64,000 bases of DNA. It comes from Nematopogon swammerdamellus (Eukaryota; Arthropoda; Insecta; Lepidoptera; Adelidae). How positions within the stretch are numbered: the stretch's first letter is position 1; each line of letters opens with the position of its first letter. Positions 1 through 64,000 of the stretch are shown here, piece by piece. The stretch lies in the NCBI GenBank assembly GCA_946902875.1, contig OX336351.1:4275761-4339760 (forward strand), written 5' to 3'. The notes beneath the pieces are model-generated. The model was given only the letters and a program-made list of their open reading frames with translations, had not been told where the DNA came from and searched no databases. Made by a program: the position numbers and the translations under genes.

Positions 1-2164
1 GCGTGCCTGCGAGACATGTGTTGTGTGTTAAGTGTTCTGCATGAGCTTGGTGTCCTTGCCGGCGAACACGACCACGCCGTAGCACCACGAGGTGTTGCGC
101 AGCACGCACCCGCGCAGCAGGATCTTGTCGTTGTCCAGCGAGTAGTGTTGCCCCTGCCAGCTCAGCGTGCCTGCGAGACATGTGTTGTGTGTTAAGTGTT
201 CTGCATGAGCTTTGTGTCCTTGCCGGCGAACACGACCACGCCGTAGCACCACGAGGTGTTGCGCAGCACGCACCCGCGCAGCAGGATCTTGTCGTTGTCC
301 AGCGAGTAGTGTTGCCCCTGCCAGCTCAGCGTGCCTGCGAGACATGTGTTGTGTGTTAAGTGTTCTGCATGAGCTTTGTGTCCTTGCCGGCGAACACGAC
401 CACGCCGTAGCATCACGAGGTGTTGCGCAGCACGCACCCGCGCAGCAGGATCTTGTCGTTGTCCAGCGAGTAGTGTTGCCCCTGCCAGCTCAGCGTGCCT
501 GCGAGACATGTGTTGTGTGTTAAGTGTTCTGCATGAGCTTGGTGTCCTTGCCGGCGAACACGACCACGCCGTAGCACCACGAGGTGTTGCGCAGCACGCA
601 CCCGCGCAGCAGGATCTTGTCGTTGTCCAGCGAGTAGTGTTGCCCCTGCCAGCTCAGCGTGCCTGCGACGACATGTGTTGTGTGTTAAGTGTTCTGCATG
701 AGCTTTGTGTCCTTGCCGGCGAACACGACCACGCCGTAGCACCACGAGGTGTTGCGCAGCACGCACCCGCGCAGCAGGATCTTGTCGTTGTCCAGCGAGT
801 AGTGTTGCCCCTGCCAGCTCAGCGTGCCTGCGAGACATGTGTTGTGTGTTAAGTGTTCTGCATGAGCTTGGTGTCCTTGCCGGCGAACACGACCACGCCG
901 TAGCACCACGAGGTGTTGCGCAGCACGCACCCGCGCAGCAGGATCTTGTCGTTGTCCAGCGAGTAGTGTTGCCCCTGCCAGCTCAGCGTGCCTGCGAGAC
1001 ATGTGTTGTGTGTTAAGTGTTCTGCATGAGCTTGGTGTCCTTGCCGGCGAACACGACCACGCCGTAGCACCACGAGGTGTTGCGCAGCACGCACCCGCGC
1101 AGCAGGATCTTGTCGTTGTCCAGCGAGTAGTGTTGCCCCTGCCAGCTCAGCGTGCCTGCGAGACATGTGTTGTGTGTTAAGTGTTCTGCATGAGCTTGGT
1201 GTCCTTGCCGGCGAACACGACCACGCCGTAGCACCACGAGGTGTTGCGCAGCACGCACCCGCGCAGCAGGATCTTGTCGTTGTCCAGCGAGTAGTGTTGC
1301 CCCTGCCAGCTCAGCGTGCCTGCGACGACATGTGTTGTGTGTTAAGTGTTCTGCATGAGCTTTGTGTCCTTGCCGGCGAACACGACCACGCCGTAGCACC
1401 ACGAGGTGTTGCGCAGCACGCACCCGCGCAGCAGGATCTTGTCGTTGTCCAGCGAGTAGTGTTGCCCCTGCCAGCTCAGCGTGCCTGCGAGACATGTGTT
1501 GTGTGTTAAGTGTTCTGCATGAGCTTGGTGTCCTTGCCGGCGAACACGACCACGCCGTAGCACCACGAGGTGTTGCGCAGCACGCACCCGCGCAGCAGGA
1601 TCTTGTCGTTGTCCAGCGAGTAGTGTTGCCCCTGCCAGCTCAGCGTGCCTGCGACGACATGTGTTGTGTGTTAAGTGTTCTGCATGAGCTTTGTGTCCTT
1701 GCCGGTGAACACGACCACGCCGTAGCACCACGAGGTGTTGCGCAGCACGCACCCGCGCAGCAGGATCTTGTCGTTGTCCAGCGAGTAGTGTTGCCCCTGC
1801 CAGCTCAGCGTGCCTGCGAGACATGTGTTGTGTGTTAAGTGTTCTGCATGAGCTTTGTGTCCTTGCCGGCGAACACGACCACGCCGTAGCACCACGAGGT
1901 GTTGCGCAGCACGCACCCGCGCAGCAGGATCTTGTCGTTGTCCAGCGAGTAGTGTTGCCCCTGCCAGCTCAGCGTGCCTGCGAGACATGTGTTGTGTGTT
2001 AAGTGTTCTGCATGAGCTTGGTGTCCTTGCCGGCGAACACGACCACGCCGTAGCACCACGAGGTGTTGCGCAGCACGCACCCGCGCAGCAGGATCTTGTC
2101 GTTGTCCAGCGAGTAGTGTTGCCCCTGCCAGCTCAGCGTGCCTGCGACATGTGTTGTGTGTTAA
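1..2164 (-). repeat. Tandem array of 13 copies of one P4-ATPase exon (164 bp unit)
   Basis: Thirteen near-identical units of about 164 bp run from the window edge to 2164. Read on the minus strand, each unit has a short pyrimidine-poor spacer ending in GCAG, then 137 nt of coding sequence. That sequence is typical of the P4-ATPase actuator region just before M3 ([30 protein letters not shown]). Each unit therefore keeps a usable 3' splice site. The exon end runs straight into an ACTTAAC spacer with no GT donor, and this gives an in-frame TAA after QNT. Units differ by a few substitutions (synonymous ACC/ACA near the end, one A to T missense near 1705, one TGG to TGA at 413-415) and by 3-bp indels next to the acceptor. 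The array continues to the left of the window, so the copy count is a minimum. Confidence 0.9.
2005..2141 (-). CDS. P4-ATPase (ATP8B-like flippase) exon 5, first-encountered copy of the array
   Basis: This is the copy nearest the upstream exon at 2592-2722. The acceptor is GCAG followed by GCACGCTG. The leading GC completes a glycine codon with the G left by the preceding exon (phase 1), giving FDG-TLSW across the junction, as in animal P4-ATPases. The 45 codons contain [10 protein letters not shown] and GKDTKLMQN, which are conserved in the actuator domain just before transmembrane segment M3. The protein flips phospholipids from the outer to the inner leaflet using ATP. This copy has no donor and would read into TAA at 1999-2001, so a productive transcript probably uses a later copy, beyond the left edge, that keeps its donor. 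The family assignment is secure; the choice of copy is inference. Confidence 0.75.
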
Positions 2165-2575
2165 GCGGCGGGTGGCCGAGTGGTTTGGGCATCGGCTTCT
2201 CATGCGAGAGGTCCGCGGTTCGAATCCGGTCGGCGTGTAGCAATGAGTTTTTTCTGACGAAAAAATTCACGTGCATGCCAACACCTGCTGCGTTCGGAAC
2301 CGGTGTAAAACTGTAGGTCCCTTCCCTTGCCGCTTACTAGGTGGTAGGCTCAAATTGTAGCCGACTGGGTTGGTACCACCGTACTGGATGTAAGATGGCC
2401 GCATAGCAGCCTCGGCTGTGTTCTCCTCTAGTCCAGTATAGCCAGCAATCCACGGAAGTCTCCGGTAAGGCACCTACCTTCTCGGAGGTGATTTTGGCTG
2501 GTCGGAGCATGCGCTTTGGCCCTTCCGAGACAGCCATCCATACCGGATTACATAAAAAAATAAATAAATAAAAAC
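2165..2575 (+). mobile_element. tRNA-headed SINE abutting the exon array
   Basis: The 5' end has tRNA-like box A (TGGCCGAGTGG) and box B (GGTTCGAATCC) sequences. A body follows that includes the module GTAAAACTGTAGGTCCCTTCC and GGTTGGTACCACC, shared with the other SINEs here, and the 3' end is an AATAAATAAATAAAA tail. It starts at the exact end of the exon array and stops 16 bp short of the donor side of the next exon. It therefore fills almost the whole intron between exon 4 and the first exon 5 copy. No target-site duplication was seen. Confidence 0.75.
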
Positions 2576-2591
2576 ATGACGGCTGGCTTAC

Positions 2592-2722
2592 CGTCGAACT
2601 TGTTGAGTAGATTGTTTGGCGTCTCGCAGACGATCTCTCCGTCGAACCGGCCGAGCTGCGCGTCGTCCTGGCCCATCTCCGCCGTCTCCACCAGGCACTG
2701 GCGACATTTCAGGTTCGTCTCT
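2592..2722 (-). CDS. P4-ATPase exon 4 (DGETN loop exon)
   Basis: The minus-strand acceptor TTTCAG precedes the exon and the donor GTAAGC follows it. The first base completes a GGA glycine split by the intron, giving DG-ETNLK, the DGETN-type actuator-domain motif that drives dephosphorylation in P4-ATPases. The 43 full codons then run through CETPNNLLNKFD and end with one G (phase 1), matching the acceptor phase of the exon 5 copies. It is single copy, unlike both flanking array exons. Spacing and motif order match ATP8B-type flippases of animals. The evolutionary family is clear; the exact subfamily (ATP8B/ATPase ID type) rests on remembered similarity. Confidence 0.9.
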
Positions 2723-3429
2723 CTGAAACACGACAGTGTTTGTTTTGAAAAACGCCTTCTCGAAAGTGCCGCTGACAAGGATCGTAATACCGTTATTTCG
2801 CGCAAATGTTATGCGACTATTAAAATAAAAACTATCACTAAAGAAAAACGAATGCATAATGTCGTTTGAAATGTATCAAACGCTACCACAGATTACTTAA
2901 TAGTTACTTCGTAAATAAATCACTGCATATAAAAAGTTCCATACCTCCGGCTTTAATAGCCTAATGTTTCACGTCGCCAATCGCTGTGTGCGAAAATTTA
3001 CCTAAACGATCGAGTGTAAAGTGCACTACTCCTTTGCAGCTGCGCGCAGTTGCGTGGGCGAGCGTGTAGGTAAGTTTCGCGCGGCTGACGAATTTCTACT
3101 GAATTAGACCGCCGGCGGTCCAACGGGCAGTAGGTAGTTAGCGCGCGCAAGTACGTAGAGTGCTTAAGGCCTGACGCTACTCCCCAAACGTTTGAAAATG
3201 AGTTAAAATAATGTTATTCTATTCGGTTGTGATAGTGATAGTTATTTCCCCTCCACCCGAAAACCGCTCCCATAGCGAAATGATAATAACAAAAAAAAGT
3301 AACGATTCAACTAACGTTTCAGTTTTACTGAAACGGATACGGATGGCGGCAAACTGACACCAGTGATGTGAACCCAATATACCTTAGTCAATTAGGTAGA
3401 CTGAACTGGACGGAAAACAAGAACTAGCA
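2723..3429. other. Flippase intron, unique-looking sequence
   Basis: This is the 5'-proximal part (in window orientation) of the intron between exons 3 and 4. It is AT-rich sequence with a moderately GC-rich patch around 3030-3160. I see no exon, RNA gene or recognisable element. Confidence 0.5.
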
Positions 3430-3433
3430 TTAA

Positions 3434-4378
3434 CCTTCAAGCGGTCGCGCGGCGTCGAATCGACCGCACTCAATACATTTTCGTTCATAATATGGTTATT
3501 TCTTGTCGCTTGCATTTCCCATCCCTAGTAGCCTGTCATTGTTTCACTGTTCACGAAATAAACAGTTTACCTCCCCTCATCGCGCGCCACGGAGGGCACA
3601 GATCGCATTTGTTTTAGTGGCGGCGCAGGCGTCGAAAGGACGCCGCGCGCCTGTCGTCGAAAAGGTTACGCGCGACGCTCAACGCAAGATTGTTTTTTAG
3701 AATATCAACAAATATCATTGAACTAAGCTTGTAATAGTGTTTTTTTATTGTAAAAATTACTCGTCAACCGCTGACTAATAGTGAAATAGTTACGTAAATA
3801 CAACGAGTGTTGAAGACGCTGCTGGTAATGAACAAAGCAGTAGTTCCAGCACATGCAGACGAAGGTGCAAAATATGCCCAGCAAAAAAAAGGAGGCAATC
3901 GAAGACACAATTCACATCATGTCTGAGAAATATTTGCAGGACCCACGCTACATCAATAAATTTTATCTTGGCGAAGAAACATATTCTGAAGAAAACTAGA
4001 CCTAAATTGATGATAAATACTTTGATTCTGATTTTATCATTATTATGTGATCTCATGGAGGCAACTGATTTTGTTATTTTGATTGTATTATACTATATAA
4101 AGCTAGTTAGGGGTATATATGAAGATTTTGTGTTGTCAAATTGCTTTCTAATCAAAAGAAAAGTTGACCTATGTTATTTATTTTATAATTTCGTTTTATC
4201 TGAGTTAAAGTTAATTTTTTTCAACATACTGTGTCCCAACATAATGATAATGTGTCTAAATACAAAAAAATACATTATTATTAAATAATTAGTGTTTTAA
4301 AACCCTGAAATATCCCATAGGTCTTTTAGGTTACGCGCGACCGCTGCCGTTACAAATGACCGCGCGCCCGCTTGAAGG
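3434..4378 (+). mobile_element. Degenerate piggyBac-like element flanked by TTAA
   Basis: TTAA at 3430-3433 and TTAA at 4379-4382 flank inverted ends that both read CCTTCAAGCGG into the element, followed by CG-rich subterminal sequence. This fits the TTAA-specific insertion of piggyBac. Internally, part of a transposase C-terminal cysteine-rich domain is still readable (3842-3958). At 945 bp the element is much shorter than an autonomous piggyBac (about 2.4 kb or more), so it is a deletion derivative. It lies inside a flippase intron. Confidence 0.75.
3842..3958 (+). pseudogene. Remnant of piggyBac transposase C-terminal Cys-rich domain
   Basis: In one plus-strand frame the sequence reads a cysteine pattern CRRRCKICPAKKRR, then FTSCLRNICRTH. 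This is the zinc-binding tail found at the C-terminus of piggyBac-family transposases. The DDD catalytic core is absent. The frame runs on past the usual stop to about 4288 without recognisable protein. The call rests on the cysteine spacing together with the TTAA-bounded inverted ends. Confidence 0.65.
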
Positions 4379-4382
4379 TTAA

Positions 4383-5147
4383 CTAACAATTGAAATAGCA
4401 TTAGTTTTTATGGTTGTTGGTAACGGCACTTCGGCGCGCTAGGGTTTTGATAGTAGTAGTTTTGACAGTTTTGCGCCTAGCGTTATTTAAAACGTCATTA
4501 TGCAAACGCTTCCTCTTTTGATGCTTTTGTAACGATTGTCTTCAAACGTTACCAAAATCAACCTATGAAAACGTTATCACACAGCTATTTTGCTAACGTT
4601 TACGAACCCTGGCCGCTGATCGATTTCTTGTTTGGCGGACCCCCCTTAAATTTTTTATTGTTATTTTTTTTTATTATTTATTACTATATTCGCCATAATA
4701 ACAGATAATCGGTGAAAAATTCAATGGCTACCTTTTTTTTTTATAGAAAGCACGACATGTGGCATCGTTTCACTTACGAGTAGGTGACTTACGATGCCCA
4801 TGGAAATTCTGCGATGCACGGGGATTGCGAATGCCATGCCGGCCTGACAGGAGCCTTTTCACGCCCCTTTCGAAAAACCCCAAGCTGTAGGAGGAAATAG
4901 ATTCCACATTTTCCTGGTCCTGTGAATAAAAGACCTACTGAACCGATGGGTTCAGTAGGTTACCGATACCGATTCTCGGTAGGTCGATTGTATAGGGGTG
5001 CATCCCCTATTACGGTTCAAAAGATACAGCCCTTTAAAGGAAGGCCAAACAGACAGACGGACGGACAGAGGGAGGTACAGACGGACGGACGGACGGCGCA
5101 GACATAGTAATAGGGTCCCGTACGGCACCGCCAGCCGGCCGTCTCAC
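4383..5147. repeat. Intronic dispersed lepidopteran repeats
   Basis: 4731-4830 (poly-T, then GACATGTGG, GATGCACGGGGAT) recurs at about 53850-53945. A perfect 12-bp inverted repeat with a 4-nt loop lies at 4933-4960. From about 4985 to 5105 there is a GACAGACGGACGG-type microsatellite tail of a common lepidopteran repeat, also seen near 11100. No coding sequence was seen. Confidence 0.6.
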
Positions 5148-5353
5148 CCGTCAAGCTCTGCGGTCTCGATGTAGCAGAGTCCGTTGGGCTCGCTGGTGCT
5201 GATGAGGAGTATGTCCGCCGCGACGAACTGGTCGTTGTCGAGACGGATCACGTCGCCGACCTGCACCGACGCCCACTTCTCCTCCACCAGCTTGCCGTTG
5301 CGCAGAGCCTTCGCGCGCCGGTGGTTCACCTGCGAGTCGTTCTGGTGACGTTG
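5148..5353 (-). CDS. P4-ATPase exon 3 (actuator domain start)
   Basis: The acceptor TTTGCAG is followed by 68 codons plus two bases, then donor GTGAGAC. It starts in phase 0 and ends in phase 2, matching the exons on both sides. Landmarks in order are NDSQVNHRRAKAL, VQVGDVIRLDNDQFVAADILL and SEPNGLCYIETAELD. These are strongly conserved in P4-ATPases, where this stretch follows M2 and forms the first half of the actuator domain. It joins forward to DGETN in exon 4 and back to DAYDDF at the end of the M1-M2 exon. It is single copy and has intact splice sites and no in-frame stop, so nothing suggests decay. Confidence 0.92.
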
Positions 5354-5849
5354 CTGCAAACAACAACCGCACTCCATTAAGGCCCTGTCGACCCGTATTC
5401 ACCCGTACTTCTCTTTCAAGGCGCCGCTTTCGCTGGTTAGAGTAGGATGCAACACAATCAATCAATAAAAAATTTGGGTTTTTATTTTTTTATTCCAAAA
5501 CTACGGATCGAAACAAAAAAGGAAAAAGCTACGGATTTAGATATATATTCAACAAATAAAATATATTTTTTCCAAAGCCTTTATTTGGTCACGTTGCCGT
5601 CTTTACTAAATACGTTTTTATAACTAAATTCAGAGGCATGTTCATGATTTTTTTCTATCGAGCGAAGTGAATCAAATCGTGTTTTCAAAAAGCTATCGAT
5701 CTGCGTTGATAGATGAAGTTTTACATATATTCAAACTGAATCTGTCAGGTAAGTAATATTGGCGGTACACTTCTTGAAGTTCGAGTCACGCAGTCTCACA
5801 TCACCTTAATATTCACATATATATATTTCGCCACAAAGAACACACAACC
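5354..5849. other. Flippase intron, nothing recognised
   Basis: AT-rich intron sequence between exon 3 and a SINE. I see no open frame, RNA or repeat that can be named. Confidence 0.5.
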
Positions 5850-6328
5850 TTTTGTCAGCCTCGATAGCTCAGTGGTGCAGACAGTCAACTGTCGCTATTG
5901 AATGTTAAGCAACGCTGGGTGCGGTCAGTACTTGGATGGTTACCGCTGACCGTTGGAGGCTGACCGAGGTTCGGATTCCTCGTAAAACTGTAGGTCCCTT
6001 CCCTCCTAATCTTACTTGGTGGTAGGGTTTAACCCGCCCGGGTTGGTACCACCACACTGAATGAAACGTCGGTCTAAACGGCTATGTAAATAGTTTGTGT
6101 TTTCCGACCGGTTCAGTGTAGCCGACACGATCAAAGGAGGAAGCACTGACATGGCACCTAGTTCACCCGGTGTTATGGGCTGACATCACGGACGTTGTAG
6201 GTGATGTAGCCAACCGTGTCAGTTTACATAAAAAAAAAACATTAAGTAACAAATATTTCAGTGAGACATATATTCATTCATTCATGATTCGTCATCATTT
6301 TTGTTTTGTATTATGTAAGACAATTTTG
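5850..6328 (+). mobile_element. tRNA/5S-chimeric SINE plus 3' extension, duplicated in inverted form
   Basis: The head (from about 5858) begins like a tRNA (GCCTCGATAGCTCAGTGG, box A). It then carries GTTAAGCAACGCTGGGTGCG and TACTTGGATGGTTACCGC, close to the internal control region of 5S rRNA genes. It closes with a box-B-like GGTTCGGATTCC. The usual SINE body and an A-run follow (to about 6240). An 88-bp extension at 6241-6328 has no SINE match. The whole block, extension included, is repeated in reverse orientation at 12133-12615. Confidence 0.75.
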
Positions 6329-6351
6329 AAATAGAAGAAATTGGCGAAAAA

Positions 6352-8607
6352 TAGAAGTTGGCGAGCCGCTGGAACTGCTTACGCGGAGATTACTCACAAA
6401 GTTATCGTAGGCGTCCTTGACGGCGGTGAGCGCGAGCACGCCGATGAGCGGGATGGCGGTGGTGATGGGCGTGAACGACCAGATTGCGAGGATCAGCTGC
6501 AGCACGTGCAGGCACAGGAAGTAGAAGTTGACGAGCCGCAGGAACTGCGCACGCGGAGAGTACTCACAAAGTCATCGTAGGCGTCCTTGACGACGGTGAG
6601 CGCGAGCACGCCGATGAGCGGGATGGCGGTGGTGATGGGCGTGAACGACCAGATTGCGAGGATCAGCTGCAGCACGTGCAGGCACAGGAAGTAGAAGTTG
6701 ACGAGCCGCAGGAACTGCGCACGCGGAGAGTACTCACAAAGTCATCGTAGGCGTCCTTGACGACGGTGAGCGCGAGCACGCCGATGAGCGGGATGGCGGT
6801 GGTGATGGGCGTGAGCGACCAGATTGCGAGGATCAGCTGCAGCACGTGCAGGCACAGGAAGTAGAAGTTGACGAGCCGCAGGAACTGCGCACGCGGAGAG
6901 TACTCACAAAGTCATCGTAGGCGTCCTTGACGGCGGTGAGCGCGAGCACGCCGATGAACGGGATGGCGGTGGTGATGGGTGTGAGCGACAAGATGGCGGG
7001 TATCAGCTGCAGCACGAGCAGGCAGAGGAAGTAGAAATTGACGAGCCGCTGGAACGGCTCACGCGGAGATTACTCACAAAGTCATCGTAGGCGTCCTTGA
7101 CGGCGGTGAGCGCGAGCACGCCGATGAGCGGGATGGCGGTGGTGATGGGCGTGAGCGACGAGATGGCGGGGAACAGCTGCAGCACGAGCAGGCACAGGAA
7201 GTAGAAGTTGGCGAGCCGCTGGAACTGCGCACGCGGTGAGTACTCACAAAGTCATCGTAGGCGTCCTTGACGGCGGTGAGCGCGAGCACGCCGATGAGCG
7301 GGATGGCGGTGGTGATGGGCGTGAGCGACAAGATGGCGGGTATTAGCTGCAGCACGAGCAGGCAGAGGAAGTAGAAATTGACGAGCCGCTGGAACTGCTC
7401 ACGCGGAAATTACTCACAAAGTCATCGTAGGCGTCCTTGACGGCGGTGAGCGTGAGCACGCCGATGAGCGGGATGGCGGTGGTGATGGGCGTGAGCGACG
7501 AGATGGCGGGGAACAGCTGCAGCACGAGCAGGCACAGGAAGTAGAAGTTGGCGAGCCGCTGGAACTGCGCACGCGGTGAGTACTCACAAAGTCATCGTAG
7601 GCGTCCTTGACGGCGGTGAGCGCGAGCACGCCGATGAGCGGGATGGCGGTGGTGATGGGCGTGAGCGACGAGATGGCGGGGAACAGCTGCAGCACGAGCG
7701 GGCACAGGAAGTAGAAGTTGGCGAGCCGCTGGAACTGCGCACGCGGTGAGTACTCACAAAGTCATCGTAGGCGTCCTTGACGGCGGTGAGCGCGAGCACG
7801 CCGATGAGCGGGATGGCGGTGGTGATGGGCGTGAGCGACGAGATGGCAGGGAACAGCTGCAGCACGAGCAGGCACAGGAAGTAGAAGTTGGCGAGCCGCT
7901 GGAACTGCGCACGCGGTGAGTACTCACAAAGTCATCGTAGGCGTCCTTGACGGCGGTGAGCGCGAGCACGCCGATGAGCGGGATGGCGGTGGTGATGGGC
8001 GTGAGCGACAAGATGGCGGGTATCAGCTGCAGCACGAGCAGGCAGAGGAAGTAGAAATTGACGAGCCGCTGGAACTGCTCACGCGGAAATTACTCACAAA
8101 GTCATCGTAGGCGTCCTTGACGGCGGTGAGCGTGAGCACGCCGATGAGCGGGATGGCGGTGGTGATGGGCGTGAGCGACGAGATGGCGGGGAACAGCTGC
8201 AGCACGAGCAGGCACAGGAAGTAGAAGTTGGCGAGCCGCTGGAACTGCGCACGCGGTGAGTACTCACAAAGTCATCGTAGGCGTCCTTGACGGCGGTGAG
8301 CGCGAGCACGCCGATGAGCGGGATGGCGGTGGTGATGGGCGTGAGCGACGAGATGGCGGGGAACAGCTGCAGCACGAGCAGGCACAGGAAGTAGAAGTTG
8401 GCGAGCCGCTGGAACTGCGCACGCGGTGAGTACTCACAAAGTCATCGTAGGCGTCCTTGACGGCGGTGAGCGCGAGCACGCCGATGAGCAGGATGGCGGT
8501 GGTGATGGGCGTGAGCGACGAGATGGCGGGGAACAGCTGCAGCACGAGCAGGCACAGGAAGTAGAAGTTGGCGAGCCGCTGGAACTGCGCACGCAGTGAG
8601 TACTCAC
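6352..8607 (-). repeat. Tandem array of 13 partial copies of the P4-ATPase M1-M2 exon (170 bp unit)
   Basis: Each unit is 147 nt of exon (from FQRLANFYF to KDAYDDF) plus 23 nt that starts with the donor GTGAGTA and ends in GCAG. The source exon at 8608-8820 has GAGCAG-TTCCAG inside its coding sequence, so the apparent acceptor of each copy comes from exon sequence. Units fall into at least three sequence classes: AGATTGCGAGGAT at 6380-6830; ACAAGATGGCGGGTAT at about 6985, 7325 and 8005; and ACGAGATGGCGGGGAA elsewhere. Most copies keep an open frame. Confidence 0.92.
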
Positions 8608-8820
8608 AAAGTCATCGTAGGCGTCCTTGACGGCGGTGAGCGCGAGCACGCCGATGAGCGGGATGGCGGTGGTGATGGGCGTGAGCGACGAGATGGCGGG
8701 GATCAGCTGCAGCACGAGCAGGCATAGGAAGTAGAAGTTGGCGAGCCGCTGGAACTGCTCGAGCAGATTCAGCGGCAGGAACGTGATGATCGAGTACTTT
8801 GATGTCTTGATGTAGTTGTT
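8608..8820 (-). CDS. P4-ATPase exon 2 (M1-M2 transmembrane hairpin), full-length copy
   Basis: This exon is exactly 71 codons, phase 0 at both ends, between acceptor CTCTTCCAG and donor GTGAGTA. It opens with [20 protein letters not shown] and [11 protein letters not shown], the conserved P4-ATPase lead into M1. It then encodes M1 ([14 protein letters not shown]), a short outside loop (SLTPITT) and M2 ([20 protein letters not shown]). In flippases, M1 and M2 line the lipid path, and the outer end of M1 contributes to headgroup selection. Only this copy has the 5' part of the exon. The simplest mRNA joins its donor directly to exon 3 at 5353 and treats the downstream array as intron. Confidence 0.92.
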
Positions 8821-8877
8821 CTGGAAGAGATGCAAAGAAGGCAAATTGTAGAAATAGTCTCCAAACATTTATCATTC

Positions 8878-9240
8878 ACTAGCTTTTGCCCGCGGCTTCG
8901 CTCGCGTGAAATTCGCATTTAAAAAGAAGAAAGTATAAGCCCGCTACCGTACCTTTATTTCGGCGCGCGGAACAATTCGGTTTGTATGGGAGCCGAATCT
9001 TAGCGTAACCGTAATTGATTGATTTATTTACCCTATCCTGTATCACGTATAGTTAAATGTGCTTGTACTAAGTTTCATCGAATTTGGATGATCGGTTTAA
9101 AAGTTCTGGAGGAACATCAAACATACGTACACACACATACAGAAAAGACTTCTAAAATCGTCAATTTAGTTTTAGTACCACCATACATAGATTCTACAAA
9201 CGCAGTATCTCAGAAAACAAAGTAACTTACTCCATGACCA
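8878..9240. repeat. Dispersed lepidopteran repeat
   Basis: It starts with GCTTTTGCCCGCGGCTTCGC, a common lepidopteran interspersed-repeat start that recurs at about 22803. A decayed body follows, with an ACACACACATACAGAAAAGA-like segment near 9130. No intact open frame. Confidence 0.5.
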
Positions 9241-9391
9241 TCCCTTACAGATTTATTATTAGTATTGCTTCTAGAGCTATGAGCTATGATTTAATATATA
9301 TTTGTCATTTTATTGTATTTCTTAATCACCGATTGACCATGTTTCTGCAACTGAGCTGCGATCTTTATTATTTATGTACTTAAGTACCTAC

Positions 9392-9929
9392 AGTCCGCGC
9401 GCGAGCTCCAAGGAATCGGTGGCTGTGCAAATTAATTTATTATGGAATTTGTATAGAATTTTTGTATATAGATTCATATTTTGTGATGATTATACTATAC
9501 TACGCGATTTATATTGTACTGTGTGTCTCGCACAGTCTTTTCTTTCTTATTAATAATCTGTGGATTATTATATTCTGTGGTATGCACAGGCCACATTTGC
9601 TTGATATTTGAATATTTCATAAGTAGATTGATGTTCGAAACAAATCATCCTTGAACACTTGCGTTTTTATTATGTAAACAAACATTCGAGTCGCTACTTG
9701 ACATGAGCATAGTTAGGTTTTTCCTGTAGTCTGTTATTTTTAAGTGTTTGATTAAATACAAAGTTTCTGAACAACAATATGTGCTTCATTTCATTGAAGA
9801 ATAAAGTCAAGTCAAGTCGCTGGACAAAGGAAGCACCAGCACAATATTATACTAATTTATAATATAATAAAAATTCTATAATAAGTTAATTTCCACAGCC
9901 ACCGATTCCTCGGAGCTCGCGCGCGGACT
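9392..9929. mobile_element. TIR-bounded MITE-like element
   Basis: The ends are inverted copies of about 60 bp starting AGTCCGCGCGCGAGCTCC and continuing GAATCGGTGGCTGTG. The interior of about 420 bp is AT-rich with no transposase. No convincing target-site duplication was found. The superfamily is not assigned. Confidence 0.6.
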
Positions 9930-11651
9930 AATAATAATAATATGTATGTATGTATGTGTTATTTTTTCTCATTTTATGCGTTGTCACGTAGTCGTTACCT
10001 CCACGCACTAACGGCCGCGCTGTTTTTATTTATCTCTACATAAATAGTGTTATTGTGGTTAGAACTGTGCGCCTATTAGTCAGGCAGATTGCTATGCGGT
10101 CATTCTGTCCTTATTTTCCTATCAACTATTACCCTACGCGATGAATGAAATTAATTTAATCTATATGTATAGGTAGATAAAATCTTACTTCAAAAATTTA
10201 TTATTTGATATTTTTAACGGGGAAACGTCGCTAGCATACTATATATTATAGGGATTTTAGCATCGACAGTTTAGACATTTATTTTAATTTAATAAAATTT
10301 CGATTATTATTGATTAGTAGAAAGATAAAAATACTTTATTGCTCCAAAACCATTTTACAGTAACAAATGATAAGTAATTTACATTGGGTTATTTAGCTTC
10401 ATATATAGCCTATAGGGAGCCTCTAGAACTACTCTTACCATTGGTGCAATCCGCATCAAAATATGTTCAGTGGTTCCGGAGTTTACTTCAAACATACATA
10501 CAGACAGACGTTCCCTTTTATTAGAAGTAGAGATAGAGATAGACTACGCCAAACCCACAGTAGCTTTCCAGATTACATTAGAAATGAATACATAAAAATA
10601 AAAATATATATTTCCTTCATAAATACACAATGTTGTATAGTAGCAAGTTTTTTTTTTTCGTTAAAATTTCCTAAAGTATTCATTTCAGAATACGTCTCAT
10701 CTCTCATTTCAGAAAAGTCGCAGAAAAAAAGTTTATTCATTCTTACATACAGAACGAAACCTTGTCGCAATATCGTTGAATAACAAGCTATGTAAGTAGT
10801 TAGGTATATAACTACGAAGAAAAGGACCTTCTCTGTATGACTACGAATAAAAACCGGCCAAGTGCGAGTCGAAATCGCGCACCGAGGGTTCCGTATCGCC
10901 ATGTCATGGTCAGCGCCACTCACGCCATCATGGATTAGCTAAAATGCTTCATACTGTTTTCGTTAGACGGCGCGCATAAATTTTTTAGTTTCTTGTATTG
11001 GGACCCCGTGAATTTTTCACTTTTTCTTATTTTTTTTATTATTTGTTGTTATATCGGACATAATAAATAACACATATTATGTGAACATTTCAACGGGCTA
11101 TACCTATTACGGTTCAAGAGATACAGCCCTCGGACAGACAGACAAACAGACAGACAGACGGCGTAGGCTTAGTAATAGAGTCCCGCCGATACGGAACCCT
11201 AAAAGCTCAAATCGAAAGCCCGCAACTTGACAAGTCTCATTCAATAGCGCTTTCCGCGAGCTGCTGATACGAGATGCTATCAGTTAATTGGACAAAACGA
11301 CGAATCCCTTTTGCACAGACAGCTAGCTCCCTGATCATCTTGAGATCGCAATTTTGCCTCCGTGAAAACGGGGCTTATGCGTGGAATGTACAATGCTTTA
11401 AGGACGCGTGCTCCTAGGTCATTGATATTATGAAACTGACCAGGCGTCCCGCTTTCGGCGGGACAGTTCCGCTGACAATGTACTTGTCCTGCTGTCCCCC
11501 ATATTACATAAACTGTCCCGCTTTCACCCATTCCTATCTTGTTGTCCCGATATTAAATTTGAATTCGATTTTGGAGGTCAAATTAAATTTTAATTAGAGT
11601 TTTTCAGAATTTCATAAAATGTTGCGATCTTCTCCACAACTTCTAATCTTT
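9930..11651. other. Flippase intron with dispersed repeats
   Basis: 10320-10520 and 10850-11205 are lepidopteran dispersed repeats; the latter carries CCGGCCAAGTGCGAGTCG, GAGGGTTCCGTA and a CAGACAGACAGACGG tail. A small palindrome, GTCCCGC-TTTC-GGCGGGAC, lies near 11447. No coding exon was recognised. Confidence 0.5.
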
Positions 11652-11980
11652 GTACCGCGTGGGGCCGGTACTTTAAAAGAATAGCCCCACTGCATCTCTC
11701 CCCGTGCATGTCGTAAAAGGCGACTAAGGGATATGACTCCCTTCTTATATTACTAGGTGGTAGGGTTTACCCGCCCGGGTTGGTACCACCGCACTGAATG
11801 AAAGGTCGGTCGAAACGGCTATGTAAATAGTTTGTGTTTTCCGTCCAGTTCAGTGTAGCCGGCACGACCGAAGGGAAGCACTGACGTGGCACCAAGTACA
11901 CCCGGTGTTATGGGCTGACATCACGGATGTTGTAGGTGATGTAGCCAACCGTGTCAGTTTCAATAAAAAAAAAAAAAAAT
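11652..11980 (+). mobile_element. SINE, short form with A-tail
   Basis: It starts TACCGCGTGGGGCCGGTAC and continues AGCCCCACTGCATCTCTCC. It then jumps straight to the shared body (GGTGGTAGGGTTTACCCG, TGTAGGTGATGTAGCC) and ends in a long A-run. Compared with the copy at 20052-20525 it lacks the tRNA/5S segment. Confidence 0.8.
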
Positions 11981-12132
11981 AATAAATAAATAAAAAACTT
12001 CTAAAAGCAATAAACCTTAAATGATAAGTATGGTTTTTAATGGAATAAATGTATGAAACTACTTTCTGTGAATCATATTAATAAATTTTTTTTTGTTTTT
12101 TTTTTTGTGAAAACTGACACACTGGTTGGCTA

Positions 12133-12615
12133 CAAAATTGTCTTACATAATACAAAACAAAAATGATGACGAATCATGAATGAATGAATATATGTCTCAC
12201 TGAAATATTTGTTACTTAATGTTGTTTTTTTTTTTATGTAAACTGACACGGTTGGCTACATCACCTACAACGTCCGTGATGTCAGCCCATAACACCGGGT
12301 GAGCTAGGTGGCATGTCAGCGCTTCCCCCTTTGATCGTGCCGGCTACACTGAACTGGTCGGAAAACACAAACTATTTACATAGCCGTTTCAACCGACGTT
12401 TCATCCGTGCGGTGGTACCAACCCGGGCGGGTTAAACCCTACCACCAAGTAAGATTAGGAGGGAAGGGACCTACAGTTTTACGAGGAATCCGAACCTCGG
12501 TCAGCCTCCAACGGTCAGCGGTCACCCATCCAAGTACTGACCGCACCCAGCGTTGCTTAACATTCAATAGCGACAGTTGACTGTCTGCACCACTGAGCTA
12601 ACGAGGCTGACAAAA
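12133..12615 (-). mobile_element. tRNA/5S-chimeric SINE, inverted copy of 5850-6328
   Basis: The reverse complement matches 5850-6328 throughout, including the 88-bp non-SINE extension (here 12133-12222). A second, partial SINE tail (minus strand, GTAGCCAACCAGTGTGTCAG with an A-run) directly precedes it at about 12084-12132. The extension therefore sits between two SINE 3' ends. Confidence 0.7.
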
Positions 12616-13302
12616 CGTCTATATAAATAAAAATAAAATGCTGCTCATTGGTAATCGCATAACTTGAGAACGGCTGGACCGATTTGGCTTTAAATGTTCG
12701 TAATAGTCAATCAGGATTTTAGAGGAAAAAGGAAATATAATTTAAAGGGAAAATATATAAAAATGTTCAATAAGTTTATAACATACTATGGAATTGACAT
12801 AGAACATAAAAAATATTATCCCGCTTTAGCACTGAAAATATCTGGTCAGGTTAACTAGTCGGGACAGATTGGCTAAGTCCGAACAAAAATGTGGTAACCA
12901 AGTGGTAACACAAAATCTGGAGGACGGATTTAGATATAGGTTTAAAATAGAACATCATTGCAAATTAGTCATGTACAGGCTGTGCCCGCGGCTCCGCTCG
13001 CTCTCATATTTTACTTCACTGCTAACCTCATAAGCCATTTAGCGTGATCAAGCTATCCGTAGAATTTTGTTTTATTAAAATCGGTTCAGTGGTTCTCGAG
13101 TTATAAGCGGACAGACAGACACTCAGACAGACAGAAAGCAGACGTTGGATTTTATTATAGGTAAGGAAGGAAGTACCTACACAAGGAGTTTTAGCAATAA
13201 AATTATTAATATCCTCGTTAATATCAATCAATACTAATAATAAATCTGTAAGGGGTGGTGATGGACCAAGTTATTTTGTTTTATTTTGATATTACGTTTG
13301 GA
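12616..13302. repeat. Dispersed lepidopteran repeats
   Basis: 12640-12740 carries CTTGAGAACGGCTGGACCG. 12968-13165 is a minus-strand copy of the repeat found twice at 18007-18560 (GCGGCTCCGCTCGC ... CAGACGTTGGATTTTATTAT). No coding sequence. Confidence 0.5.
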
Positions 13303-13455
13303 TAAATCCTACCACCTAGTAAGATAAGAAGGCTACAGTTTTACGTGGAATACGAACCACGGTCAGCCTCCAACAATCGAGCGGTCCCCCATCCAAATAC
13401 TGGCCGCGCTCAGGGTTGCTTATCAACAGTCGACCGACCGCACCACTGAGCTAAC
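13303..13455 (-). mobile_element. Truncated tRNA/5S SINE head
   Basis: On the minus strand it has the tRNA-like start with AGCTCAGTGGTGCGG, a 5S-like segment (GCAACCCTGAGCGCGGCCAG) and the GGTTCG box, then is cut off after GGTGGTAGG. It lies 100 bp from a flippase exon. Confidence 0.6.
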
Positions 13456-13555
13456 GAGCGTTCCAGAGTTTACCGGGTTGGAAGAGGAAAGATCTGCAGA
13501 ACTTTTAAAACTAGACCAATCATGAACATAACCAATTAAAAAGTCGTGTACTTAC

Positions 13556-13614
13556 TGCATATCGGAATTGCGAGTTGTACTCTCTGTTGTTAGCTTTGAT
13601 TCTCCGTTCAGTCT
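13556..13614 (-). CDS. P4-ATPase short exon (TERRIKANNREYN) before the M1-M2 exon
   Basis: This 59-nt exon lies between acceptor TTTTGTTACAG and donor GTAAGT on the minus strand. Two leading bases (AG) complete a codon begun upstream. Then 19 codons read TERRIKANNREYNSQFRYA, the conserved cytosolic segment just before NNYIKTSKY in animal P4-ATPases (compare the ERRxRANDREYN stretch of ATP8B proteins). It ends in phase 0 and joins the exon at 8820 exactly. With a G contributed by either candidate first exon, the split codon becomes GAG (Glu). Family conservation and splice phase both support it strongly. Confidence 0.88.
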
Positions 13615-13740
13615 CTGTAACAAAAGAATATCGGTCAAGTGCGTGTTTACAGTTTACGAGGCGAGAACGGATGATGGACACTGGGCCACAATAATTAGGA
13701 AGATGGTGGGCCAGTTTCCCAAAATTTTTCCTGCATAAAA

Positions 13741-14072
13741 GTACCGTGTGGGGCCGGTACTTTAAAAGAATAGCCCCACTGCATCTCTCCCCGTGTATGT
13801 CGTAAAAGGCGACTAAGGGATATGACTCCCTTCTTATATTACTAGGTGGTAGGGTTTAACCCGCCCGGGTTGGTACCATCGCACTGAATGAAAGGTCGGT
13901 CGAAACGGCTATGTAAATAGTTTGTGTTTTCCGTCCAGTTCAGTGTAGCCGGCACGACCGAAGGGAAGCACTGACGTGGCACCAAGTTCACCCGGTGTTA
14001 TGGGCTGACATCACGGATGTTGTAGGTGATGTAGCCAACCGTGTCAGTTTCCATAAAAAAAAATAAAAAAAA
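13741..14072 (+). mobile_element. SINE, short form
   Basis: Same family and layout as 11652-11980, starting GTACCGTGTGGGGCCGGTAC and ending in an interrupted A-run. It lacks the tRNA/5S insert. Confidence 0.8.
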
Positions 14073-14585
14073 ATCAGCGCAGAATAAACACTCTTCAATC
14101 AGCGGTGAGGTGTGGATGTGGGGGAGTGTATCAATACTGATCCCACATACACTCATCGCATTATCGGTAATGTTTTTTGTGTTTGATGTTTTGTTTGTCA
14201 CGTTTTCTTGTACGGACAAATTATTTGTCATTTGTCTGAAATAAAGACGTTTTATTTATTTATTTATTTACTCGCCCACGGAGGTATAATCCGTAGATCC
14301 GCTATACCTACCATCTGTCAAAAAACCATATCCGCCTTTTGTCTTTCTACAATGCAAAATATAAAAACCTGTGGCGCCTCTATTATTCAGTATCGCGACT
14401 AATCGATTTTTAGCACGTTTCTTTTATGGCCATAATAACACATATTCTGTGAAAATGTCTACCGGCTACTTGGTACGGTTCAAAAGATACAGCACTCGTA
14501 CGGACGAACTCAGACAAGCTTACGTAACCCTAAAAAAAATCCTTTGAGACGAGTAGAAATACAGTAGAACAAAATACCAGTTTAA
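14073..14585. other. Intron sequence, dispersed repeat tail
   Basis: 14240-14270 is a TTTA run. 14430-14530 resembles the tail of the CCGGCCAAGTGCGAG-type repeat (GGTTCAAAAGATACAGC). No gene seen. Confidence 0.4.
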
Positions 14586-15164
14586 AACACATGTCAGTCA
14601 GTCAGTCAGTCAGCGTGTAAGCGTCCACTGCTGGACATACGCCTCTCCAATTTTCCTCCAGTCCTCCCGGCCTTCAGCGGTACGGAACCACTGCTTTCCG
14701 CCGACGTACTTGATGTCGTCGTCCCACCTGGCGGGTGGTCTTCCCACACTCCGTTTTCCTGTCCACGGCCGCCAGTGTAGGACACGGTTACTCCAGCGGT
14801 CGTCGTCTCTTCGGCTGACGTGCCCAGCCCATTGCCAGTTGAGCTTAGCCACCCGGTATCCAATATCGACTACTTTGGTGCGTCGGCGGATTGCCTCGTT
14901 ACGCACCATATCACGTAGCGTTATTCCCAGCATGGCTCGCTCCATTGCTCGCTGGGCAACTTTCAACCTTTGGACAACACCGACCGTCAGCGTCCACGTT
15001 TCACACCCGTACGTCATAACCGGGAGGACACACTGGTCATATATACGGGTTTTTAAATTTTGCGGAAGATCAGACTTCAGGGCGAATACACACATTGTAA
15101 ACACATACACATTGTAAATCTTATATATCTTGTCCCATGGTCTCACTCGTGTCTTCTGGGTCAC
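14586..15164 (-). pseudogene. 3' end of an RTE/endonuclease-RT LINE
   Basis: An open minus-strand frame (about 184 codons) has YDQCVLPVMTYGCETWTL, RAMERAMLGITLRDMVRN and GRPPARWDDDIK. This is the typical C-terminal tail of RTE-like LINE reverse transcriptases, which lies beyond the polymerase domain. The endonuclease and the RT catalytic motifs are missing, so the copy is 5'-truncated as usual. It ends at a (CTGA)n/(TGAC)n tail at 14591-14614. A related, more decayed piece lies at 22497-22680. Confidence 0.8.
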
Positions 15165-15596
15165 GGTTCACTGTGCCAACTTTAACAGTAATGAACATTG
15201 GAACAAACAAGCTAACAAACGCACAGTTTATGTAAACGACATCGTTTGCCATCTGTAGTTTTAGGGCGCGAACAAATAGACACATCCCTCAGGTTAATAC
15301 GACGACGCGCGTGACTCACTATCCCCGAGCAATGAAATCGGATGATGTCACTGGGATGGGATCACGATAGCTTACGAATCCACACCACACACACCACCAC
15401 AAGGGCTGAGACGGGAAACTCGCAAAATTGGGGCTTTCTTGCCTTCTGAGGTCTACGACCCTTCGAAAGAACTCGAAAAGTGAAGTGGGTACCTACACGA
15501 AACGCGCTTCAGAATTTTGCGAGCATCTTCGCACAACTAGAGGACTCGAAACGCGAAGATCATTTTTTTAATTGCTTCCGAACTAGGTGGCTGTGC
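15165..15596. other. Intron, nothing recognised
   Basis: Mixed-composition sequence with no clear open frame or known repeat. Confidence 0.4.
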
Positions 15597-15960
15597 TCAA
15601 GGTCGAAGCCTCAGGTGCAGATAATTTAACCCCTGAGGAGTTGGCAGTCCGGCTTGGAGCTGTGCTAATGACGCTGGGGAAAGGCTATTAATCCGCGATT
15701 TGAAGATCCGTGGATTGTAGGAGTGGGGAAAGATATTCTCCGGATGCCCGTTCCACACCTTTGCAGTGCGGCACGAGAACGATTTAGAGAATCGTGCAGT
15801 TCGAAGAACTCTTCCGTCCACTAAAAAGGGGTGTTCCGCGAGAGTATGGCGGGTTTGGCGAAGGCGAACAGGAGGAGGAGGGATAAGGGAAGCAATTTCG
15901 CCAGAGCAGCGGCCATAGTAGTACCGATAAAACATGAAATGCAACAATGCCGGTATGTGT
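15597..15960 (-). pseudogene. C-terminal fragment of a jockey-like LINE RT
   Basis: The minus-strand frame reads FYRYYYGRCSGEIASLIP, then RTARFSKSFSCRTAKVWNG and NPRIFKSRINSLS. This is the stereotyped C-terminus of jockey/CR1-type LINE ORF2 proteins. No RT core is present. Related fragments occur at 31040-32000 (plus), 32204-32495 (minus) and 55215-55560 (minus), so the family is widespread here. Confidence 0.75.
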
Positions 15961-16100
15961 GTGAGATGCCAAAACTATAATGTGGCAGGTGTGGCTTTGG
16001 TTGCATGCGTCGTCGCCGTCGTCGGTTGAATTCTCTGTCGTGCGAATGAATCAGATACCGTCAATATAAAAGTCGTGGCGAATATTAAACAAGTACTTAA

Positions 16101-16462
16101 AACGAGACGGAAGTTAACTTTCTCCATACAAAATCGTCTTTCGGCTTTTATGTTTTGTAGCCCCGTAAACCTTATCCAACTTTAAATTTTTTTTTTTTCT
16201 TAAAGACCGTCCAATCTACGTTCCTGTAATATTTATTACGTAGCCTTAAAACTCACGGCACCAAGGCGAATTCGCACTCTTTCTGAAAATCGGGCACTAT
16301 ACTGAAGCGATCGAAAAGACATTTCCAATTTGGCTAATTATTTTTAAAGTTTGTTTATTTTGTTTTAGTTTAGGTAATTTTAATTTGATAGGTAGTTTCC
16401 AATGTCAAAACATAAATGCCGAAAGACGATTTTGTATGGAGAAAGTTAACTTCGGTCTCGTC
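16101..16462. mobile_element. TTAA-flanked TIR element (MITE)
   Basis: TTAA at 16097-16100 and 16463-16466 flank inverted ends of about 57 bp (ACGAGAC ... GTTAACTTTCTCCATAC ... ATCGTCTTTCGG). Each arm ends near ATGTTTTG. The interior is about 250 bp and non-coding. TTAA suggests piggyBac mobilisation, but the tips do not start with CC, so the superfamily is open. Confidence 0.6.
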
Positions 16463-17028
16463 TTAAAAACCTCGTACGCCATACAATGCACACACACAGC
16501 CTTCTCGATATTTTCATTTCAAAATGATTTCTATGCGACGTCTTCCTTCACTGGTGCCCTATAAGTGGCTATCTCCACGGCGTAGGGCCCTTAACCGACG
16601 GAAGGATCCAGGTAATGGCGTCCAAGGGCGACAGTAACCATCTCCGACTCCACGGCAGCCCTTCAAGGTAGCCCTTATAAGGAAAAAATTACATTCTCGA
16701 TACAGTCCATTTCTAATTTCCCACATTATTTTGTTAATACGTTTTGGATTAATAAATCAATTTGATTTGATTTGAACCTCGCACCGCAAAAGGTAAGGCA
16801 GGAAAAGCATGTGACCACCACTCAAACGATCTGCCTTGAGTTGTACGGATTGCTGGAAGGCCGTGCCAGTTATGCCTATGGGAATTTGCCGAAAGCAAAT
16901 TCTCAAAACGTAGACGGATCTTCCTAACCTCAAAATCCTTATTATGTTATTGAGGAACACGTCTTGTCGATTCTTTTGATTTGATAGGGTAGAATTCGGC
17001 TGAAACATCAATCTAAACCTGTACGTAA

Positions 17029-17600
17029 CTACGCTTGGGCTACTAAAGGTTTGCGAGGCTGGCCAAGAAGTTTGTTAAGTAGGCCGGTTGATTTGGTCGG
17101 TTGATCGGTTTGTGACGATGCCAAGAGGTTTGAGAATTTGGCCAAGAGGTTTGCGAAGGTAGTCAAAAGCTTTGCAAGGCTGGCCAAGAGGTTTGTGAAT
17201 TTGTTCAAAAGATTTGCGTTTCCCAATAGGACTGTGACGATGCTAAGAAGTTTGCGCACTTGGCCAAGATATTTGAGAATTTGGCCAAGAGGTTTGCGAA
17301 GATAGTCAAAAGCTTTGCAAGGCTCGCCAAGAGGTTTGTGAATTTAGTCAAAAGATTTGTGTTTCCCAATAGGTCTGTGACGATGCCAAGAATTTTTTGC
17401 ACTTGGCCAAGAGGTTTGAGAATTTGAACAAGAGGTTTGCGAAGATAGTCAAAAGCTTTGCAAGGCTGGCTAAGAGATGTGTGAATTTGGCCAAAAAATT
17501 TGCGTTTCCAAATAGGTTTGTGACGATGCCGACAGGTTTCGTACTTGGCCAGAGGTTTGGAAGTCTGACAAGAGCTTTGCGAAGTTGGCCTCTTGGGTTG
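17029..17600. repeat. Minisatellite with 21-bp basic unit and 122/143-bp higher-order period
   Basis: The basic unit resembles GGCCAAGAGGTTTGNGAATTT. The marker TGTGACGATG recurs at 17111, 17233, 17376 and 17519, giving spacings of 122, 143 and 143 bp, which differ by exactly one basic unit. Minus-strand frames are open and Leu/Ala-rich (FANLLAKFSNLLA) because the unit is a multiple of three. I treat these as a by-product, not a gene. Confidence 0.8.
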
Positions 17601-18006
17601 AAGCTGGCCGCGTACTCGACTCGACACTGATAGGTAGGTAGAGAGAGTCCGCGGCGAGTATCGCAAGTGTTTTCACTTGGCGCGAGGTTATTCCACGAAC
17701 GGCGAGTGTACAAGTGTTCAGTAAATATTTAATAGCCCATTTTGATAGCGCAGACGTGAAGATCAATAAAGCTATTACGAAAATCGTGTCTCGCTCGGTT
17801 ACTGTACTGTGTGATCTGCTGGACTTTTATACACCACACGCGATGTCCATGAATTTATCGAAGTGATAATGACTGAGTGAAAGTTTATAGAATAGGAATA
17901 TTTTATTGCAACCACACCGTTCGTTTGAAATCAAAGCTAAAAAATATTTAAAGCCCGAGTAGACAAGTATGTAGGTTTATATCTAATAAACTGTAGTTCA
18001 TATGTA

Positions 18007-18560
18007 TCCTTACCTATAATAAAATCCAACGTCTGCTTTCTGTCAGAGTGTCTGAGTGTATGTCTGTCTGTCCGCTTATAACTCGAGAACCACTGAACCG
18101 ATTTTAATAAAAAAAAAATCTACGGATAGCTTGATTCTTCCCATCAACTATAGGCTACTTACTATCACGCTAAATGGCTTATAAGGTTAGCAGTGAAGTG
18201 AAATATGAGAGCGGGCGGAGCCGCGGGCACAGCTTGTTCATGTATATGTTTTAATTAACTAGTACGTACTTATATGTAGTACACATATTACAGTATATTA
18301 TATTTATATTTGTTATCCTTCCTTACCTATAATAAAATCCAACGTCTGCTTTCTGTCTGAGTGTCTGAGTGTCTGAGTGTATGTCTGTCTGTCCGCTTAT
18401 AACTCGAGAACCACTGAACCGATTTTAATAAAACAAAATTCTACGGATAGCTTGATTCTTCCCATCAACTATAGGCTACTTACTATCACGCTAAATAGCT
18501 TATGAGGTTAGCAGTGAAGTGAAATATGAGAGCGGGCGGAGCCGCGGGCACAGCTTGTCT
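18007..18560 (+). repeat. Two direct copies of a lepidopteran dispersed repeat
   Basis: 18007-18240 and 18326-18560 are near-identical: CCTATAATAAAATCCAACGT, CTGTCTGTCCGCTTATAACT ... GGCGGAGCCGCGGGCACAGC. They are separated by about 85 bp of AT-rich DNA. A third, inverted copy is at 12968-13165. Confidence 0.75.
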
Positions 18561-18773
18561 ATATTATATTTTACAATCCCAAAATGACGTATTTTGCTAC
18601 TACCTACTTATATTTCACAATATATACGACTCTTCAAACATCCAAAGGTTCACTGAAGAAATTCCTGTAAGAGATAAGTCTGCCTTTGCCCCATGTAAAT
18701 TACATATCGAGTTTCTTTCTGGAAAATGTATTTGGAGCAACAAAGTATTTCTACCCTAATCTATCACACCAGG

Positions 18774-19095
18774 TTTTTTTTTTATGGATAGTGACACGGT
18801 TGGCTACATCACCTACAACATCCGTGATGTCAGCCCATAACACCGGGTAAACTTGGTGCCACGTCAGTGCTTCCCTTCGGTCGTGCCGGCTACACTGAAC
18901 TGGACGGAAAAACACAAACTATTTACATAGCCGTTTCGACCGACCTTTCATTCAATGCGGTGGTACCAACCCGGGCGGGCTAAACCCTACCACCTAGTAA
19001 TATAAGGGAGTCATATCCCTTAGTCACCTTTTACGACATACACGGGGAGAGATGCAGTGGGGCTATTCTTTTAAAGTAACGGCACCACACGGTAC
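18774..19095 (-). mobile_element. SINE, short form
   Basis: Reverse-oriented copy of the family, with poly-T at the left (its A-tail) and CCACACGGTAC at the right (its 5' end). No tRNA/5S segment. Confidence 0.8.
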
Positions 19096-19333
19096 AATAT
19101 AAGAAGGGCGTGGTTTCGCGAAGAGTGGTGTTATTGGCTGTGCCTGATTGTCCGATGAACTCTTCCCATGCTAGTTAATTATAAAAAAAATATTGAAATA
19201 CACAACAATAATACAAAACAACGGGCCTATTCGAGTCTCTCTAGTTATAATATGTATGTAGAACCGAGAACCTGGTTCTAAGTTCATAAAGTTCATAAGT
19301 TGGGTAATATAACCTGGTTTTTTATTTAAAAAA

Positions 19334-19482
19334 TATAAAAACCGCCTTCAAAAATGTATGAAATAAAAAAAATCGAACCCTAGAGTTGAAGGCGGTCGGC
19401 TATTTTTGCTTGCTTTAGCACCACCTTCAACTCTAGGGTTAGATTTTTTTTATTTCATACATTTTTGAAGGCGGTTTTTAAA
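19334..19482. repeat. Long inverted repeat (hairpin) with about 60-bp arms
   Basis: The left arm reads AAACCGCCTTCAAAAATGTA ... CCCTAGAGTTGAAGGCGG. The right arm is its near-perfect reverse complement, with a spacer of about 27 nt. It is followed at 19500-19765 by a dispersed lepidopteran repeat (GGAGGTTCTCAATTC on the minus strand). Confidence 0.75.
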
Positions 19483-20051
19483 TTTTTTTAAGTAATTTTT
19501 CATTTTACAGTTTTTTCAGTAATTTTTTGCTATTAATGTACTCGGCGGAATCGCTCGGCCTTAGGCCTCGCGATTCCGCTTGGCTTTCCAATCCGATCTT
19601 GACCAAATTGAAATGGGACCACACGGGAAGCACCAGCTTTCAAATAAAAAAAGAATCATCAAAATCGGTTCACCCAGTCGAAAGTTCTGAGGGGAAAAAC
19701 ATTAAAAAAAAAAACAATGGAATTGAGAACCTCCTCCTTTTTTTTTTAAGTCGGTTAAAAAAGGGATCGAAAATGGCGGCGTTTTACAGCTGTACAGTCG
19801 GCAGGCAATTTTTCTTTTTTTCCATAGTATATTTTTTTATTTGAAAATTTTCATCTCGGATCAATTGCTTTATTTTCTTTAGACGGCAATACTGTGTGAG
19901 CGAGAGGCAAATAGGAGCAAAATCCCTTTCTTTAAAGGTTATATGTACCTATGTACCTTAGGTGTGTCCTTGAAGATTTGAAGGGTAGAAAAATGCTTTT
20001 CCAAGATGATGTGCTGATTGTCTGCTGTATATATTACGAGTTTAGATATAA

Positions 20052-20525
20052 TTTTTTTTTTTTATGGAACCTGACACGGTTGGCTACATCACCTACAACA
20101 TCCGTGATGTCAGCCCATAACACCGGGTGAACTAGGTGCCATGTCAGTGCTTCCCTTCATTTCATGTCGGCTACACTAAACTGGACGGAAAACACGAACT
20201 ATTTACATAGCCGTTTCGACCGACGTTTCGTTGAGTGCGGTGGTACCAACCCGGCCGGGATAAACCCTACCACCTTGTAAGGTAAGAAGGAAAGGGACCT
20301 ACAGTTTAACGTGGAATCCGAACCACGGTCAGCCTCCAACGGTCGAGCGGTCACCCATCCAATAACTGACCGCGCTCAGCGTTGCTTAATAACAGTTGAC
20401 TAACCAACCGCGCCACTGAGCTACCGAGGCTGACGAATTTTCTTATCCCTTAGTCGACTTTTACGACATGCGACGGGGAGAGATGCAGTGGGGCTATTCT
20501 TTTTAAGTACCGACCCCACACGGTA
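20052..20525 (-). mobile_element. Long-form SINE holding both head types
   Basis: Read on the minus strand it starts TACCGTGTGGGGTCGGTAC and runs to GACTAAGGGAT. It then continues with a tRNA-like start (GCCTCGGTAGCTCAGTGG), a 5S-like segment (TTAAGCAACGCTGAGCGCGG, TTGGATGGGTGACCGCTC) and GGTTCGGATTCC, followed by the shared body and A-tail. It shows the arrangement from which the short forms appear to have lost the tRNA/5S part. Confidence 0.75.
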
Positions 20526-20699
20526 CAATATATATATAACGGCAGATTATATATATATACAGGGCTATTTTGTAAAGATAGTGCAAACTCACAGGGGTGA
20601 CTCAGTATGTGATACAGAAGGTATCGGTGTTATTAGTTTAATAAAAAAAAAAATCAATAATATAAAAATTTTAACCCACAATTTTAAAAAGTATGCGTA

Positions 20700-20960
20700 C
20701 ACTACACGCACGCCGCGCCTCGTCGTCTCCGCGGCCACCGCTCCGACCGAGCCGGCAGCCGGCCACCACCCAAAGTTCCAACACCCCCCTCGCCCCGCTC
20801 TGCCGCTGCGCTGCGATACGCAGCGCCCGCGCATGCACCGCGCTGCGAGCGAGCGGCCGGTCGGCGGCGCTTGCTTCGCCCCCCCCCCCCCCCGCCCCCT
20901 TCGCTCAGTTGCGTGCTAGCATCTGGCCGAGCGATACCTCGCTCGTTACTCGTTTACAGC
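20700..20960. promoter_or_regulatory. GC-rich, CpG-rich island
   Basis: A sharp shift to GC-rich DNA with many CpG dinucleotides and a C-run at 20880-20893, within AT-rich surroundings. It sits just upstream of the HTH-like plus-strand frame at 21034-21260 and could be its promoter, or an internal promoter of the flippase gene. I see no flippase-compatible coding exon in it. Confidence 0.4.
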
Positions 20961-21033
20961 TGATCCCGAATCGCGTAATTTCGTGAAAAATTCATAGTGC
21001 CTAACCTATGTAATCTAAATGGCGCGTAGTGAA

Positions 21034-21260
21034 AATGGATTAACTCGAACAATGAGAAGACGGATATGGTAGGTATTTACGCCCTAGGGAACTACAATAC
21101 CGGCGAAGCTGCAAGGTTATACGCCCAAATGTTTCCTGGGGGGAGGGTGATTTACGTGATTATGGATAATTTGCCATACCAGCAGGTGCACAGCAATCAA
21201 TCAGCAGTTACCTGTAGAACTACTAACGCCGCGCCATTCATACAATTAGGATTACCATGA
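21034..21260 (+). pseudogene. DUF4817-like helix-turn-helix domain fragment
   Basis: One plus-strand frame reads NSNNEKTDMVGIYALGNYN, then GEAARLYAQMFPGGRV. This resembles the N-terminal HTH (DUF4817) found in many insect transposon-derived proteins, where a helix with ...AAR.Y...FP is typical. The nearest ATG (21034) is one base out of frame, and the domain runs into unrelated residues after RVIYVIMDN. It therefore looks like a decayed fragment. Part of the downstream region (21808-21990) is repeated at 63800-63970, in keeping with a mobile origin. The family call is from memory and moderate. Confidence 0.4.
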
Positions 21261-21807
21261 AAACATATTTTTTTGGGAAAAATTGTAATCGTCATAATTC
21301 CGTCAAACAATTATTAATTCAAAATGTGACAACGCTAATACATTCACTGTAACACATAGATTCACCTCTGTGAGTTTGCTCCAACCTTACAAAATAACCC
21401 TGTATATAATCTGCCATATTTCCTCTCGTGCTTTCCCATCCGAGATAACGAGCATTAATAACGACGATAATCACTTGAATCTGCGCGATGATGTTGAGTT
21501 AATAGCGACGTATCTCAAAATAGATCAACTCTTATCGCCTTCAACAAGTTATAAGTCGACCAGACACGGTGATTTCGTTTCCGCGGATAGATTGGAGAGG
21601 ATTTCTGAGTGCGGGGAAAAACGAGCAATTTGGAGATGGGAAAACCGTGAATTTTGCATTGCGGGTATATAACTACATGTAATCGTTACTGGAATTTTCA
21701 CAGATCTCGTGAATGTTGATTGTGTTCTGTGAACGAAAATCCCGAAAGTCACGGTGATTTCAGCAGCCCTAAGAGTATTATGACGAAATACGACAAAGAA
21801 TCAAGAT

Positions 21808-21990
21808 ATTCGACATTGCACCTTCCGCCGAGTCATGCAGCGGGTGGGCCTTCGTGGCTTACTTGCTGCTTGAAGTTATCTTGTCCTAACAGATTGCTAA
21901 ACGTGGTGGTCGGTGTTGTGCTGTAATTTACAAGAGCACTTGCATCACAACAGCGATTAATCTGCTTACCCCGATTGTCGGGATACAGTG
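21808..21990 (+). repeat. Dispersed repeat, second copy at about 63800-63970
   Basis: Shared landmarks are AGTCATGCAGC, GTGGTCGGTGTTGTGCTG / GTGTTCGGTGTTGTGCTG and CCGATTGTCGGGAT. About 165 bp is alignable. It is non-coding. Confidence 0.65.
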
Positions 21991-22496
21991 TGTAAGGCGA
22001 CAATGTGATCGCGGAGTGTCCGCGAAGCGCTGTTTTGATGTATGTTGATTGGTATGAATTTGTGTGGCGGCACAAGCACAACCACCTTTCTGTGTCTGTC
22101 TTTGTCACACCTTGTAGCCTCAGTCAGTCAGTCAGTATTGCGTGCGACATTAAAGACCATTCTTTTGAAATCTGTCAAATGGTTTTCTTCAGACCTAGAA
22201 TTATTTTCTTTTTTTATATTTATTCGTCCCTTTTCGGAACAGGCAAAACTAATTAAAGTATACAGCCGTGTCTGTTGTACTTCTAATGTCTGTTGTTTTC
22301 TTCTCGAATCGCGAGAATCTCAAAAATATATACTTTTTATTTACGACGACGCGACAAACAAACTTATTATTTTCAATGTGTGTTCTGTGGGAAAGTCAAA
22401 GGTTTTTATCCGTACAGTCAGTCCTTCTCATTCGTTCTCGTAAGAAAAACTCATAGAAATGAACACACAAAAATAATTTGTGATTTGTTATTTTAG

Positions 22497-22690
22497 GGTT
22501 GGCCAACGCCAACGGTCGTCGTCTCTTCGGCTAACCTGCCCAGCCCACTGCTAAGTACTTGAGCTTAGCCACCCGGTGCCCAATATCGACTACTCTGGTG
22601 TGACGGCGGATTGTCTCGTTACGCACCATATCACGTAGTAGCGATATTCCCAGCGTGGCTCGCTCCACTGCTCAGGTTGCTTGCAGTATC
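22497..22690 (-). pseudogene. Decayed RTE-like LINE fragment
   Basis: It matches 14795-14960 at the nucleotide level (CGTCGTCTCTTCGGCT, CACCCGGT, CCAATATCGACTACT, TTACGCACCATATCACGTAG) with indels that break the frame. Confidence 0.7.
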
Positions 22691-22799
22691 CTCACGTATG
22701 TCTAACGCTCTTCTTTCTGATCCAATAATCGCGCTACGAACCGTCTAGTGCTAGTTTACGTTTGGCATTTTGTTGATTAAGTTGAGAAAATATTAGCAA

Positions 22800-23190
22800 C
22801 TAGCTTTTGCCAGCGGCTTCGCTCGCGTGAAATTCGTATTTAAAAAGTTAAATTACAAATTTTAAAAACACCACCCTTAAAAAAGTCTAAAATAATTTCC
22901 GTTTACTTACTTAAAGGAGTCGGGGAACAGCTAAGTAAATTCCCGCGCAGCTATTATTTTTTAAATATTTTATTTACTTAGCGTTCCCCCGACATTATTT
23001 TGACATTTTAAGGGTCGGGGTTTTTTTAAATTTGTAATTTAACTTTTATTTCAAGCTTTTAAAAAAAAAACCGCATTCAAATCGGCCCACTTTTTAAGAT
23101 AATAAAGGGAGCTACAATGCCACAGACAGACACACCCATACACACACACGTTAAACTTATAATAACACCCCTCTTTTTTCGTCGGGGTTA
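22800..23190. repeat. Imperfect inverted repeat inside a dispersed repeat
   Basis: Arms at about 22846-22945 and 22950-23043 are imperfect reverse complements (GTTAAATTACAAATTT ... AAATTTGTAATTTAAC). They are flanked by the GCTTTTGCCAGCGGCTTCGC repeat start and an ACACACACGTTAAACTT-type tail. Confidence 0.55.
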
Positions 23191-23337
23191 AAAAGAAGAA
23201 AGTACCTAGGTAAGTCCGCTACCTTTATTTCGGCGCGTAGAGCAATTCGGTTTGTATGAGAGCCACATCTTAGTGTAACCGGAACTGAATTTTATTTCAG
23301 CCTATCCTGTGTCACGCATGTATAAGTTAAACGTGTC

Positions 23338-23761
23338 TGGGGGTCGGCTTCTCTTGCGAGAGGTCCGAGGTTTGAATCCAACCGCCGCGCCGTGCCGTGT
23401 ACAAATGAGTTTTTTCGGATTCCATGTATGTACTTAAAAAAATTATGCAAGGCAATTTCCTCCAGTGAACCCAGTGGATCTATATTTAATGTAGGCCCAC
23501 CGGGTTGTCTGGAGGAAATTAAGGGATATGACTCCCTTCTTATATTACTAGGTGGTAGGGTTTAACCCGCCCGGGTTGGTAACACCGCACTGAATGAAAG
23601 CTCGGTCTAAACGGCTATGTAAATAGTTTTCCGTCCAGTTCAGTGTAGCCGGCACGACCGAAGGGAAGCACTGACGTGGCACCAAGTTGACCCGGTGTTA
23701 TGGACTGACATCACGGATGTTGTAGGTGATGTAGCCAACCGTGTCAGTTTTCCGTAAAAAA
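23338..23761 (+). mobile_element. Two SINE fragments in tandem
   Basis: 23338-23460 has a tRNA-like head (CGGCTTCTCTTGCGAGAGGT, GGTTTGAATCCAACC) related to that at 2165. A short segment with CCAGTGAACCCAGTGGATC follows. 23521-23761 is a 5'-truncated copy of the common SINE body. Confidence 0.65.
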
Positions 23762-23825
23762 GATGCCTAAGGCAATAAGTCCGCCCTTGCCACACATTAA
23801 GTGGCATAAAGTGTATTATTATTAT

Positions 23826-23850
23826 TTAGGTTAGGTTAGGTTAGGTTAGG
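23826..23850 (+). repeat. Interstitial telomere-type repeat (TTAGG)5
   Basis: Five perfect TTAGG units, the canonical insect telomere repeat, in an internal position next to ATAGATAGGC. Confidence 0.85.
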
Positions 23851-24237
23851 ATAGATAGGCCGCACTATAATTATTATTTGCGCGGAGCTAACATTACATC
23901 TCGCATTACATCGACAAGATTTTTGGCAAGTACGAGTACATAATGTACTATTTTCCGCATCCAATTATGCCATTTTGCTTGCCTAGGCCGCCTCACCCGT
24001 AGCGGATGCAAGTTTGGCAGCCATTGTAATCGGAGTCACGTAAACCTGCGCTGTGACCTTGCACAGTGCGTCGTCTCCACAACATAGTGAGTTACGGACG
24101 AGGCTACTCGTTTGACGTGTCAGGTCAGAGTAATTATACCGTATCGATATTTTATCTTCTAAACCTCAAATTAATCCACAGATAAATTAAGTGGAGGATG
24201 GATTAGGAAACTGTAAGCAAAAGTACTGATTGAAAGG

Positions 24238-25314
24238 GTGTTGAAAATTACGGAACAAAGGATCTGGGATGTTCAAGCGGGATTTAGGAAGGGTATGGGA
24301 TGCACGGATCAGGTCTTTTCCTTACGGTGCATAGCCGAAAAATATCTGGCGAAAAACCACAAGGCCTTTTGCGCGTTCGTAGATCTGGAGAAGGCCTATG
24401 ACAAAGTGATGAGGAATGAGTTGTGGGCAGTGTTGTCCGAGTATGGAGTGGACAGTCACTTGGTGCAATCACTGAAATCTCTCTATGAGGGTTCTAGGGC
24501 TTGCGTCAGGATAAACGGGGCATACACCGACTGGTTTGACATCTCTAGAGGGGTCAGACAGGGGTGTGTGGCGTCATCTTGACTGTTCAATCTATTCATG
24601 GACAGCTGCTTGGCTGATCTGAAAGAATATGATTGTGGATTAAGAATGGATGAGTTAGTTGTGAAATGCCTCTTGTACGCCGACGATCAAGTGATACTTG
24701 CGTCGTCGGCGGGCGAGTTGCAGGACATGGTAACTGTTATGGTTGAAGCATTTAAAAGGAAGGGAATAAAAGTGAATGTAAACATGACGAAAGTAATGGT
24801 ATTGGAGAACAATGAAATAGTGTCCGAATGCGATGTAAGGATTGAGAATGAGAGACTGGAGCAAGTGAACGAATTCGTATATCTGGGGAATATGTTCACG
24901 CGGGATGGAAAATGTGAAGATGTAGAAAAGATAGTGAAAGCCGCCAACCAAGTGAATGGGGCGTTGCACGCTATTATGAGCAGCCAAAGCATGTCAACTA
25001 GGGCACGTTTGGCTGTCCATGGTGGAGTGCTGGCCCCTACACTTATGTACGGGAGTGAAAGTTGGGTATGGCAGACGAAGCATGAAAGCAGGATTAATGC
25101 TGTGGAAATACGTGCGTTGAAGAGTATGTGTGGAGTTACAATGAAAGATATATTGAGAAATTGTGTAGTGCGAGAGCGCTGTGGGCTGAAAGAAGATATA
25201 GCGACAAGGATTGAGAAAGTGATGCTTCGGTGGTTCGGTCATGTTGGAAGAATTGATGATAGGAGACTAACGAAAGAAATTTATGAAGCAAATGTATCCG
25301 CCAAAGTGTGCATC
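24238..25314 (+). pseudogene. RTE-like LINE reverse transcriptase, interrupted by one stop
   Basis: A single plus-strand frame covers RT motifs: QAGFRKGMGCTDQ, AFVDLEKAYDKV, GVRQGCVASS, then YADDQVILAS (the catalytic YADD), and a C-terminal part with EFVYLGNMFTRDGKCE, LMYGSESWVW and VMLRWFGHVGRI. One in-frame TGA at 24580-24582 sits where RTE proteins usually have Trp (CTTGACTG in place of CTTGG). The frame then continues to about 25300, where it leaves the family after IYEANV. No endonuclease domain precedes it. It is therefore truncated at both ends and carries a nonsense mutation. The matching C-terminal tail type occurs at 55890-56104. Confidence 0.85.
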
Positions 25315-25560
25315 TAGGTTGCCCCTCACAACAAGGCGTCGTCGTCGATGACGACACAATCTTGTTAGATCGCAGCGAGAGGCAGCAGGGGGTGTCAGCA
25401 GAGCAGCCCCGCGCCCCGCAAACCCGAGCGTCGTGGCAGCCACCCCCCGGACTCCGAACCGGACCCTCCGCCGAGACGGCGCCATCGATCTACGGCGGCG
25501 GAGTTTTTAATAACGCTCTCTCTCACTTTCCACAGCAGCCCAAACAATTCTAAGGGACAG
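25315..25560 (+). other. GC-rich segment with an open frame, unidentified
   Basis: Directly after the LINE fragment the sequence turns GC-rich. A plus-strand frame of about 80 codons (QGVVVDDDTILLDRSERQQG ...) stays open to 25553. A possible acceptor (TTTCCACAG) lies at about 25530. I recognise no protein family. It may be a captured gene fragment or an untranslated part of the element. Confidence 0.25.
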
Positions 25561-25945
25561 AACTGTTAAGAGTTTTACAAAGTTGAAGGCCACCAAAAAT
25601 ATTCATACAAATATGGTCAGATCGCGACTGACTGCGAAAGGCGAGGAAATCAGAACTAGCGATCAGATTGGATGTGCCGGCCGGATCAGTAAATCTTTTA
25701 ATTATTGGATAGAGTAGTATATTTAATTTAATTATTTAAATAATTAATAGTACTCGTATATATAGAGTATTATGTATATAGATTGAATTTAATGACTAGG
25801 TACTTTGTTTGGGTTACAAAAGTTAGGGTAAGACAAAGATATAATATATTATGTACTAGCGTAATATAATATTTATTTCCTAAAGGGGTAAAATAATACA
25901 ATATTTCCTCAAAGGTCTCAAGTGTTTTATATTATTATTAGTTAA
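25561..25945. other. AT-rich intron sequence, nothing recognised
   Basis: Low-complexity AT-rich DNA without open frames or named repeats. Confidence 0.5.
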
Positions 25946-26077
25946 GTGTTTTCCGTTCAGTTCAGTGTAGTAGGCACGACCGAATGGAAACACTGACGTG
26001 GCACCAACAAGGTGTTATGGCCTGACATCACGAATGTAGTAGCGTATGTAGCCAACCGTCACTTTCCATAAAAAAAT
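25946..26077 (+). mobile_element. 5'-truncated SINE
   Basis: Only the last 130 bp of the SINE body (GTGTTTTCCGTTCAGTTCAG ... GTAGCCAACCGT) and a short A-run remain, with more mismatches than other copies. Confidence 0.7.
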
Positions 26078-26925
26078 GACTTTATTATTAAATTTGACGT
26101 GTTTGTTGATGTCGATTTTTTTATTCTTGGCCACAGGCTGACTTGCCCGATACGTAGTAAGTATCGGGTTCGCATACCCCGCTGGAGGCTATTGACTAAA
26201 ACTTTCTATAACATTATCCACGCACGGACGAGAGAAAGGTTCAGGAACCTACACTTCGTATTCGTAGCCCGCAATACTGGAGTGCGAGGACTTCCGACTC
26301 GAACAGAGTAGGAAATTATTTCTAAAGGTAACAATGGAACATCCAGCAGCCTACCTATTTCAGTCGCGACTGCCTTATAAAAATCAGATAGATAGATAGA
26401 AAATTCTTGCTCCACAAATATTTCACAAGAATAATACAATGAATACGGTTACATGAGGTGCAAAGGCGGACTTATCCCTTGAAGAGATTTCTTAGAGCCA
26501 ACCTTTAGGTGTGTGAAATGTGTAAAAAATGGAATGTAGGTAGTAGCAAAGACAAGACGTGAAATTTTTTTATTTAAAAATATAAGGATTTATGGAAGCC
26601 TGAAAAATATAATTATATTTATATAAGTACTACGTAAGAACAAATAGAAATTAGGAGACATTAAATCAGAAACATTTAAATCTTAGTAAAAGCGAAATCG
26701 TCAGGAAAATAGGGTTTTCGTGCAGTATCAATCCCCTGTGAAAATGCTTTACATGAGCGACGTTGTTGCAATTACATGTAGAGGCTTTCACATGGAACCT
26801 AACATATATTGCCGTTTCGGACTCGTGCGGTGCGATAACGCTGTGGGTGGGACCAAACCCAACGAATTCATCCTAACACCTAGCAAGGCAAGAAAAGGGG
26901 CCTACCGTTTTACACGTAAACCGTG
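26078..26925. other. Intron, nothing firmly recognised
   Basis: 26450-26520 carries a short dispersed motif (GCAAAGGCGGACTTATCCCTT) also seen near 34240, 34990 and 54130. About 26800-26900 may be a very decayed SINE body (minus strand). No gene seen. Confidence 0.4.
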
Positions 26926-26927
26926 TA

Positions 26928-27172
26928 GAGAGCGTTTCAACTAAAAGTTCCCTTCGCCGTTATGTTGGCTCCACTGTCAGTGCTTAAATTCGTGTTGCCA
27001 GATTGTGAAGATTATATTACCTAATAATGTAATCGGTATTAATTACCGTATAATAAATACGTTAAATACCTATATTTACGGGCAAATCTGTACACATAGC
27101 AACGCTGTTTTGACAGATAGACAGTGGAGCAAACATAAACTGGCGAAGGGAACTTTTAATTGAAACGCTCTC
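26928..27172. mobile_element. TA-flanked TIR MITE, 245 bp
   Basis: TA dinucleotides (26926-26927 and 27173-27174) flank inverted ends of about 55 bp: GAGAGCGTTTCAA, TAAAAGTTCCCTTCGCC, GCTCCACTGTC. The non-coding interior is about 130 bp. TA flanks suggest the Tc1/mariner group. Confidence 0.7.
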
Positions 27173-27746
27173 TAGTAAACTCATTGTTTAAGAAGTGCTT
27201 CATGTTGACGAGTCTGAAATAACTGACGACAAGTCAGGTGCAACCCTCAATCGTCAAACAGATTGTCCACAGAGCTTCCGAGTCAATGTTCTCCGCTGAA
27301 CCCCGCCTACTTTTCCTCTTATTTAATCAATCAAGCATCAACAGAGAGGCGAGACGCTCTCGCACATACGTATTGGCACAGAACACTTATTGTATTGGCA
27401 ACTCTCCAACGATACGTGACAGTCATCCAGGAAGAACTATTTATTCCAATCCAATGGGCAAAATGTGATTACACATTTGATGAATGCAGATTACATCACG
27501 TTAAATTTATTTGTATTTATTTGTGTTTCTCATTAAGTTGGAGTTACTCCAAAAGCAACATCCTTGAGCGATTACGTGTTGAACGTATGTGTACCTTCGT
27601 CTCAATTGCTCGAACTTTTTATGTGATAATAATTTTACTATAAAATATTTCTGAAGACACTGCGACGGCTTTGATCGTACTCTTGAATACGAGTTCCTCG
27701 CTTTACATACATTTTCAAAGATTTAAAGAAAAAAATATTATAGCAG
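27173..27746. other. Intron, nothing recognised
   Basis: Open frames here (for example 27263-27643, plus) have no recognisable domain or splice structure. Confidence 0.4.
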
Positions 27747-27808
27747 AAATCAGCTGGATATTAGGCACAGCTACCCTTGCGTAGCTGTGCCTAATATCCA
27801 GCTGATTT
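27747..27808. repeat. Perfect 28-bp inverted repeat with 6-nt loop
   Basis: Arms 27747-27774 and 27781-27808 are exact reverse complements around the loop CCTTGC. It is immediately followed by a short LINE 3'-end-like piece (TTCGCGAAACCACGCTCAG). Confidence 0.9.
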
Positions 27809-29399
27809 ACCAGTGAGACATAGCCATCTTCTTCGCGAAACCACGCTCAGTGGGGCGCCATTCCAGCTACGAGTATGTATGATCTTTACTGGAAAATTTA
27901 ATTTTATTATTACAATTTTACACAGTTTATTTCAGTATTGCGAGCGTTTTGAGCCATGTGAACAGTGACTTAAAATTGTAATCAGTTATACGGTTACACA
28001 GAGCGCACTTATCTTGTCTACGTTAGAGTAATGGCATGTAATAGGCAGTAGAGCATGACCTTCACCTATGTAGCGACGGTGCCGGTCTACTGGCGGCAGG
28101 AGTCTATTTCCATCGCGGGATCACCGCACAAGTTACGTTTTCAAGGACGAGCCGACAAAGCGGCCGCTGCGCCGCTTACAGCTATTTTGGGTCATACTCT
28201 ACCCATTACCCGAGTCGGGAGATTAGGAAACAAAACTATTACCTACGTAGATCGACAACCTTATTGATAAATTACTTTTTTAACTTTTTCTAAACATTCC
28301 GTAAAATAATGAAAAAGTGACGGGCCTAAGACATTACCTTGCGGTACTCATAATAGGACAGACTATTATGTCATTAATATTATGTATAATTTACAGATAA
28401 TGAACACCTTTCAACAAGAGCACATAGCAGCTATACAATTTCCATGAATGGCACATAATGACGGTAAATAGTACAACACTTAAATCATAACGATTAACAA
28501 AGTCGAATGCTCATGCAAGAAATATATATTTTAACAGAAAACATTCTAATAATCAACATGCCTAGTGATATAAAATAAGCAGAGAAACCACCAAACGTGC
28601 GAAGGATTCAGTGTTTACGTAACTATAAAGTGTAGTGAATGATGATAGAACCTGAGTAGGTACTGAATGATGCACATAATGCGATAAACACTCTGCACAC
28701 GCAATCTAATGCTTCATTCTTATCTGATGTTGAACGTCGCTCGTGTGCAATCGCTGAAATGCGTTCATCCTTTGGTCTTTCATCTCGTCATAATGTATAT
28801 TCTTCATTAATTCGTTCTTTGTCGCCAGGAGTATTTGGGATCATTTCGCTAGAACAGGAATCGATGAGAACCTCCATATGTGGACCCAGGCTAGATATTC
28901 AGAAAGTAAATCCACAAGTGTCTCCAGAATCAGAACAACCCGATTGCTGTATTATACCGTATGGTGCAGTGCGCGGGATATTGCGTACAATACAGTATCC
29001 GGGCTTATATCCGGGAGATCATTGTCACGACCATAGAATTACACAATGATTTAATGTGTAAAGCATTACGTCGATGGTATCTGGCCTTTTGTTTGTCCTC
29101 AATTCACCTAAGTGGTAAACACCGACCATTACCGCCCAACGTACCAATTACTCCCACAAACGATACGATACTCCGCTGCGGGTTAGACGTGATTTGTACG
29201 TGTTGTCCACTCGCATTGTGCGAGCAATGGCCTGCGTCGTCGGTCCGATGTGCAAGCAAGTGGACATACATACTTTGCATATGAATAAGACTTTCAGCAA
29301 AATGAATAGACTTCGTGAATCGTCAAAACATTCGCTAATCGAGGTCAATGGAAAACTAAGTAGGGCGGGAAAATAATAAGGCTAATTGAGCGAGCGATG
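27809..29399. other. Intron, nothing firmly recognised
   Basis: The first 60 bp resembles the 3' UTR of the jockey-like LINE family at 32204. The rest is AT-rich with scattered short open frames (for example 28759-29049, plus) that I cannot assign. Confidence 0.4.
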
Positions 29400-30200
29400 T
29401 TAATGAGCTGAGTTTAGTGGCGTTTGGGGGTGCGGAGTGGGTTTCGTGTGGCGCGAGGGGTGCGTGAGTGAACCGCGGCGCCGGAGATCGATCGTGTTGA
29501 CACCGCGAGGGCGGAGGGGGGCGAAGGGCGACACTGACCGCATGAGATGAAGGTCTTGAAGCGGTGGTTGTGGCGGTGCTGGGGCGGGGGCGCTCGCGGT
29601 GTCGGGTCGCGGCGCACCAGCTTGCCGAGAACCCCCAGCAGCGAGAGGCGGAAGCGTCGCGCGGCCGGCCGCCCCGCCTCCGCGCCGCCGCCTCCGCCGC
29701 CTTCACCTGCTCCTAGCACCTCCAGCTCCACGGCGTCCGAGCGCGCCGACATCCGCACGCCTCTACCTCATGTCACCGCACCGCACTACCACTGCACTGT
29801 GTGTTAGTGAGCCGCGCCGTCGTCGTCGTGCCTCCGCCTGCTTGCGATCTCCTCTCGTCTAGAGATGGATGGGGCACCGTCTCGCCGTGAGTGCTGGAGG
29901 TGGGCGCGGAGGGGGAGCGCGGCGCCTGCGCTCTGCGAGTGCTCAGGTGGCGCCGCGCGGCGTCAAGGGAACACACGAGAAGCGAGATGCGCGCGCCGAG
30001 CGGCGATCACGCGCACTACACAACTGTCAACGGTAAACCGGCGCGTGGCGGCGAGTTTGCATGTAAACAGCCGGTAGCAGCCGAGCCGGCGCGGCGGCAC
30101 GCGCCGCGCCACGCTGCATGCCGTCGTCCTGTGCCGCAACAGCGTCAAGATAACATTATCGCGATGACCGGCTCCGTCCCACCGAGAGACGCCACTTCAG
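29400..30200 (-). promoter_or_regulatory. CpG-rich island around the candidate first exon
   Basis: About 800 bp of CpG-dense sequence within AT-rich DNA, containing the candidate first coding exon. The part upstream on the minus strand (29753-30200) has no long minus-strand frame and is a plausible promoter and 5' UTR. No clear TATA box or initiator was identified. Confidence 0.5.
29539..29752 (-). CDS. Candidate first coding exon of the P4-ATPase (long N-terminus)
   Basis: On the minus strand, an ATG (29750-29752) is the first after an in-frame TGA. It opens 71 codons: an acidic start (SDAVELEVLG), a glycine run, then basic ARRFRLSLLGVLGKLVRRDP and HNHRFKTFISC. After one further G comes a donor, GTCAGT. 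Phase 1 fits the exon at 13614, and the joined codon is GAG, giving SCETERRIKAN. It lies in a CpG-rich island, as a promoter-proximal exon would. The ATP8B-family N-terminus is poorly conserved, so the assignment rests on phase, splice site and position, with a 15.9 kb intron implied. Plus-strand frames here look like shadows. Confidence 0.6.
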
Positions 30201-31039
30201 AGTGATGCACGAATGTGAGTCACGGTCACGGGCGAAAGCAACATGACGCATCTGAAATATCCAAAGTAATTCCAAGGGAAATACCACATCGAGTAACTGG
30301 TAGAAAACCAATGTAAACTAAAAAAAAACTTGCAAAATCTTTTGGTTTTAGCACAAATTCAGTACATGTAGGGACAGACCGCTCCAGCCCTTCCAGCTAC
30401 TCCTTAGTTATACATAGATACCGTGTAAACCCATAACATATTTTTCTACAAATAGAAAAACGCTGATTGCTCGTATCTAAGCTTGCTAGTACGTTGCTAA
30501 GGTAAATAACGAGTTCAAAGAACAGATACACACTATTACAATGCGAGCATAGAAACCGGTCCGAAAAGTTCCTCATGCCCGAGATATCGACAAAGTTAAG
30601 CAAGTTGGTAGTCTAGCAGAAAGGGTAGTAATTAGGTCAACTCTAATACTCCGCGTATTCTGTAGTAGGTACCTAGCGTGCTATTCCAAACGAAAATATT
30701 AGAAAATCGATACCACAAACAAAGTTGGTAACCCTTCCAAACAATAACAAGATATTTTGATTGGAAATTGTTGTCGATGATGGAGGTAGGACGAAATATA
30801 GAGATACCGATCACGGGAAGTCGGCGTATATAGATTTAGAAGCTGTTTGCAGACAAGGAATTGAAATTAACGCTGCCGTGTTGGTAAAAGTTCCGATGAC
30901 CAACTAAAGAGTTGATAATGTTGATGACAAGTGATGACTGTGAGAACGTTCGTGCTATAGGTCAGTGTTGTTATCACAACTTCACACGTTGGAGAGTGGA
31001 GACGCCGGGGTTGGTATTTGGTTTAAAAATATCACTATA
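30201..31039. other. Nothing recognised
   Basis: AT-rich sequence with no open frame, repeat or RNA that I can name. Confidence 0.5.
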
Positions 31040-32000
31040 CGTTCATCAGGGTCATCGAGCCTGTTTTATCGGTACTACTATGGCCGCTGCTCAGACGAAC
31101 TAGCTTCCCTCATCCCTCCTCCTCCTGTCGCCTTCTCCAAACCCGCCGCATACTCTCGCGGAAGACCCCTTTTGTAGTCTAACTAAAGAACTGTTCTTCG
31201 AACTGCACGATTCTCTAAATCGTGATTGTGTCGTACTGCAAAGGTGTGGAACGTGTGTGGGCATTAGTCCGCCTTTAAGCCGGACTGACACCTCCTCGGG
31301 GGTGAAACTGGCTGCGCTTGAGGCTTCGACATCGGGCACAGCCACCCAGTCCGGAAGCAATAAAAATTATAAAATAAATACGCAAGTCGCATTAGCAGTC
31401 GATCGCATGGCTATAGAAAATAGGCCGTGATTTCTGGACAACTCAGAATACTGAACTCTTCTCTCTTTGGTCATGTCGGATAAAGAGAAGTGCTGATGAC
31501 ACATAGTAGGCACTATCCACTAGGAAGAAACAAGGCTGAAATCACGGGTGTTGCGGCTAAGCAACTTGCTTACACTTCACCTGTGATGGAATATTGCAGC
31601 CATCTTTGGAAAGGATCTTTCAAATACCTTCGTTCAGCCTTGGATTCTATCCAGCGACGAGCCATTCGTCTCATTGGCGACTCTGTACTCACGAAGGACA
31701 TTCAATCACTGATGCAGAAACGCATCATTGGATAATAGAGTCTGTTTTACCGGTACCACCACATAATAACTAAATAGTTACTGGTACTACTATGGCCGTT
31801 GCTCTGAGAAATTGGCTTTCCTCATCGTTCTTCCTTATGTTGGCTTTCCCCAAACCCATCATACTCCTTTGCAGTCGACATAATCAGAATGGTTTAGTGC
31901 CGCTGTGCAGAGGTTTGGAATGCTTCCGCTTCCGACGAGTATGTTTCCTTATTCCACGGATCTTCAAATCCTTTAATAATCGATGTCCGGTTACGTAGCT
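31040..32000 (+). pseudogene. Two fragments of jockey-like LINE RT C-terminus
   Basis: 31050-31360 reads FYRYYYGRCSDELASLIP, then frame breaks. 31550-31990 reads VMEYCSHLWKGSFKYL, IQRRAIRLIGDSVLT and YYYGRC with further breaks. Both belong to the C-terminal part of LINE ORF2, beyond the polymerase core. Stops and frameshifts show decay. Confidence 0.7.
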
Positions 32001-32203
32001 AATCATGTCTGAATCCACGTGGACAGACAGAATGCATAGAGTGCAGATGAAATGGGGGCATTCTATGATGCGTCAGATTTATCGTCGAAGGTTTAAGGTT
32101 TTTTTTTATTTAGGTTTGTCTACTACATAGCTTCGCCCCATACAGGGCGGTAGCCCTATATTATTACTTCTGTGCCCATACATTCAATTACTTAAAATGA
32201 CGT

Positions 32204-32495
32204 TTTTTTTTTATGTAAACCAACATGGGTGGCTGTTCCGAAAGACCAATGGTGCATTCGACAGAGCCAAAAACACCTCTCCTCGCGAAACCACGCTCAG
32301 TTAGGTGCCATGCCAGGGGATTTGCGGATTGTTGCTAGGCTGTCTAGCCTGTTAATACGACGTTTGAAGACACCCAGGTTAAAGGATTCGGGAAACACAC
32401 TCGCCGGAAGACAGCTCCACACCCTAGCGGTGCGACAAAGAAACGATTTAGAGAACCGATGGGTTCTCAAAAGCCCAATGCCAACAACAACTTAA
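32204..32495 (-). pseudogene. 3' end of jockey-like LINE with A-tail
   Basis: The minus strand reads HRFSKSFLCRTARVWSCLPA, then VFPESFNLGVFKRRINRL, and reaches an A-tail (poly-T at 32206-32213 on plus). It is the same family as 15597-15960. Confidence 0.75.
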
Positions 32496-32725
32496 AATTA
32501 CTTAACAATTATTAAAAGCTATCTACAATTACGGACAAACAGAACGTGGTTAATATGAATTTACGCTATGTACATATGCTAAAAAAGAGGTTAGAAAGTA
32601 CAAAATAGAACGTAAGCAATAACTAATATAAAACTAAACTGAAACTAACAACAAAAAAGAGAACAGAATATAAATTAAAACGTAAACGTAAAGGACTTCA
32701 AAAATAGTTCGCTTTCTCGACTCAC
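32496..32725. other. AT-rich sequence, nothing recognised
   Basis: No open frame or repeat assigned. On the minus strand it would be the start of the intron after the candidate exon at 32726. Confidence 0.4.
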
Positions 32726-32759
32726 CCTGTCCTTGTGTGCGCGCGGAGGACTTGCCCAT
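32726..32759 (-). CDS. Candidate alternative first coding exon of the P4-ATPase (short N-terminus)
   Basis: On the minus strand, an ATG with a G at -3 and +4 follows an in-frame TGA and opens MGKSSARTQGQ. One further G comes before donor GTGAGTC. This is the same phase (1) as the exon at 29539-29752, so splicing to 13614 also restores GAG and TERRIKAN. The resulting short N-terminus would be similar in length to vertebrate ATP8B2-type proteins. It sits in a CpG-rich island (about 32700-33000). A Gly at position 2 with Ser at 5 and 6 would allow N-myristoylation (inference). It could also belong to another transcript. Confidence 0.4.
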
Positions 32760-32849
32760 CTCGCCGTGGTGTCACCCTCCGTCGCGCACCCCGTGCATCT
32801 AGCCCGCCCCCCTCCTCGCACTTAAACTTTCACTTAGTGAGGGCGTGCG

Positions 32850-32995
32850 CTATATGCGCGCGTAGAGCGGCTTGAGTCTCGTGCTAGGGCTGCTCAGCAG
32901 CAGCGCTGCCTTGGAGGGCGAGGGCGGGGGCTGGAGGGGACAGGCGCGGGGGAGCTGCCCGCACATGGTGCGCCACCCGCCGCCGCTGGTGCCGT
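32850..32995 (-). CDS. Candidate terminal exon of an unidentified gene, or 5' UTR of the flippase
   Basis: On the minus strand, acceptor TTTGTTGCAG is followed by two bases and 47 codons (GTSGGGWRTMCGQLPR ... KPLYARI) to TAG at 32850-32852. The reading frame is Pro/Ser-rich and open. Either it is the last coding exon of a gene lying to the right, or the acceptor is fortuitous and this is the 5' UTR of the short-N-terminus flippase exon. No family recognised. The 22-bp minisatellite begins within a few bases upstream of the acceptor. Confidence 0.3.
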
Positions 32996-33000
32996 CTGCA

Positions 33001-33362
33001 ACAAACAACAATACCGGTTACTGCATGCAACAATACCGGTTAGTGCATGCAACAATACCGGTTACTGGATGCAACAATACCGGTTACTGGATGCAATACC
33101 GCTTACTCCATGCAACAATACCGGTTACTGCATGCAACAATACCGGTTACTGGATGCAACAATACCGGTTACTGGATGCAACAATACCGGTCACTGGGTG
33201 CAACAATACCGGTTACTGGATGCAACAATACCGGTTACTGGATGCAACAATACCGGTTACTGGATGCAACAATACCGGTTACTGGATGCAACAATAGCGG
33301 TTACTGCATGCAACAATACCGGTTACTGGATGCAACAATACCGATTACGTATGACAATGGCG
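33001..33362. repeat. 22-bp minisatellite, about 16 units
   Basis: The unit is CAACAATACCGGTTACTGGATG with point variants (GCATG, GGGTG). The last units drift to CAATACCGATTACGTATGA. The unit has no stop in any plus frame, and 22 is not a multiple of 3, so all three forward frames are open. These frames are artefacts. Confidence 0.9.
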
Positions 33363-33385
33363 ATTACATAAATTATGATAAGCAA

Positions 33386-33640
33386 TAGGGATATGACTCC
33401 CTTCTTATATTACTAGGTGGTAGGGTTTAACCCGCCCGGGTTGATACCATCGCACTGAATGAAAGGTCGGTCGAAACGGCTATGTAAATAGTTTGTGTTT
33501 TCCGTCCAGTTCAGTGTAACCGGCACGACCGAAGGGAAGCACTGACGTGACACCAAGTTTACCCGGTGTTATGGGCTGACTGCTGACATCACGGATGTTG
33601 TAGGTGATGTAGCCAACTGTGTCAGTTTCCATAAAAAAAA
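33386..33640 (+). mobile_element. 5'-truncated SINE
   Basis: It starts at AGGGATATGACTCCC and ends with an A-run, next to the decayed end of the minisatellite. Variants include a duplicated GCTGACT near 33575. Confidence 0.8.
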
Positions 33641-33824
33641 TGCCGATTACTTATACCTAATAATCGCAAAAAATTATACCGGAGCGGGGAGGCTGAGGCA
33701 AGAGCGAGCGTATAGGAATGCGGGGCGAACCAATGACAGCCAGCGGGGGTTGCTGCGGAGGGGTGCGCGCGGGGCTTAGGAATTTGGGAAGAGCAAATTA
33801 ACAACACACGGGCGCTTGACTTTG
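33641..33824. other. Unassigned, moderately GC-rich
   Basis: 33670-33790 is GC-rich without splice-bounded open frames. Confidence 0.4.
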
Positions 33825-33990
33825 ACAACAATGGCCGTTTACGTACGATATTACAACAAAATTGAGTACATATAACAACAACATCTATCATACGTACAAC
33901 AGATATTATGTATCACGTATGACAACAACACCGATTACGTATGACAACAACACCGATTACGTATGACAACAACACCGATTACGTGTTTGG
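33825..33990. repeat. Dispersed repeat carrying a 22-bp minisatellite variant
   Basis: ACAACAATGGCCGTTTACGT, ACATATAACAACAACATCTA, then three units of CAACAACACCGATTACGTATGA. The same block recurs at about 54870-55040. Confidence 0.75.
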
Positions 33991-35065
33991 TGTTCCGAAC
34001 CCTTTTATTTAATGAAGTCCTGAATCCTGATGGCGCAGTTGAACAATACTTGACAAGAATATTAACCATTGACACTAAAATAAAAAAAAAATGTAATAAA
34101 TAAATTAAAAAATAACCCCATTGGCCACTTACGGGCGAACAATTTTATTTAATGTTTGCTTTAGATAGGTAGAAATAATTGATTGTTCCAAAATATTTTT
34201 ACAGAAACAAGCTCTCCATACAATATACATCTGGGGCAAAGGCGAAATTATCCCTTAAAGGGATTTTTTCAAGCCAACCTTCGGGTATTGGATAGTTATA
34301 AATATATACATTTTTATATTGTTACCATTTTATATTCGTTGAGAGCGATACTCAAGACGGACAGACAGACACAAGACAGCGATAAAAAAAGAAGTGAAGA
34401 GGTTTATAAAAGGAATTTCGCTTAAAATAAAATACAACGTTCGGCAAATATTTTATTATCTGATTGTGTACTACCACTTAAGTTTCCAAGAAAAAAAAAC
34501 AACTTGTTTATTGATGTAATAACAAGATAACTGAGTAGGTAGGTACCTAGTAATTCCAACAATTCCAGCCTGACTAAAGCCGCGTCTCCTGCGCATGTTT
34601 TTTCGAAACAATACACAAAACACATAAACATTATTTCTCTAAGGTTTCTTGAAATTCGAGTCAGACAGCCTCACGTAAGCAAGAGAATCTGACTATAGAG
34701 CTTCGTCTAGGAATTCTAGGATAGAGACGCGCGAGTTCGTGCGATAGGGACGGCGCTCTACAACCGGATGGTCTCTCTCTAAAGCTCGACACACATTATG
34801 TATTTCCAACCGTACGTTGTTTGGCCAAGATTTTGGAAGGATAGTAGATATGCGAAGGAGGCGTGTCCGCGACACGTTAATATGGGTAGATTTACCCATA
34901 TTAACTATCGATGTGTGAGTACATTGTATATTGCTATTACCTACTTATATCTCACACCATACGACTCTATAACGTCCAACGGTTGACTGGGAGGAATAAG
35001 TCCGCCTTTGTCATGTAAAATACTTATAATTTGTTTCTGTCAAATGGTTTTTTGGAGCAATAAAG
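33991..35065. other. Nothing firmly recognised
   Basis: Contains decayed dispersed-repeat motifs (GGCAAAGGCGAAATTATCCC near 34236) but no gene. A short palindrome, ATATGGGTAGATTTACCCATAT, lies near 34880. Confidence 0.4.
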
Positions 35066-35351
35066 TTTTTTTTTTATGGAAATTGACACGGTTGGCTACA
35101 TCACCTACAACATCCGTGATGTCAGCCCATAACACCGGGTGTGAACTTGGTGCCACGTCAGTGCTTCCCTTCGGTCGTGCCGGCTACACTGAACTGAACT
35201 GAAAACACAAACTATTTACATAGCCGTTTCGACCGACCTTTCATTCAGTGCGGTGGTACCAACCCGGGCGGGTTAAACCATACCACCTAGTAATATAAGA
35301 AGGGAGTCATATCCCTTAGTCGCTTTTTACGACATAAACGGAGATAGATGC
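35066..35351 (-). mobile_element. SINE, left part, interrupted by the outer BEL/Pao element
   Basis: The minus-oriented SINE runs from its A-tail at 35066 to GATGC at 35347-35351. It resumes at 53524-53570 after the retrotransposon. The two parts together match other copies through the CTGCATCTC region. Confidence 0.88.
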
Positions 35352-35618
35352 TGTTCGCGCTGGTAACACTGGCTGCAGTCGGACGTTAGCCGCAAGAAGA
35401 CTTCGCCTCTGATCCGGTCGGTCGGCCGACCGCCTGCGCCTGCCTTCACATCACTCGCTCTCTCGGCCTTTTTTCGCTTGACGCGCGGCGTGCGCGCATC
35501 TGTCGTATTTTTGCATATTCGTGTCTGAAGAACCGCATTAAACCTATTATACAGTCCACAACCATTTTATTTCGAAGTGCTAGGCCCCTTCAACTAGAGA
35601 GAAGTCCTAGCGCAATCA
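35352..35618 (+). repeat. 5' LTR of outer BEL/Pao
   Basis: Starts TGTTCGCGCTGG and ends GCGCAATCA, 267 bp. It is identical by eye to 53257-53523, which implies a recent insertion. Confidence 0.95.
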
Positions 35619-35621
35619 TTT

Positions 35622-35639
35622 TGGTCCATTCGAACCGTA
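35622..35639 (+). promoter_or_regulatory. Primer binding site of outer element
   Basis: TGGTCCATTCGAACCG lies three bases after the LTR. It resembles the tRNA-Tyr-type PBS of the inner element with one extra A. Confidence 0.6.
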
Positions 35640-36603
35640 CGTCGCGAAAATCTCGACGCGCGCGGTGCGACGCGCGACCGCCATTGCATCACTTTGGCGG
35701 ACACCACGCGCTTCGCTCGACTTCGAACTCGGAGCACACGGCACCGAGGATCCTACAAGTCAACATCACGCCTCAAGCAAAGTCATCGCATCAGTTTCAT
35801 CGTCCCGCGGGAGCCGACAGCGGTCATCGGACTCAGCACACGGCACGTGGTGGACACGACGGTACACAGCTGTCATCAATCGATCGGACAAGAAAGAAGA
35901 CTCAAGTTCAAGACGCCTGCGCAGCGCGGCGGAGGTTGAGAACTCGTGAGATCGTTCCGATATATCCTTATTATTGCCTGCATTCCCTGCTTAATCCTGC
36001 GATCATCCTTTCAGTAGTTTGGCTAGAATTTCATTTCATTACTGCCTACCTACATCTATAAAAAAAAAAACTTTCATTGCTTTCATACTTGCAAACCATT
36101 CTTGCAAATTCATTTATGTAATTTACTGAGTGCATGCCTTCATTTCATCGCATTCCTGTGCTAATTTCGTTAAAATTTAGGACCTTTTGGATCACGAGAA
36201 GGGTCTACATACATACTTATATCTACTATCATTTGCATGCAGCATTGCATAGTTATAAATCGTTATCCCGCTTTATCTCCAAACAGCTTCACTTAAGTTC
36301 TTGATTTGTGATTCTTAATTGTGTTGTTGTAGCGACGACGGTGCCAGCTGGACGGTCAAGCGGACCGGTTGAGCGAGATACAATCAGTGCGGTGCACACG
36401 TGCGACACACATACTACTAACAAACGGAATATAAGTATCCCAACATTCGTAAAATTTCTCCTTCTCTTTCTCCTTTGTCAGTTTCAGTATATAAAACTCC
36501 ACACGCCAGCCGCGTGAGTAAAATAAATTGTAAACCAATCATAATCACAGTTCATTTAATTATCCATATTTATAATTAATCAAATCAAATATTCATTATT
36601 ATC
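35640..36603. other. Outer element leader
   Basis: Almost 1 kb between PBS and gag. It contains a 146-codon plus frame (35621-36061) without recognisable domain, which I do not call as a gene. Confidence 0.5.
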
Positions 36604-38091
36604 ATGGCTCAATCAATTGAGAAATTAATAAAAAGGCGTGCATCATTGAAAGCTAAGTTAACTCAATTTAACACCTATTTCAAGGTGCTTTCCAGTAATC
36701 CTAAGTTAAGCGAGCTACAATTACTTGAGCTCGACAATAGACTTTCCAAAATCACCGAAGTATATCCTGAATATGATGTCCTCCAATCTGAAATCGAACT
36801 TTTATGTGAAACTTCAGATGAGCAGTTTGCGGAACGCGAGAAGTTCGACGAGCAGTACTTCAAGCTGGTGTCGGCCGCACGACAGCTCGTCGCTAGGGAC
36901 AGCCGCGTACAGGATGGTGGTCAGGCGCTGGCAAGTACAGCGGAAGGTAAAGGTGAACGTGGGACAAGTCATCCAGGGGGTTCGGTCAAATTACCCACCA
37001 TTGAGTTGCCCACGTTCTCCGGTCAGTATCAACACTGGCTTGAATTTAGAGACACATTCACTTCACTTATTCACACAAACAATTCGATACAACCGATTAA
37101 CAAATTTCATTATTTGCGCGCTGCTCTGAAGGGTAGCGCATTGTTGGTTACCGATTCATTAGAGTTTTCAGCGGCAAATTACACTATCGCATGGCAACAG
37201 CTGTGCGAACGATTTGATAATAGCAGGTTATTAATTAATAATCATATGAATGCATTGTTTAACATTTCACCCATGAAAGAGGAATCACCTAAGGCAATAA
37301 GGCACATTTTAGATACATTTACAAAAAACTTGCGTGCGTTGGAGACGCTGAACGAACCAGTGACGCACTGGGACACCATGATCATTCATCTTGTATCAAG
37401 CAAGCTCGACTCTGTCACCGCGCTCGAGTGGGAAGTGTATCGCAACACGCTGTCGGGCGCTCCCAAGTTGGGCGACCTGAGCAAATACTTACGTGACCGA
37501 GCCAACTTGCTTGAGACAATGGCAGATTCAAAACGTAAAACCAGCATCGACAAATATAATGCCAAGTCACTCATAATCACGTCACCATCAACAAAATATA
37601 CCTGCCCAGTATGTAAGGGAAAACATGCTTTGTTTGCTTGTCACGACTTTAAAACTTTATCCATAGAAGCACGGAATGATAAAGTTAGAGAGTTGCACTA
37701 TTGCTGGAACTGTCTCCAGCCAGGTCATTCACACAAGGACTGCAAGAGCGGTCACTGCAAGTTGTGCACACAAAAACACAACACACTACTACATATAGAC
37801 AGAGGTGTACACGAAACAATAAACACAAACATTTCATTACCGGCCACGGTAAACGCACAGGTAGTACTGTCAACTGACGTCGTCAAGGTTGAAGACAATC
37901 AAGGTAGGCTACACACAGTTCGAGCGCTGCTCGACAATGGCAGCATGTCATGCTTTATCACACAAAACTTATGCAAAGTTCTTAATTTGGCTACACAGGC
38001 CACACACGTTTCAGTATCCGGTATCAACGGCCGCACAAGTGTCGTCAATCGGAAGTGCAGCGTTACAGTCAGTTCACGTTTTAACAGATAT
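36604..38091 (+). pseudogene. Outer element gag and start of protease, cut by insertion
   Basis: The frame opens MAQSIEKLIKRRASLKAKL. It contains the BEL/Pao Gag region (DUF1759-type: LPTIELPTFSGQYQHW, RDTFTSLIH, YLRAALKGSA) at about residues 128-215. Zinc-binding cysteines follow at about 336-350 (CPVCKGKHALFAC) and 368-390 (CWNCLQPGHSHKDC). The aspartic protease begins with ALLDNGSMSCFI at about residue 440. At 38092 the inner LTR starts; the frame reads 12 codons of it and stops at 38127. Gag itself is intact and the protease is split. The remainder is at 49519-53147 in the same frame when the insert is discounted. Confidence 0.92.
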
Positions 38092-40381
38092 TGTTGCCGA
38101 CAGACCTCAAAAGTGCGGTCTAGCTAGTTAAATCGGCATCCAGGTAGTCATATTTAGGTAAAGTGTTGCGAGAGGCTCCTGCCTCTTATGAGTGCCATCC
38201 CGCGAGGTGGACAAGTGCGTAGCGCAGTGGACTTTGCGCTGCGCACATAGATATAGAACACTTTTACTTAAGATTGATGAATGAATAATGTTTGTAGTTT
38301 ATAGTTTACACTTTTTTATAATTTTATTATTTACAACTTGATAGATACATAGTTTACATTTTTATATTTTACATTGATATTTTTAGTTTTTTTTGGAAAC
38401 AAGAATTATTGTAAAATCATGATAAAAATGTAACTTAAAATCGTGCTATAATGTTGGAATATTATATAGAGTTAAAATCATTATTCATATTGCATAACAT
38501 GTTGTAATGTAACGGGCGTGGAGGGAGCTTGCTAACACATTGAATAAACGAATATACAACGCGTAAGTGCGTATGTGTTAGTAAGCAACCTCCACGCCGT
38601 GTCCGTTGTCTGGAAAAACCCAGGCAACGGTTTTGCGCACGGCCCGACTCCGACCGTGGGAAAGTATTGTTTCGCCAAGGCCGGGGCGAGGATTGAGCGA
38701 CCCTCCCGATCGGACTGTGGCCGTGAAGGAGGCCGCGAAAATAACTTGGAAAAATGAAAATGTTATGTATGCCAATCGATAGAGCTGAAAATGTAGATTC
38801 CAAATATGTAACTGTTATTAAAATTGTACGGTTGGTTTTCGAGAAAAACCGCACGCACGCTCTACGCGGGTGCGGTGATTTTCCCCTGTTTTCCCGACTG
38901 GAGGCTCAGTCTCTGATAGACTTGGGACATGTGGGGTACCACTGGAACCGCCTGGAGGAGACGAACAGAATGGTATACTGTTTGTCATGATAGGAATCCT
39001 CCAGGCCCGAGTCTGAGGCCCGATCTCCCATAACGTGCTAGCGCGCCACGCCAGTGGCGACGCCTCGCGGGGGACGGGCGGACTCGGCGCGCGGAAAGCG
39101 AGACAGAGCACCGCGCGGGTTAGAAAAGTGTTTTCCGTACCTTGGGTACGGAAAATGATTTTTCACCCACATGTCCAATACCTCTTTGGGACGGGCTCGA
39201 CTTAGCGCATCTTTTGAGCTACCTTGGGTAGCTCTAATATTTTTTCTATAGGCGCTAGGTCGGGCGAACACTTAGTATGCAGAGAGGACCTTGGGCCCTC
39301 TCTCAGCTAAGCCCGGATAGGGAGGGGTATGGTTGTATAGGAAAACTATAGTGTTTTTCAGCCCCTATTCGGGCATACCACTCCACAGGACGAGAGTGGT
39401 ATGGTTTCCTAGCCAGGTCGTTCCAAAGAGAATAAACTTTAGGGAGCCTCTAGTCGGAAACAGTAAGGCTGAGTGCCATGCCGAATGGCATATATAGATA
39501 AAAAAGTAAGCTCTATCGATTGGCCAAATGTGTATATGTATATTTTTGGGAAAAAATAAATATTTAGTCGGACGGCGCACTCTTGCGTCTCGGTCGGTCG
39601 GACGCAGCGACCTCAGGCGGCGTAGAGAGGCGAAAAAGAGAAAGTTTTTTGAGCTTTTAATATAAATATAGGGCCACCTTGGGTGGCCCGGCAGTTCTTC
39701 TACCACACTCGCCTAGTGCGCCTCGTTCACTCCGGAGTTGAACTAGCCTCTCGTCAGCCACTGGATCCGTCGGAGACCTTCGTTCTTGCAGTCGTGCGTT
39801 CCACCTCGGTGGCTCGTACTTCGGTCGGGGCGGAGGCTGCGGCGGAGCTGTCGTGAGGTGAGCCGTGCTGTGTTGCCGTGTTAGCCTACTGTAGACCTGA
39901 CCCTCGGGGTCCTTCACGGGTGACCTCCCAACATGGCTTGGTAGTAGGCAGCCCGTGAAGTTCGGTCTCATAGGCGCACAGCGGCCAGTCGGCTCGCGCA
40001 GAGTAAGTGGTGTACGTACACGCAGTACGTACCTAATTGTTTCGTCAAGTGACTCTCTATCGCCGCCGTAGTAGCGTTGACCGGCCACAAGTCGCGGAGT
40101 ACACCGTCCGGCGCCATTGTACCATAGACGCGTATTTTATTCACTCCTGCGTCGCTCGCGCATCCGCGCCCGTCCATTCCCGTTCCTCTCCGCGGAGCGG
40201 ACGACAAGACTCACGTCGGATCGCGCGGGTTCAAAGGGTACATATCCCTCGACAGGGGAGGTCGCGATCGTATTGGTAGCGGTCGCGATCGTTCCTAAGG
40301 ACGGTGGGTCAGCGCCCAGGAAGCCCGCTCTGAGGGTGCCGCGCACCGCAACTCAGCTCGGCGGGCGGCTCGGCTTCAACA
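38092..40381 (+). repeat. 5' LTR of inner BEL/Pao, 2290 bp, hairpin-rich
   Basis: Starts TGTTGCCGACAG and ends GGCTTCAACA. It is unusually long for BEL/Pao. It contains a long imperfect hairpin at 38514-38599 and at least four short hairpins with a CTTGG loop (39131-39155, 39216-39234, 39281-39303, 39671-39689), as well as further stems at 39309-39374 and 39375-39402. Open frames within it are short and unassigned. Confidence 0.93.
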
Positions 40382-40382
40382 G

Positions 40383-40400
40383 TGGTCCTTCGAGCCGGAT
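40383..40400 (+). promoter_or_regulatory. Primer binding site of inner element (tRNA-Tyr type)
   Basis: TGGTCCTTCGAGCCGGA, one base after the LTR, is complementary to the 3' end of insect tRNA-Tyr (CCGGCTCGAAGGA plus CCA) as I remember that tRNA. Confidence 0.7.
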
Positions 40401-40421
40401 TTACGCACCACGGCAAGCACG

Positions 40422-42947
40422 ATGTCACGAGTTCCTCATAGTCCGGTGAAGACCCGGAAAGGAGCGACGAAAAAAGAACTCACCGTAGAGCTCATCGCGG
40501 CGAGCGCCGAGTCCGACTTACAACCGGGCACGTCCGCCGCCGCACGGGCGCCCGTCCGCGCCGCTGCCACAGACGTCGCAGCTGCTACGACGAGCGCGGC
40601 GCACCCCGCCCGACCACTACGCGACGACGACACGCCGGTAGCTGACTCGGGATTCGCCGGGGCCACGCCTGGCACACAGGTTAGTGCCGGGCTCTACGGA
40701 CTGATGCCGCCGCCGCCCAGCGACGTATCGCGTCCGACGACGCGTCGCGACGACGACGGAGCGTCGCGCTTCTCGACCGCATCGAGAAGATCGACGTATC
40801 TGCGTGAGCGCGCTGCGCTGCGTGCGATGCAAGAAGCGCACGCAATTGAGGAAGAAATCGAGCGGCAACGCCGCCGCTTAGAGATCGTCCGACAGAGGGA
40901 GAGGGTCGAGCTGTCCCGTATCGCCGCGGAGGAAGAAGAGGAAATTCGTACTATCCGCTTCGAGACTGCCTCGCAGCGAGACATGGAGGGAAGCCGCCGC
41001 GAAAGTATCCGCAGCTGGCTAGAGGACTCCGCCGCCGCCGCGCGCCGGCACGCCGCCGCCGCCGCCGCCGCCGCGCCGTCCGAACAGCACGCCCGCTCCG
41101 ATCCCGCCCCGCCGACGCGGCCACTGCCGCGCACGCCGAGGGCGGCCCAGTCGTCTCGACAAGATAGAGACGAAATGGCTTCGTCGCGTCCTGACGCCTC
41201 GCCGCACCGCCGATCCATGACACCGGGCCGGCAGTCGCGGAACGAAGCAATGGCAGAGCACACACGAATCATCGTGGATGCGATGTCCCAGTTGCACATC
41301 CGACGAGAAGAGAAATTAGATTACCGCAATGTATGTCGGAATCTACCAACATTCACCGGAACAATGAATGAATGGATGCCGTTCAAACGAGCGTACGATG
41401 ACTCGAAGAAGCAGGGCCGGTTCTCTAAGGAGGAGAACCTGGCGCGCCTGCGTCTGGCTTTGAAAGGTAAAGCGCTAGAGACAGCGAAGTCTCTTCTCGT
41501 GATGTCGGAGGACCCGGACGAGATCGTGGACGCGTTAGAAGAACGGTTCGCCCATCCCGTCCTAATTGTTAAAGAAGTGGAGAGGGAGGTGGAGGAGTTG
41601 CCGAAGCTGCCGCTGGACTACGCCGAGCAGCTACCCGACTTCGTCGCGAAGGCCCGCAGCTCCATCACACTATTGGAGAAGCTGCGGGAGCACCACCACC
41701 ATCTACGCTGCGATGTGCATCTGTCGATATTAGAAAAAATGCCCATCACACTCCGCTCATTGTGGACCACGTGGGCAAATATAAATGATGACGGATCAGA
41801 GTCCAAAAATATGACTTTGCTACGTTTCCTTCGCTCGGAGGTGAAAAACGTTCGTAACTATTCTTTGCCTCCGAAGGCCGACCCGAAACCGAAGGAACAA
41901 AAACAAAATATATTTGCGGTACAAGAAAGGACCGCGAATAAAGCTCAAAAATCGACATGCACTACGGCGCAAACAGGCCGCGCCACTCCGAGCGAAGGAA
42001 ATAAGTGTCCACTGTGCGCGGACCGACATCCCGTTGCACAGTGTGCACTAATGAAACGCATGTCGATAGACGAGCGATGGAACTGGGCGAAGAAAGAAGG
42101 CGCCTGCTTCTCGTGCTTAAGAAAGCACTTTATTACAGACTGCAAAAATAAAAAGAAATGTGAAGTAAACACGTGCACGCGATATCACAATCGTTTACTG
42201 CACTACGACAACACAGCTGCAGAAAAGGTGCCATCTACGCCTGTCTCAGTCGGATGTCTCACGCACAGCTATCCGACAGCCGCACCAGGTCGCGGTGCCA
42301 TGCCAGAGCGGCGGCGCCCCTCTTCGCGGACACGACGAACGACTCGACGTCGAGGCCGCGGCCGCAAGAAACGACAAGGCCGCCGACAGCAAATAGACCG
42401 GGCGGATCAGATTCCAATTGGAATCCAACAAGGAGAATCGTTCCGCTCGGAGACGTCGCAGAAACTCGCGCCCGACTTCAAGATCGACGACATCGTTGTC
42501 ATCGGTGACCCCGCCTCGCCTCGTGACGTATGGCCGCGCGGGCGAGTCGTACGCACGCACCCCGCTGACGACGGATGCGTGCGTGTGGTCGTCGAAATCA
42601 AGACGTCGGCCCGTGTCTACAAGCGGGCGGCACGGAACGTAACCGCGCTGCCCGCCGACGAGGCAGCTTACGCCAACAGCTGTCCACGGCCGACGGCGCG
42701 CGCAATGCATGAGAGGGGTACTCGCACCGCGCCTCGAGCCGCCACAACGACAGAGACGCGCGCCGCCGCCGCCCACACTGGCGCGGCGCGCTCGCCCGAC
42801 GCAGCTTCAGCCAACAGCCCCGCGTCGAGCGTCACGGCCGAGAGCACGGTGCATGTCGCACGCACCGCAGCTCGGGCCGCTACAGCAACAGAGCTCGCGC
42901 CGACACAGCCGCGGCGCGCTCGCTCGCCGCCGCCGCGTCCGCTATGA
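40422..42947 (+). CDS. Inner element gag with aberrant C-terminal fusion
   Basis: The frame is 841 codons. Residues 1-115 are low-complexity (Ala/Arg/Pro). A charged coiled coil with ALRAMQEAHAIEEEIERQ follows at about 125-190. The BEL/Pao capsid-like region (NLPTFTGTMNEWMPFKRAYD, LRLALKGKALETA) is at about 305-465. Two zinc-binding clusters are at about 529-541 (CPLCADRHPVAQC) and 563-595 (CFSCLRKHFITDC, CEVNTCTRYHNRLLH). After residue 600 the expected protease is absent. Instead comes a piece like the pol linker (DRADQIPIGIQQGESF), then a copy of the integrase C-terminal module (KIDDIVVIGDPASPRDVWPR), then an Ala/Arg-rich tail to a TGA at 42945-42947. Confidence 0.85.
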   Translation: MSRVPHSPVKTRKGATKKELTVELIAASAESDLQPGTSAAARAPVRAAATDVAAATTSAAHPARPLRDDDTPVADSGFAGATPGTQVSAGLYGLMPPPPSDVSRPTTRRDDDGASRFSTASRRSTYLRERAALRAMQEAHAIEEEIERQRRRLEIVRQRERVELSRIAAEEEEEIRTIRFETASQRDMEGSRRESIRSWLEDSAAAARRHAAAAAAAAPSEQHARSDPAPPTRPLPRTPRAAQSSRQDRDEMASSRPDASPHRRSMTPGRQSRNEAMAEHTRIIVDAMSQLHIRREEKLDYRNVCRNLPTFTGTMNEWMPFKRAYDDSKKQGRFSKEENLARLRLALKGKALETAKSLLVMSEDPDEIVDALEERFAHPVLIVKEVEREVEELPKLPLDYAEQLPDFVAKARSSITLLEKLREHHHHLRCDVHLSILEKMPITLRSLWTTWANINDDGSESKNMTLLRFLRSEVKNVRNYSLPPKADPKPKEQKQNIFAVQERTANKAQKSTCTTAQTGRATPSEGNKCPLCADRHPVAQCALMKRMSIDERWNWAKKEGACFSCLRKHFITDCKNKKKCEVNTCTRYHNRLLHYDNTAAEKVPSTPVSVGCLTHSYPTAAPGRGAMPERRRPSSRTRRTTRRRGRGRKKRQGRRQQIDRADQIPIGIQQGESFRSETSQKLAPDFKIDDIVVIGDPASPRDVWPRGRVVRTHPADDGCVRVVVEIKTSARVYKRAARNVTALPADEAAYANSCPRPTARAMHERGTRTAPRAATTTETRAAAAHTGAARSPDAASANSPASSVTAESTVHVARTAARAATATELAPTQPRRARSPPPRPL

Positions 42948-43150
42948 CAGAGCGGGCGCACATCACGGTCAGACGCGGCTTTCGCCAACAGCATCGCGTC
43001 GACCGTCTCCTCCGAGAGCGCAGTGCACGTCACACGCACCGCGCCTCGGGAACCTACAGCAACAGAGGCAGCTTACGCCAACAGCTGCCTGCGGCCGACG
43101 GCGCGCGCGGAGCACGACACTCGCACCGCGCCTCGAGCCGCAACATTAAC
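42390..43150 (+). repeat. Rearranged segment: copies of pol 3' sequences in place of protease
   Basis: 42390-42460 resembles 44867-44931 (ACCGGGCGGA ... GAATCGTTCCGCTCGGA). 42470-42665 resembles 46015-46200 (AAGATCGACGACAT, CGCCTCGTGACGTATGGCCG). The Ala-rich tail is repeated several times through 43150. Confidence 0.85.
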
Positions 43151-46100
43151 AGAGGTAAACAAACTGTTCACGGAGGGATACGCGGAAGTCTGCGACGCGG
43201 CCTCCGCACCGAAAGTGCCGACATGGCACCTACCTCACTTCGGCGTGGTGAACGCTCACAAACCGGGCAAGCTGCGGCTAGTTTTTGACGCCGCAGCGAA
43301 GGCAGGAGGCCGCTCACTGAATGATTATTTACTGACCGGGCCGGACCTCCTGAGTTCCCTCCTCGGAGTACTGATGCGATTCCGAGAGGGAAAATACGCC
43401 GCGACCGCCGATATCAAAGATATGTTTCTTCGAATAAAAATAAGAGAAGAGGACCAGTACGCGCTGCGATTCATATGGCGCGACTCTACGAGAGGGGGAG
43501 GGCTTCAAGAATTCAAGATGACCTCCCTCATCTTCGGCGCGACCTCTTCCCCCACCTCCGCGATATTTATAAAAAATAAAAATGCAGAGGCAGAAGAAAA
43601 TGATTTCCCGCGCGCAGCAAGAGTGACGCGGGAAAACTTCTACATGGATGACTGCGTGGTCAGTGTCGACGAAGAAGAGGAAGCCGTACAGCTGGCCGCC
43701 GACCTACGGGAGCTGCACAGGCGAGGCGGCTTCGATTTGACGGGCTGGGCGAGCAACACGCCCCGCCTCATCAACAGTCTGCCTGCCAACGCGAGAAGCC
43801 GGAAGGGCAAAATAGACCTGGCGGACACGGACATCGAGCCCGAGAGGACACTCGGGCTCATATGGGAACCCCAGCAGGATAGATTGGGGTTCAACCTCTC
43901 CTTCTCCAGAATATCTAAGGAGATAGTGGAAGGAGAGATACGGCCGACAAAAAGACAAGTGTTGTCGGTCGTCATGTCCGTGTTTGATCCGCTGGGTCTC
44001 GCCTCGCCTGTAACAGTACGCGGCCGCATTCTTCTGCAAGACATCTGGCGCAGCGCAGTGACATGGGACGAGCCGATCACCGACACCGACAACAACAAGT
44101 GGCGAGATTGGCTCGCTGAGATGAAGCAGCTCGCGAGCGTAGAGATACCGCGCCACTACGCTCCGCGCACGACCAATATAGAGCTGCACACATTCACCGA
44201 CGCGTCCGAGCAGGCATACGGTGCCGCATGTTATTTTGTATTCACCGCCGGTGCAGAGAGACGAGCCGTACTCGTAGCGAGCAAAGCTCGAGTAGCTCCA
44301 CTGCGCCCACTATCCATTCCACGGATGGAGCTGCAAGCGGCGCTGCTTGGCGCGCGACTTGCGCAAGCAGTGAGCCGCGAGCATGCAAATAAGCCGGCGG
44401 TGAAATATTACTGGACGGACGCGCGGACGGCATTAACGTGGATCAAAACTGACCCACGCAACTTTAAAGCTTTCGTAGCCCACCGCCTCGGTGAAATTGA
44501 CGAATTAACTAATCGAAGCGAATGGCGGTGGGTGCCTACGAAGGAAAATCCCGCTGACGTCATCACGCGGGACATCGGAGAGCTGAACCTGCAGCAGGAC
44601 GGCAAGTGGTACACAGGACCGTCCTTCCTCACGCGCCCGACATCGGAGTGGCCCGCGCAGCCGGCCGAACTCGACGACGACGACGACATCGGCACGGAAG
44701 AATTAAAACCAAAAACAATCGGCTGCCTCGCTACGACCGCGAGCCGCGACGCGCTGCCAGACCCGCGGCGCTTCTCTTCGTGGACGCGGCTCGCACGAGC
44801 GGCAGCGAACGTGCTATATTTCATAGATAAGCTGCGCGGGCGCGCAAACCAACTGGATCGTCAACACGTGGACCGGGCGGAACGGATTCTAATTAGAATC
44901 CATCAAGACGAATCGTTCCGCTCGGAAATCAAGGCGCTGAAGGAGGGACGGACAATCGACGCTACGAGCCGTCTACGAGAGCTCCGACCGGTCGTAGCAC
45001 AGGATGGGCTGCTACGACTGCAGGGGCGCATCGCTAAAGCAAAAATAGCGAGAAGCGCCAAGTCACCAATAATATTGGACGGTGACTCATACGTGGGGCG
45101 CTTAATAATCATGCAAGAGCATATAAAAGCGCACCACGGAAACAACGAAGCTGTCATCAATAACATCCGACAGAAATATTGGATACTGCGGCTGAGGCCG
45201 ACAGTACGCGGCGTGGCGAGTCGCTGTCAGACTTGCCGCGTCGCACGTGCGACCGCGCACAACCCACCGATGGCGGACCTGCCTACGATCCGCCTCGAAC
45301 ATCACCATCGGCCGTTCACCAACACCGGGATCGACTATTTTGGACCCATGGACGTCACCATCGGGCGACGTCACGAGAAAAGATGGGGAGTGCTGCTCAC
45401 GTGCATGACCACGCGAGCAGTACACATGGAGCTCGCCGCGTCGTTAGACACCGACTCAGCGATAATGGCGCTGCGGCGGTTCATGGCCAGACGGGGACCG
45501 CCGGCCGTACTTATAAGTGACAACGGCACGAACTTTCACGGCGCGGACAACGAGCTCAAGAAGGCGTTCGCAGAGATCGACATGGAAGAAATACGTCGCT
45601 TCGCGTTGAACAGAGGGGCCGAATGGCGTTTCATTCCCCCCCACTCGCCAAATTTTGGGGGGGCGTGGGAACGATTAGTGCGCAGCATCAAAAGCGCACT
45701 GCGGGTCACCCTGAAAGAAAGGTCACCGAAGCCGGAAGTCTTGATGACATTGCTAACAGAGGCAGAGTTCGCGGTCAACTCACGTCCGCTGACTCATGTC
45801 TCCGTGAACCCGGATGACCCAGAAGCCCTGACCCCTAATCATTTTCTTCTGGGGTCCTCAACCGGGCTCCCTACGCCGGGAGTCTTCGACGACGGTGACC
45901 TGATCCGCCGGAAGCAGTGGCGCACTGCACAGAGGCTCGCAGACATGTTCTGGAGCAGATGGGTACGCGAGTACCTACCGACGCTGCAGCCGAGGACGCC
46001 GGACGGCGCCAACCCCGACCTCAAGATCGACGATATTGTGATCATCGCTGACCCTGCCTCGCCCCGCAACGTATGGCCGCGTGGGCGAGTAGTGCGCACG

Positions 46101-46664
46101 CATCCCGGCGACGACGGGCGCGTGCGTGTCGTCGAAGTAAAAACATCGACGGGAATCTACAAACGGGCGGCGCGGAATGTTATCGCGCTGCCCGTCGACG
46201 CAGCAAGTGACACACAGCCGGTCAGGGGGCCGGCTGCACCGAACGAGGGGCTGGCACCACACTCTGCCGCCCCTCCTCCGCCGGCGACCGATGCAGCTTT
46301 GGACAACAGCCTCGCGTCGGCCGCCGTCCCCGAGAGCGCGGTGCACGTCACACGCACCGCGCCTCGGGCAATCGCCGCAACGGAGACGCGCGCCGCTGCC
46401 GCCAACACTGGCGCGGCGCGCTCGCCAGACGCAGCTACCGCGCCCGCTAACATAGAGCGGGCGCACGCCGCCGGTGCACGCGCACCTAGCGCAGCCCGGC
46501 TCGCCGCCGCCGCCGCCGCGCCCACCGACATAGGGCGAGCGGACGACGCCGCCGCCGCCGCACCCGCTATCACCGGGCGGGCGCACTCCATCGGTGCATG
46601 CGCACTGAGCGCTGCGCCGTACGCCGCGCCGCCCGCCGCCGCAGCAACCGCGCCCGCAGTGTAG
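42948..46664 (+). CDS. Inner element pol: RT, RNase H, integrase (no protease)
   Basis: The frame is open from directly after the gag TGA, with first Met at 43023 and stop at 46664. Counting from that Met: RT from about residue 45, with LRLVFDAAAKAGGRSLND, TADIKDMFLRI and catalytic FYMDD (about 207-210); RNase H from about 391 (FTDASEQAYGA); integrase zinc region near 700 (HIKAHHG ... CQTC); integrase core with NTGIDYFGP, ISDNGTNFHGA and PNFGGAWERLVRS (about 768-885); C-terminal module KIDDIVIIADPASPRNVWPR near 1000; then a long Ala-rich tail. The RT starts abruptly, lacking the usual upstream pol region. Its GC-rich codon use contrasts sharply with the outer element. Confidence 0.9.
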   Translation, partial: QSGRTSRSDAAFANSIASTVSSESAVHVTRTAPREPTATEAAYANSCLRPTARAEHDTRTAPRAATLTEVNKLFTEGYAEVCDAASAPKVPTWHLPHFGVVNAHKPGKLRLVFDAAAKAGGRSLNDYLLTGPDLLSSLLGVLMRFREGKYAATADIKDMFLRIKIREEDQYALRFIWRDSTRGGGLQEFKMTSLIFGATSSPTSAIFIKNKNAEAEENDFPRAARVTRENFYMDDCVVSVDEEEEAVQLAADLRELHRRGGFDLTGWASNTPRLINSLPANARSRKGKIDLADTDIEPERTLGLIWEPQQDRLGFNLSFSRISKEIVEGEIRPTKRQVLSVVMSVFDPLGLASPVTVRGRILLQDIWRSAVTWDEPITDTDNNKWRDWLAEMKQLASVEIPRHYAPRTTNIELHTFTDASEQAYGAACYFVFTAGAERRAVLVASKARVAPLRPLSIPRMELQAALLGARLAQAVSREHANKPAVKYYWTDARTALTWIKTDPRNFKAFVAHRLGEIDELTNRSEWRWVPTKENPADVITRDIGELNLQQDGKWYTGPSFLTRPTSEWPAQPAELDDDDDIGTEELKPKTIGCLATTASRDALPDPRRFSSWTRLARAAANVLYFIDKLRGRANQLDRQHVDRAERILIRIHQDESFRSEIKALKEGRTIDATSRLRELRPVVAQDGLLRLQGRIAKAKIARSAKSPIILDGDSYVGRLIIMQEHIKAHHGNNEAVINNIRQKYWILRLRPTVRGVASRCQTCRVARATAHNPPMADLPTIRLEHHHRPFTNTGIDYFGPMDVTIGRRHEKRWGVLLTCMTTRAVHMELAASLDTDSAIMALRRFMARRGPPAVLISDNGTNFHGADNELKKAFAEIDMEEIRRFALNRGAEWRFIPPHSPNFGGAWERLVRSIKSALRVTLKERSPKPEVLMTLLTEAEFAVNSRPLTHVSVNPDDPEALTPNHFLLGSSTGLPTPGVFDDGDLIRRKQWRTAQRLADMFWSRWVREYLPTLQPRTPDGANPDLKIDDIVIIADPASPRNVWPRGRVVRTHPGDDGRVRVVEVKTSTGIYKRAARNVIALPVDAASDTQPVRGPAAPNEGLAPHSAAPPPPATDAALDNSLASAAVPESAVHVTRTAPRAIAATETRAAAANTGAARSPDAATAPANIERAHAAGARAPSAARLAAAAAAPTDIGRADDAAAAAPAITGRAHSIGACALSAAPYAAPPAAAATAPAV

Positions 46665-47228
46665 TGCGGGCGCACGCCGCCGGCGCACGCGCACCCTGCG
46701 CTGCGCCGCCTCGCCGCCCCCGCCGCTGCCGCCGCCGCAGAGCAACGCGACGCCGGCACGCGCCGGACGACGGGACTCCTGATGCCACCGCAACAATAGA
46801 GCGCCGCACCGATCGCCGACACTGCAGTCGGCGCACCGCGGCGCGAGCCGACCCAGGCAATGGGTCGGCATCTCATCACGGCTTCACCCAGTCAGCCGGG
46901 AGGCTGAGCACGGAGCCAGCCGCCAAGTCACGACAGGAGCTACACCGGTCTTCACGTCGGACGCGGGATTAGCTAGCAGCCGGACTACATGGGGTCCAGC
47001 CAGGCGGCCAACCGCGCCCGGAGGATGGAGCACGGACGACGCCGCACCTGCAGCGGGAAGAGCCAAGCAGCCGGACGATGTGGAGTCCAGCCAGGCAGCC
47101 AACCGGTTCTGCAGGGAGACGGCGCCGTGGTAGCCCGAGCTGTCGTCTGCGACGTGGAGCAGTCGCCCTTGGGGCGAGACGTCGGCAACTACGGCTGGAT
47201 GAACGCGAGCGTGTCATGAGAGGGGATC

Positions 47229-49518
47229 TGTTGCCGACAGACCTCAAAAGTGCGGTCTAGCTAGTTAAATCGGCATCCAGGTAGTCATATTTAGGTAAAG
47301 TGTTGCGAGAGGCTCCTGCCTCTTATGAGTGCCATCCCGCGAGGTGGACAAGTGCGTAGCGCAGTGGACTTTGCGCTGCGCACATAGATATAGAACACTT
47401 TTACTTAAGATTGATGAATGAATAATGTTTGTAGTTTATAGTTTACACTTTTTTATAATTTTATTATTTACAACTTGATAGATACATAGTTTACATTTTT
47501 ATATTTTACATTGATATTTTTAGTTTTTTTTGGAAACAAGAATTATTGTAAAATCATGATAAAAATGTAACTTAAAATCGTGCTATAATGTTGGAATATT
47601 ATATAGAGTTAAAATCATTATTCATATTGCATAACATGTTGTAATGTAACGGGCGTGGAGGGAGCTTGCTAACACATTGAATAAACGAATATACAACGCG
47701 TAAGTGCGTATGTGTTAGTAAGCAACCTCCACGCCGTGTCCGTTGTCTGGAAAAACCCAGGCAACGGTTTTGCGCACGGCCCGACTCCGACCGTGGGAAA
47801 GTATTGTTTCGCCAAGGCCGGGGCGAGGATTGAGCGACCCTCCCGATCGGACTGTGGCCGTGAAGGAGGCCGCGAAAATAACTTGGAAAAATGAAAATGT
47901 TATGTATGCCAATCGATAGAGCTGAAAATGTAGATTCCAAATATGTAACTGTTATTAAAATTGTACGGTTGGTTTTCGAGAAAAACCGCACGCACGCTCT
48001 ACGCGGGTGCGGTGATTTTCCCCTGTTTTCCCGACTGGAGGCTCAGTCTCTGATAGACTTGGGACATGTGGGGTACCACTGGAACCGCCTGGAGGAGACG
48101 AACAGAATGGTATACTGTTTGTCATGATAGGAATCCTCCAGGCCCGAGTCTGAGGCCCGATCTCCCATAACGTGCTAGCGCGCCACGCCAGTGGCGACGC
48201 CTCGCGGGGGACGGGCGGACTCGGCGCGCGGAAAGCGAGACAGAGCACCGCGCGGGTTAGAAAAGTGTTTTCCGTACCTTGGGTACGGAAAATGATTTTT
48301 CACCCACATGTCCAATACCTCTTTGGGACGGGCTCGACTTAGCGCATCTTTTGAGCTACCTTGGGTAGCTCTAATATTTTTTCTATAGGCGCTAGGTCGG
48401 GCGAACACTTAGTATGCAGAGAGGACCTTGGGCCCTCTCTCAGCTAAGCCCGGATAGGGAGGGGTATGGTTGTATAGGAAAACTATAGTGTTTTTCAGCC
48501 CCTATTCGGGCATACCACTCCACAGGACGAGAGTGGTATGGTTTCCTAGCCAGGTCGTTCCAAAGAGAATAAACTTTAGGGAGCCTCTAGTCGGAAACAG
48601 TAAGGCTGAGTGCCATGCCGAATGGCATATATAGATAAAAAAGTAAGCTCTATCGATTGGCCAAATGTGTATATGTATATTTTTGGGAAAAAATAAATAT
48701 TTAGTCGGACGGCGCACTCTTGCGTCTCGGTCGGTCGGACGCAGCGACCTCAGGCGGCGTAGAGAGGCGAAAAAGAGAAAGTTTTTTGAGCTTTTAATAT
48801 AAATATAGGGCCACCTTGGGTGGCCCGGCAGTTCTTCTACCACACTCGCCTAGTGCGCCTCGTTCACTCCGGAGTTGAACTAGCCTCTCGTCAGCCACTG
48901 GATCCGTCGGAGACCTTCGTTCTTGCAGTCGTGCGTTCCACCTCGGTGGCTCGTACTTCGGTCGGGGCGGAGGCTGCGGCGGAGCTGTCGTGAGGTGAGC
49001 CGTGCTGTGTTGCCGTGTTAGCCTACTGTAGACCTGACCCTCGGGGTCCTTCACGGGTGACCTCCCAACATGGCTTGGTAGTAGGCAGCCCGTGAAGTTC
49101 GGTCTCATAGGCGCACAGCGGCCAGTCGGCTCGCGCAGAGTAAGTGGTGTACGTACACGCAGTACGTACCTAATTGTTTCGTCAAGTGACTCTCTATCGC
49201 CGCCGTAGTAGCGTTGACCGGCCACAAGTCGCGGAGTACACCGTCCGGCGCCATTGTACCATAGACGCGTATTTTATTCACTCCTGCGTCGCTCGCGCAT
49301 CCGCGCCCGTCCATTCCCGTTCCTCTCCGCGGAGCGGACGACAAGACTCACGTCGGATCGCGCGGGTTCAAAGGGTACATATCCCTCGACAGGGGAGGTC
49401 GCGATCGTATTGGTAGCGGTCGCGATCGTTCCTAAGGACGGTGGGTCAGCGCCCAGGAAGCCCGCTCTGAGGGTGCCGCGCACCGCAACTCAGCTCGGCG
49501 GGCGGCTCGGCTTCAACA
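47229..49518 (+). repeat. 3' LTR of inner BEL/Pao
   Basis: Same 2290 bp as 38092-40381 at a constant offset of 9137, with no difference noticed by eye. Its end at ...TTCAACA is followed by GATAT and the resumed outer element. Confidence 0.95.
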
Positions 49519-52500
49519 GATATAACACGCGCGTCTCGTGTTATGTCATACCTCGCATCACTCAGTCAGTACCAGACAGGTACGTAGACACACGGAATAT
49601 GTCAGTTCCACCTAACATTCAGTTAGCCGATTCATCATTCAACGTTCCTGGGTCCATAGACTTGCTGCTCGGTGCGGAAGTCTTTTGGGAGGTCCTAGGC
49701 ACAGATACAATCACATTAGGTAATCAGAAACCTACACTACGCAATACAAAGCTAGGCTGGCTCATCTCAGGTATGAGCAGCAACGCGCGTCAGGACACGC
49801 AGTGTCACTTCATTCAGAATTCAAACGGAGCCCCAGACGGTGACATTCAGTCACAACTCGCACGATTCTGGGAGCTGGATAACATTCCATCGAATTACTC
49901 CTGGTCGCAGGAGGAACGCATGTGTGAAGACATATTCACAACACAAACCGTTCGCCAACAGGACGGCCGGTTTCACGTACACATTCCTCTCAAAGACTCG
50001 CCCGCCCGGCTTGGCGATTCGTTTGAGCAGGCAAAACAACAGTTTTATTCACTCGAACGGCGGTTCGAACGAGACGCATCATTCAAGCAAAGCTACATTG
50101 AATTCATCGACGAATACATACGCTTAAATCACATGACAGAAAACACAAATCCGTGCATAACCAATACGTCAGATACACATTCATACTTCTGTCCGCATCA
50201 CGGCGGGAAGAAGGAAACCAGCACCACTACTAAACTTAGAGTTGTGTTCAATGCGTCAGCCCCTACTACAACAGGTACTTCATTCAATGCCATACAATTG
50301 GTGGGTCCAGTCGTTCAAGACGATCTAACCTCAATCCTACTTCGCTTTCGCCAACACAAGTACGTAGTAACGGCTGATGTAGAGAAAATGTACAGGCAAA
50401 TCTCAATACATGAGAAACACAGACCACTGCAACAGATACTTTGGCGTTTCGACAAAGGTGAAACGCTCAAGGTATACACACTTAACACGGTCACCTACGG
50501 AACCGCATCAGCGCCGTACCTAGCAACTCGCTGCATTAAACAATTATCGCTCGAGTGTGATAATGAGAATGTAGCAAACGCAATCGCACATGATTTTTAT
50601 GTCGACGACTACATTTCAGGTGCAGACACAGAGTTACAACTCACACAGATCGTTCACGGTGTCATCAGCAAATTGAGTTCGGCGCAGTTTCACCTGAGGA
50701 AATGGCGCTCGAACAATATTAATTTGTTGAAGACTGTGCATGGAACCTTGTCATTCATTGACACCCTCGACTTAGGTGCGAAGGAGCAATCGAAAACTTT
50801 AGGTTTAAATTGGCACAGTCAAACTGATGTGTTCTCGTTCCCAGTCGACATCGACATAAAAATCAACAATGCTACAAAACGCTCAGTTTTGTCTACCATA
50901 GCCCAAGTGTTCGATCCTTTGGGACTTGCCTTACCATGCATAGTAGAAGCAAAGGTTATTATGCAACAACTTTGGTTAAGTAAGATCTCCTGGGACGATC
51001 CGTTACCGCATAATGTTCAATCACTATGGTCCCGGTTTGCCAAAGGGATACCTGACATTAAACATCTTGAAATTGGTAGACGAGTTGTATGCGATGAACC
51101 TAATCGAATTGAAATGCACATTTTCAGCGACGCGTCCGAGACAGCATACGGAGCGTGCGCTTACATCCGGTCGGTTCATCGTGACGGCTCTACTCACGTG
51201 CACTTATTGACGGCTAAGGGTAAAGTCGCTCCAATTAAACCTACGACTATCCCTCGATTGGAGCTTTGCGCCGCGCTACTAGCTACACGTTTAGCATCAA
51301 AAATTACAAACGCTCTTCGACTCAACATCGACAAAACTTATTTCTGGTGCGATTCGACTATTGTTTTGAGTTGGTTAAACTCAAATTCAAGTTCACTGAA
51401 ACCATTTGTACGTAATCGTATCTCTGAAATTCAAGAAGAAACGGCTGGTCATGTATGGAAATATGTTCCAACCAAGGAAAATCCTGCCGATGTTGTGTCG
51501 AGAGGCATGAATGCACACAATTTACAACACTCAACACTGTGGTGGTCAGGACCGTCGTTCCTGAACCACAACGATGACTTGTGGCCGAGCCAGCCGAGTC
51601 AACTAGCACAATCAGTTCTACCAGAGGTAAAATCAATCACTACACATACACAGCCATGCCTCACTATACAAACAGACATATCATTCACTCACAGATTCTC
51701 AAACTTCACAAAATTGCAGCGCACAGTCGCCTACATGTTGAGATTCATCCACAATTGCCAACATACACTGGACAGAAAGTTAGGCGTTCTGTCTGCCAAA
51801 GAGTTAGAAGATGCTACTCTTTCACTACAGAAACACTTACAGTTAGAAATGTTTCACGAAGAACTTAACACACTACAAAATCAGAAGAATTTATCGCATA
51901 AAAACAGACTCATTGCATTGAATCCATTTCTAGATGTACACGGTTTAATCCGCGTAGGCGGCAGGTTACATAATACTATGTACGACTTTGACGTAAAACA
52001 CCCAGTTCTACTACACTCTCAGCATCACATATGTAAACTGATATTTACATATGTACACATACATTTGTTACATGCAGGTCCACAACTGCTCCTAGCCAAC
52101 GTCAGACAAAAATATTGGCCGCTAGGCGGACGCAATCTAGCACGTAAAACCGTCCGCACATGTGTAAAGTGTTGCCGCTTCAAGGCGGCAACAGTACAAC
52201 CAATAATGGGCAACCTACCCGAGCAGCGTACAAACACAGAATTTGTCTTTGAAAATACAGGTGTCGATTATGCCGGGCCAGTGTTGATAGCTGACAGGAA
52301 AGGGCGTGGATGTAAGCTAATCAAGGCTTACATTTGTATATTCGTGTGCTTCGCTGTTAAAGCAATACACCTGGAACTTGTCAGTGACCTGACCACACTC
52401 ACGTTCATTGCCGCACTGAATCGCTTTATCGCACGCAGATCAAAGCCGCGAAGCATTCACTGCGACAATGGAACCAACTTTGTAGGCGCCTCAAACTACA

Positions 52501-53147
52501 TTGCAAATTTCCTAAAATCAAGTCAAAACGATATAAAAACATATTCAGCCAATCACGGTATTAACTTTCACTTTTCCCCCGCTCACGCTCCAAATTTCGG
52601 TGGTTTATGGGAGGCCGCAGTCAAATCAACAAAACATCACTTAAGGCGCGTACTAACATTAGCACACCTTACTTACGAAGAGATGAACTCAGTCCTCGTA
52701 CAGATTGAAGGAATACTAAACTCGCGTCCTCTTACACCAATGTCCTCAGATCCCAATGACTTCATTCCACTGACTCCAGCTCATTTCCTCATTGGACGAT
52801 CACTTACGATGTTGCCTCACCCGCAGGTCACCGGAACACCGGCCACCAGACTGCAGAGATTCGAACGCATCGAGCTGCTCAAGCAACATTTTTGGGATAG
52901 ATATTATAAGGAATACATTGCAGAATTACAGCAACGCGGCAAGTGGACTACTTCTCGTGGCCAACTGCAACCTGGAGCATTGGTGGTCATCAAGGACGAT
53001 GGGCTGCCTCCACTCAGATGGCTGCTCGGACGCATCGTGCAGCTCTACCAGGGGACCGATGGAGTCGCGAGGGTCGCCGACGTGAAGACCAAGAACGGCA
53101 CCTACAGGCGAGCCGCCTCCAGGCTTTGCCCCCTACCTGCAGAATGA
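49519..53147 (+). pseudogene. Outer element protease end, RT, RNase H, integrase (3' half of split pol)
   Basis: The open frame extends upstream into the inner LTR (an in-frame Met at 49254), but element sequence starts at 49519. It contains the end of protease (SIDLLLGAEVFWEVL), the pre-RT region (WELDNIPSN, FHVHIPLKD, FYSLERRFERD), RT (TKLRVVFNASA, VTADVEKMYRQI, catalytic FYVDDY at about 50594), RNase H (IFSDASETAYGA), the integrase zinc region (LLHAGPQ ... CVKCCRF), the integrase core (NTGVDYAGP, HCDNGTNFVGA, PNFGGLWEAAVKS) and the C-terminal module (LRWLLGRIVQLYQGTDG). No internal stop. Its only evident defect is separation from gag. Confidence 0.9.
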
Positions 53148-53256
53148 AGACTGGACATTCACTAGCTTCACTTCATACTTCACTCATTCATCACCTTCAT
53201 CGATCAGCATCCCACACTATCTTCAACTTAGATCGAGGATCCAAGGCCCGGGAGGA
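53148..53256 (+). other. Outer element 3' untranslated segment with polypurine tract
   Basis: A short stretch between the pol stop and 3' LTR, ending GGCCCGGGAGGA, a plausible polypurine tract directly before TGTTCGCG. Confidence 0.6.
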
Positions 53257-53523
53257 TGTTCGCGCTGGTAACACTGGCTGCAGTCGGACGTTAGCCGCAA
53301 GAAGACTTCGCCTCTGATCCGGTCGGTCGGCCGACCGCCTGCGCCTGCCTTCACATCACTCGCTCTCTCGGCCTTTTTTCGCTTGACGCGCGGCGTGCGC
53401 GCATCTGTCGTATTTTTGCATATTCGTGTCTGAAGAACCGCATTAAACCTATTATACAGTCCACAACCATTTTATTTCGAAGTGCTAGGCCCCTTCAACT
53501 AGAGAGAAGTCCTAGCGCAATCA
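53257..53523 (+). repeat. 3' LTR of outer BEL/Pao
   Basis: 267 bp, identical by eye to the 5' LTR, followed by GATGC. Confidence 0.95.
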
Positions 53524-53570
53524 GATGCAGTGGGGCTATTCTTTTATAAAGTACCGACCCCACACGGTAC
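53524..53570 (-). mobile_element. SINE, right part, 5' end of the interrupted copy
   Basis: GATGCAGTGGGGCTATTC ... CCACACGGTAC continues the SINE broken at 35351; the GATGC is the target duplication. Confidence 0.88.
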
Positions 53571-54869
53571 AAAAATTCCATCTATCTATCTATTTTATCG
53601 TGAAATATAATTACAATCGAATTAAATATAAATCAATATTCACGGCATTAAGTGTACAACACATTCTGGCATTATATATGCGCACTCCATCCACCTGCCC
53701 GAGCCGCCAGCCACCTCTAAAGCCTCTAACTAACCACGTGCCGGTTCCCATAGCGGCGTACTATCAAACTGTTAAATTATACAGGCTTCAGAGAATCCGA
53801 AACGACAGATGGGCCATAAAAACCAATCATCAACTAGTCGAAAGGGTAATTTTTTTTTGTGGATAGCGCGACATGTGGAATCTTTTTACCTACAAGTAGG
53901 TGTCTAACGATGCACATGGGCATTCTGTGATGCACGGGGATTAACAAGATTCATTATTCATTCGTGTCTGTGTCATAATTACGATGTCAATAGTAATAAT
54001 AACTACGTAATAATGAAATAAAATAAATTTGAAATTTTAAGGTAAAGTCATTCACATCTTATGTTAAAACCTAAATTCCTTTATTTACACATTTCACACA
54101 CCTAAAGGTTGGCTGCAAGAAATCCCTTCAAGGAAAAGTCCGCCTTTGCACCTCTTGTAACTGTATTCATTGTGTTATTCCTGTGAAATATTTGTAGAGC
54201 AATAAAGAATTGTATATGAAATGCCACATGTTCAAAATATTTTGGAACTACTTTATGAAGAGCTTACCTCTTCGATTTCCGGTTTTATTCTTGCGACTAA
54301 CGACGATAACACCTCTTACTTAATAATTATTCTTATTATTATTTTATCTTCAATTCTCACGCTCAACTCTTTTGCTCCTACGTACTTACAATCCACTATA
54401 TTAATAGAATCTCAAAACATCCAAAGGTTGACTGTAAGAAACCTCTGTAAGGGATAAGTCTGCCTTTGCACCTTATGTAAATTTTTTAATGTAACTATTA
54501 CTGTGAAATGTTTACTGGAGCAATAAAGCATTTTCAATTTCTATCTATCTACCTCTAGCCTGTTAATTTTTCTTTGACAGACATCCTTTATTATCAACGT
54601 TCCACTATACTAGACCACGCGCTGGTAGTACACAACACAAGTCACGCGACTCACGCGGGCGACCCGGTCAACAATGTTCATGGTATTGGAATCTAATCAG
54701 AATGTAAATCATAAACCCATCTCGACGATCAACGATGTCCCATTTCAAAATCTAGCCACTTCAAATAGGAACCAATTTCTAATATCTGTTAGGATATTAC
54801 ATCCTCAACTTTTTAGGGTCCCGTCGCAAAATGCGAAAAATGGGACTTGTATGGGATCACATTTTTGGC
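53571..54869. other. No gene; dispersed repeat pieces
   Basis: 53850-53945 repeats the block at 4731-4830. 54060-54220 and 54415-54540 carry related motifs (AAGTCCGCCTTTGCACC, AATAAAGCATTTTC) of a dispersed repeat also seen near 18640 and 26460. Nothing coding. Confidence 0.5.
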
Positions 54870-55040
54870 TATGAAAACAATGCCCGTTTACGTACAATAT
54901 TACAACAAAACTGAGTACATATAAAAACAACATCTATCATACGTACAACATATTGTATCACGTATGACAACAACACCGATTACATATCACGTATGACAAC
55001 AACACCGATTACGTATGACAACAACACCGATTACATAATA
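54870..55040. repeat. Dispersed repeat with 22-bp minisatellite variant, second copy
   Basis: Homologous to 33825-33990, including AACAAAACTGAGTACATATA and units of CAACAACACCGATTACGTATGA. A GATCCTATAGGATC palindrome and a GACAGACAGACAATGTCTGTC inverted repeat follow by 55110. Confidence 0.75.
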
Positions 55041-55214
55041 TGACAACACCACCGCACCGCTTACGAACGATCCTATAGGATCGTCACTGACGACAGACAG
55101 ACAATGTCTGTCTATCGTCGGTCACACGCTGATACCTCCGGATCTACTGAACCGATCTTGATGAAGCTTACGCTAAAATATTCAGAATGTTTGCTCGCAG
55201 AGAACCGATAGCAA

Positions 55215-55560
55215 TCTTATAATATTTTTTTTATGTAAACCAGCATGGGTGGATGTGCCGAGAGACCAACGGTGCAGTCGACACAGCCAAAATCACCTCT
55301 CCTCGCGAAACCACAGTAAATACGTTTAATTCAGGAAATACACTCGCCCGAAGACAGTTCCACACTCTAGCGGTGCGACAAAGAAATGATTTAAAGAACC
55401 GATGGGTTCTCAAAAGCCCAATGTCAACAACAAAAGGGGCCTGAGCTGAGTCTCTCTGCGACGAGTCATGCGGAGATAGGACGGGTGGCAGGGAATAAGG
55501 GATGCTAGTTCCGCAGAGCAGCGTCCGTGATAGTATCTGTAAAACAGACTAAGTGAACCG
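55215..55560 (-). pseudogene. Jockey-like LINE 3' end, deleted internally
   Basis: The minus strand reads YRYYHGR-type remnants near 55540, then THRFFKSFLCRTARVWNCL and an A-tail (poly-T at about 55230). Compared with 32204-32495 it lacks about 80 bp before the 3' UTR. Confidence 0.65.
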
Positions 55561-55889
55561 ACAAGTCGTTTGTGACTCAGGGACTCCAGACCATCTGTAA
55601 GTTTCCGGTCTTTATAGGGATTCTATGTAGGGATTTAAGGATTTTAATGCAAATTTTACGAGCTTTGGGGCGAACAGTTTTAAGAGTAAGTTTTGCCTAG
55701 TTGAGCCGACCGCTAGAGACAGAAACCAAATGAGCTTTTTTTTGTGGCATTTCTTCCAAACGATTACTTTCGACCACACCACTCAATCCCTATGGCGCGA
55801 TGTTACAAAATATGAATAATTGCAAAACATCACAGATCGTCATTTTTCGAATAAATCACATGAATGCAAATCTCATTGATAATATAACC
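55561..55889. other. Nothing recognised
   Basis: No open frame or repeat assigned; faint LINE-like wording near 55670 (GAGCTTTGGGGCGAACAG) is not conclusive. Confidence 0.4.
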
Positions 55890-56104
55890 TTGGGAAGAGT
55901 GCGGAAGGGTCGCCCTAAACGCACGTACCTACCTAGACCAGATCGGGCATGTGCTCAAAAAGAGGCAAGTGCGTAGTACCCGTCCGTAACCGACGAGCAT
56001 GCATGGAGAACATTATGGGAATGGAAGAGGTGGCAGAGGTGTGCCAGGATCTTGGCACGTGGAGATCCGTTGTCTCTGCCTACCCCACCGGGAAACAGGC
56101 GTGA
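55890..56104 (+). pseudogene. C-terminal tail of RTE-like LINE, frameshifted
   Basis: Across two frameshifts the plus strand reads KGRPKRTYL, DQIGHVLKKRQVRSTR, RRACMENIMGMEEVAEVC and WRSVVSAYPTGKQA to TGA. This is the usual C-terminal tail of the LINE family whose RT lies at 24238-25314. Confidence 0.75.
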
Positions 56105-56930
56105 CGTTATAATATCCATGACGCACATCGAAATTCTTGACTGCGCTCACTTACGACTCCACTGCTCAGCGCATATGGATAATGGCGTGATGTTGTATAG
56201 CGCATATGTTACACGAACTATGGTCTATCTATAATGTTATGAAAACTCCATTCACATTGACATAAGTAGTAGTTTCAACGTACCGCCGCCGCCAGTACCG
56301 CAAGGAGAAATTGAGTTAGAGGCATGTTCGCATAACCAGAATCTACACTCATCAAATGTTTCATATTATCCATGGACTATTTGAACTTTATTAGACACAA
56401 AATGAGAGGCATAGTTCTAAAACAACCCCGTCCACTTACCAGCCGCACAACCAGACTACAGGCGAGATTAAAAGTCATTTAGATAACGTCGAAAGCCAGC
56501 TCATGTATAACAGACGGCTTCCGTACCGTTTCATACACCTCAAACAAAATGAACATCTGGCAAAGGCACGGAACAACAATTTCAGCGACAAAGCAAAACC
56601 ATTTAGATGAAGTCAAACTCAAAGGGGAGATTAGGAATTAGCATATTTCAAAGAACATTAATTAAGCACCATACGGATTTCCGACAGGAAATTTATAAAA
56701 TTGTAATAAGATAGTTTTCATGATATTCTGTGATATTCAAAAGTGGTTTTCTGAATCCTGACCAGTTATATGTTCTAAACAATGTTTATTTGCACGAGCA
56801 ACGCTGCTTGGTGAAACTCGTGAAAGGCCCTAGAGATTGTTACCTAGAACTGCATCGCCGATACGTCACGACTAGTGCTGCTTATGTGTACATTGAGAAA
56901 AATCTCTATATCAGGTAAAGATTTCTGGAT
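56105..56930. other. Nothing recognised
   Basis: Mixed AT-rich DNA upstream of the CR1-like LINE. It may include the LINE 5' UTR in its last part, whose start I cannot define. Confidence 0.4.
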
Positions 56931-56977
56931 GCTGAACTAGCGCGATATACCAACATCATATATGGCAGTTTAGAAAA

Positions 56978-58633
56978 ATGTCTTCTGTACGGCGTATTCC
57001 CGTCGGTTCTTGCGAGAAATGTAAAAAAGAAATAAAAAACAGTCAATACCTCACATGCACAGCATGCACAGCGAAATATGATATAGATTGCGCCGGGGTC
57101 TCATTTTCACTGTTCCAAATAATGACCGCTAATAACTGGAAGTGTAACAAATGTATAAGTGCAATAAATATGCTGTCTCGCGCGCGCGGTAAGACGGTTC
57201 CCACGCAACGCAGATCAATAGATACTACAAACAGCGAGGATCAGACAAATGATTCACAAACATGTGAAAATTGTGAGAAAATTGTTATCAACGAACTATT
57301 GACGTTCATATGTTGTAAAATAGACACGCTACCTGAGCCAGATATAATTAAGATATGTGCGAGTGCGTACAGCGACAACGACATTGAGACGGCGCGGCAA
57401 CTCCTAGCCGTGAGGCTTGGCAAGCGCACGCTGCGCAAGGCCGAGGGTCGGGAGAAGAAGAGCGTCCAGGACATCATCAAGATGATGAAGGAACACGAGC
57501 CGGATGCGCTGCCCATGTTCGTGGCGCGCGACCTTAATAAATTACCGCCGGTGACGTTCGATCACGTTGACGTCACGGCGTTCCTAAAGGACATGACGCT
57601 ATTAAAGAGGGATGTCTCTTCTCTCAAGGAGCAGACGCATGATGATAACCTACATGAGGTTAGAAAAGAGATCGCTGAACTGAAACAATCAATACGCGAT
57701 CTTGCAACACTAACAATGAACGGGGTAACACTAGCTGCAGAAACTTACCCAGAGGTGGCATCCAAGAGCAAACTACCTACCGCGCGTGGTGTAGAATGCA
57801 CTAGAACCGAAGAGCGGGCTGTGCGGGCGAACCACAGGATTGCAATCGTATCTAGTCCTGCTCAAACCGATTTACAGCCCCAGCCTTCGTCGCCAGCGCC
57901 ACCTTTACATACATCAGGAAGTGTCTCCCAGTTACCAATATTGCCGTCGCTAAATGAGCCAATCCCACCACCCCAGGTTCCATCACGACAGGTAAACAAT
58001 TCAAAAGAAAATATATCTGTAACACCAAGATCTAAACGTACGTTAGCTGACGTTGTAAAGGTGATTGGAGAAAAAGGACAAGACATAATGGCCCCTAACA
58101 GCCATACATCAGCCCAAAATGACAGTTCATCTTGCACTGTAGCCTGTGACGCATACTCCGCCTCAGCCGTGGCGTCCAGCACCTCCCCTACTTCATATGC
58201 AGCTGCAACCAAGTCATCTAAGAAGGAGGTTGAAAACGGCGAGTGGACTATTGTAGAAAAGAAAAGAAAAGAAAAGTTATACAAAAACCAAAGAGGTACA
58301 GCAAAAATTGATGAGAAAGTGGAGCAATTTAAATTTACAGCAGTTGATAATGCGCTTTCTACGTCCCTTTACATATCCAGAGTACAAAAAAATACTACCA
58401 TTGAGGGCATTGAGGGATACATTAAGTTTAAAACTAACGTAGTAGTAAGGGCGATCAAGATCAACACATATGAGAACGACTTTAATGCCTACAAAATCTT
58501 AGTACCAACTTATCGGCTCAATGAATTCCTTTGCGGAGACTTATGGCCGACTGGAATTGTTTTTAGGAGATTTTATGAAACGAAAAGGCCCATAAGCCAT
58601 TCAAACCGCCCTACCACACCTCTAAATGGATAG
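56978..58633 (+). CDS. CR1-like LINE ORF1 (PHD-type zinc finger, RNA-binding protein)
   Basis: 551 codons. An N-terminal PHD-like zinc finger (CEKCKKEIKNS, CTACTAKYDIDC, WKCNKC) occupies about residues 12-60. A middle part with RREKKSVQDIIKMMKEHEPD-type charged helices and a predicted coiled coil near 205-235 follows. A Pro/Ser-rich linker comes next. The C-terminal domain (SLYISRVQKNTTIEGIEGY, LWPTGIVFRRFYETKRP) is typical of CR1/jockey-type ORF1 proteins, which bind element RNA and form RNPs. No stop interrupts it. It overlaps ORF2 by 8 nt in ATGGATAG. Confidence 0.88.
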   Translation: MSSVRRIPVGSCEKCKKEIKNSQYLTCTACTAKYDIDCAGVSFSLFQIMTANNWKCNKCISAINMLSRARGKTVPTQRRSIDTTNSEDQTNDSQTCENCEKIVINELLTFICCKIDTLPEPDIIKICASAYSDNDIETARQLLAVRLGKRTLRKAEGREKKSVQDIIKMMKEHEPDALPMFVARDLNKLPPVTFDHVDVTAFLKDMTLLKRDVSSLKEQTHDDNLHEVRKEIAELKQSIRDLATLTMNGVTLAAETYPEVASKSKLPTARGVECTRTEERAVRANHRIAIVSSPAQTDLQPQPSSPAPPLHTSGSVSQLPILPSLNEPIPPPQVPSRQVNNSKENISVTPRSKRTLADVVKVIGEKGQDIMAPNSHTSAQNDSSSCTVACDAYSASAVASSTSPTSYAAATKSSKKEVENGEWTIVEKKRKEKLYKNQRGTAKIDEKVEQFKFTAVDNALSTSLYISRVQKNTTIEGIEGYIKFKTNVVVRAIKINTYENDFNAYKILVPTYRLNEFLCGDLWPTGIVFRRFYETKRPISHSNRPTTPLNG

Positions 58634-61454
58634 TACAACTACACATAATAAAATAAATCCCACAGAACAGGACAATCCAAGCCGTAAAGTGAAATTCGTC
58701 ACGTTTAACTGTCGGTCCATAAAAAGGTCAATGCACCACGTACGTGAGCTGTGCAGATCCCATGATTTGATAGCCCTCCAGGAACATTGGCTTCTTCCGG
58801 ACGAGTTGGATCTACTGAGCCAGATCGACCCAAATTTCAGCTACCATGGTGTCTCTGCTGTCGACATCGAAACTGGAACTCTGAAAGGGAGGCCTTACGG
58901 AGGAGTTGCTCTTCTCTGGAGCAAACGGTCCTTCCATAAAGCAACGCCCATTGATACAGGAAGCACTCGAGTGGCTGCGATACACCTGCAGTGCACGGAC
59001 AACTCGACGGTTACAGTAATGTCGGTATACATGCCTACTGAGTCTATAGATAATCTGCCTGACTTTACATCGTGTCTAGGTATATTGAGTGCGGTAATAG
59101 AGAGTGGTGAGAATGAATGTGTATATATGTTAGGTGATTTTAATGCAAAACCTAAGAGTATTTTTTATGATGAATTAACACGTTATTGTGACGATCAGGA
59201 ATGGGTATGTGCCGATGTAAAATTACTAGGTATTAACAGTAACAATTTCACGTACTTAAGTGATGCACATAATACAACTAGCTGGCTTGATCACATCCTA
59301 ACGACAAATGCTGCGTTACGAACTATTAATAAATGTCAAATAAATAACGAGGTATCATGGTCAGATCATTTTCCATTATTGTTAGAAATTGATCTCAATG
59401 TAATTCAACAAAAGATAGAATTGAGTAATCGCAGCATTGACAAGGCAATATGGGGGACTAGATCGAAATGTCAAATAGAAAGATATAAATTAATTTTAAA
59501 TGAACTATTGACAAATTGTACTGTAAACAAGCTCAATTGTGTTGATTTTCCCTGCACGGATGTTAATCATAGAGAGCAAATTCGTTCATTCTATGAAGGT
59601 ATTGTGAGCGCGGTAAGGACAGCGGCGAGTGATACTTATGTAAGTAAGAAAAATACCTTTAAACAAATCGCGGGCTGGAATGAACACATTCACGGCCTGC
59701 ACAAGGAAGCTCGGCTTCACTTCAAACTTTGGATTTTACAGGGAAAACCAACACAAGGGAAGACATTTGATGACATGCGTAATAGTAGAAATAAGTTTAG
59801 AAATAAAATAAAATGGTGTCAGCGAAATGAGGAAAGAATAAAAATGGACATTGTTGCACAAAACAGGGCTCAAAAAGATTTTCAAAAATTTTGGAAGGCG
59901 ACAAAATCAAATATAAAAACGGACTTACCGTTAATAGTAAATGATATAAAAGGCGGAAAAGAAATAGCCAACATGTTTGCAAAGCATTTCAGAATCGACT
60001 GTCCTCAAAGTGAGAGCGAAGGGTCGGTGGTGGCCGCAACCGACACCTGTCATCGTTGGTACGAAGTGATACATGGCCAGCACACTTGGGTAAAATTCAC
60101 GCCTTTGCAGGTGGAGACAGAGGTGCGAAAAATGAAACGAGGTAAGTCACCAGGCCACGATGCTCTTAGTGTCGATCACTTAATGTACGCTGGACCATCG
60201 CTGTGGGTAGCGATGTCTGATTTGTTCAACCAATGTATTGCACATAGTTACCTGCCATCGGAGTTCATGAAGACGGTAGTCGTTCCACTGGTGAAGAACA
60301 GGACCGGAGATATATCGAGTCAGTCTAATTATAGACCTATATCACTGGCGACGGTATTTTCCAAAGTCTTCGAAAGGCTTCTTCAGCCGCACCTATGTGA
60401 ACACCTCAACCTACACCCGGCTCAGTTTGGCTTTCGGCCCGGTCTATCGACAGACATGGCAATACTTGCTCTTAAGCAAACAGTGAAATATTACACAAAC
60501 AGAAATACTACCGTTTACGCATGTTTCCTTGACCTAAGTAAAGCATTTGACACAATACTGTATGATGTTCTTTGGAATAAACTAAGGGAAACTGGTGTAC
60601 CGGAAGAGATTATAAGTCTGCTGGCGTACTGGTATGGCAATCAAATAAACACAGTGCGATGGGGTGAAGACTTCTCTGATGAATACCAGTTGAGTTGTGG
60701 AGTAAGACAGGGTGGAGTTACATCTCCGGTCCTGTTCAACATCTATGTAAATGGGCTCATAGAGGAGTTGAGCAGCACGGGTATAGGATGTCACCTCGGT
60801 GACACATGCGTTAACAACATAAGTTACGCGGATGACATGGTCCTGCTGAGTCCCTCTGTGAAGGGACTCCGACGGTTGCTGGCAAACTGCGAGCAGTATG
60901 CGGCCCTGCATGGTCTAACCTATAATGTTAAAAAAACGGAACTCGTTGTGTTCAAATCTGGTGCAGGACCAGATAATGTTCCACCTGTAACTTTACGTGG
61001 TTTTCCAGTGAACATTGCCACAAAGTTTAAGTACTTAGGGCACGTACTCACTGAAAATCTGCGTGATGATGAAGATATCGAGAGACAACGACGGTCTATT
61101 GCAATGCGGAGCAACATGCTGGGAAAGAGATTCAGGCGGTGCTCTCGTCTGGTTCAAATAACTCTGTTCAAGGCATACTGCCAGGCGTTCTACACCAGTC
61201 AACTATGGAGTAATTACACGCAGCGAGCAATAAATTCGTTGCGTGTACAATACAATAATGGCTTCCGGTGTATGCTGGGTTTGAAATGGCGATGTAGTGC
61301 GTCTGGTATGTTTGCTGAGAACAGGGTTGATGATTTCTTTGCCGTAATACGGAAAACAAGAGCAGCCTTCATGGAGCGACTGGCAAAATGCAACAATGCC
61401 ATAATTGAAAATGTATATAGGCGAATATATTATACCGATTTTATAATATTTTAG
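58626..61454 (+). CDS. CR1-like LINE ORF2 (endonuclease and reverse transcriptase)
   Basis: 942 codons without interruption. The N-terminal APE-type endonuclease spans about residues 20-240: FVTFNCRSIKRS, ALQEHWLL, GVALLWSK, LGDFNAKP and WSDHFPLLLEI. The RT domain starts near 480 (MKRGKSPGHDALSVDHL, NYRPISLATVFSKVFERL, CFLDLSKAFDTI, CGVRQGGVTSPVLFN), with catalytic SYADDMVLLSPS near 733. A C-terminal region with FKYLGHVLTENLRDDEDI and a cysteine-poor tail ends at YYTDFIIF. With ORF1 intact as well, this copy may be recently active. Clade: CR1/jockey superfamily; the finer clade is not resolved. Confidence 0.9.
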   Translation: MDSTTTHNKINPTEQDNPSRKVKFVTFNCRSIKRSMHHVRELCRSHDLIALQEHWLLPDELDLLSQIDPNFSYHGVSAVDIETGTLKGRPYGGVALLWSKRSFHKATPIDTGSTRVAAIHLQCTDNSTVTVMSVYMPTESIDNLPDFTSCLGILSAVIESGENECVYMLGDFNAKPKSIFYDELTRYCDDQEWVCADVKLLGINSNNFTYLSDAHNTTSWLDHILTTNAALRTINKCQINNEVSWSDHFPLLLEIDLNVIQQKIELSNRSIDKAIWGTRSKCQIERYKLILNELLTNCTVNKLNCVDFPCTDVNHREQIRSFYEGIVSAVRTAASDTYVSKKNTFKQIAGWNEHIHGLHKEARLHFKLWILQGKPTQGKTFDDMRNSRNKFRNKIKWCQRNEERIKMDIVAQNRAQKDFQKFWKATKSNIKTDLPLIVNDIKGGKEIANMFAKHFRIDCPQSESEGSVVAATDTCHRWYEVIHGQHTWVKFTPLQVETEVRKMKRGKSPGHDALSVDHLMYAGPSLWVAMSDLFNQCIAHSYLPSEFMKTVVVPLVKNRTGDISSQSNYRPISLATVFSKVFERLLQPHLCEHLNLHPAQFGFRPGLSTDMAILALKQTVKYYTNRNTTVYACFLDLSKAFDTILYDVLWNKLRETGVPEEIISLLAYWYGNQINTVRWGEDFSDEYQLSCGVRQGGVTSPVLFNIYVNGLIEELSSTGIGCHLGDTCVNNISYADDMVLLSPSVKGLRRLLANCEQYAALHGLTYNVKKTELVVFKSGAGPDNVPPVTLRGFPVNIATKFKYLGHVLTENLRDDEDIERQRRSIAMRSNMLGKRFRRCSRLVQITLFKAYCQAFYTSQLWSNYTQRAINSLRVQYNNGFRCMLGLKWRCSASGMFAENRVDDFFAVIRKTRAAFMERLAKCNNAIIENVYRRIYYTDFIIF

Positions 61455-61573
61455 TTGATTTTAGTTTATTTAATTTAGTTTCAACTATGTTTAATTTTAA
61501 TTTAATTACAATTTTAATCATATTTAATTATAATTTAATTAACTATAGGTAAAATGTATTACCTGAAATAAAG

Positions 61574-61607
<34 letters not shown>

Positions 61608-61612
61608 AGACG
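61455..61612 (+). mobile_element. LINE 3' UTR and (TTA)n tail
   Basis: A short AT-rich 3' UTR with AATAAAG, followed by about a dozen TTA units (61577-61606). This is a microsatellite tail of the kind used by CR1-group LINEs instead of poly-A. The target-site duplication is not resolved. Confidence 0.75.
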
Positions 61613-61627
61613 CAATGACATCATAGT

Positions 61628-61943
61628 TGTAGCCAAAGATTTAAATCGATAGACAGGGAAAGCGCTCAAGAGTTCGTCACAGATTAGACATAACGGTGTG
61701 TGTGACTTCATGAACAGTAGTCATCAAGAATCGCATCAAAAGCTGCCTTATGTTAACAAAACGCTAACGCTCTGCACTCACGCATCGCCGCGTTCCGTTC
61801 CATTCCGTGGAACGACCTCTCAACAGGCGCGTGGCGATGCGACTGATGCGAAGTAGCCGCATGCGGCCCTTTCATTCGTGACATTGTATGTAGTGCGCCA
61901 TGTTTAACTATGCTCTATCTATCGATTTAAATCTTTGGTTGCA
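61628..61943. mobile_element. TIR element, 316 bp
   Basis: The ends read TGTAGCCAAAGATTTAAATC and, inverted, TGCAACCAAAGATTTAAATC, continuing GATAGA. The interior has a GC-rich part (CGCATCGCCGCG, GGCGATGCGACTGATGCG). No target duplication was identified. It starts 16 bp after the LINE tail. Confidence 0.7.
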
Positions 61944-62021
61944 GCAAATCATATTATAGTTAACCATTTCAGGTTCCATGAATAAGATGATATGTGTAAT
62001 AAGATGATGATATGATGATAT

Positions 62022-62346
62022 GTACCGTGTGGGGCCGGTACTTTAAAAGAATAGCCCCACTGCATCTCTCCCCGTGTATGTTGTAAAAGGCGACTAAGGG
62101 ATATGACTCCCTTCTTATATTACTAGGTGGTAGGGTTTAACCCGCCCGGGTTGATACCACCGCACTGAATGAAAGGTCGGTCGAAACGGCTATGTAAATA
62201 GTTTGTGTTTTCCGTCCAGTTCAGTGTAGCCGGCACGACCGAAGGGAAGCACTGACGTGGCACCAAGTTCACCCGGTGTTATGGGCTGACATCACGGATG
62301 TTGCAGGGGATGTAGCCAACCGTGTGTTTCCATAAAAAAAAAAAAA
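62022..62346 (+). mobile_element. SINE, short form
   Basis: Starts GTACCGTGTGGGGCCGGTAC and ends in an A-run. It is close to the copies at 11652 and 13741. Confidence 0.82.
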
Positions 62347-63552
62347 TTCTAGAAGACCGTATTTTAGTCGCCACAAAGAAAATTATTCTGCCGAATGTTA
62401 TAAACGTAAAACGAATCCTCTGCTGAATATGTATAGCGAAAATCTCTTCTGATGGAGAGATATGTGAAGATAGCTTACAAATCGGCGATTATCGCCAATC
62501 AATTTGATGAGATAAGCTATCGTTCATGCCAGCTGTGCAATCACATTTGCAGAAGCGACAGATTACATAATATATTCTAGTATAAGATAGTCGACAGATG
62601 GCTATCTCTCTTTGGAGGATTTCAAGATATTTGGAAAGAATGCACATTACTAGGAAAACGAGGAGGCATTGCGGCTTGGTGCTCCTCGCACTAATATAAA
62701 GGAAGGAAAATATATAAACATAATAAAATCATATGGAGACTTTAACTTCGAACCAGGTCATAACCATCTTGATCAACAGTCGCAGGAAGACGTTAGCACG
62801 TTCTGTTTATCAATGGAGGTGCGGAACGCAGCTGAAGCGAGTTTACTGCAGATGCAATTTTCGCAGCTGTAAGATTTTGATAGTAGTTTGTTCCTTCCAG
62901 TTTGAGCTTATACGCACGTAGCTACAATGCGCGCACTCTAACTTTGCGATTGAGACATTCCTTCTGTCTCATACTTCCGAAAAGACACCAAATTATCGTG
63001 CAAGAGACATGGGGAGAGAAGCGTACCGGAAGAGTTACGACCCGATGCCTATACAGGCCCTGACTGAATGCATCTGAACCCTCAGGTTCGAAAAGATCGT
63101 GAAAACTAAATACACTTAATTTCCTTCTTTTTCCTTTTGTAAGTTCTGCCATAAATTAGGAAGCAGTTGTACTGCAATATGTTTATAGTTTTATATATGT
63201 ATGCAGAGAGACCCCTAGCTAGGTGAACCCAACATGAACGGAGAGAAGAGAAAAAAAAAATCTCCGCCAATATATTTCCTGGTTGCCGACTAAGTATTTT
63301 GCAATATGGGCATGGGACCTTTTAAAATTTATATAAAATTACAACAAATTATTGAACAATGAAAGCTTTTGGTATAAGTGTCGATCTCACGACCTTTAAT
63401 TTTTTGTAGTTTAAGATCTTCATAGAAAAAAGTATGGGCGCCACTGATGTATTTGGTATCAGTGTTGTATATTAAGTTTCCAACAGTTGCGTCAACATTC
63501 TCACAGCCACAGGTGTTGAGGTGTTCTGCCTTTCAGCCTGGCGAAGTCCTAC
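62347..63552. other. Nothing firmly recognised
   Basis: Short open frames at 62669-62921 (plus) and 62922-63152 (minus) show no known domain or splice-bounded structure. Confidence 0.4.
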
Positions 63553-63736
63553 CTATGTGTCATCGACTCAGTTGACATCCGTGTTTGGGTTCCTTCCGCT
63601 TCTGCTTTGTATGCCTCAGTTTTGACATTGGATTCCTTCTTTACAGGTGGAGTCTCCAGGACCCGAAGCAGCTGGTTGTCGGCGTCCTGATTGGCCGATA
63701 GACAATAAAACCAAGAATCTTGACTCGGATGGAATG
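63553..63736 (-). CDS. Candidate internal exon of an unidentified gene
   Basis: On the minus strand, acceptor TTTGACTACAG and donor GTAGGA (after CATAG) bound 184 nt with one open frame. Its product includes DSWFYCLSANQDADNQLL, then PPVKKESNVKTEAYKAE and GTQTRMSTESMTHR, a charged composition unlike the mobile elements nearby. No family is recognised and no partner exon was found, so it could be chance. If real, it would be upstream, on the same strand, of the terminal-exon candidate at 32850-32995. Confidence 0.3.
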
Positions 63737-63799
63737 CTGTAGTCAAAATTATCAATAAACGAGAGAGCATTGAGATTGAGATTTACTTACAACATATCA

Positions 63800-63972
63800 T
63801 CAAGTAGTCATGCAGCAGGTGGGTCTTCGTACCTTACTTGCTGCTTGATCTAGTTCGAATACTTTGCGAAACGTGGTGTTCGGTGTTGTGCTGTAATTTA
63901 CCAGAGCTCTTGCAGCACAACATCGATTACTCTGCTTACGCCGATTGTCGGGATTCAGCGTGTGTGATATGT
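63800..63972 (+). repeat. Dispersed repeat, copy of 21808-21990
   Basis: AGTCATGCAGCAGGTGGG, GTGTTCGGTGTTGTGCTG and GCCGATTGTCGGGAT match 21830-21985 with scattered changes. Confidence 0.65.
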
Positions 63973-64000
63973 ATGTATGATTGAGAAAATCACACTAGAC

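Follow-up and report, generated by a model that had tools for sequence, protein, structure and literature searches.

In the 64,000-nucleotide stretch of the Nematopogon swammerdamellus genome analysed here (the window), a minus-strand flippase gene carries two tandem arrays of exon-edge copies, one repeating the 3′ edge and donor of exon E2 and the other the 5′ edge and acceptor of exon E5. We think it probable that these are two independent tandem expansions, each straddling an exon–intron boundary, which are tolerated as intron since splicing pairs the outer sites, and that they are not a selected buffer. The gene offers a natural test of splice-site choice. In its native setting it presents 14 donors that agree over 7 nt, together with 13 or more near-identical acceptors, and only one donor and one acceptor are predicted to give protein.

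The gene and its two arrays

Sequence comparison identifies the gene as an ATP8B-class P4-ATPase, a flippase or membrane-lipid pump. The protein of exons E1–E5 has Phospholipid-transporting ATPase IC (ATP8B1) as its best PDB match (E = 5e-83) and contains the P4 N-terminal domain PF16209 (E = 1e-22); PF00122 scores below its cutoff, and TIGR01652 reaches 284.7 bits against a whole-protein cutoff of 431, a shortfall expected of a fragment. Its relatives carry the names ATPase ID, IM or 8B among the matches listed. We assign the gene to the ATP8B class on this closest match and on the N-terminal P4 domain, both within the 5′ part that the window covers; the phosphorylation and ATP-binding exons would fall beyond the window start. 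The relatives came from three protein searches (the best 120 of 887, 120 of 757 and 120 of 5183, the last having scored 7985 candidates), which together gave 279 distinct proteins, and the 157 relatives of 600 aa or more were taken as full length. Of 240 relatives compared with the E1–E5 protein, the closest 40 are 93.6–95.6% identical to it, and those of the 40 that are named are Lepidoptera. In the fly, odorant receptor function depends on the homologue (PMC3961175).

All exons lie on the minus strand, and there are two alternative first coding exons, whose edges were placed by eye from homology. Exon B (MGKSSARTQGQ-, 32726–32759) has a phase-1 donor GTGAGT and matches 17 residues of the orthologue N-terminus P0143 by tblastn at E = 0.007, which is weak alone and is joined by the evidence of the sequence itself. 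Exon A (MSARSDAVELEVLGA...HNHRFKTFISC-, 29539–29752) has a phase-1 donor GTCAGT and is supported by its sequence and by tblastn to Pectinophora P0175 (E = 3e-21), which likewise starts MSARSDAV and is the sole MSARSD start among the 157 full-length models. Exon E1 (ETERRIKANNREYNSQFRYA) lies at about 13556–13614 between the acceptor ttacag and the donor GTAAGT, followed by the complete copy of E2 (8608–8820; 71 codons of the M1–M2 region), E3 (QRHQNDS...ELDG, 5148–5353) and E4 (ETNLK...NKFD, 2592–2722). With BLASTN at E up to 1e-4, E1, E3 and E4 each match the window once, which bears out the preliminary description in calling the two exons between the arrays single copy. The part of intron 4 that precedes the first acceptor (2142–2591) partly resembles repeat elements elsewhere in the window (73–82%), and E5 comes into view only as truncated copies within 2141–1. 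Both alternative first exons and E1–E4 are open with intact splice sites, and the gene looks alive as far as the window shows.

Array 1 (6375–8754, minus strand) consists of 14 units of 170 bp, each made of 147 nt of E2, the donor GTGAGTA and a further 16 nt. The 14 donor-bearing copies reported earlier from the sequence are all there, at a spacing of exactly 170 bp throughout, and the 7-nt donor, at plus-strand coordinates 8607, 8437 ... 6397, is identical in 14/14. Copy 1 is the last 147 nt of the complete E2, copies 2–14 span 8584–6375, and a truncated 15th copy of about 25 bp follows at 6349–6374. The description of these copies as each ending in a donor needs amendment: every copy has the donor, and CAG also closes 13 of the 14 junctions, so that most copies have AG on one side and GT on the other. 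The reading frame of the exonic part is kept in all 14. Thirteen distinct sequences are found among the 14 copies, with a mean pairwise identity of 95.2% and a minimum of 91.2%. Their order is a mosaic in which pairs 4–5, 8–9 and 10–11 are the same two variants; with variant classes assigned by the analyst, variant B is followed by variant C in 3 of 3 cases (permutation p = 0.003), and this mosaic order fits unequal exchange in blocks. As for microhomology at the duplication junctions, the E2 breakpoint lies within or before GAGCAG, but its other parent sequence can no longer be seen. About 20 bp separate the truncated copy from a repeat element at 5847–6328, labelled SINE-like by eye, which has a 96% copy at 12133–12618.

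Array 2 (1–2165, minus strand) shows 13 units of 164 or 165 bp and runs off the window at position 1; its copy number is at least 13, and the last copy would lie beyond the window. Each unit comprises 26–27 nt holding CTTAAC, which we take to be a plausible branch point, and a CAG acceptor, followed by about 138 nt of E5. The 13 acceptors run from 2141 to 170 in steps of 164 or 165 bp, confirming at least 13 acceptor-bearing copies after E4 that have no donor, as had been described. Mean identity is 99.4% over 141 compared positions, 3 of which vary, and the 12 complete units hold 5 distinct sequences, so the array appears to be young or well homogenised; the same near-uniformity makes its unit count less certain. 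All 13 visible copies end after KLMQN, where 149 of the 157 full-length relatives read MQNSGKT. The duplication junction encodes T and then TAA, which sits inside CTTAAC, and one variant creates a stop in unit 11. The last repeat-like stretch of intron 4 stops about 17 bp before the first unit.

Across the 64 kb, TRF with periods up to 500 returned 22 rows, among which only arrays 1 and 2 have a unit above 100 bp and more than 10 copies. With the extra copies removed, a random 170-bp seed would straddle an edge of any of the seven exons with P = 0.032, and two seeds would both fall on exon edges with a probability of about 0.001, a post hoc figure computed with first-exon coordinates that are a few bases off. 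To this extent the earlier judgement that a double amplification is unlikely to be chance holds; the part of it that drew on similar unit size falls away, because each unit is roughly one exon piece and the likeness is therefore no extra coincidence.

Splicing outcomes and a proposed origin

In conceptual splicing, donor 1 leads into an open fragment of 250 codons, and donors 2–14 lead to a premature stop after 148 or 156 residues. Among the visible acceptors, 12 of 13 give a stop 47 codons past E4 and unit 11 gives one at 28. Since the other choices run into stops, one donor, and one acceptor that would lie outside the window, can make protein.

We propose that two separate segments of about 165–170 bp, each lying across an exon–intron boundary of a working flippase gene, underwent tandem duplication, and that unequal exchange or slippage later expanded them. 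Array 1 would thereby have multiplied the 3′ edge of E2 together with its donor, and array 2 the 5′ edge of E5 together with a branch-point-like motif and its acceptor. A complete exon would remain at the outer edge of each array: copy 1 of E2 is visible, and the last E5 copy with its donor is predicted to lie beyond the window start. If an acceptor and a donor are paired across the complete exon, the extra copies would be removed with the intron, and wrong splice choices would presumably be destroyed by nonsense-mediated decay. The productive E2 donor would then sit on the exon copy that faces away from the extra copies, and the same is predicted for E5. That donors are multiplied in array 1 and acceptors in array 2 would follow if extra copies can persist only where they lie to the intron side of an exon that is intact; a donor-bearing fragment could accumulate only downstream of a complete exon, and an acceptor-bearing one only upstream. 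Local instability, which the preliminary description had listed among its options, is the origin that the arrays support.

For Drosophila, the case has been made that decay shelters new introns (PMC2809761). A study that calls the pairing of insect splice sites, across the exon or across the intron, uncertain in vivo concludes from Drosophila nascent RNA that intron definition can serve for more than 80% of the introns of late embryos (PMC8906543). Here it would favour the first array 2 acceptor and spoil the transcript; across-exon pairing is thus not universal, and the splicing mechanism for the arrays remains one that we infer.

Constraint on the copies and competing explanations

Relative to copy 1, copies 2–14 of array 1 carry 22 distinct changes. 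Fourteen are replacements, on 107.3 sites, and 8 are silent, on 39.7 sites, a ratio 0.65 of neutral (p = 0.34 against neutral). Nothing in these numbers suggests protein constraint on the copies, in a weak test of 22 changes that would leave mild constraint possible. The replacements fall on 13 residues. All but one of these are invariant in 157/157 full-length relatives, and the complete E2 copy is identical at 71/71 residues in 49 of the 157; both counts overstate conservation, as these relatives were picked by similarity to E2 and to a moth-like relative. At the 13th changed residue, A to T, T occurs in 37 relatives too.

The copies might instead be a selected splice-choice device, in which they tune productive mRNA via dead-end isoforms through poison choice and decay. 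The extra sites tested do lead to stops, and intronic tandem repeats reportedly affect splicing in human TERT (PMC3948165) and ABCA7 (PMC5954066). The donors are also unvaried in 14/14, and this is a marginal sign of constraint: 7 of the 23 junction sites in array 1 vary, all of them avoiding GTGAGTA (P = 0.047). However, a conservation that is only marginal, an array 2 that is nearly uniform and looks young, and a repeated exon in 0/157 full-length models (though models may hide arrays) leave us regarding such a device as unlikely. The suggestion in the preliminary description that the copies act as selected buffers or decoys is likewise unsupported, with copies 2–14 changing as if unconstrained. 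Hardly credible to us is the idea that the array 1 copies serve as cassette or mutually exclusive exons (AG–147 nt–GT, 49 codons, phase 0–0). It would draw on the kept frame and on junctions that, in 13 of 14 cases, read GT...CAG, but a 23-nt gap is too short for an intron and by eye has no pyrimidine tract, the copies lose residues that are invariant in all full-length relatives, and a single copy would be without the first 22 residues of E2. For a new intron, which needs a usable donor–acceptor pair, the same 23-nt GT...CAG spans would be too short, although longer spans could serve.

Two further explanations concern the status of the locus. That this gene copy is dead and an intact paralogue sits elsewhere, which had been named in advance as a finding that would overturn the earlier account, is quite improbable in our view: E5 is in view only as truncated copies and all later exons lie outside the window, as a dead copy would allow, but both alternative starts and E1–E4 remain open and splice-competent, so the visible part looks like that of a live gene. 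We consider it very improbable that the copies were added by the assembler. The 13 distinct copies of array 1 differ by up to 9%, and the assembly keeps apart two identical 2,291-bp repeats spaced 9.1 kb, which suggests long reads; array 2, with 5 distinct sequences in its 12 complete units, is where a count could be off.

Relatives, known systems and other repeats

E2–E5 are each found in 157/157 full-length relatives, none twice at >60% identity, and the arrays therefore look derived. Our preferred reading of two boundary-straddling expansions could be extended if this ATP8B stretch were prone to exon-edge amplification in moths, with arrays at different exons in different species, a possibility that we hold tentatively. 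P0001, a truncated 385-aa model of this gene from Phthorimaea operculella, contains three in-frame copies of the second half of E3. One copy of E4 is likewise in frame, and a second one lies in a different frame (68.6% over 35 residues, E = 1e-14); a ten-residue piece between its E3 copies resembles another E3 frame (3/2000 shuffles reach the score), and E2 is found once in it. Set against this, P0001 is one automatic gene model, known from protein alone, and the assembly published for P. operculella, a polished one from raw Nanopore/Canu (PMC9719551), may not underlie it. The full-length models with no repeated exon count here too, although models of array-bearing genes would tend to break or skip the arrays. 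If P0001 is real, four successive exons of one gene are affected in two moths. It would be speculative to go further and make the 5′ part of moth ATP8B a recurrent hotspot, in which E2 and E5 here and E3 and E4 in P. operculella independently spawn arrays, here as ladders of 14 identical donors and at least 13 near-identical acceptors in fixed steps of 164–170 nt, among which the spliceosome would still pick out the one pair that is productive; such a locus would show intron growth from exon edges in a conserved gene.

Two other relatives were rejected as support for repeated exons. In spider P0052 one E5 seems to have been read in the wrong frame, and crab P0004, a 388-aa Chionoecetes opilio model with part of E2–E3 twice and a frameshift, may be an assembly fault or else a partial exon duplication. 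When viral and prokaryote contigs were searched for relatives, a pattern fitted 3 and 37 stretches respectively, none of which was confirmed.

Internal tandem repeats at exon–intron boundaries have been described in human genes that lie within segmental duplications (De Grassi & Ciccarelli 2009, PMC2812944), where they can change splicing or form introns and where slippage or unequal crossover was proposed. Both arrays are of this type, in that the unit takes in exon, intron and a splice site. As that study describes them, the human units average 30 bp in 4 copies within recently duplicated paralogues, whereas here a conserved insect gene holds 14 copies of one unit and at least 13 of the other, at 164–170 bp each. 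The novelty relative to known boundary repeats lies in this unit size and copy number, and in the occurrence twice in one conserved gene at opposite splice signals; among the matches listed from the open-access literature, none described arrays like these for a flippase gene or for Lepidoptera. Intron gain in potato RdRp involved a duplicated unit that, like array 2, spans the 3′ side of an intron (branch site and acceptor) and the 5′ side of an exon (PMC4974935). As reported there, a single duplication produced a new intron with a recruited donor, whereas here many copies are present and no new donor is seen, which argues for growth of an existing intron.

Dscam-type tandem exon arrays also place similar exons side by side in one gene, but those are alternative exons of which one is used (PMC1397879, PMC6071210), whereas the visible extra copies here are truncated and show no protein constraint. 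Complete exons with their own acceptor and donor and a conserved protein, as in mutually exclusive arrays, are not what these copies contain. Coding minisatellites and VNTRs are tandem repeats within genes that have a mosaic variant order; our arrays share the position within a gene and, in array 1, the mosaic order, and differ in being mostly predicted intron. Array copy number should, on this prediction, leave the protein unaltered.

The SINE-like family, again so labelled by eye, has about ten copies with 85–96% identity to the one beside array 1, and these sit in the flippase gene introns and upstream (5847–6328, 11738–11988, 12133–12618, 13827–14063, 18773–19007, 20049–20437, 23533–23761, 33398–33640, 35061–35305 and 62108–62343). 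Close to the distal end of array 2 there are diverged repeat-element stretches as well. A tRNA scan, and Rfam at gathering threshold, gave no match. Shorter tandem repeats reported by TRF include 22-bp minisatellites at 33006–33348, 33915–33984 and 54956–55050, and a minisatellite unit ACGTATGACAACAACACCGATT is present at two distant sites, as if borne by a mobile element. A nested repeat at 17120–17590 combines a 143-bp unit in 3.3 copies with a 21-bp unit in 23 (GCCAAGAGGTTTG...). An apparently very recent retroelement insertion occupies 38092–49519: its direct repeats of 2,291 bp, at 38092–40382 and 47229–49519, are 100% identical and enclose a Pao-type polyprotein ORF (42948–46664). It lies between a DUF1759/protease ORF (36580–38127) and another Pao-type ORF (49218–53147), and is perhaps nested. 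LINE-type ORFs are found at 56936–61454, the second of which (58626–61454) has endonuclease and reverse transcriptase domains.
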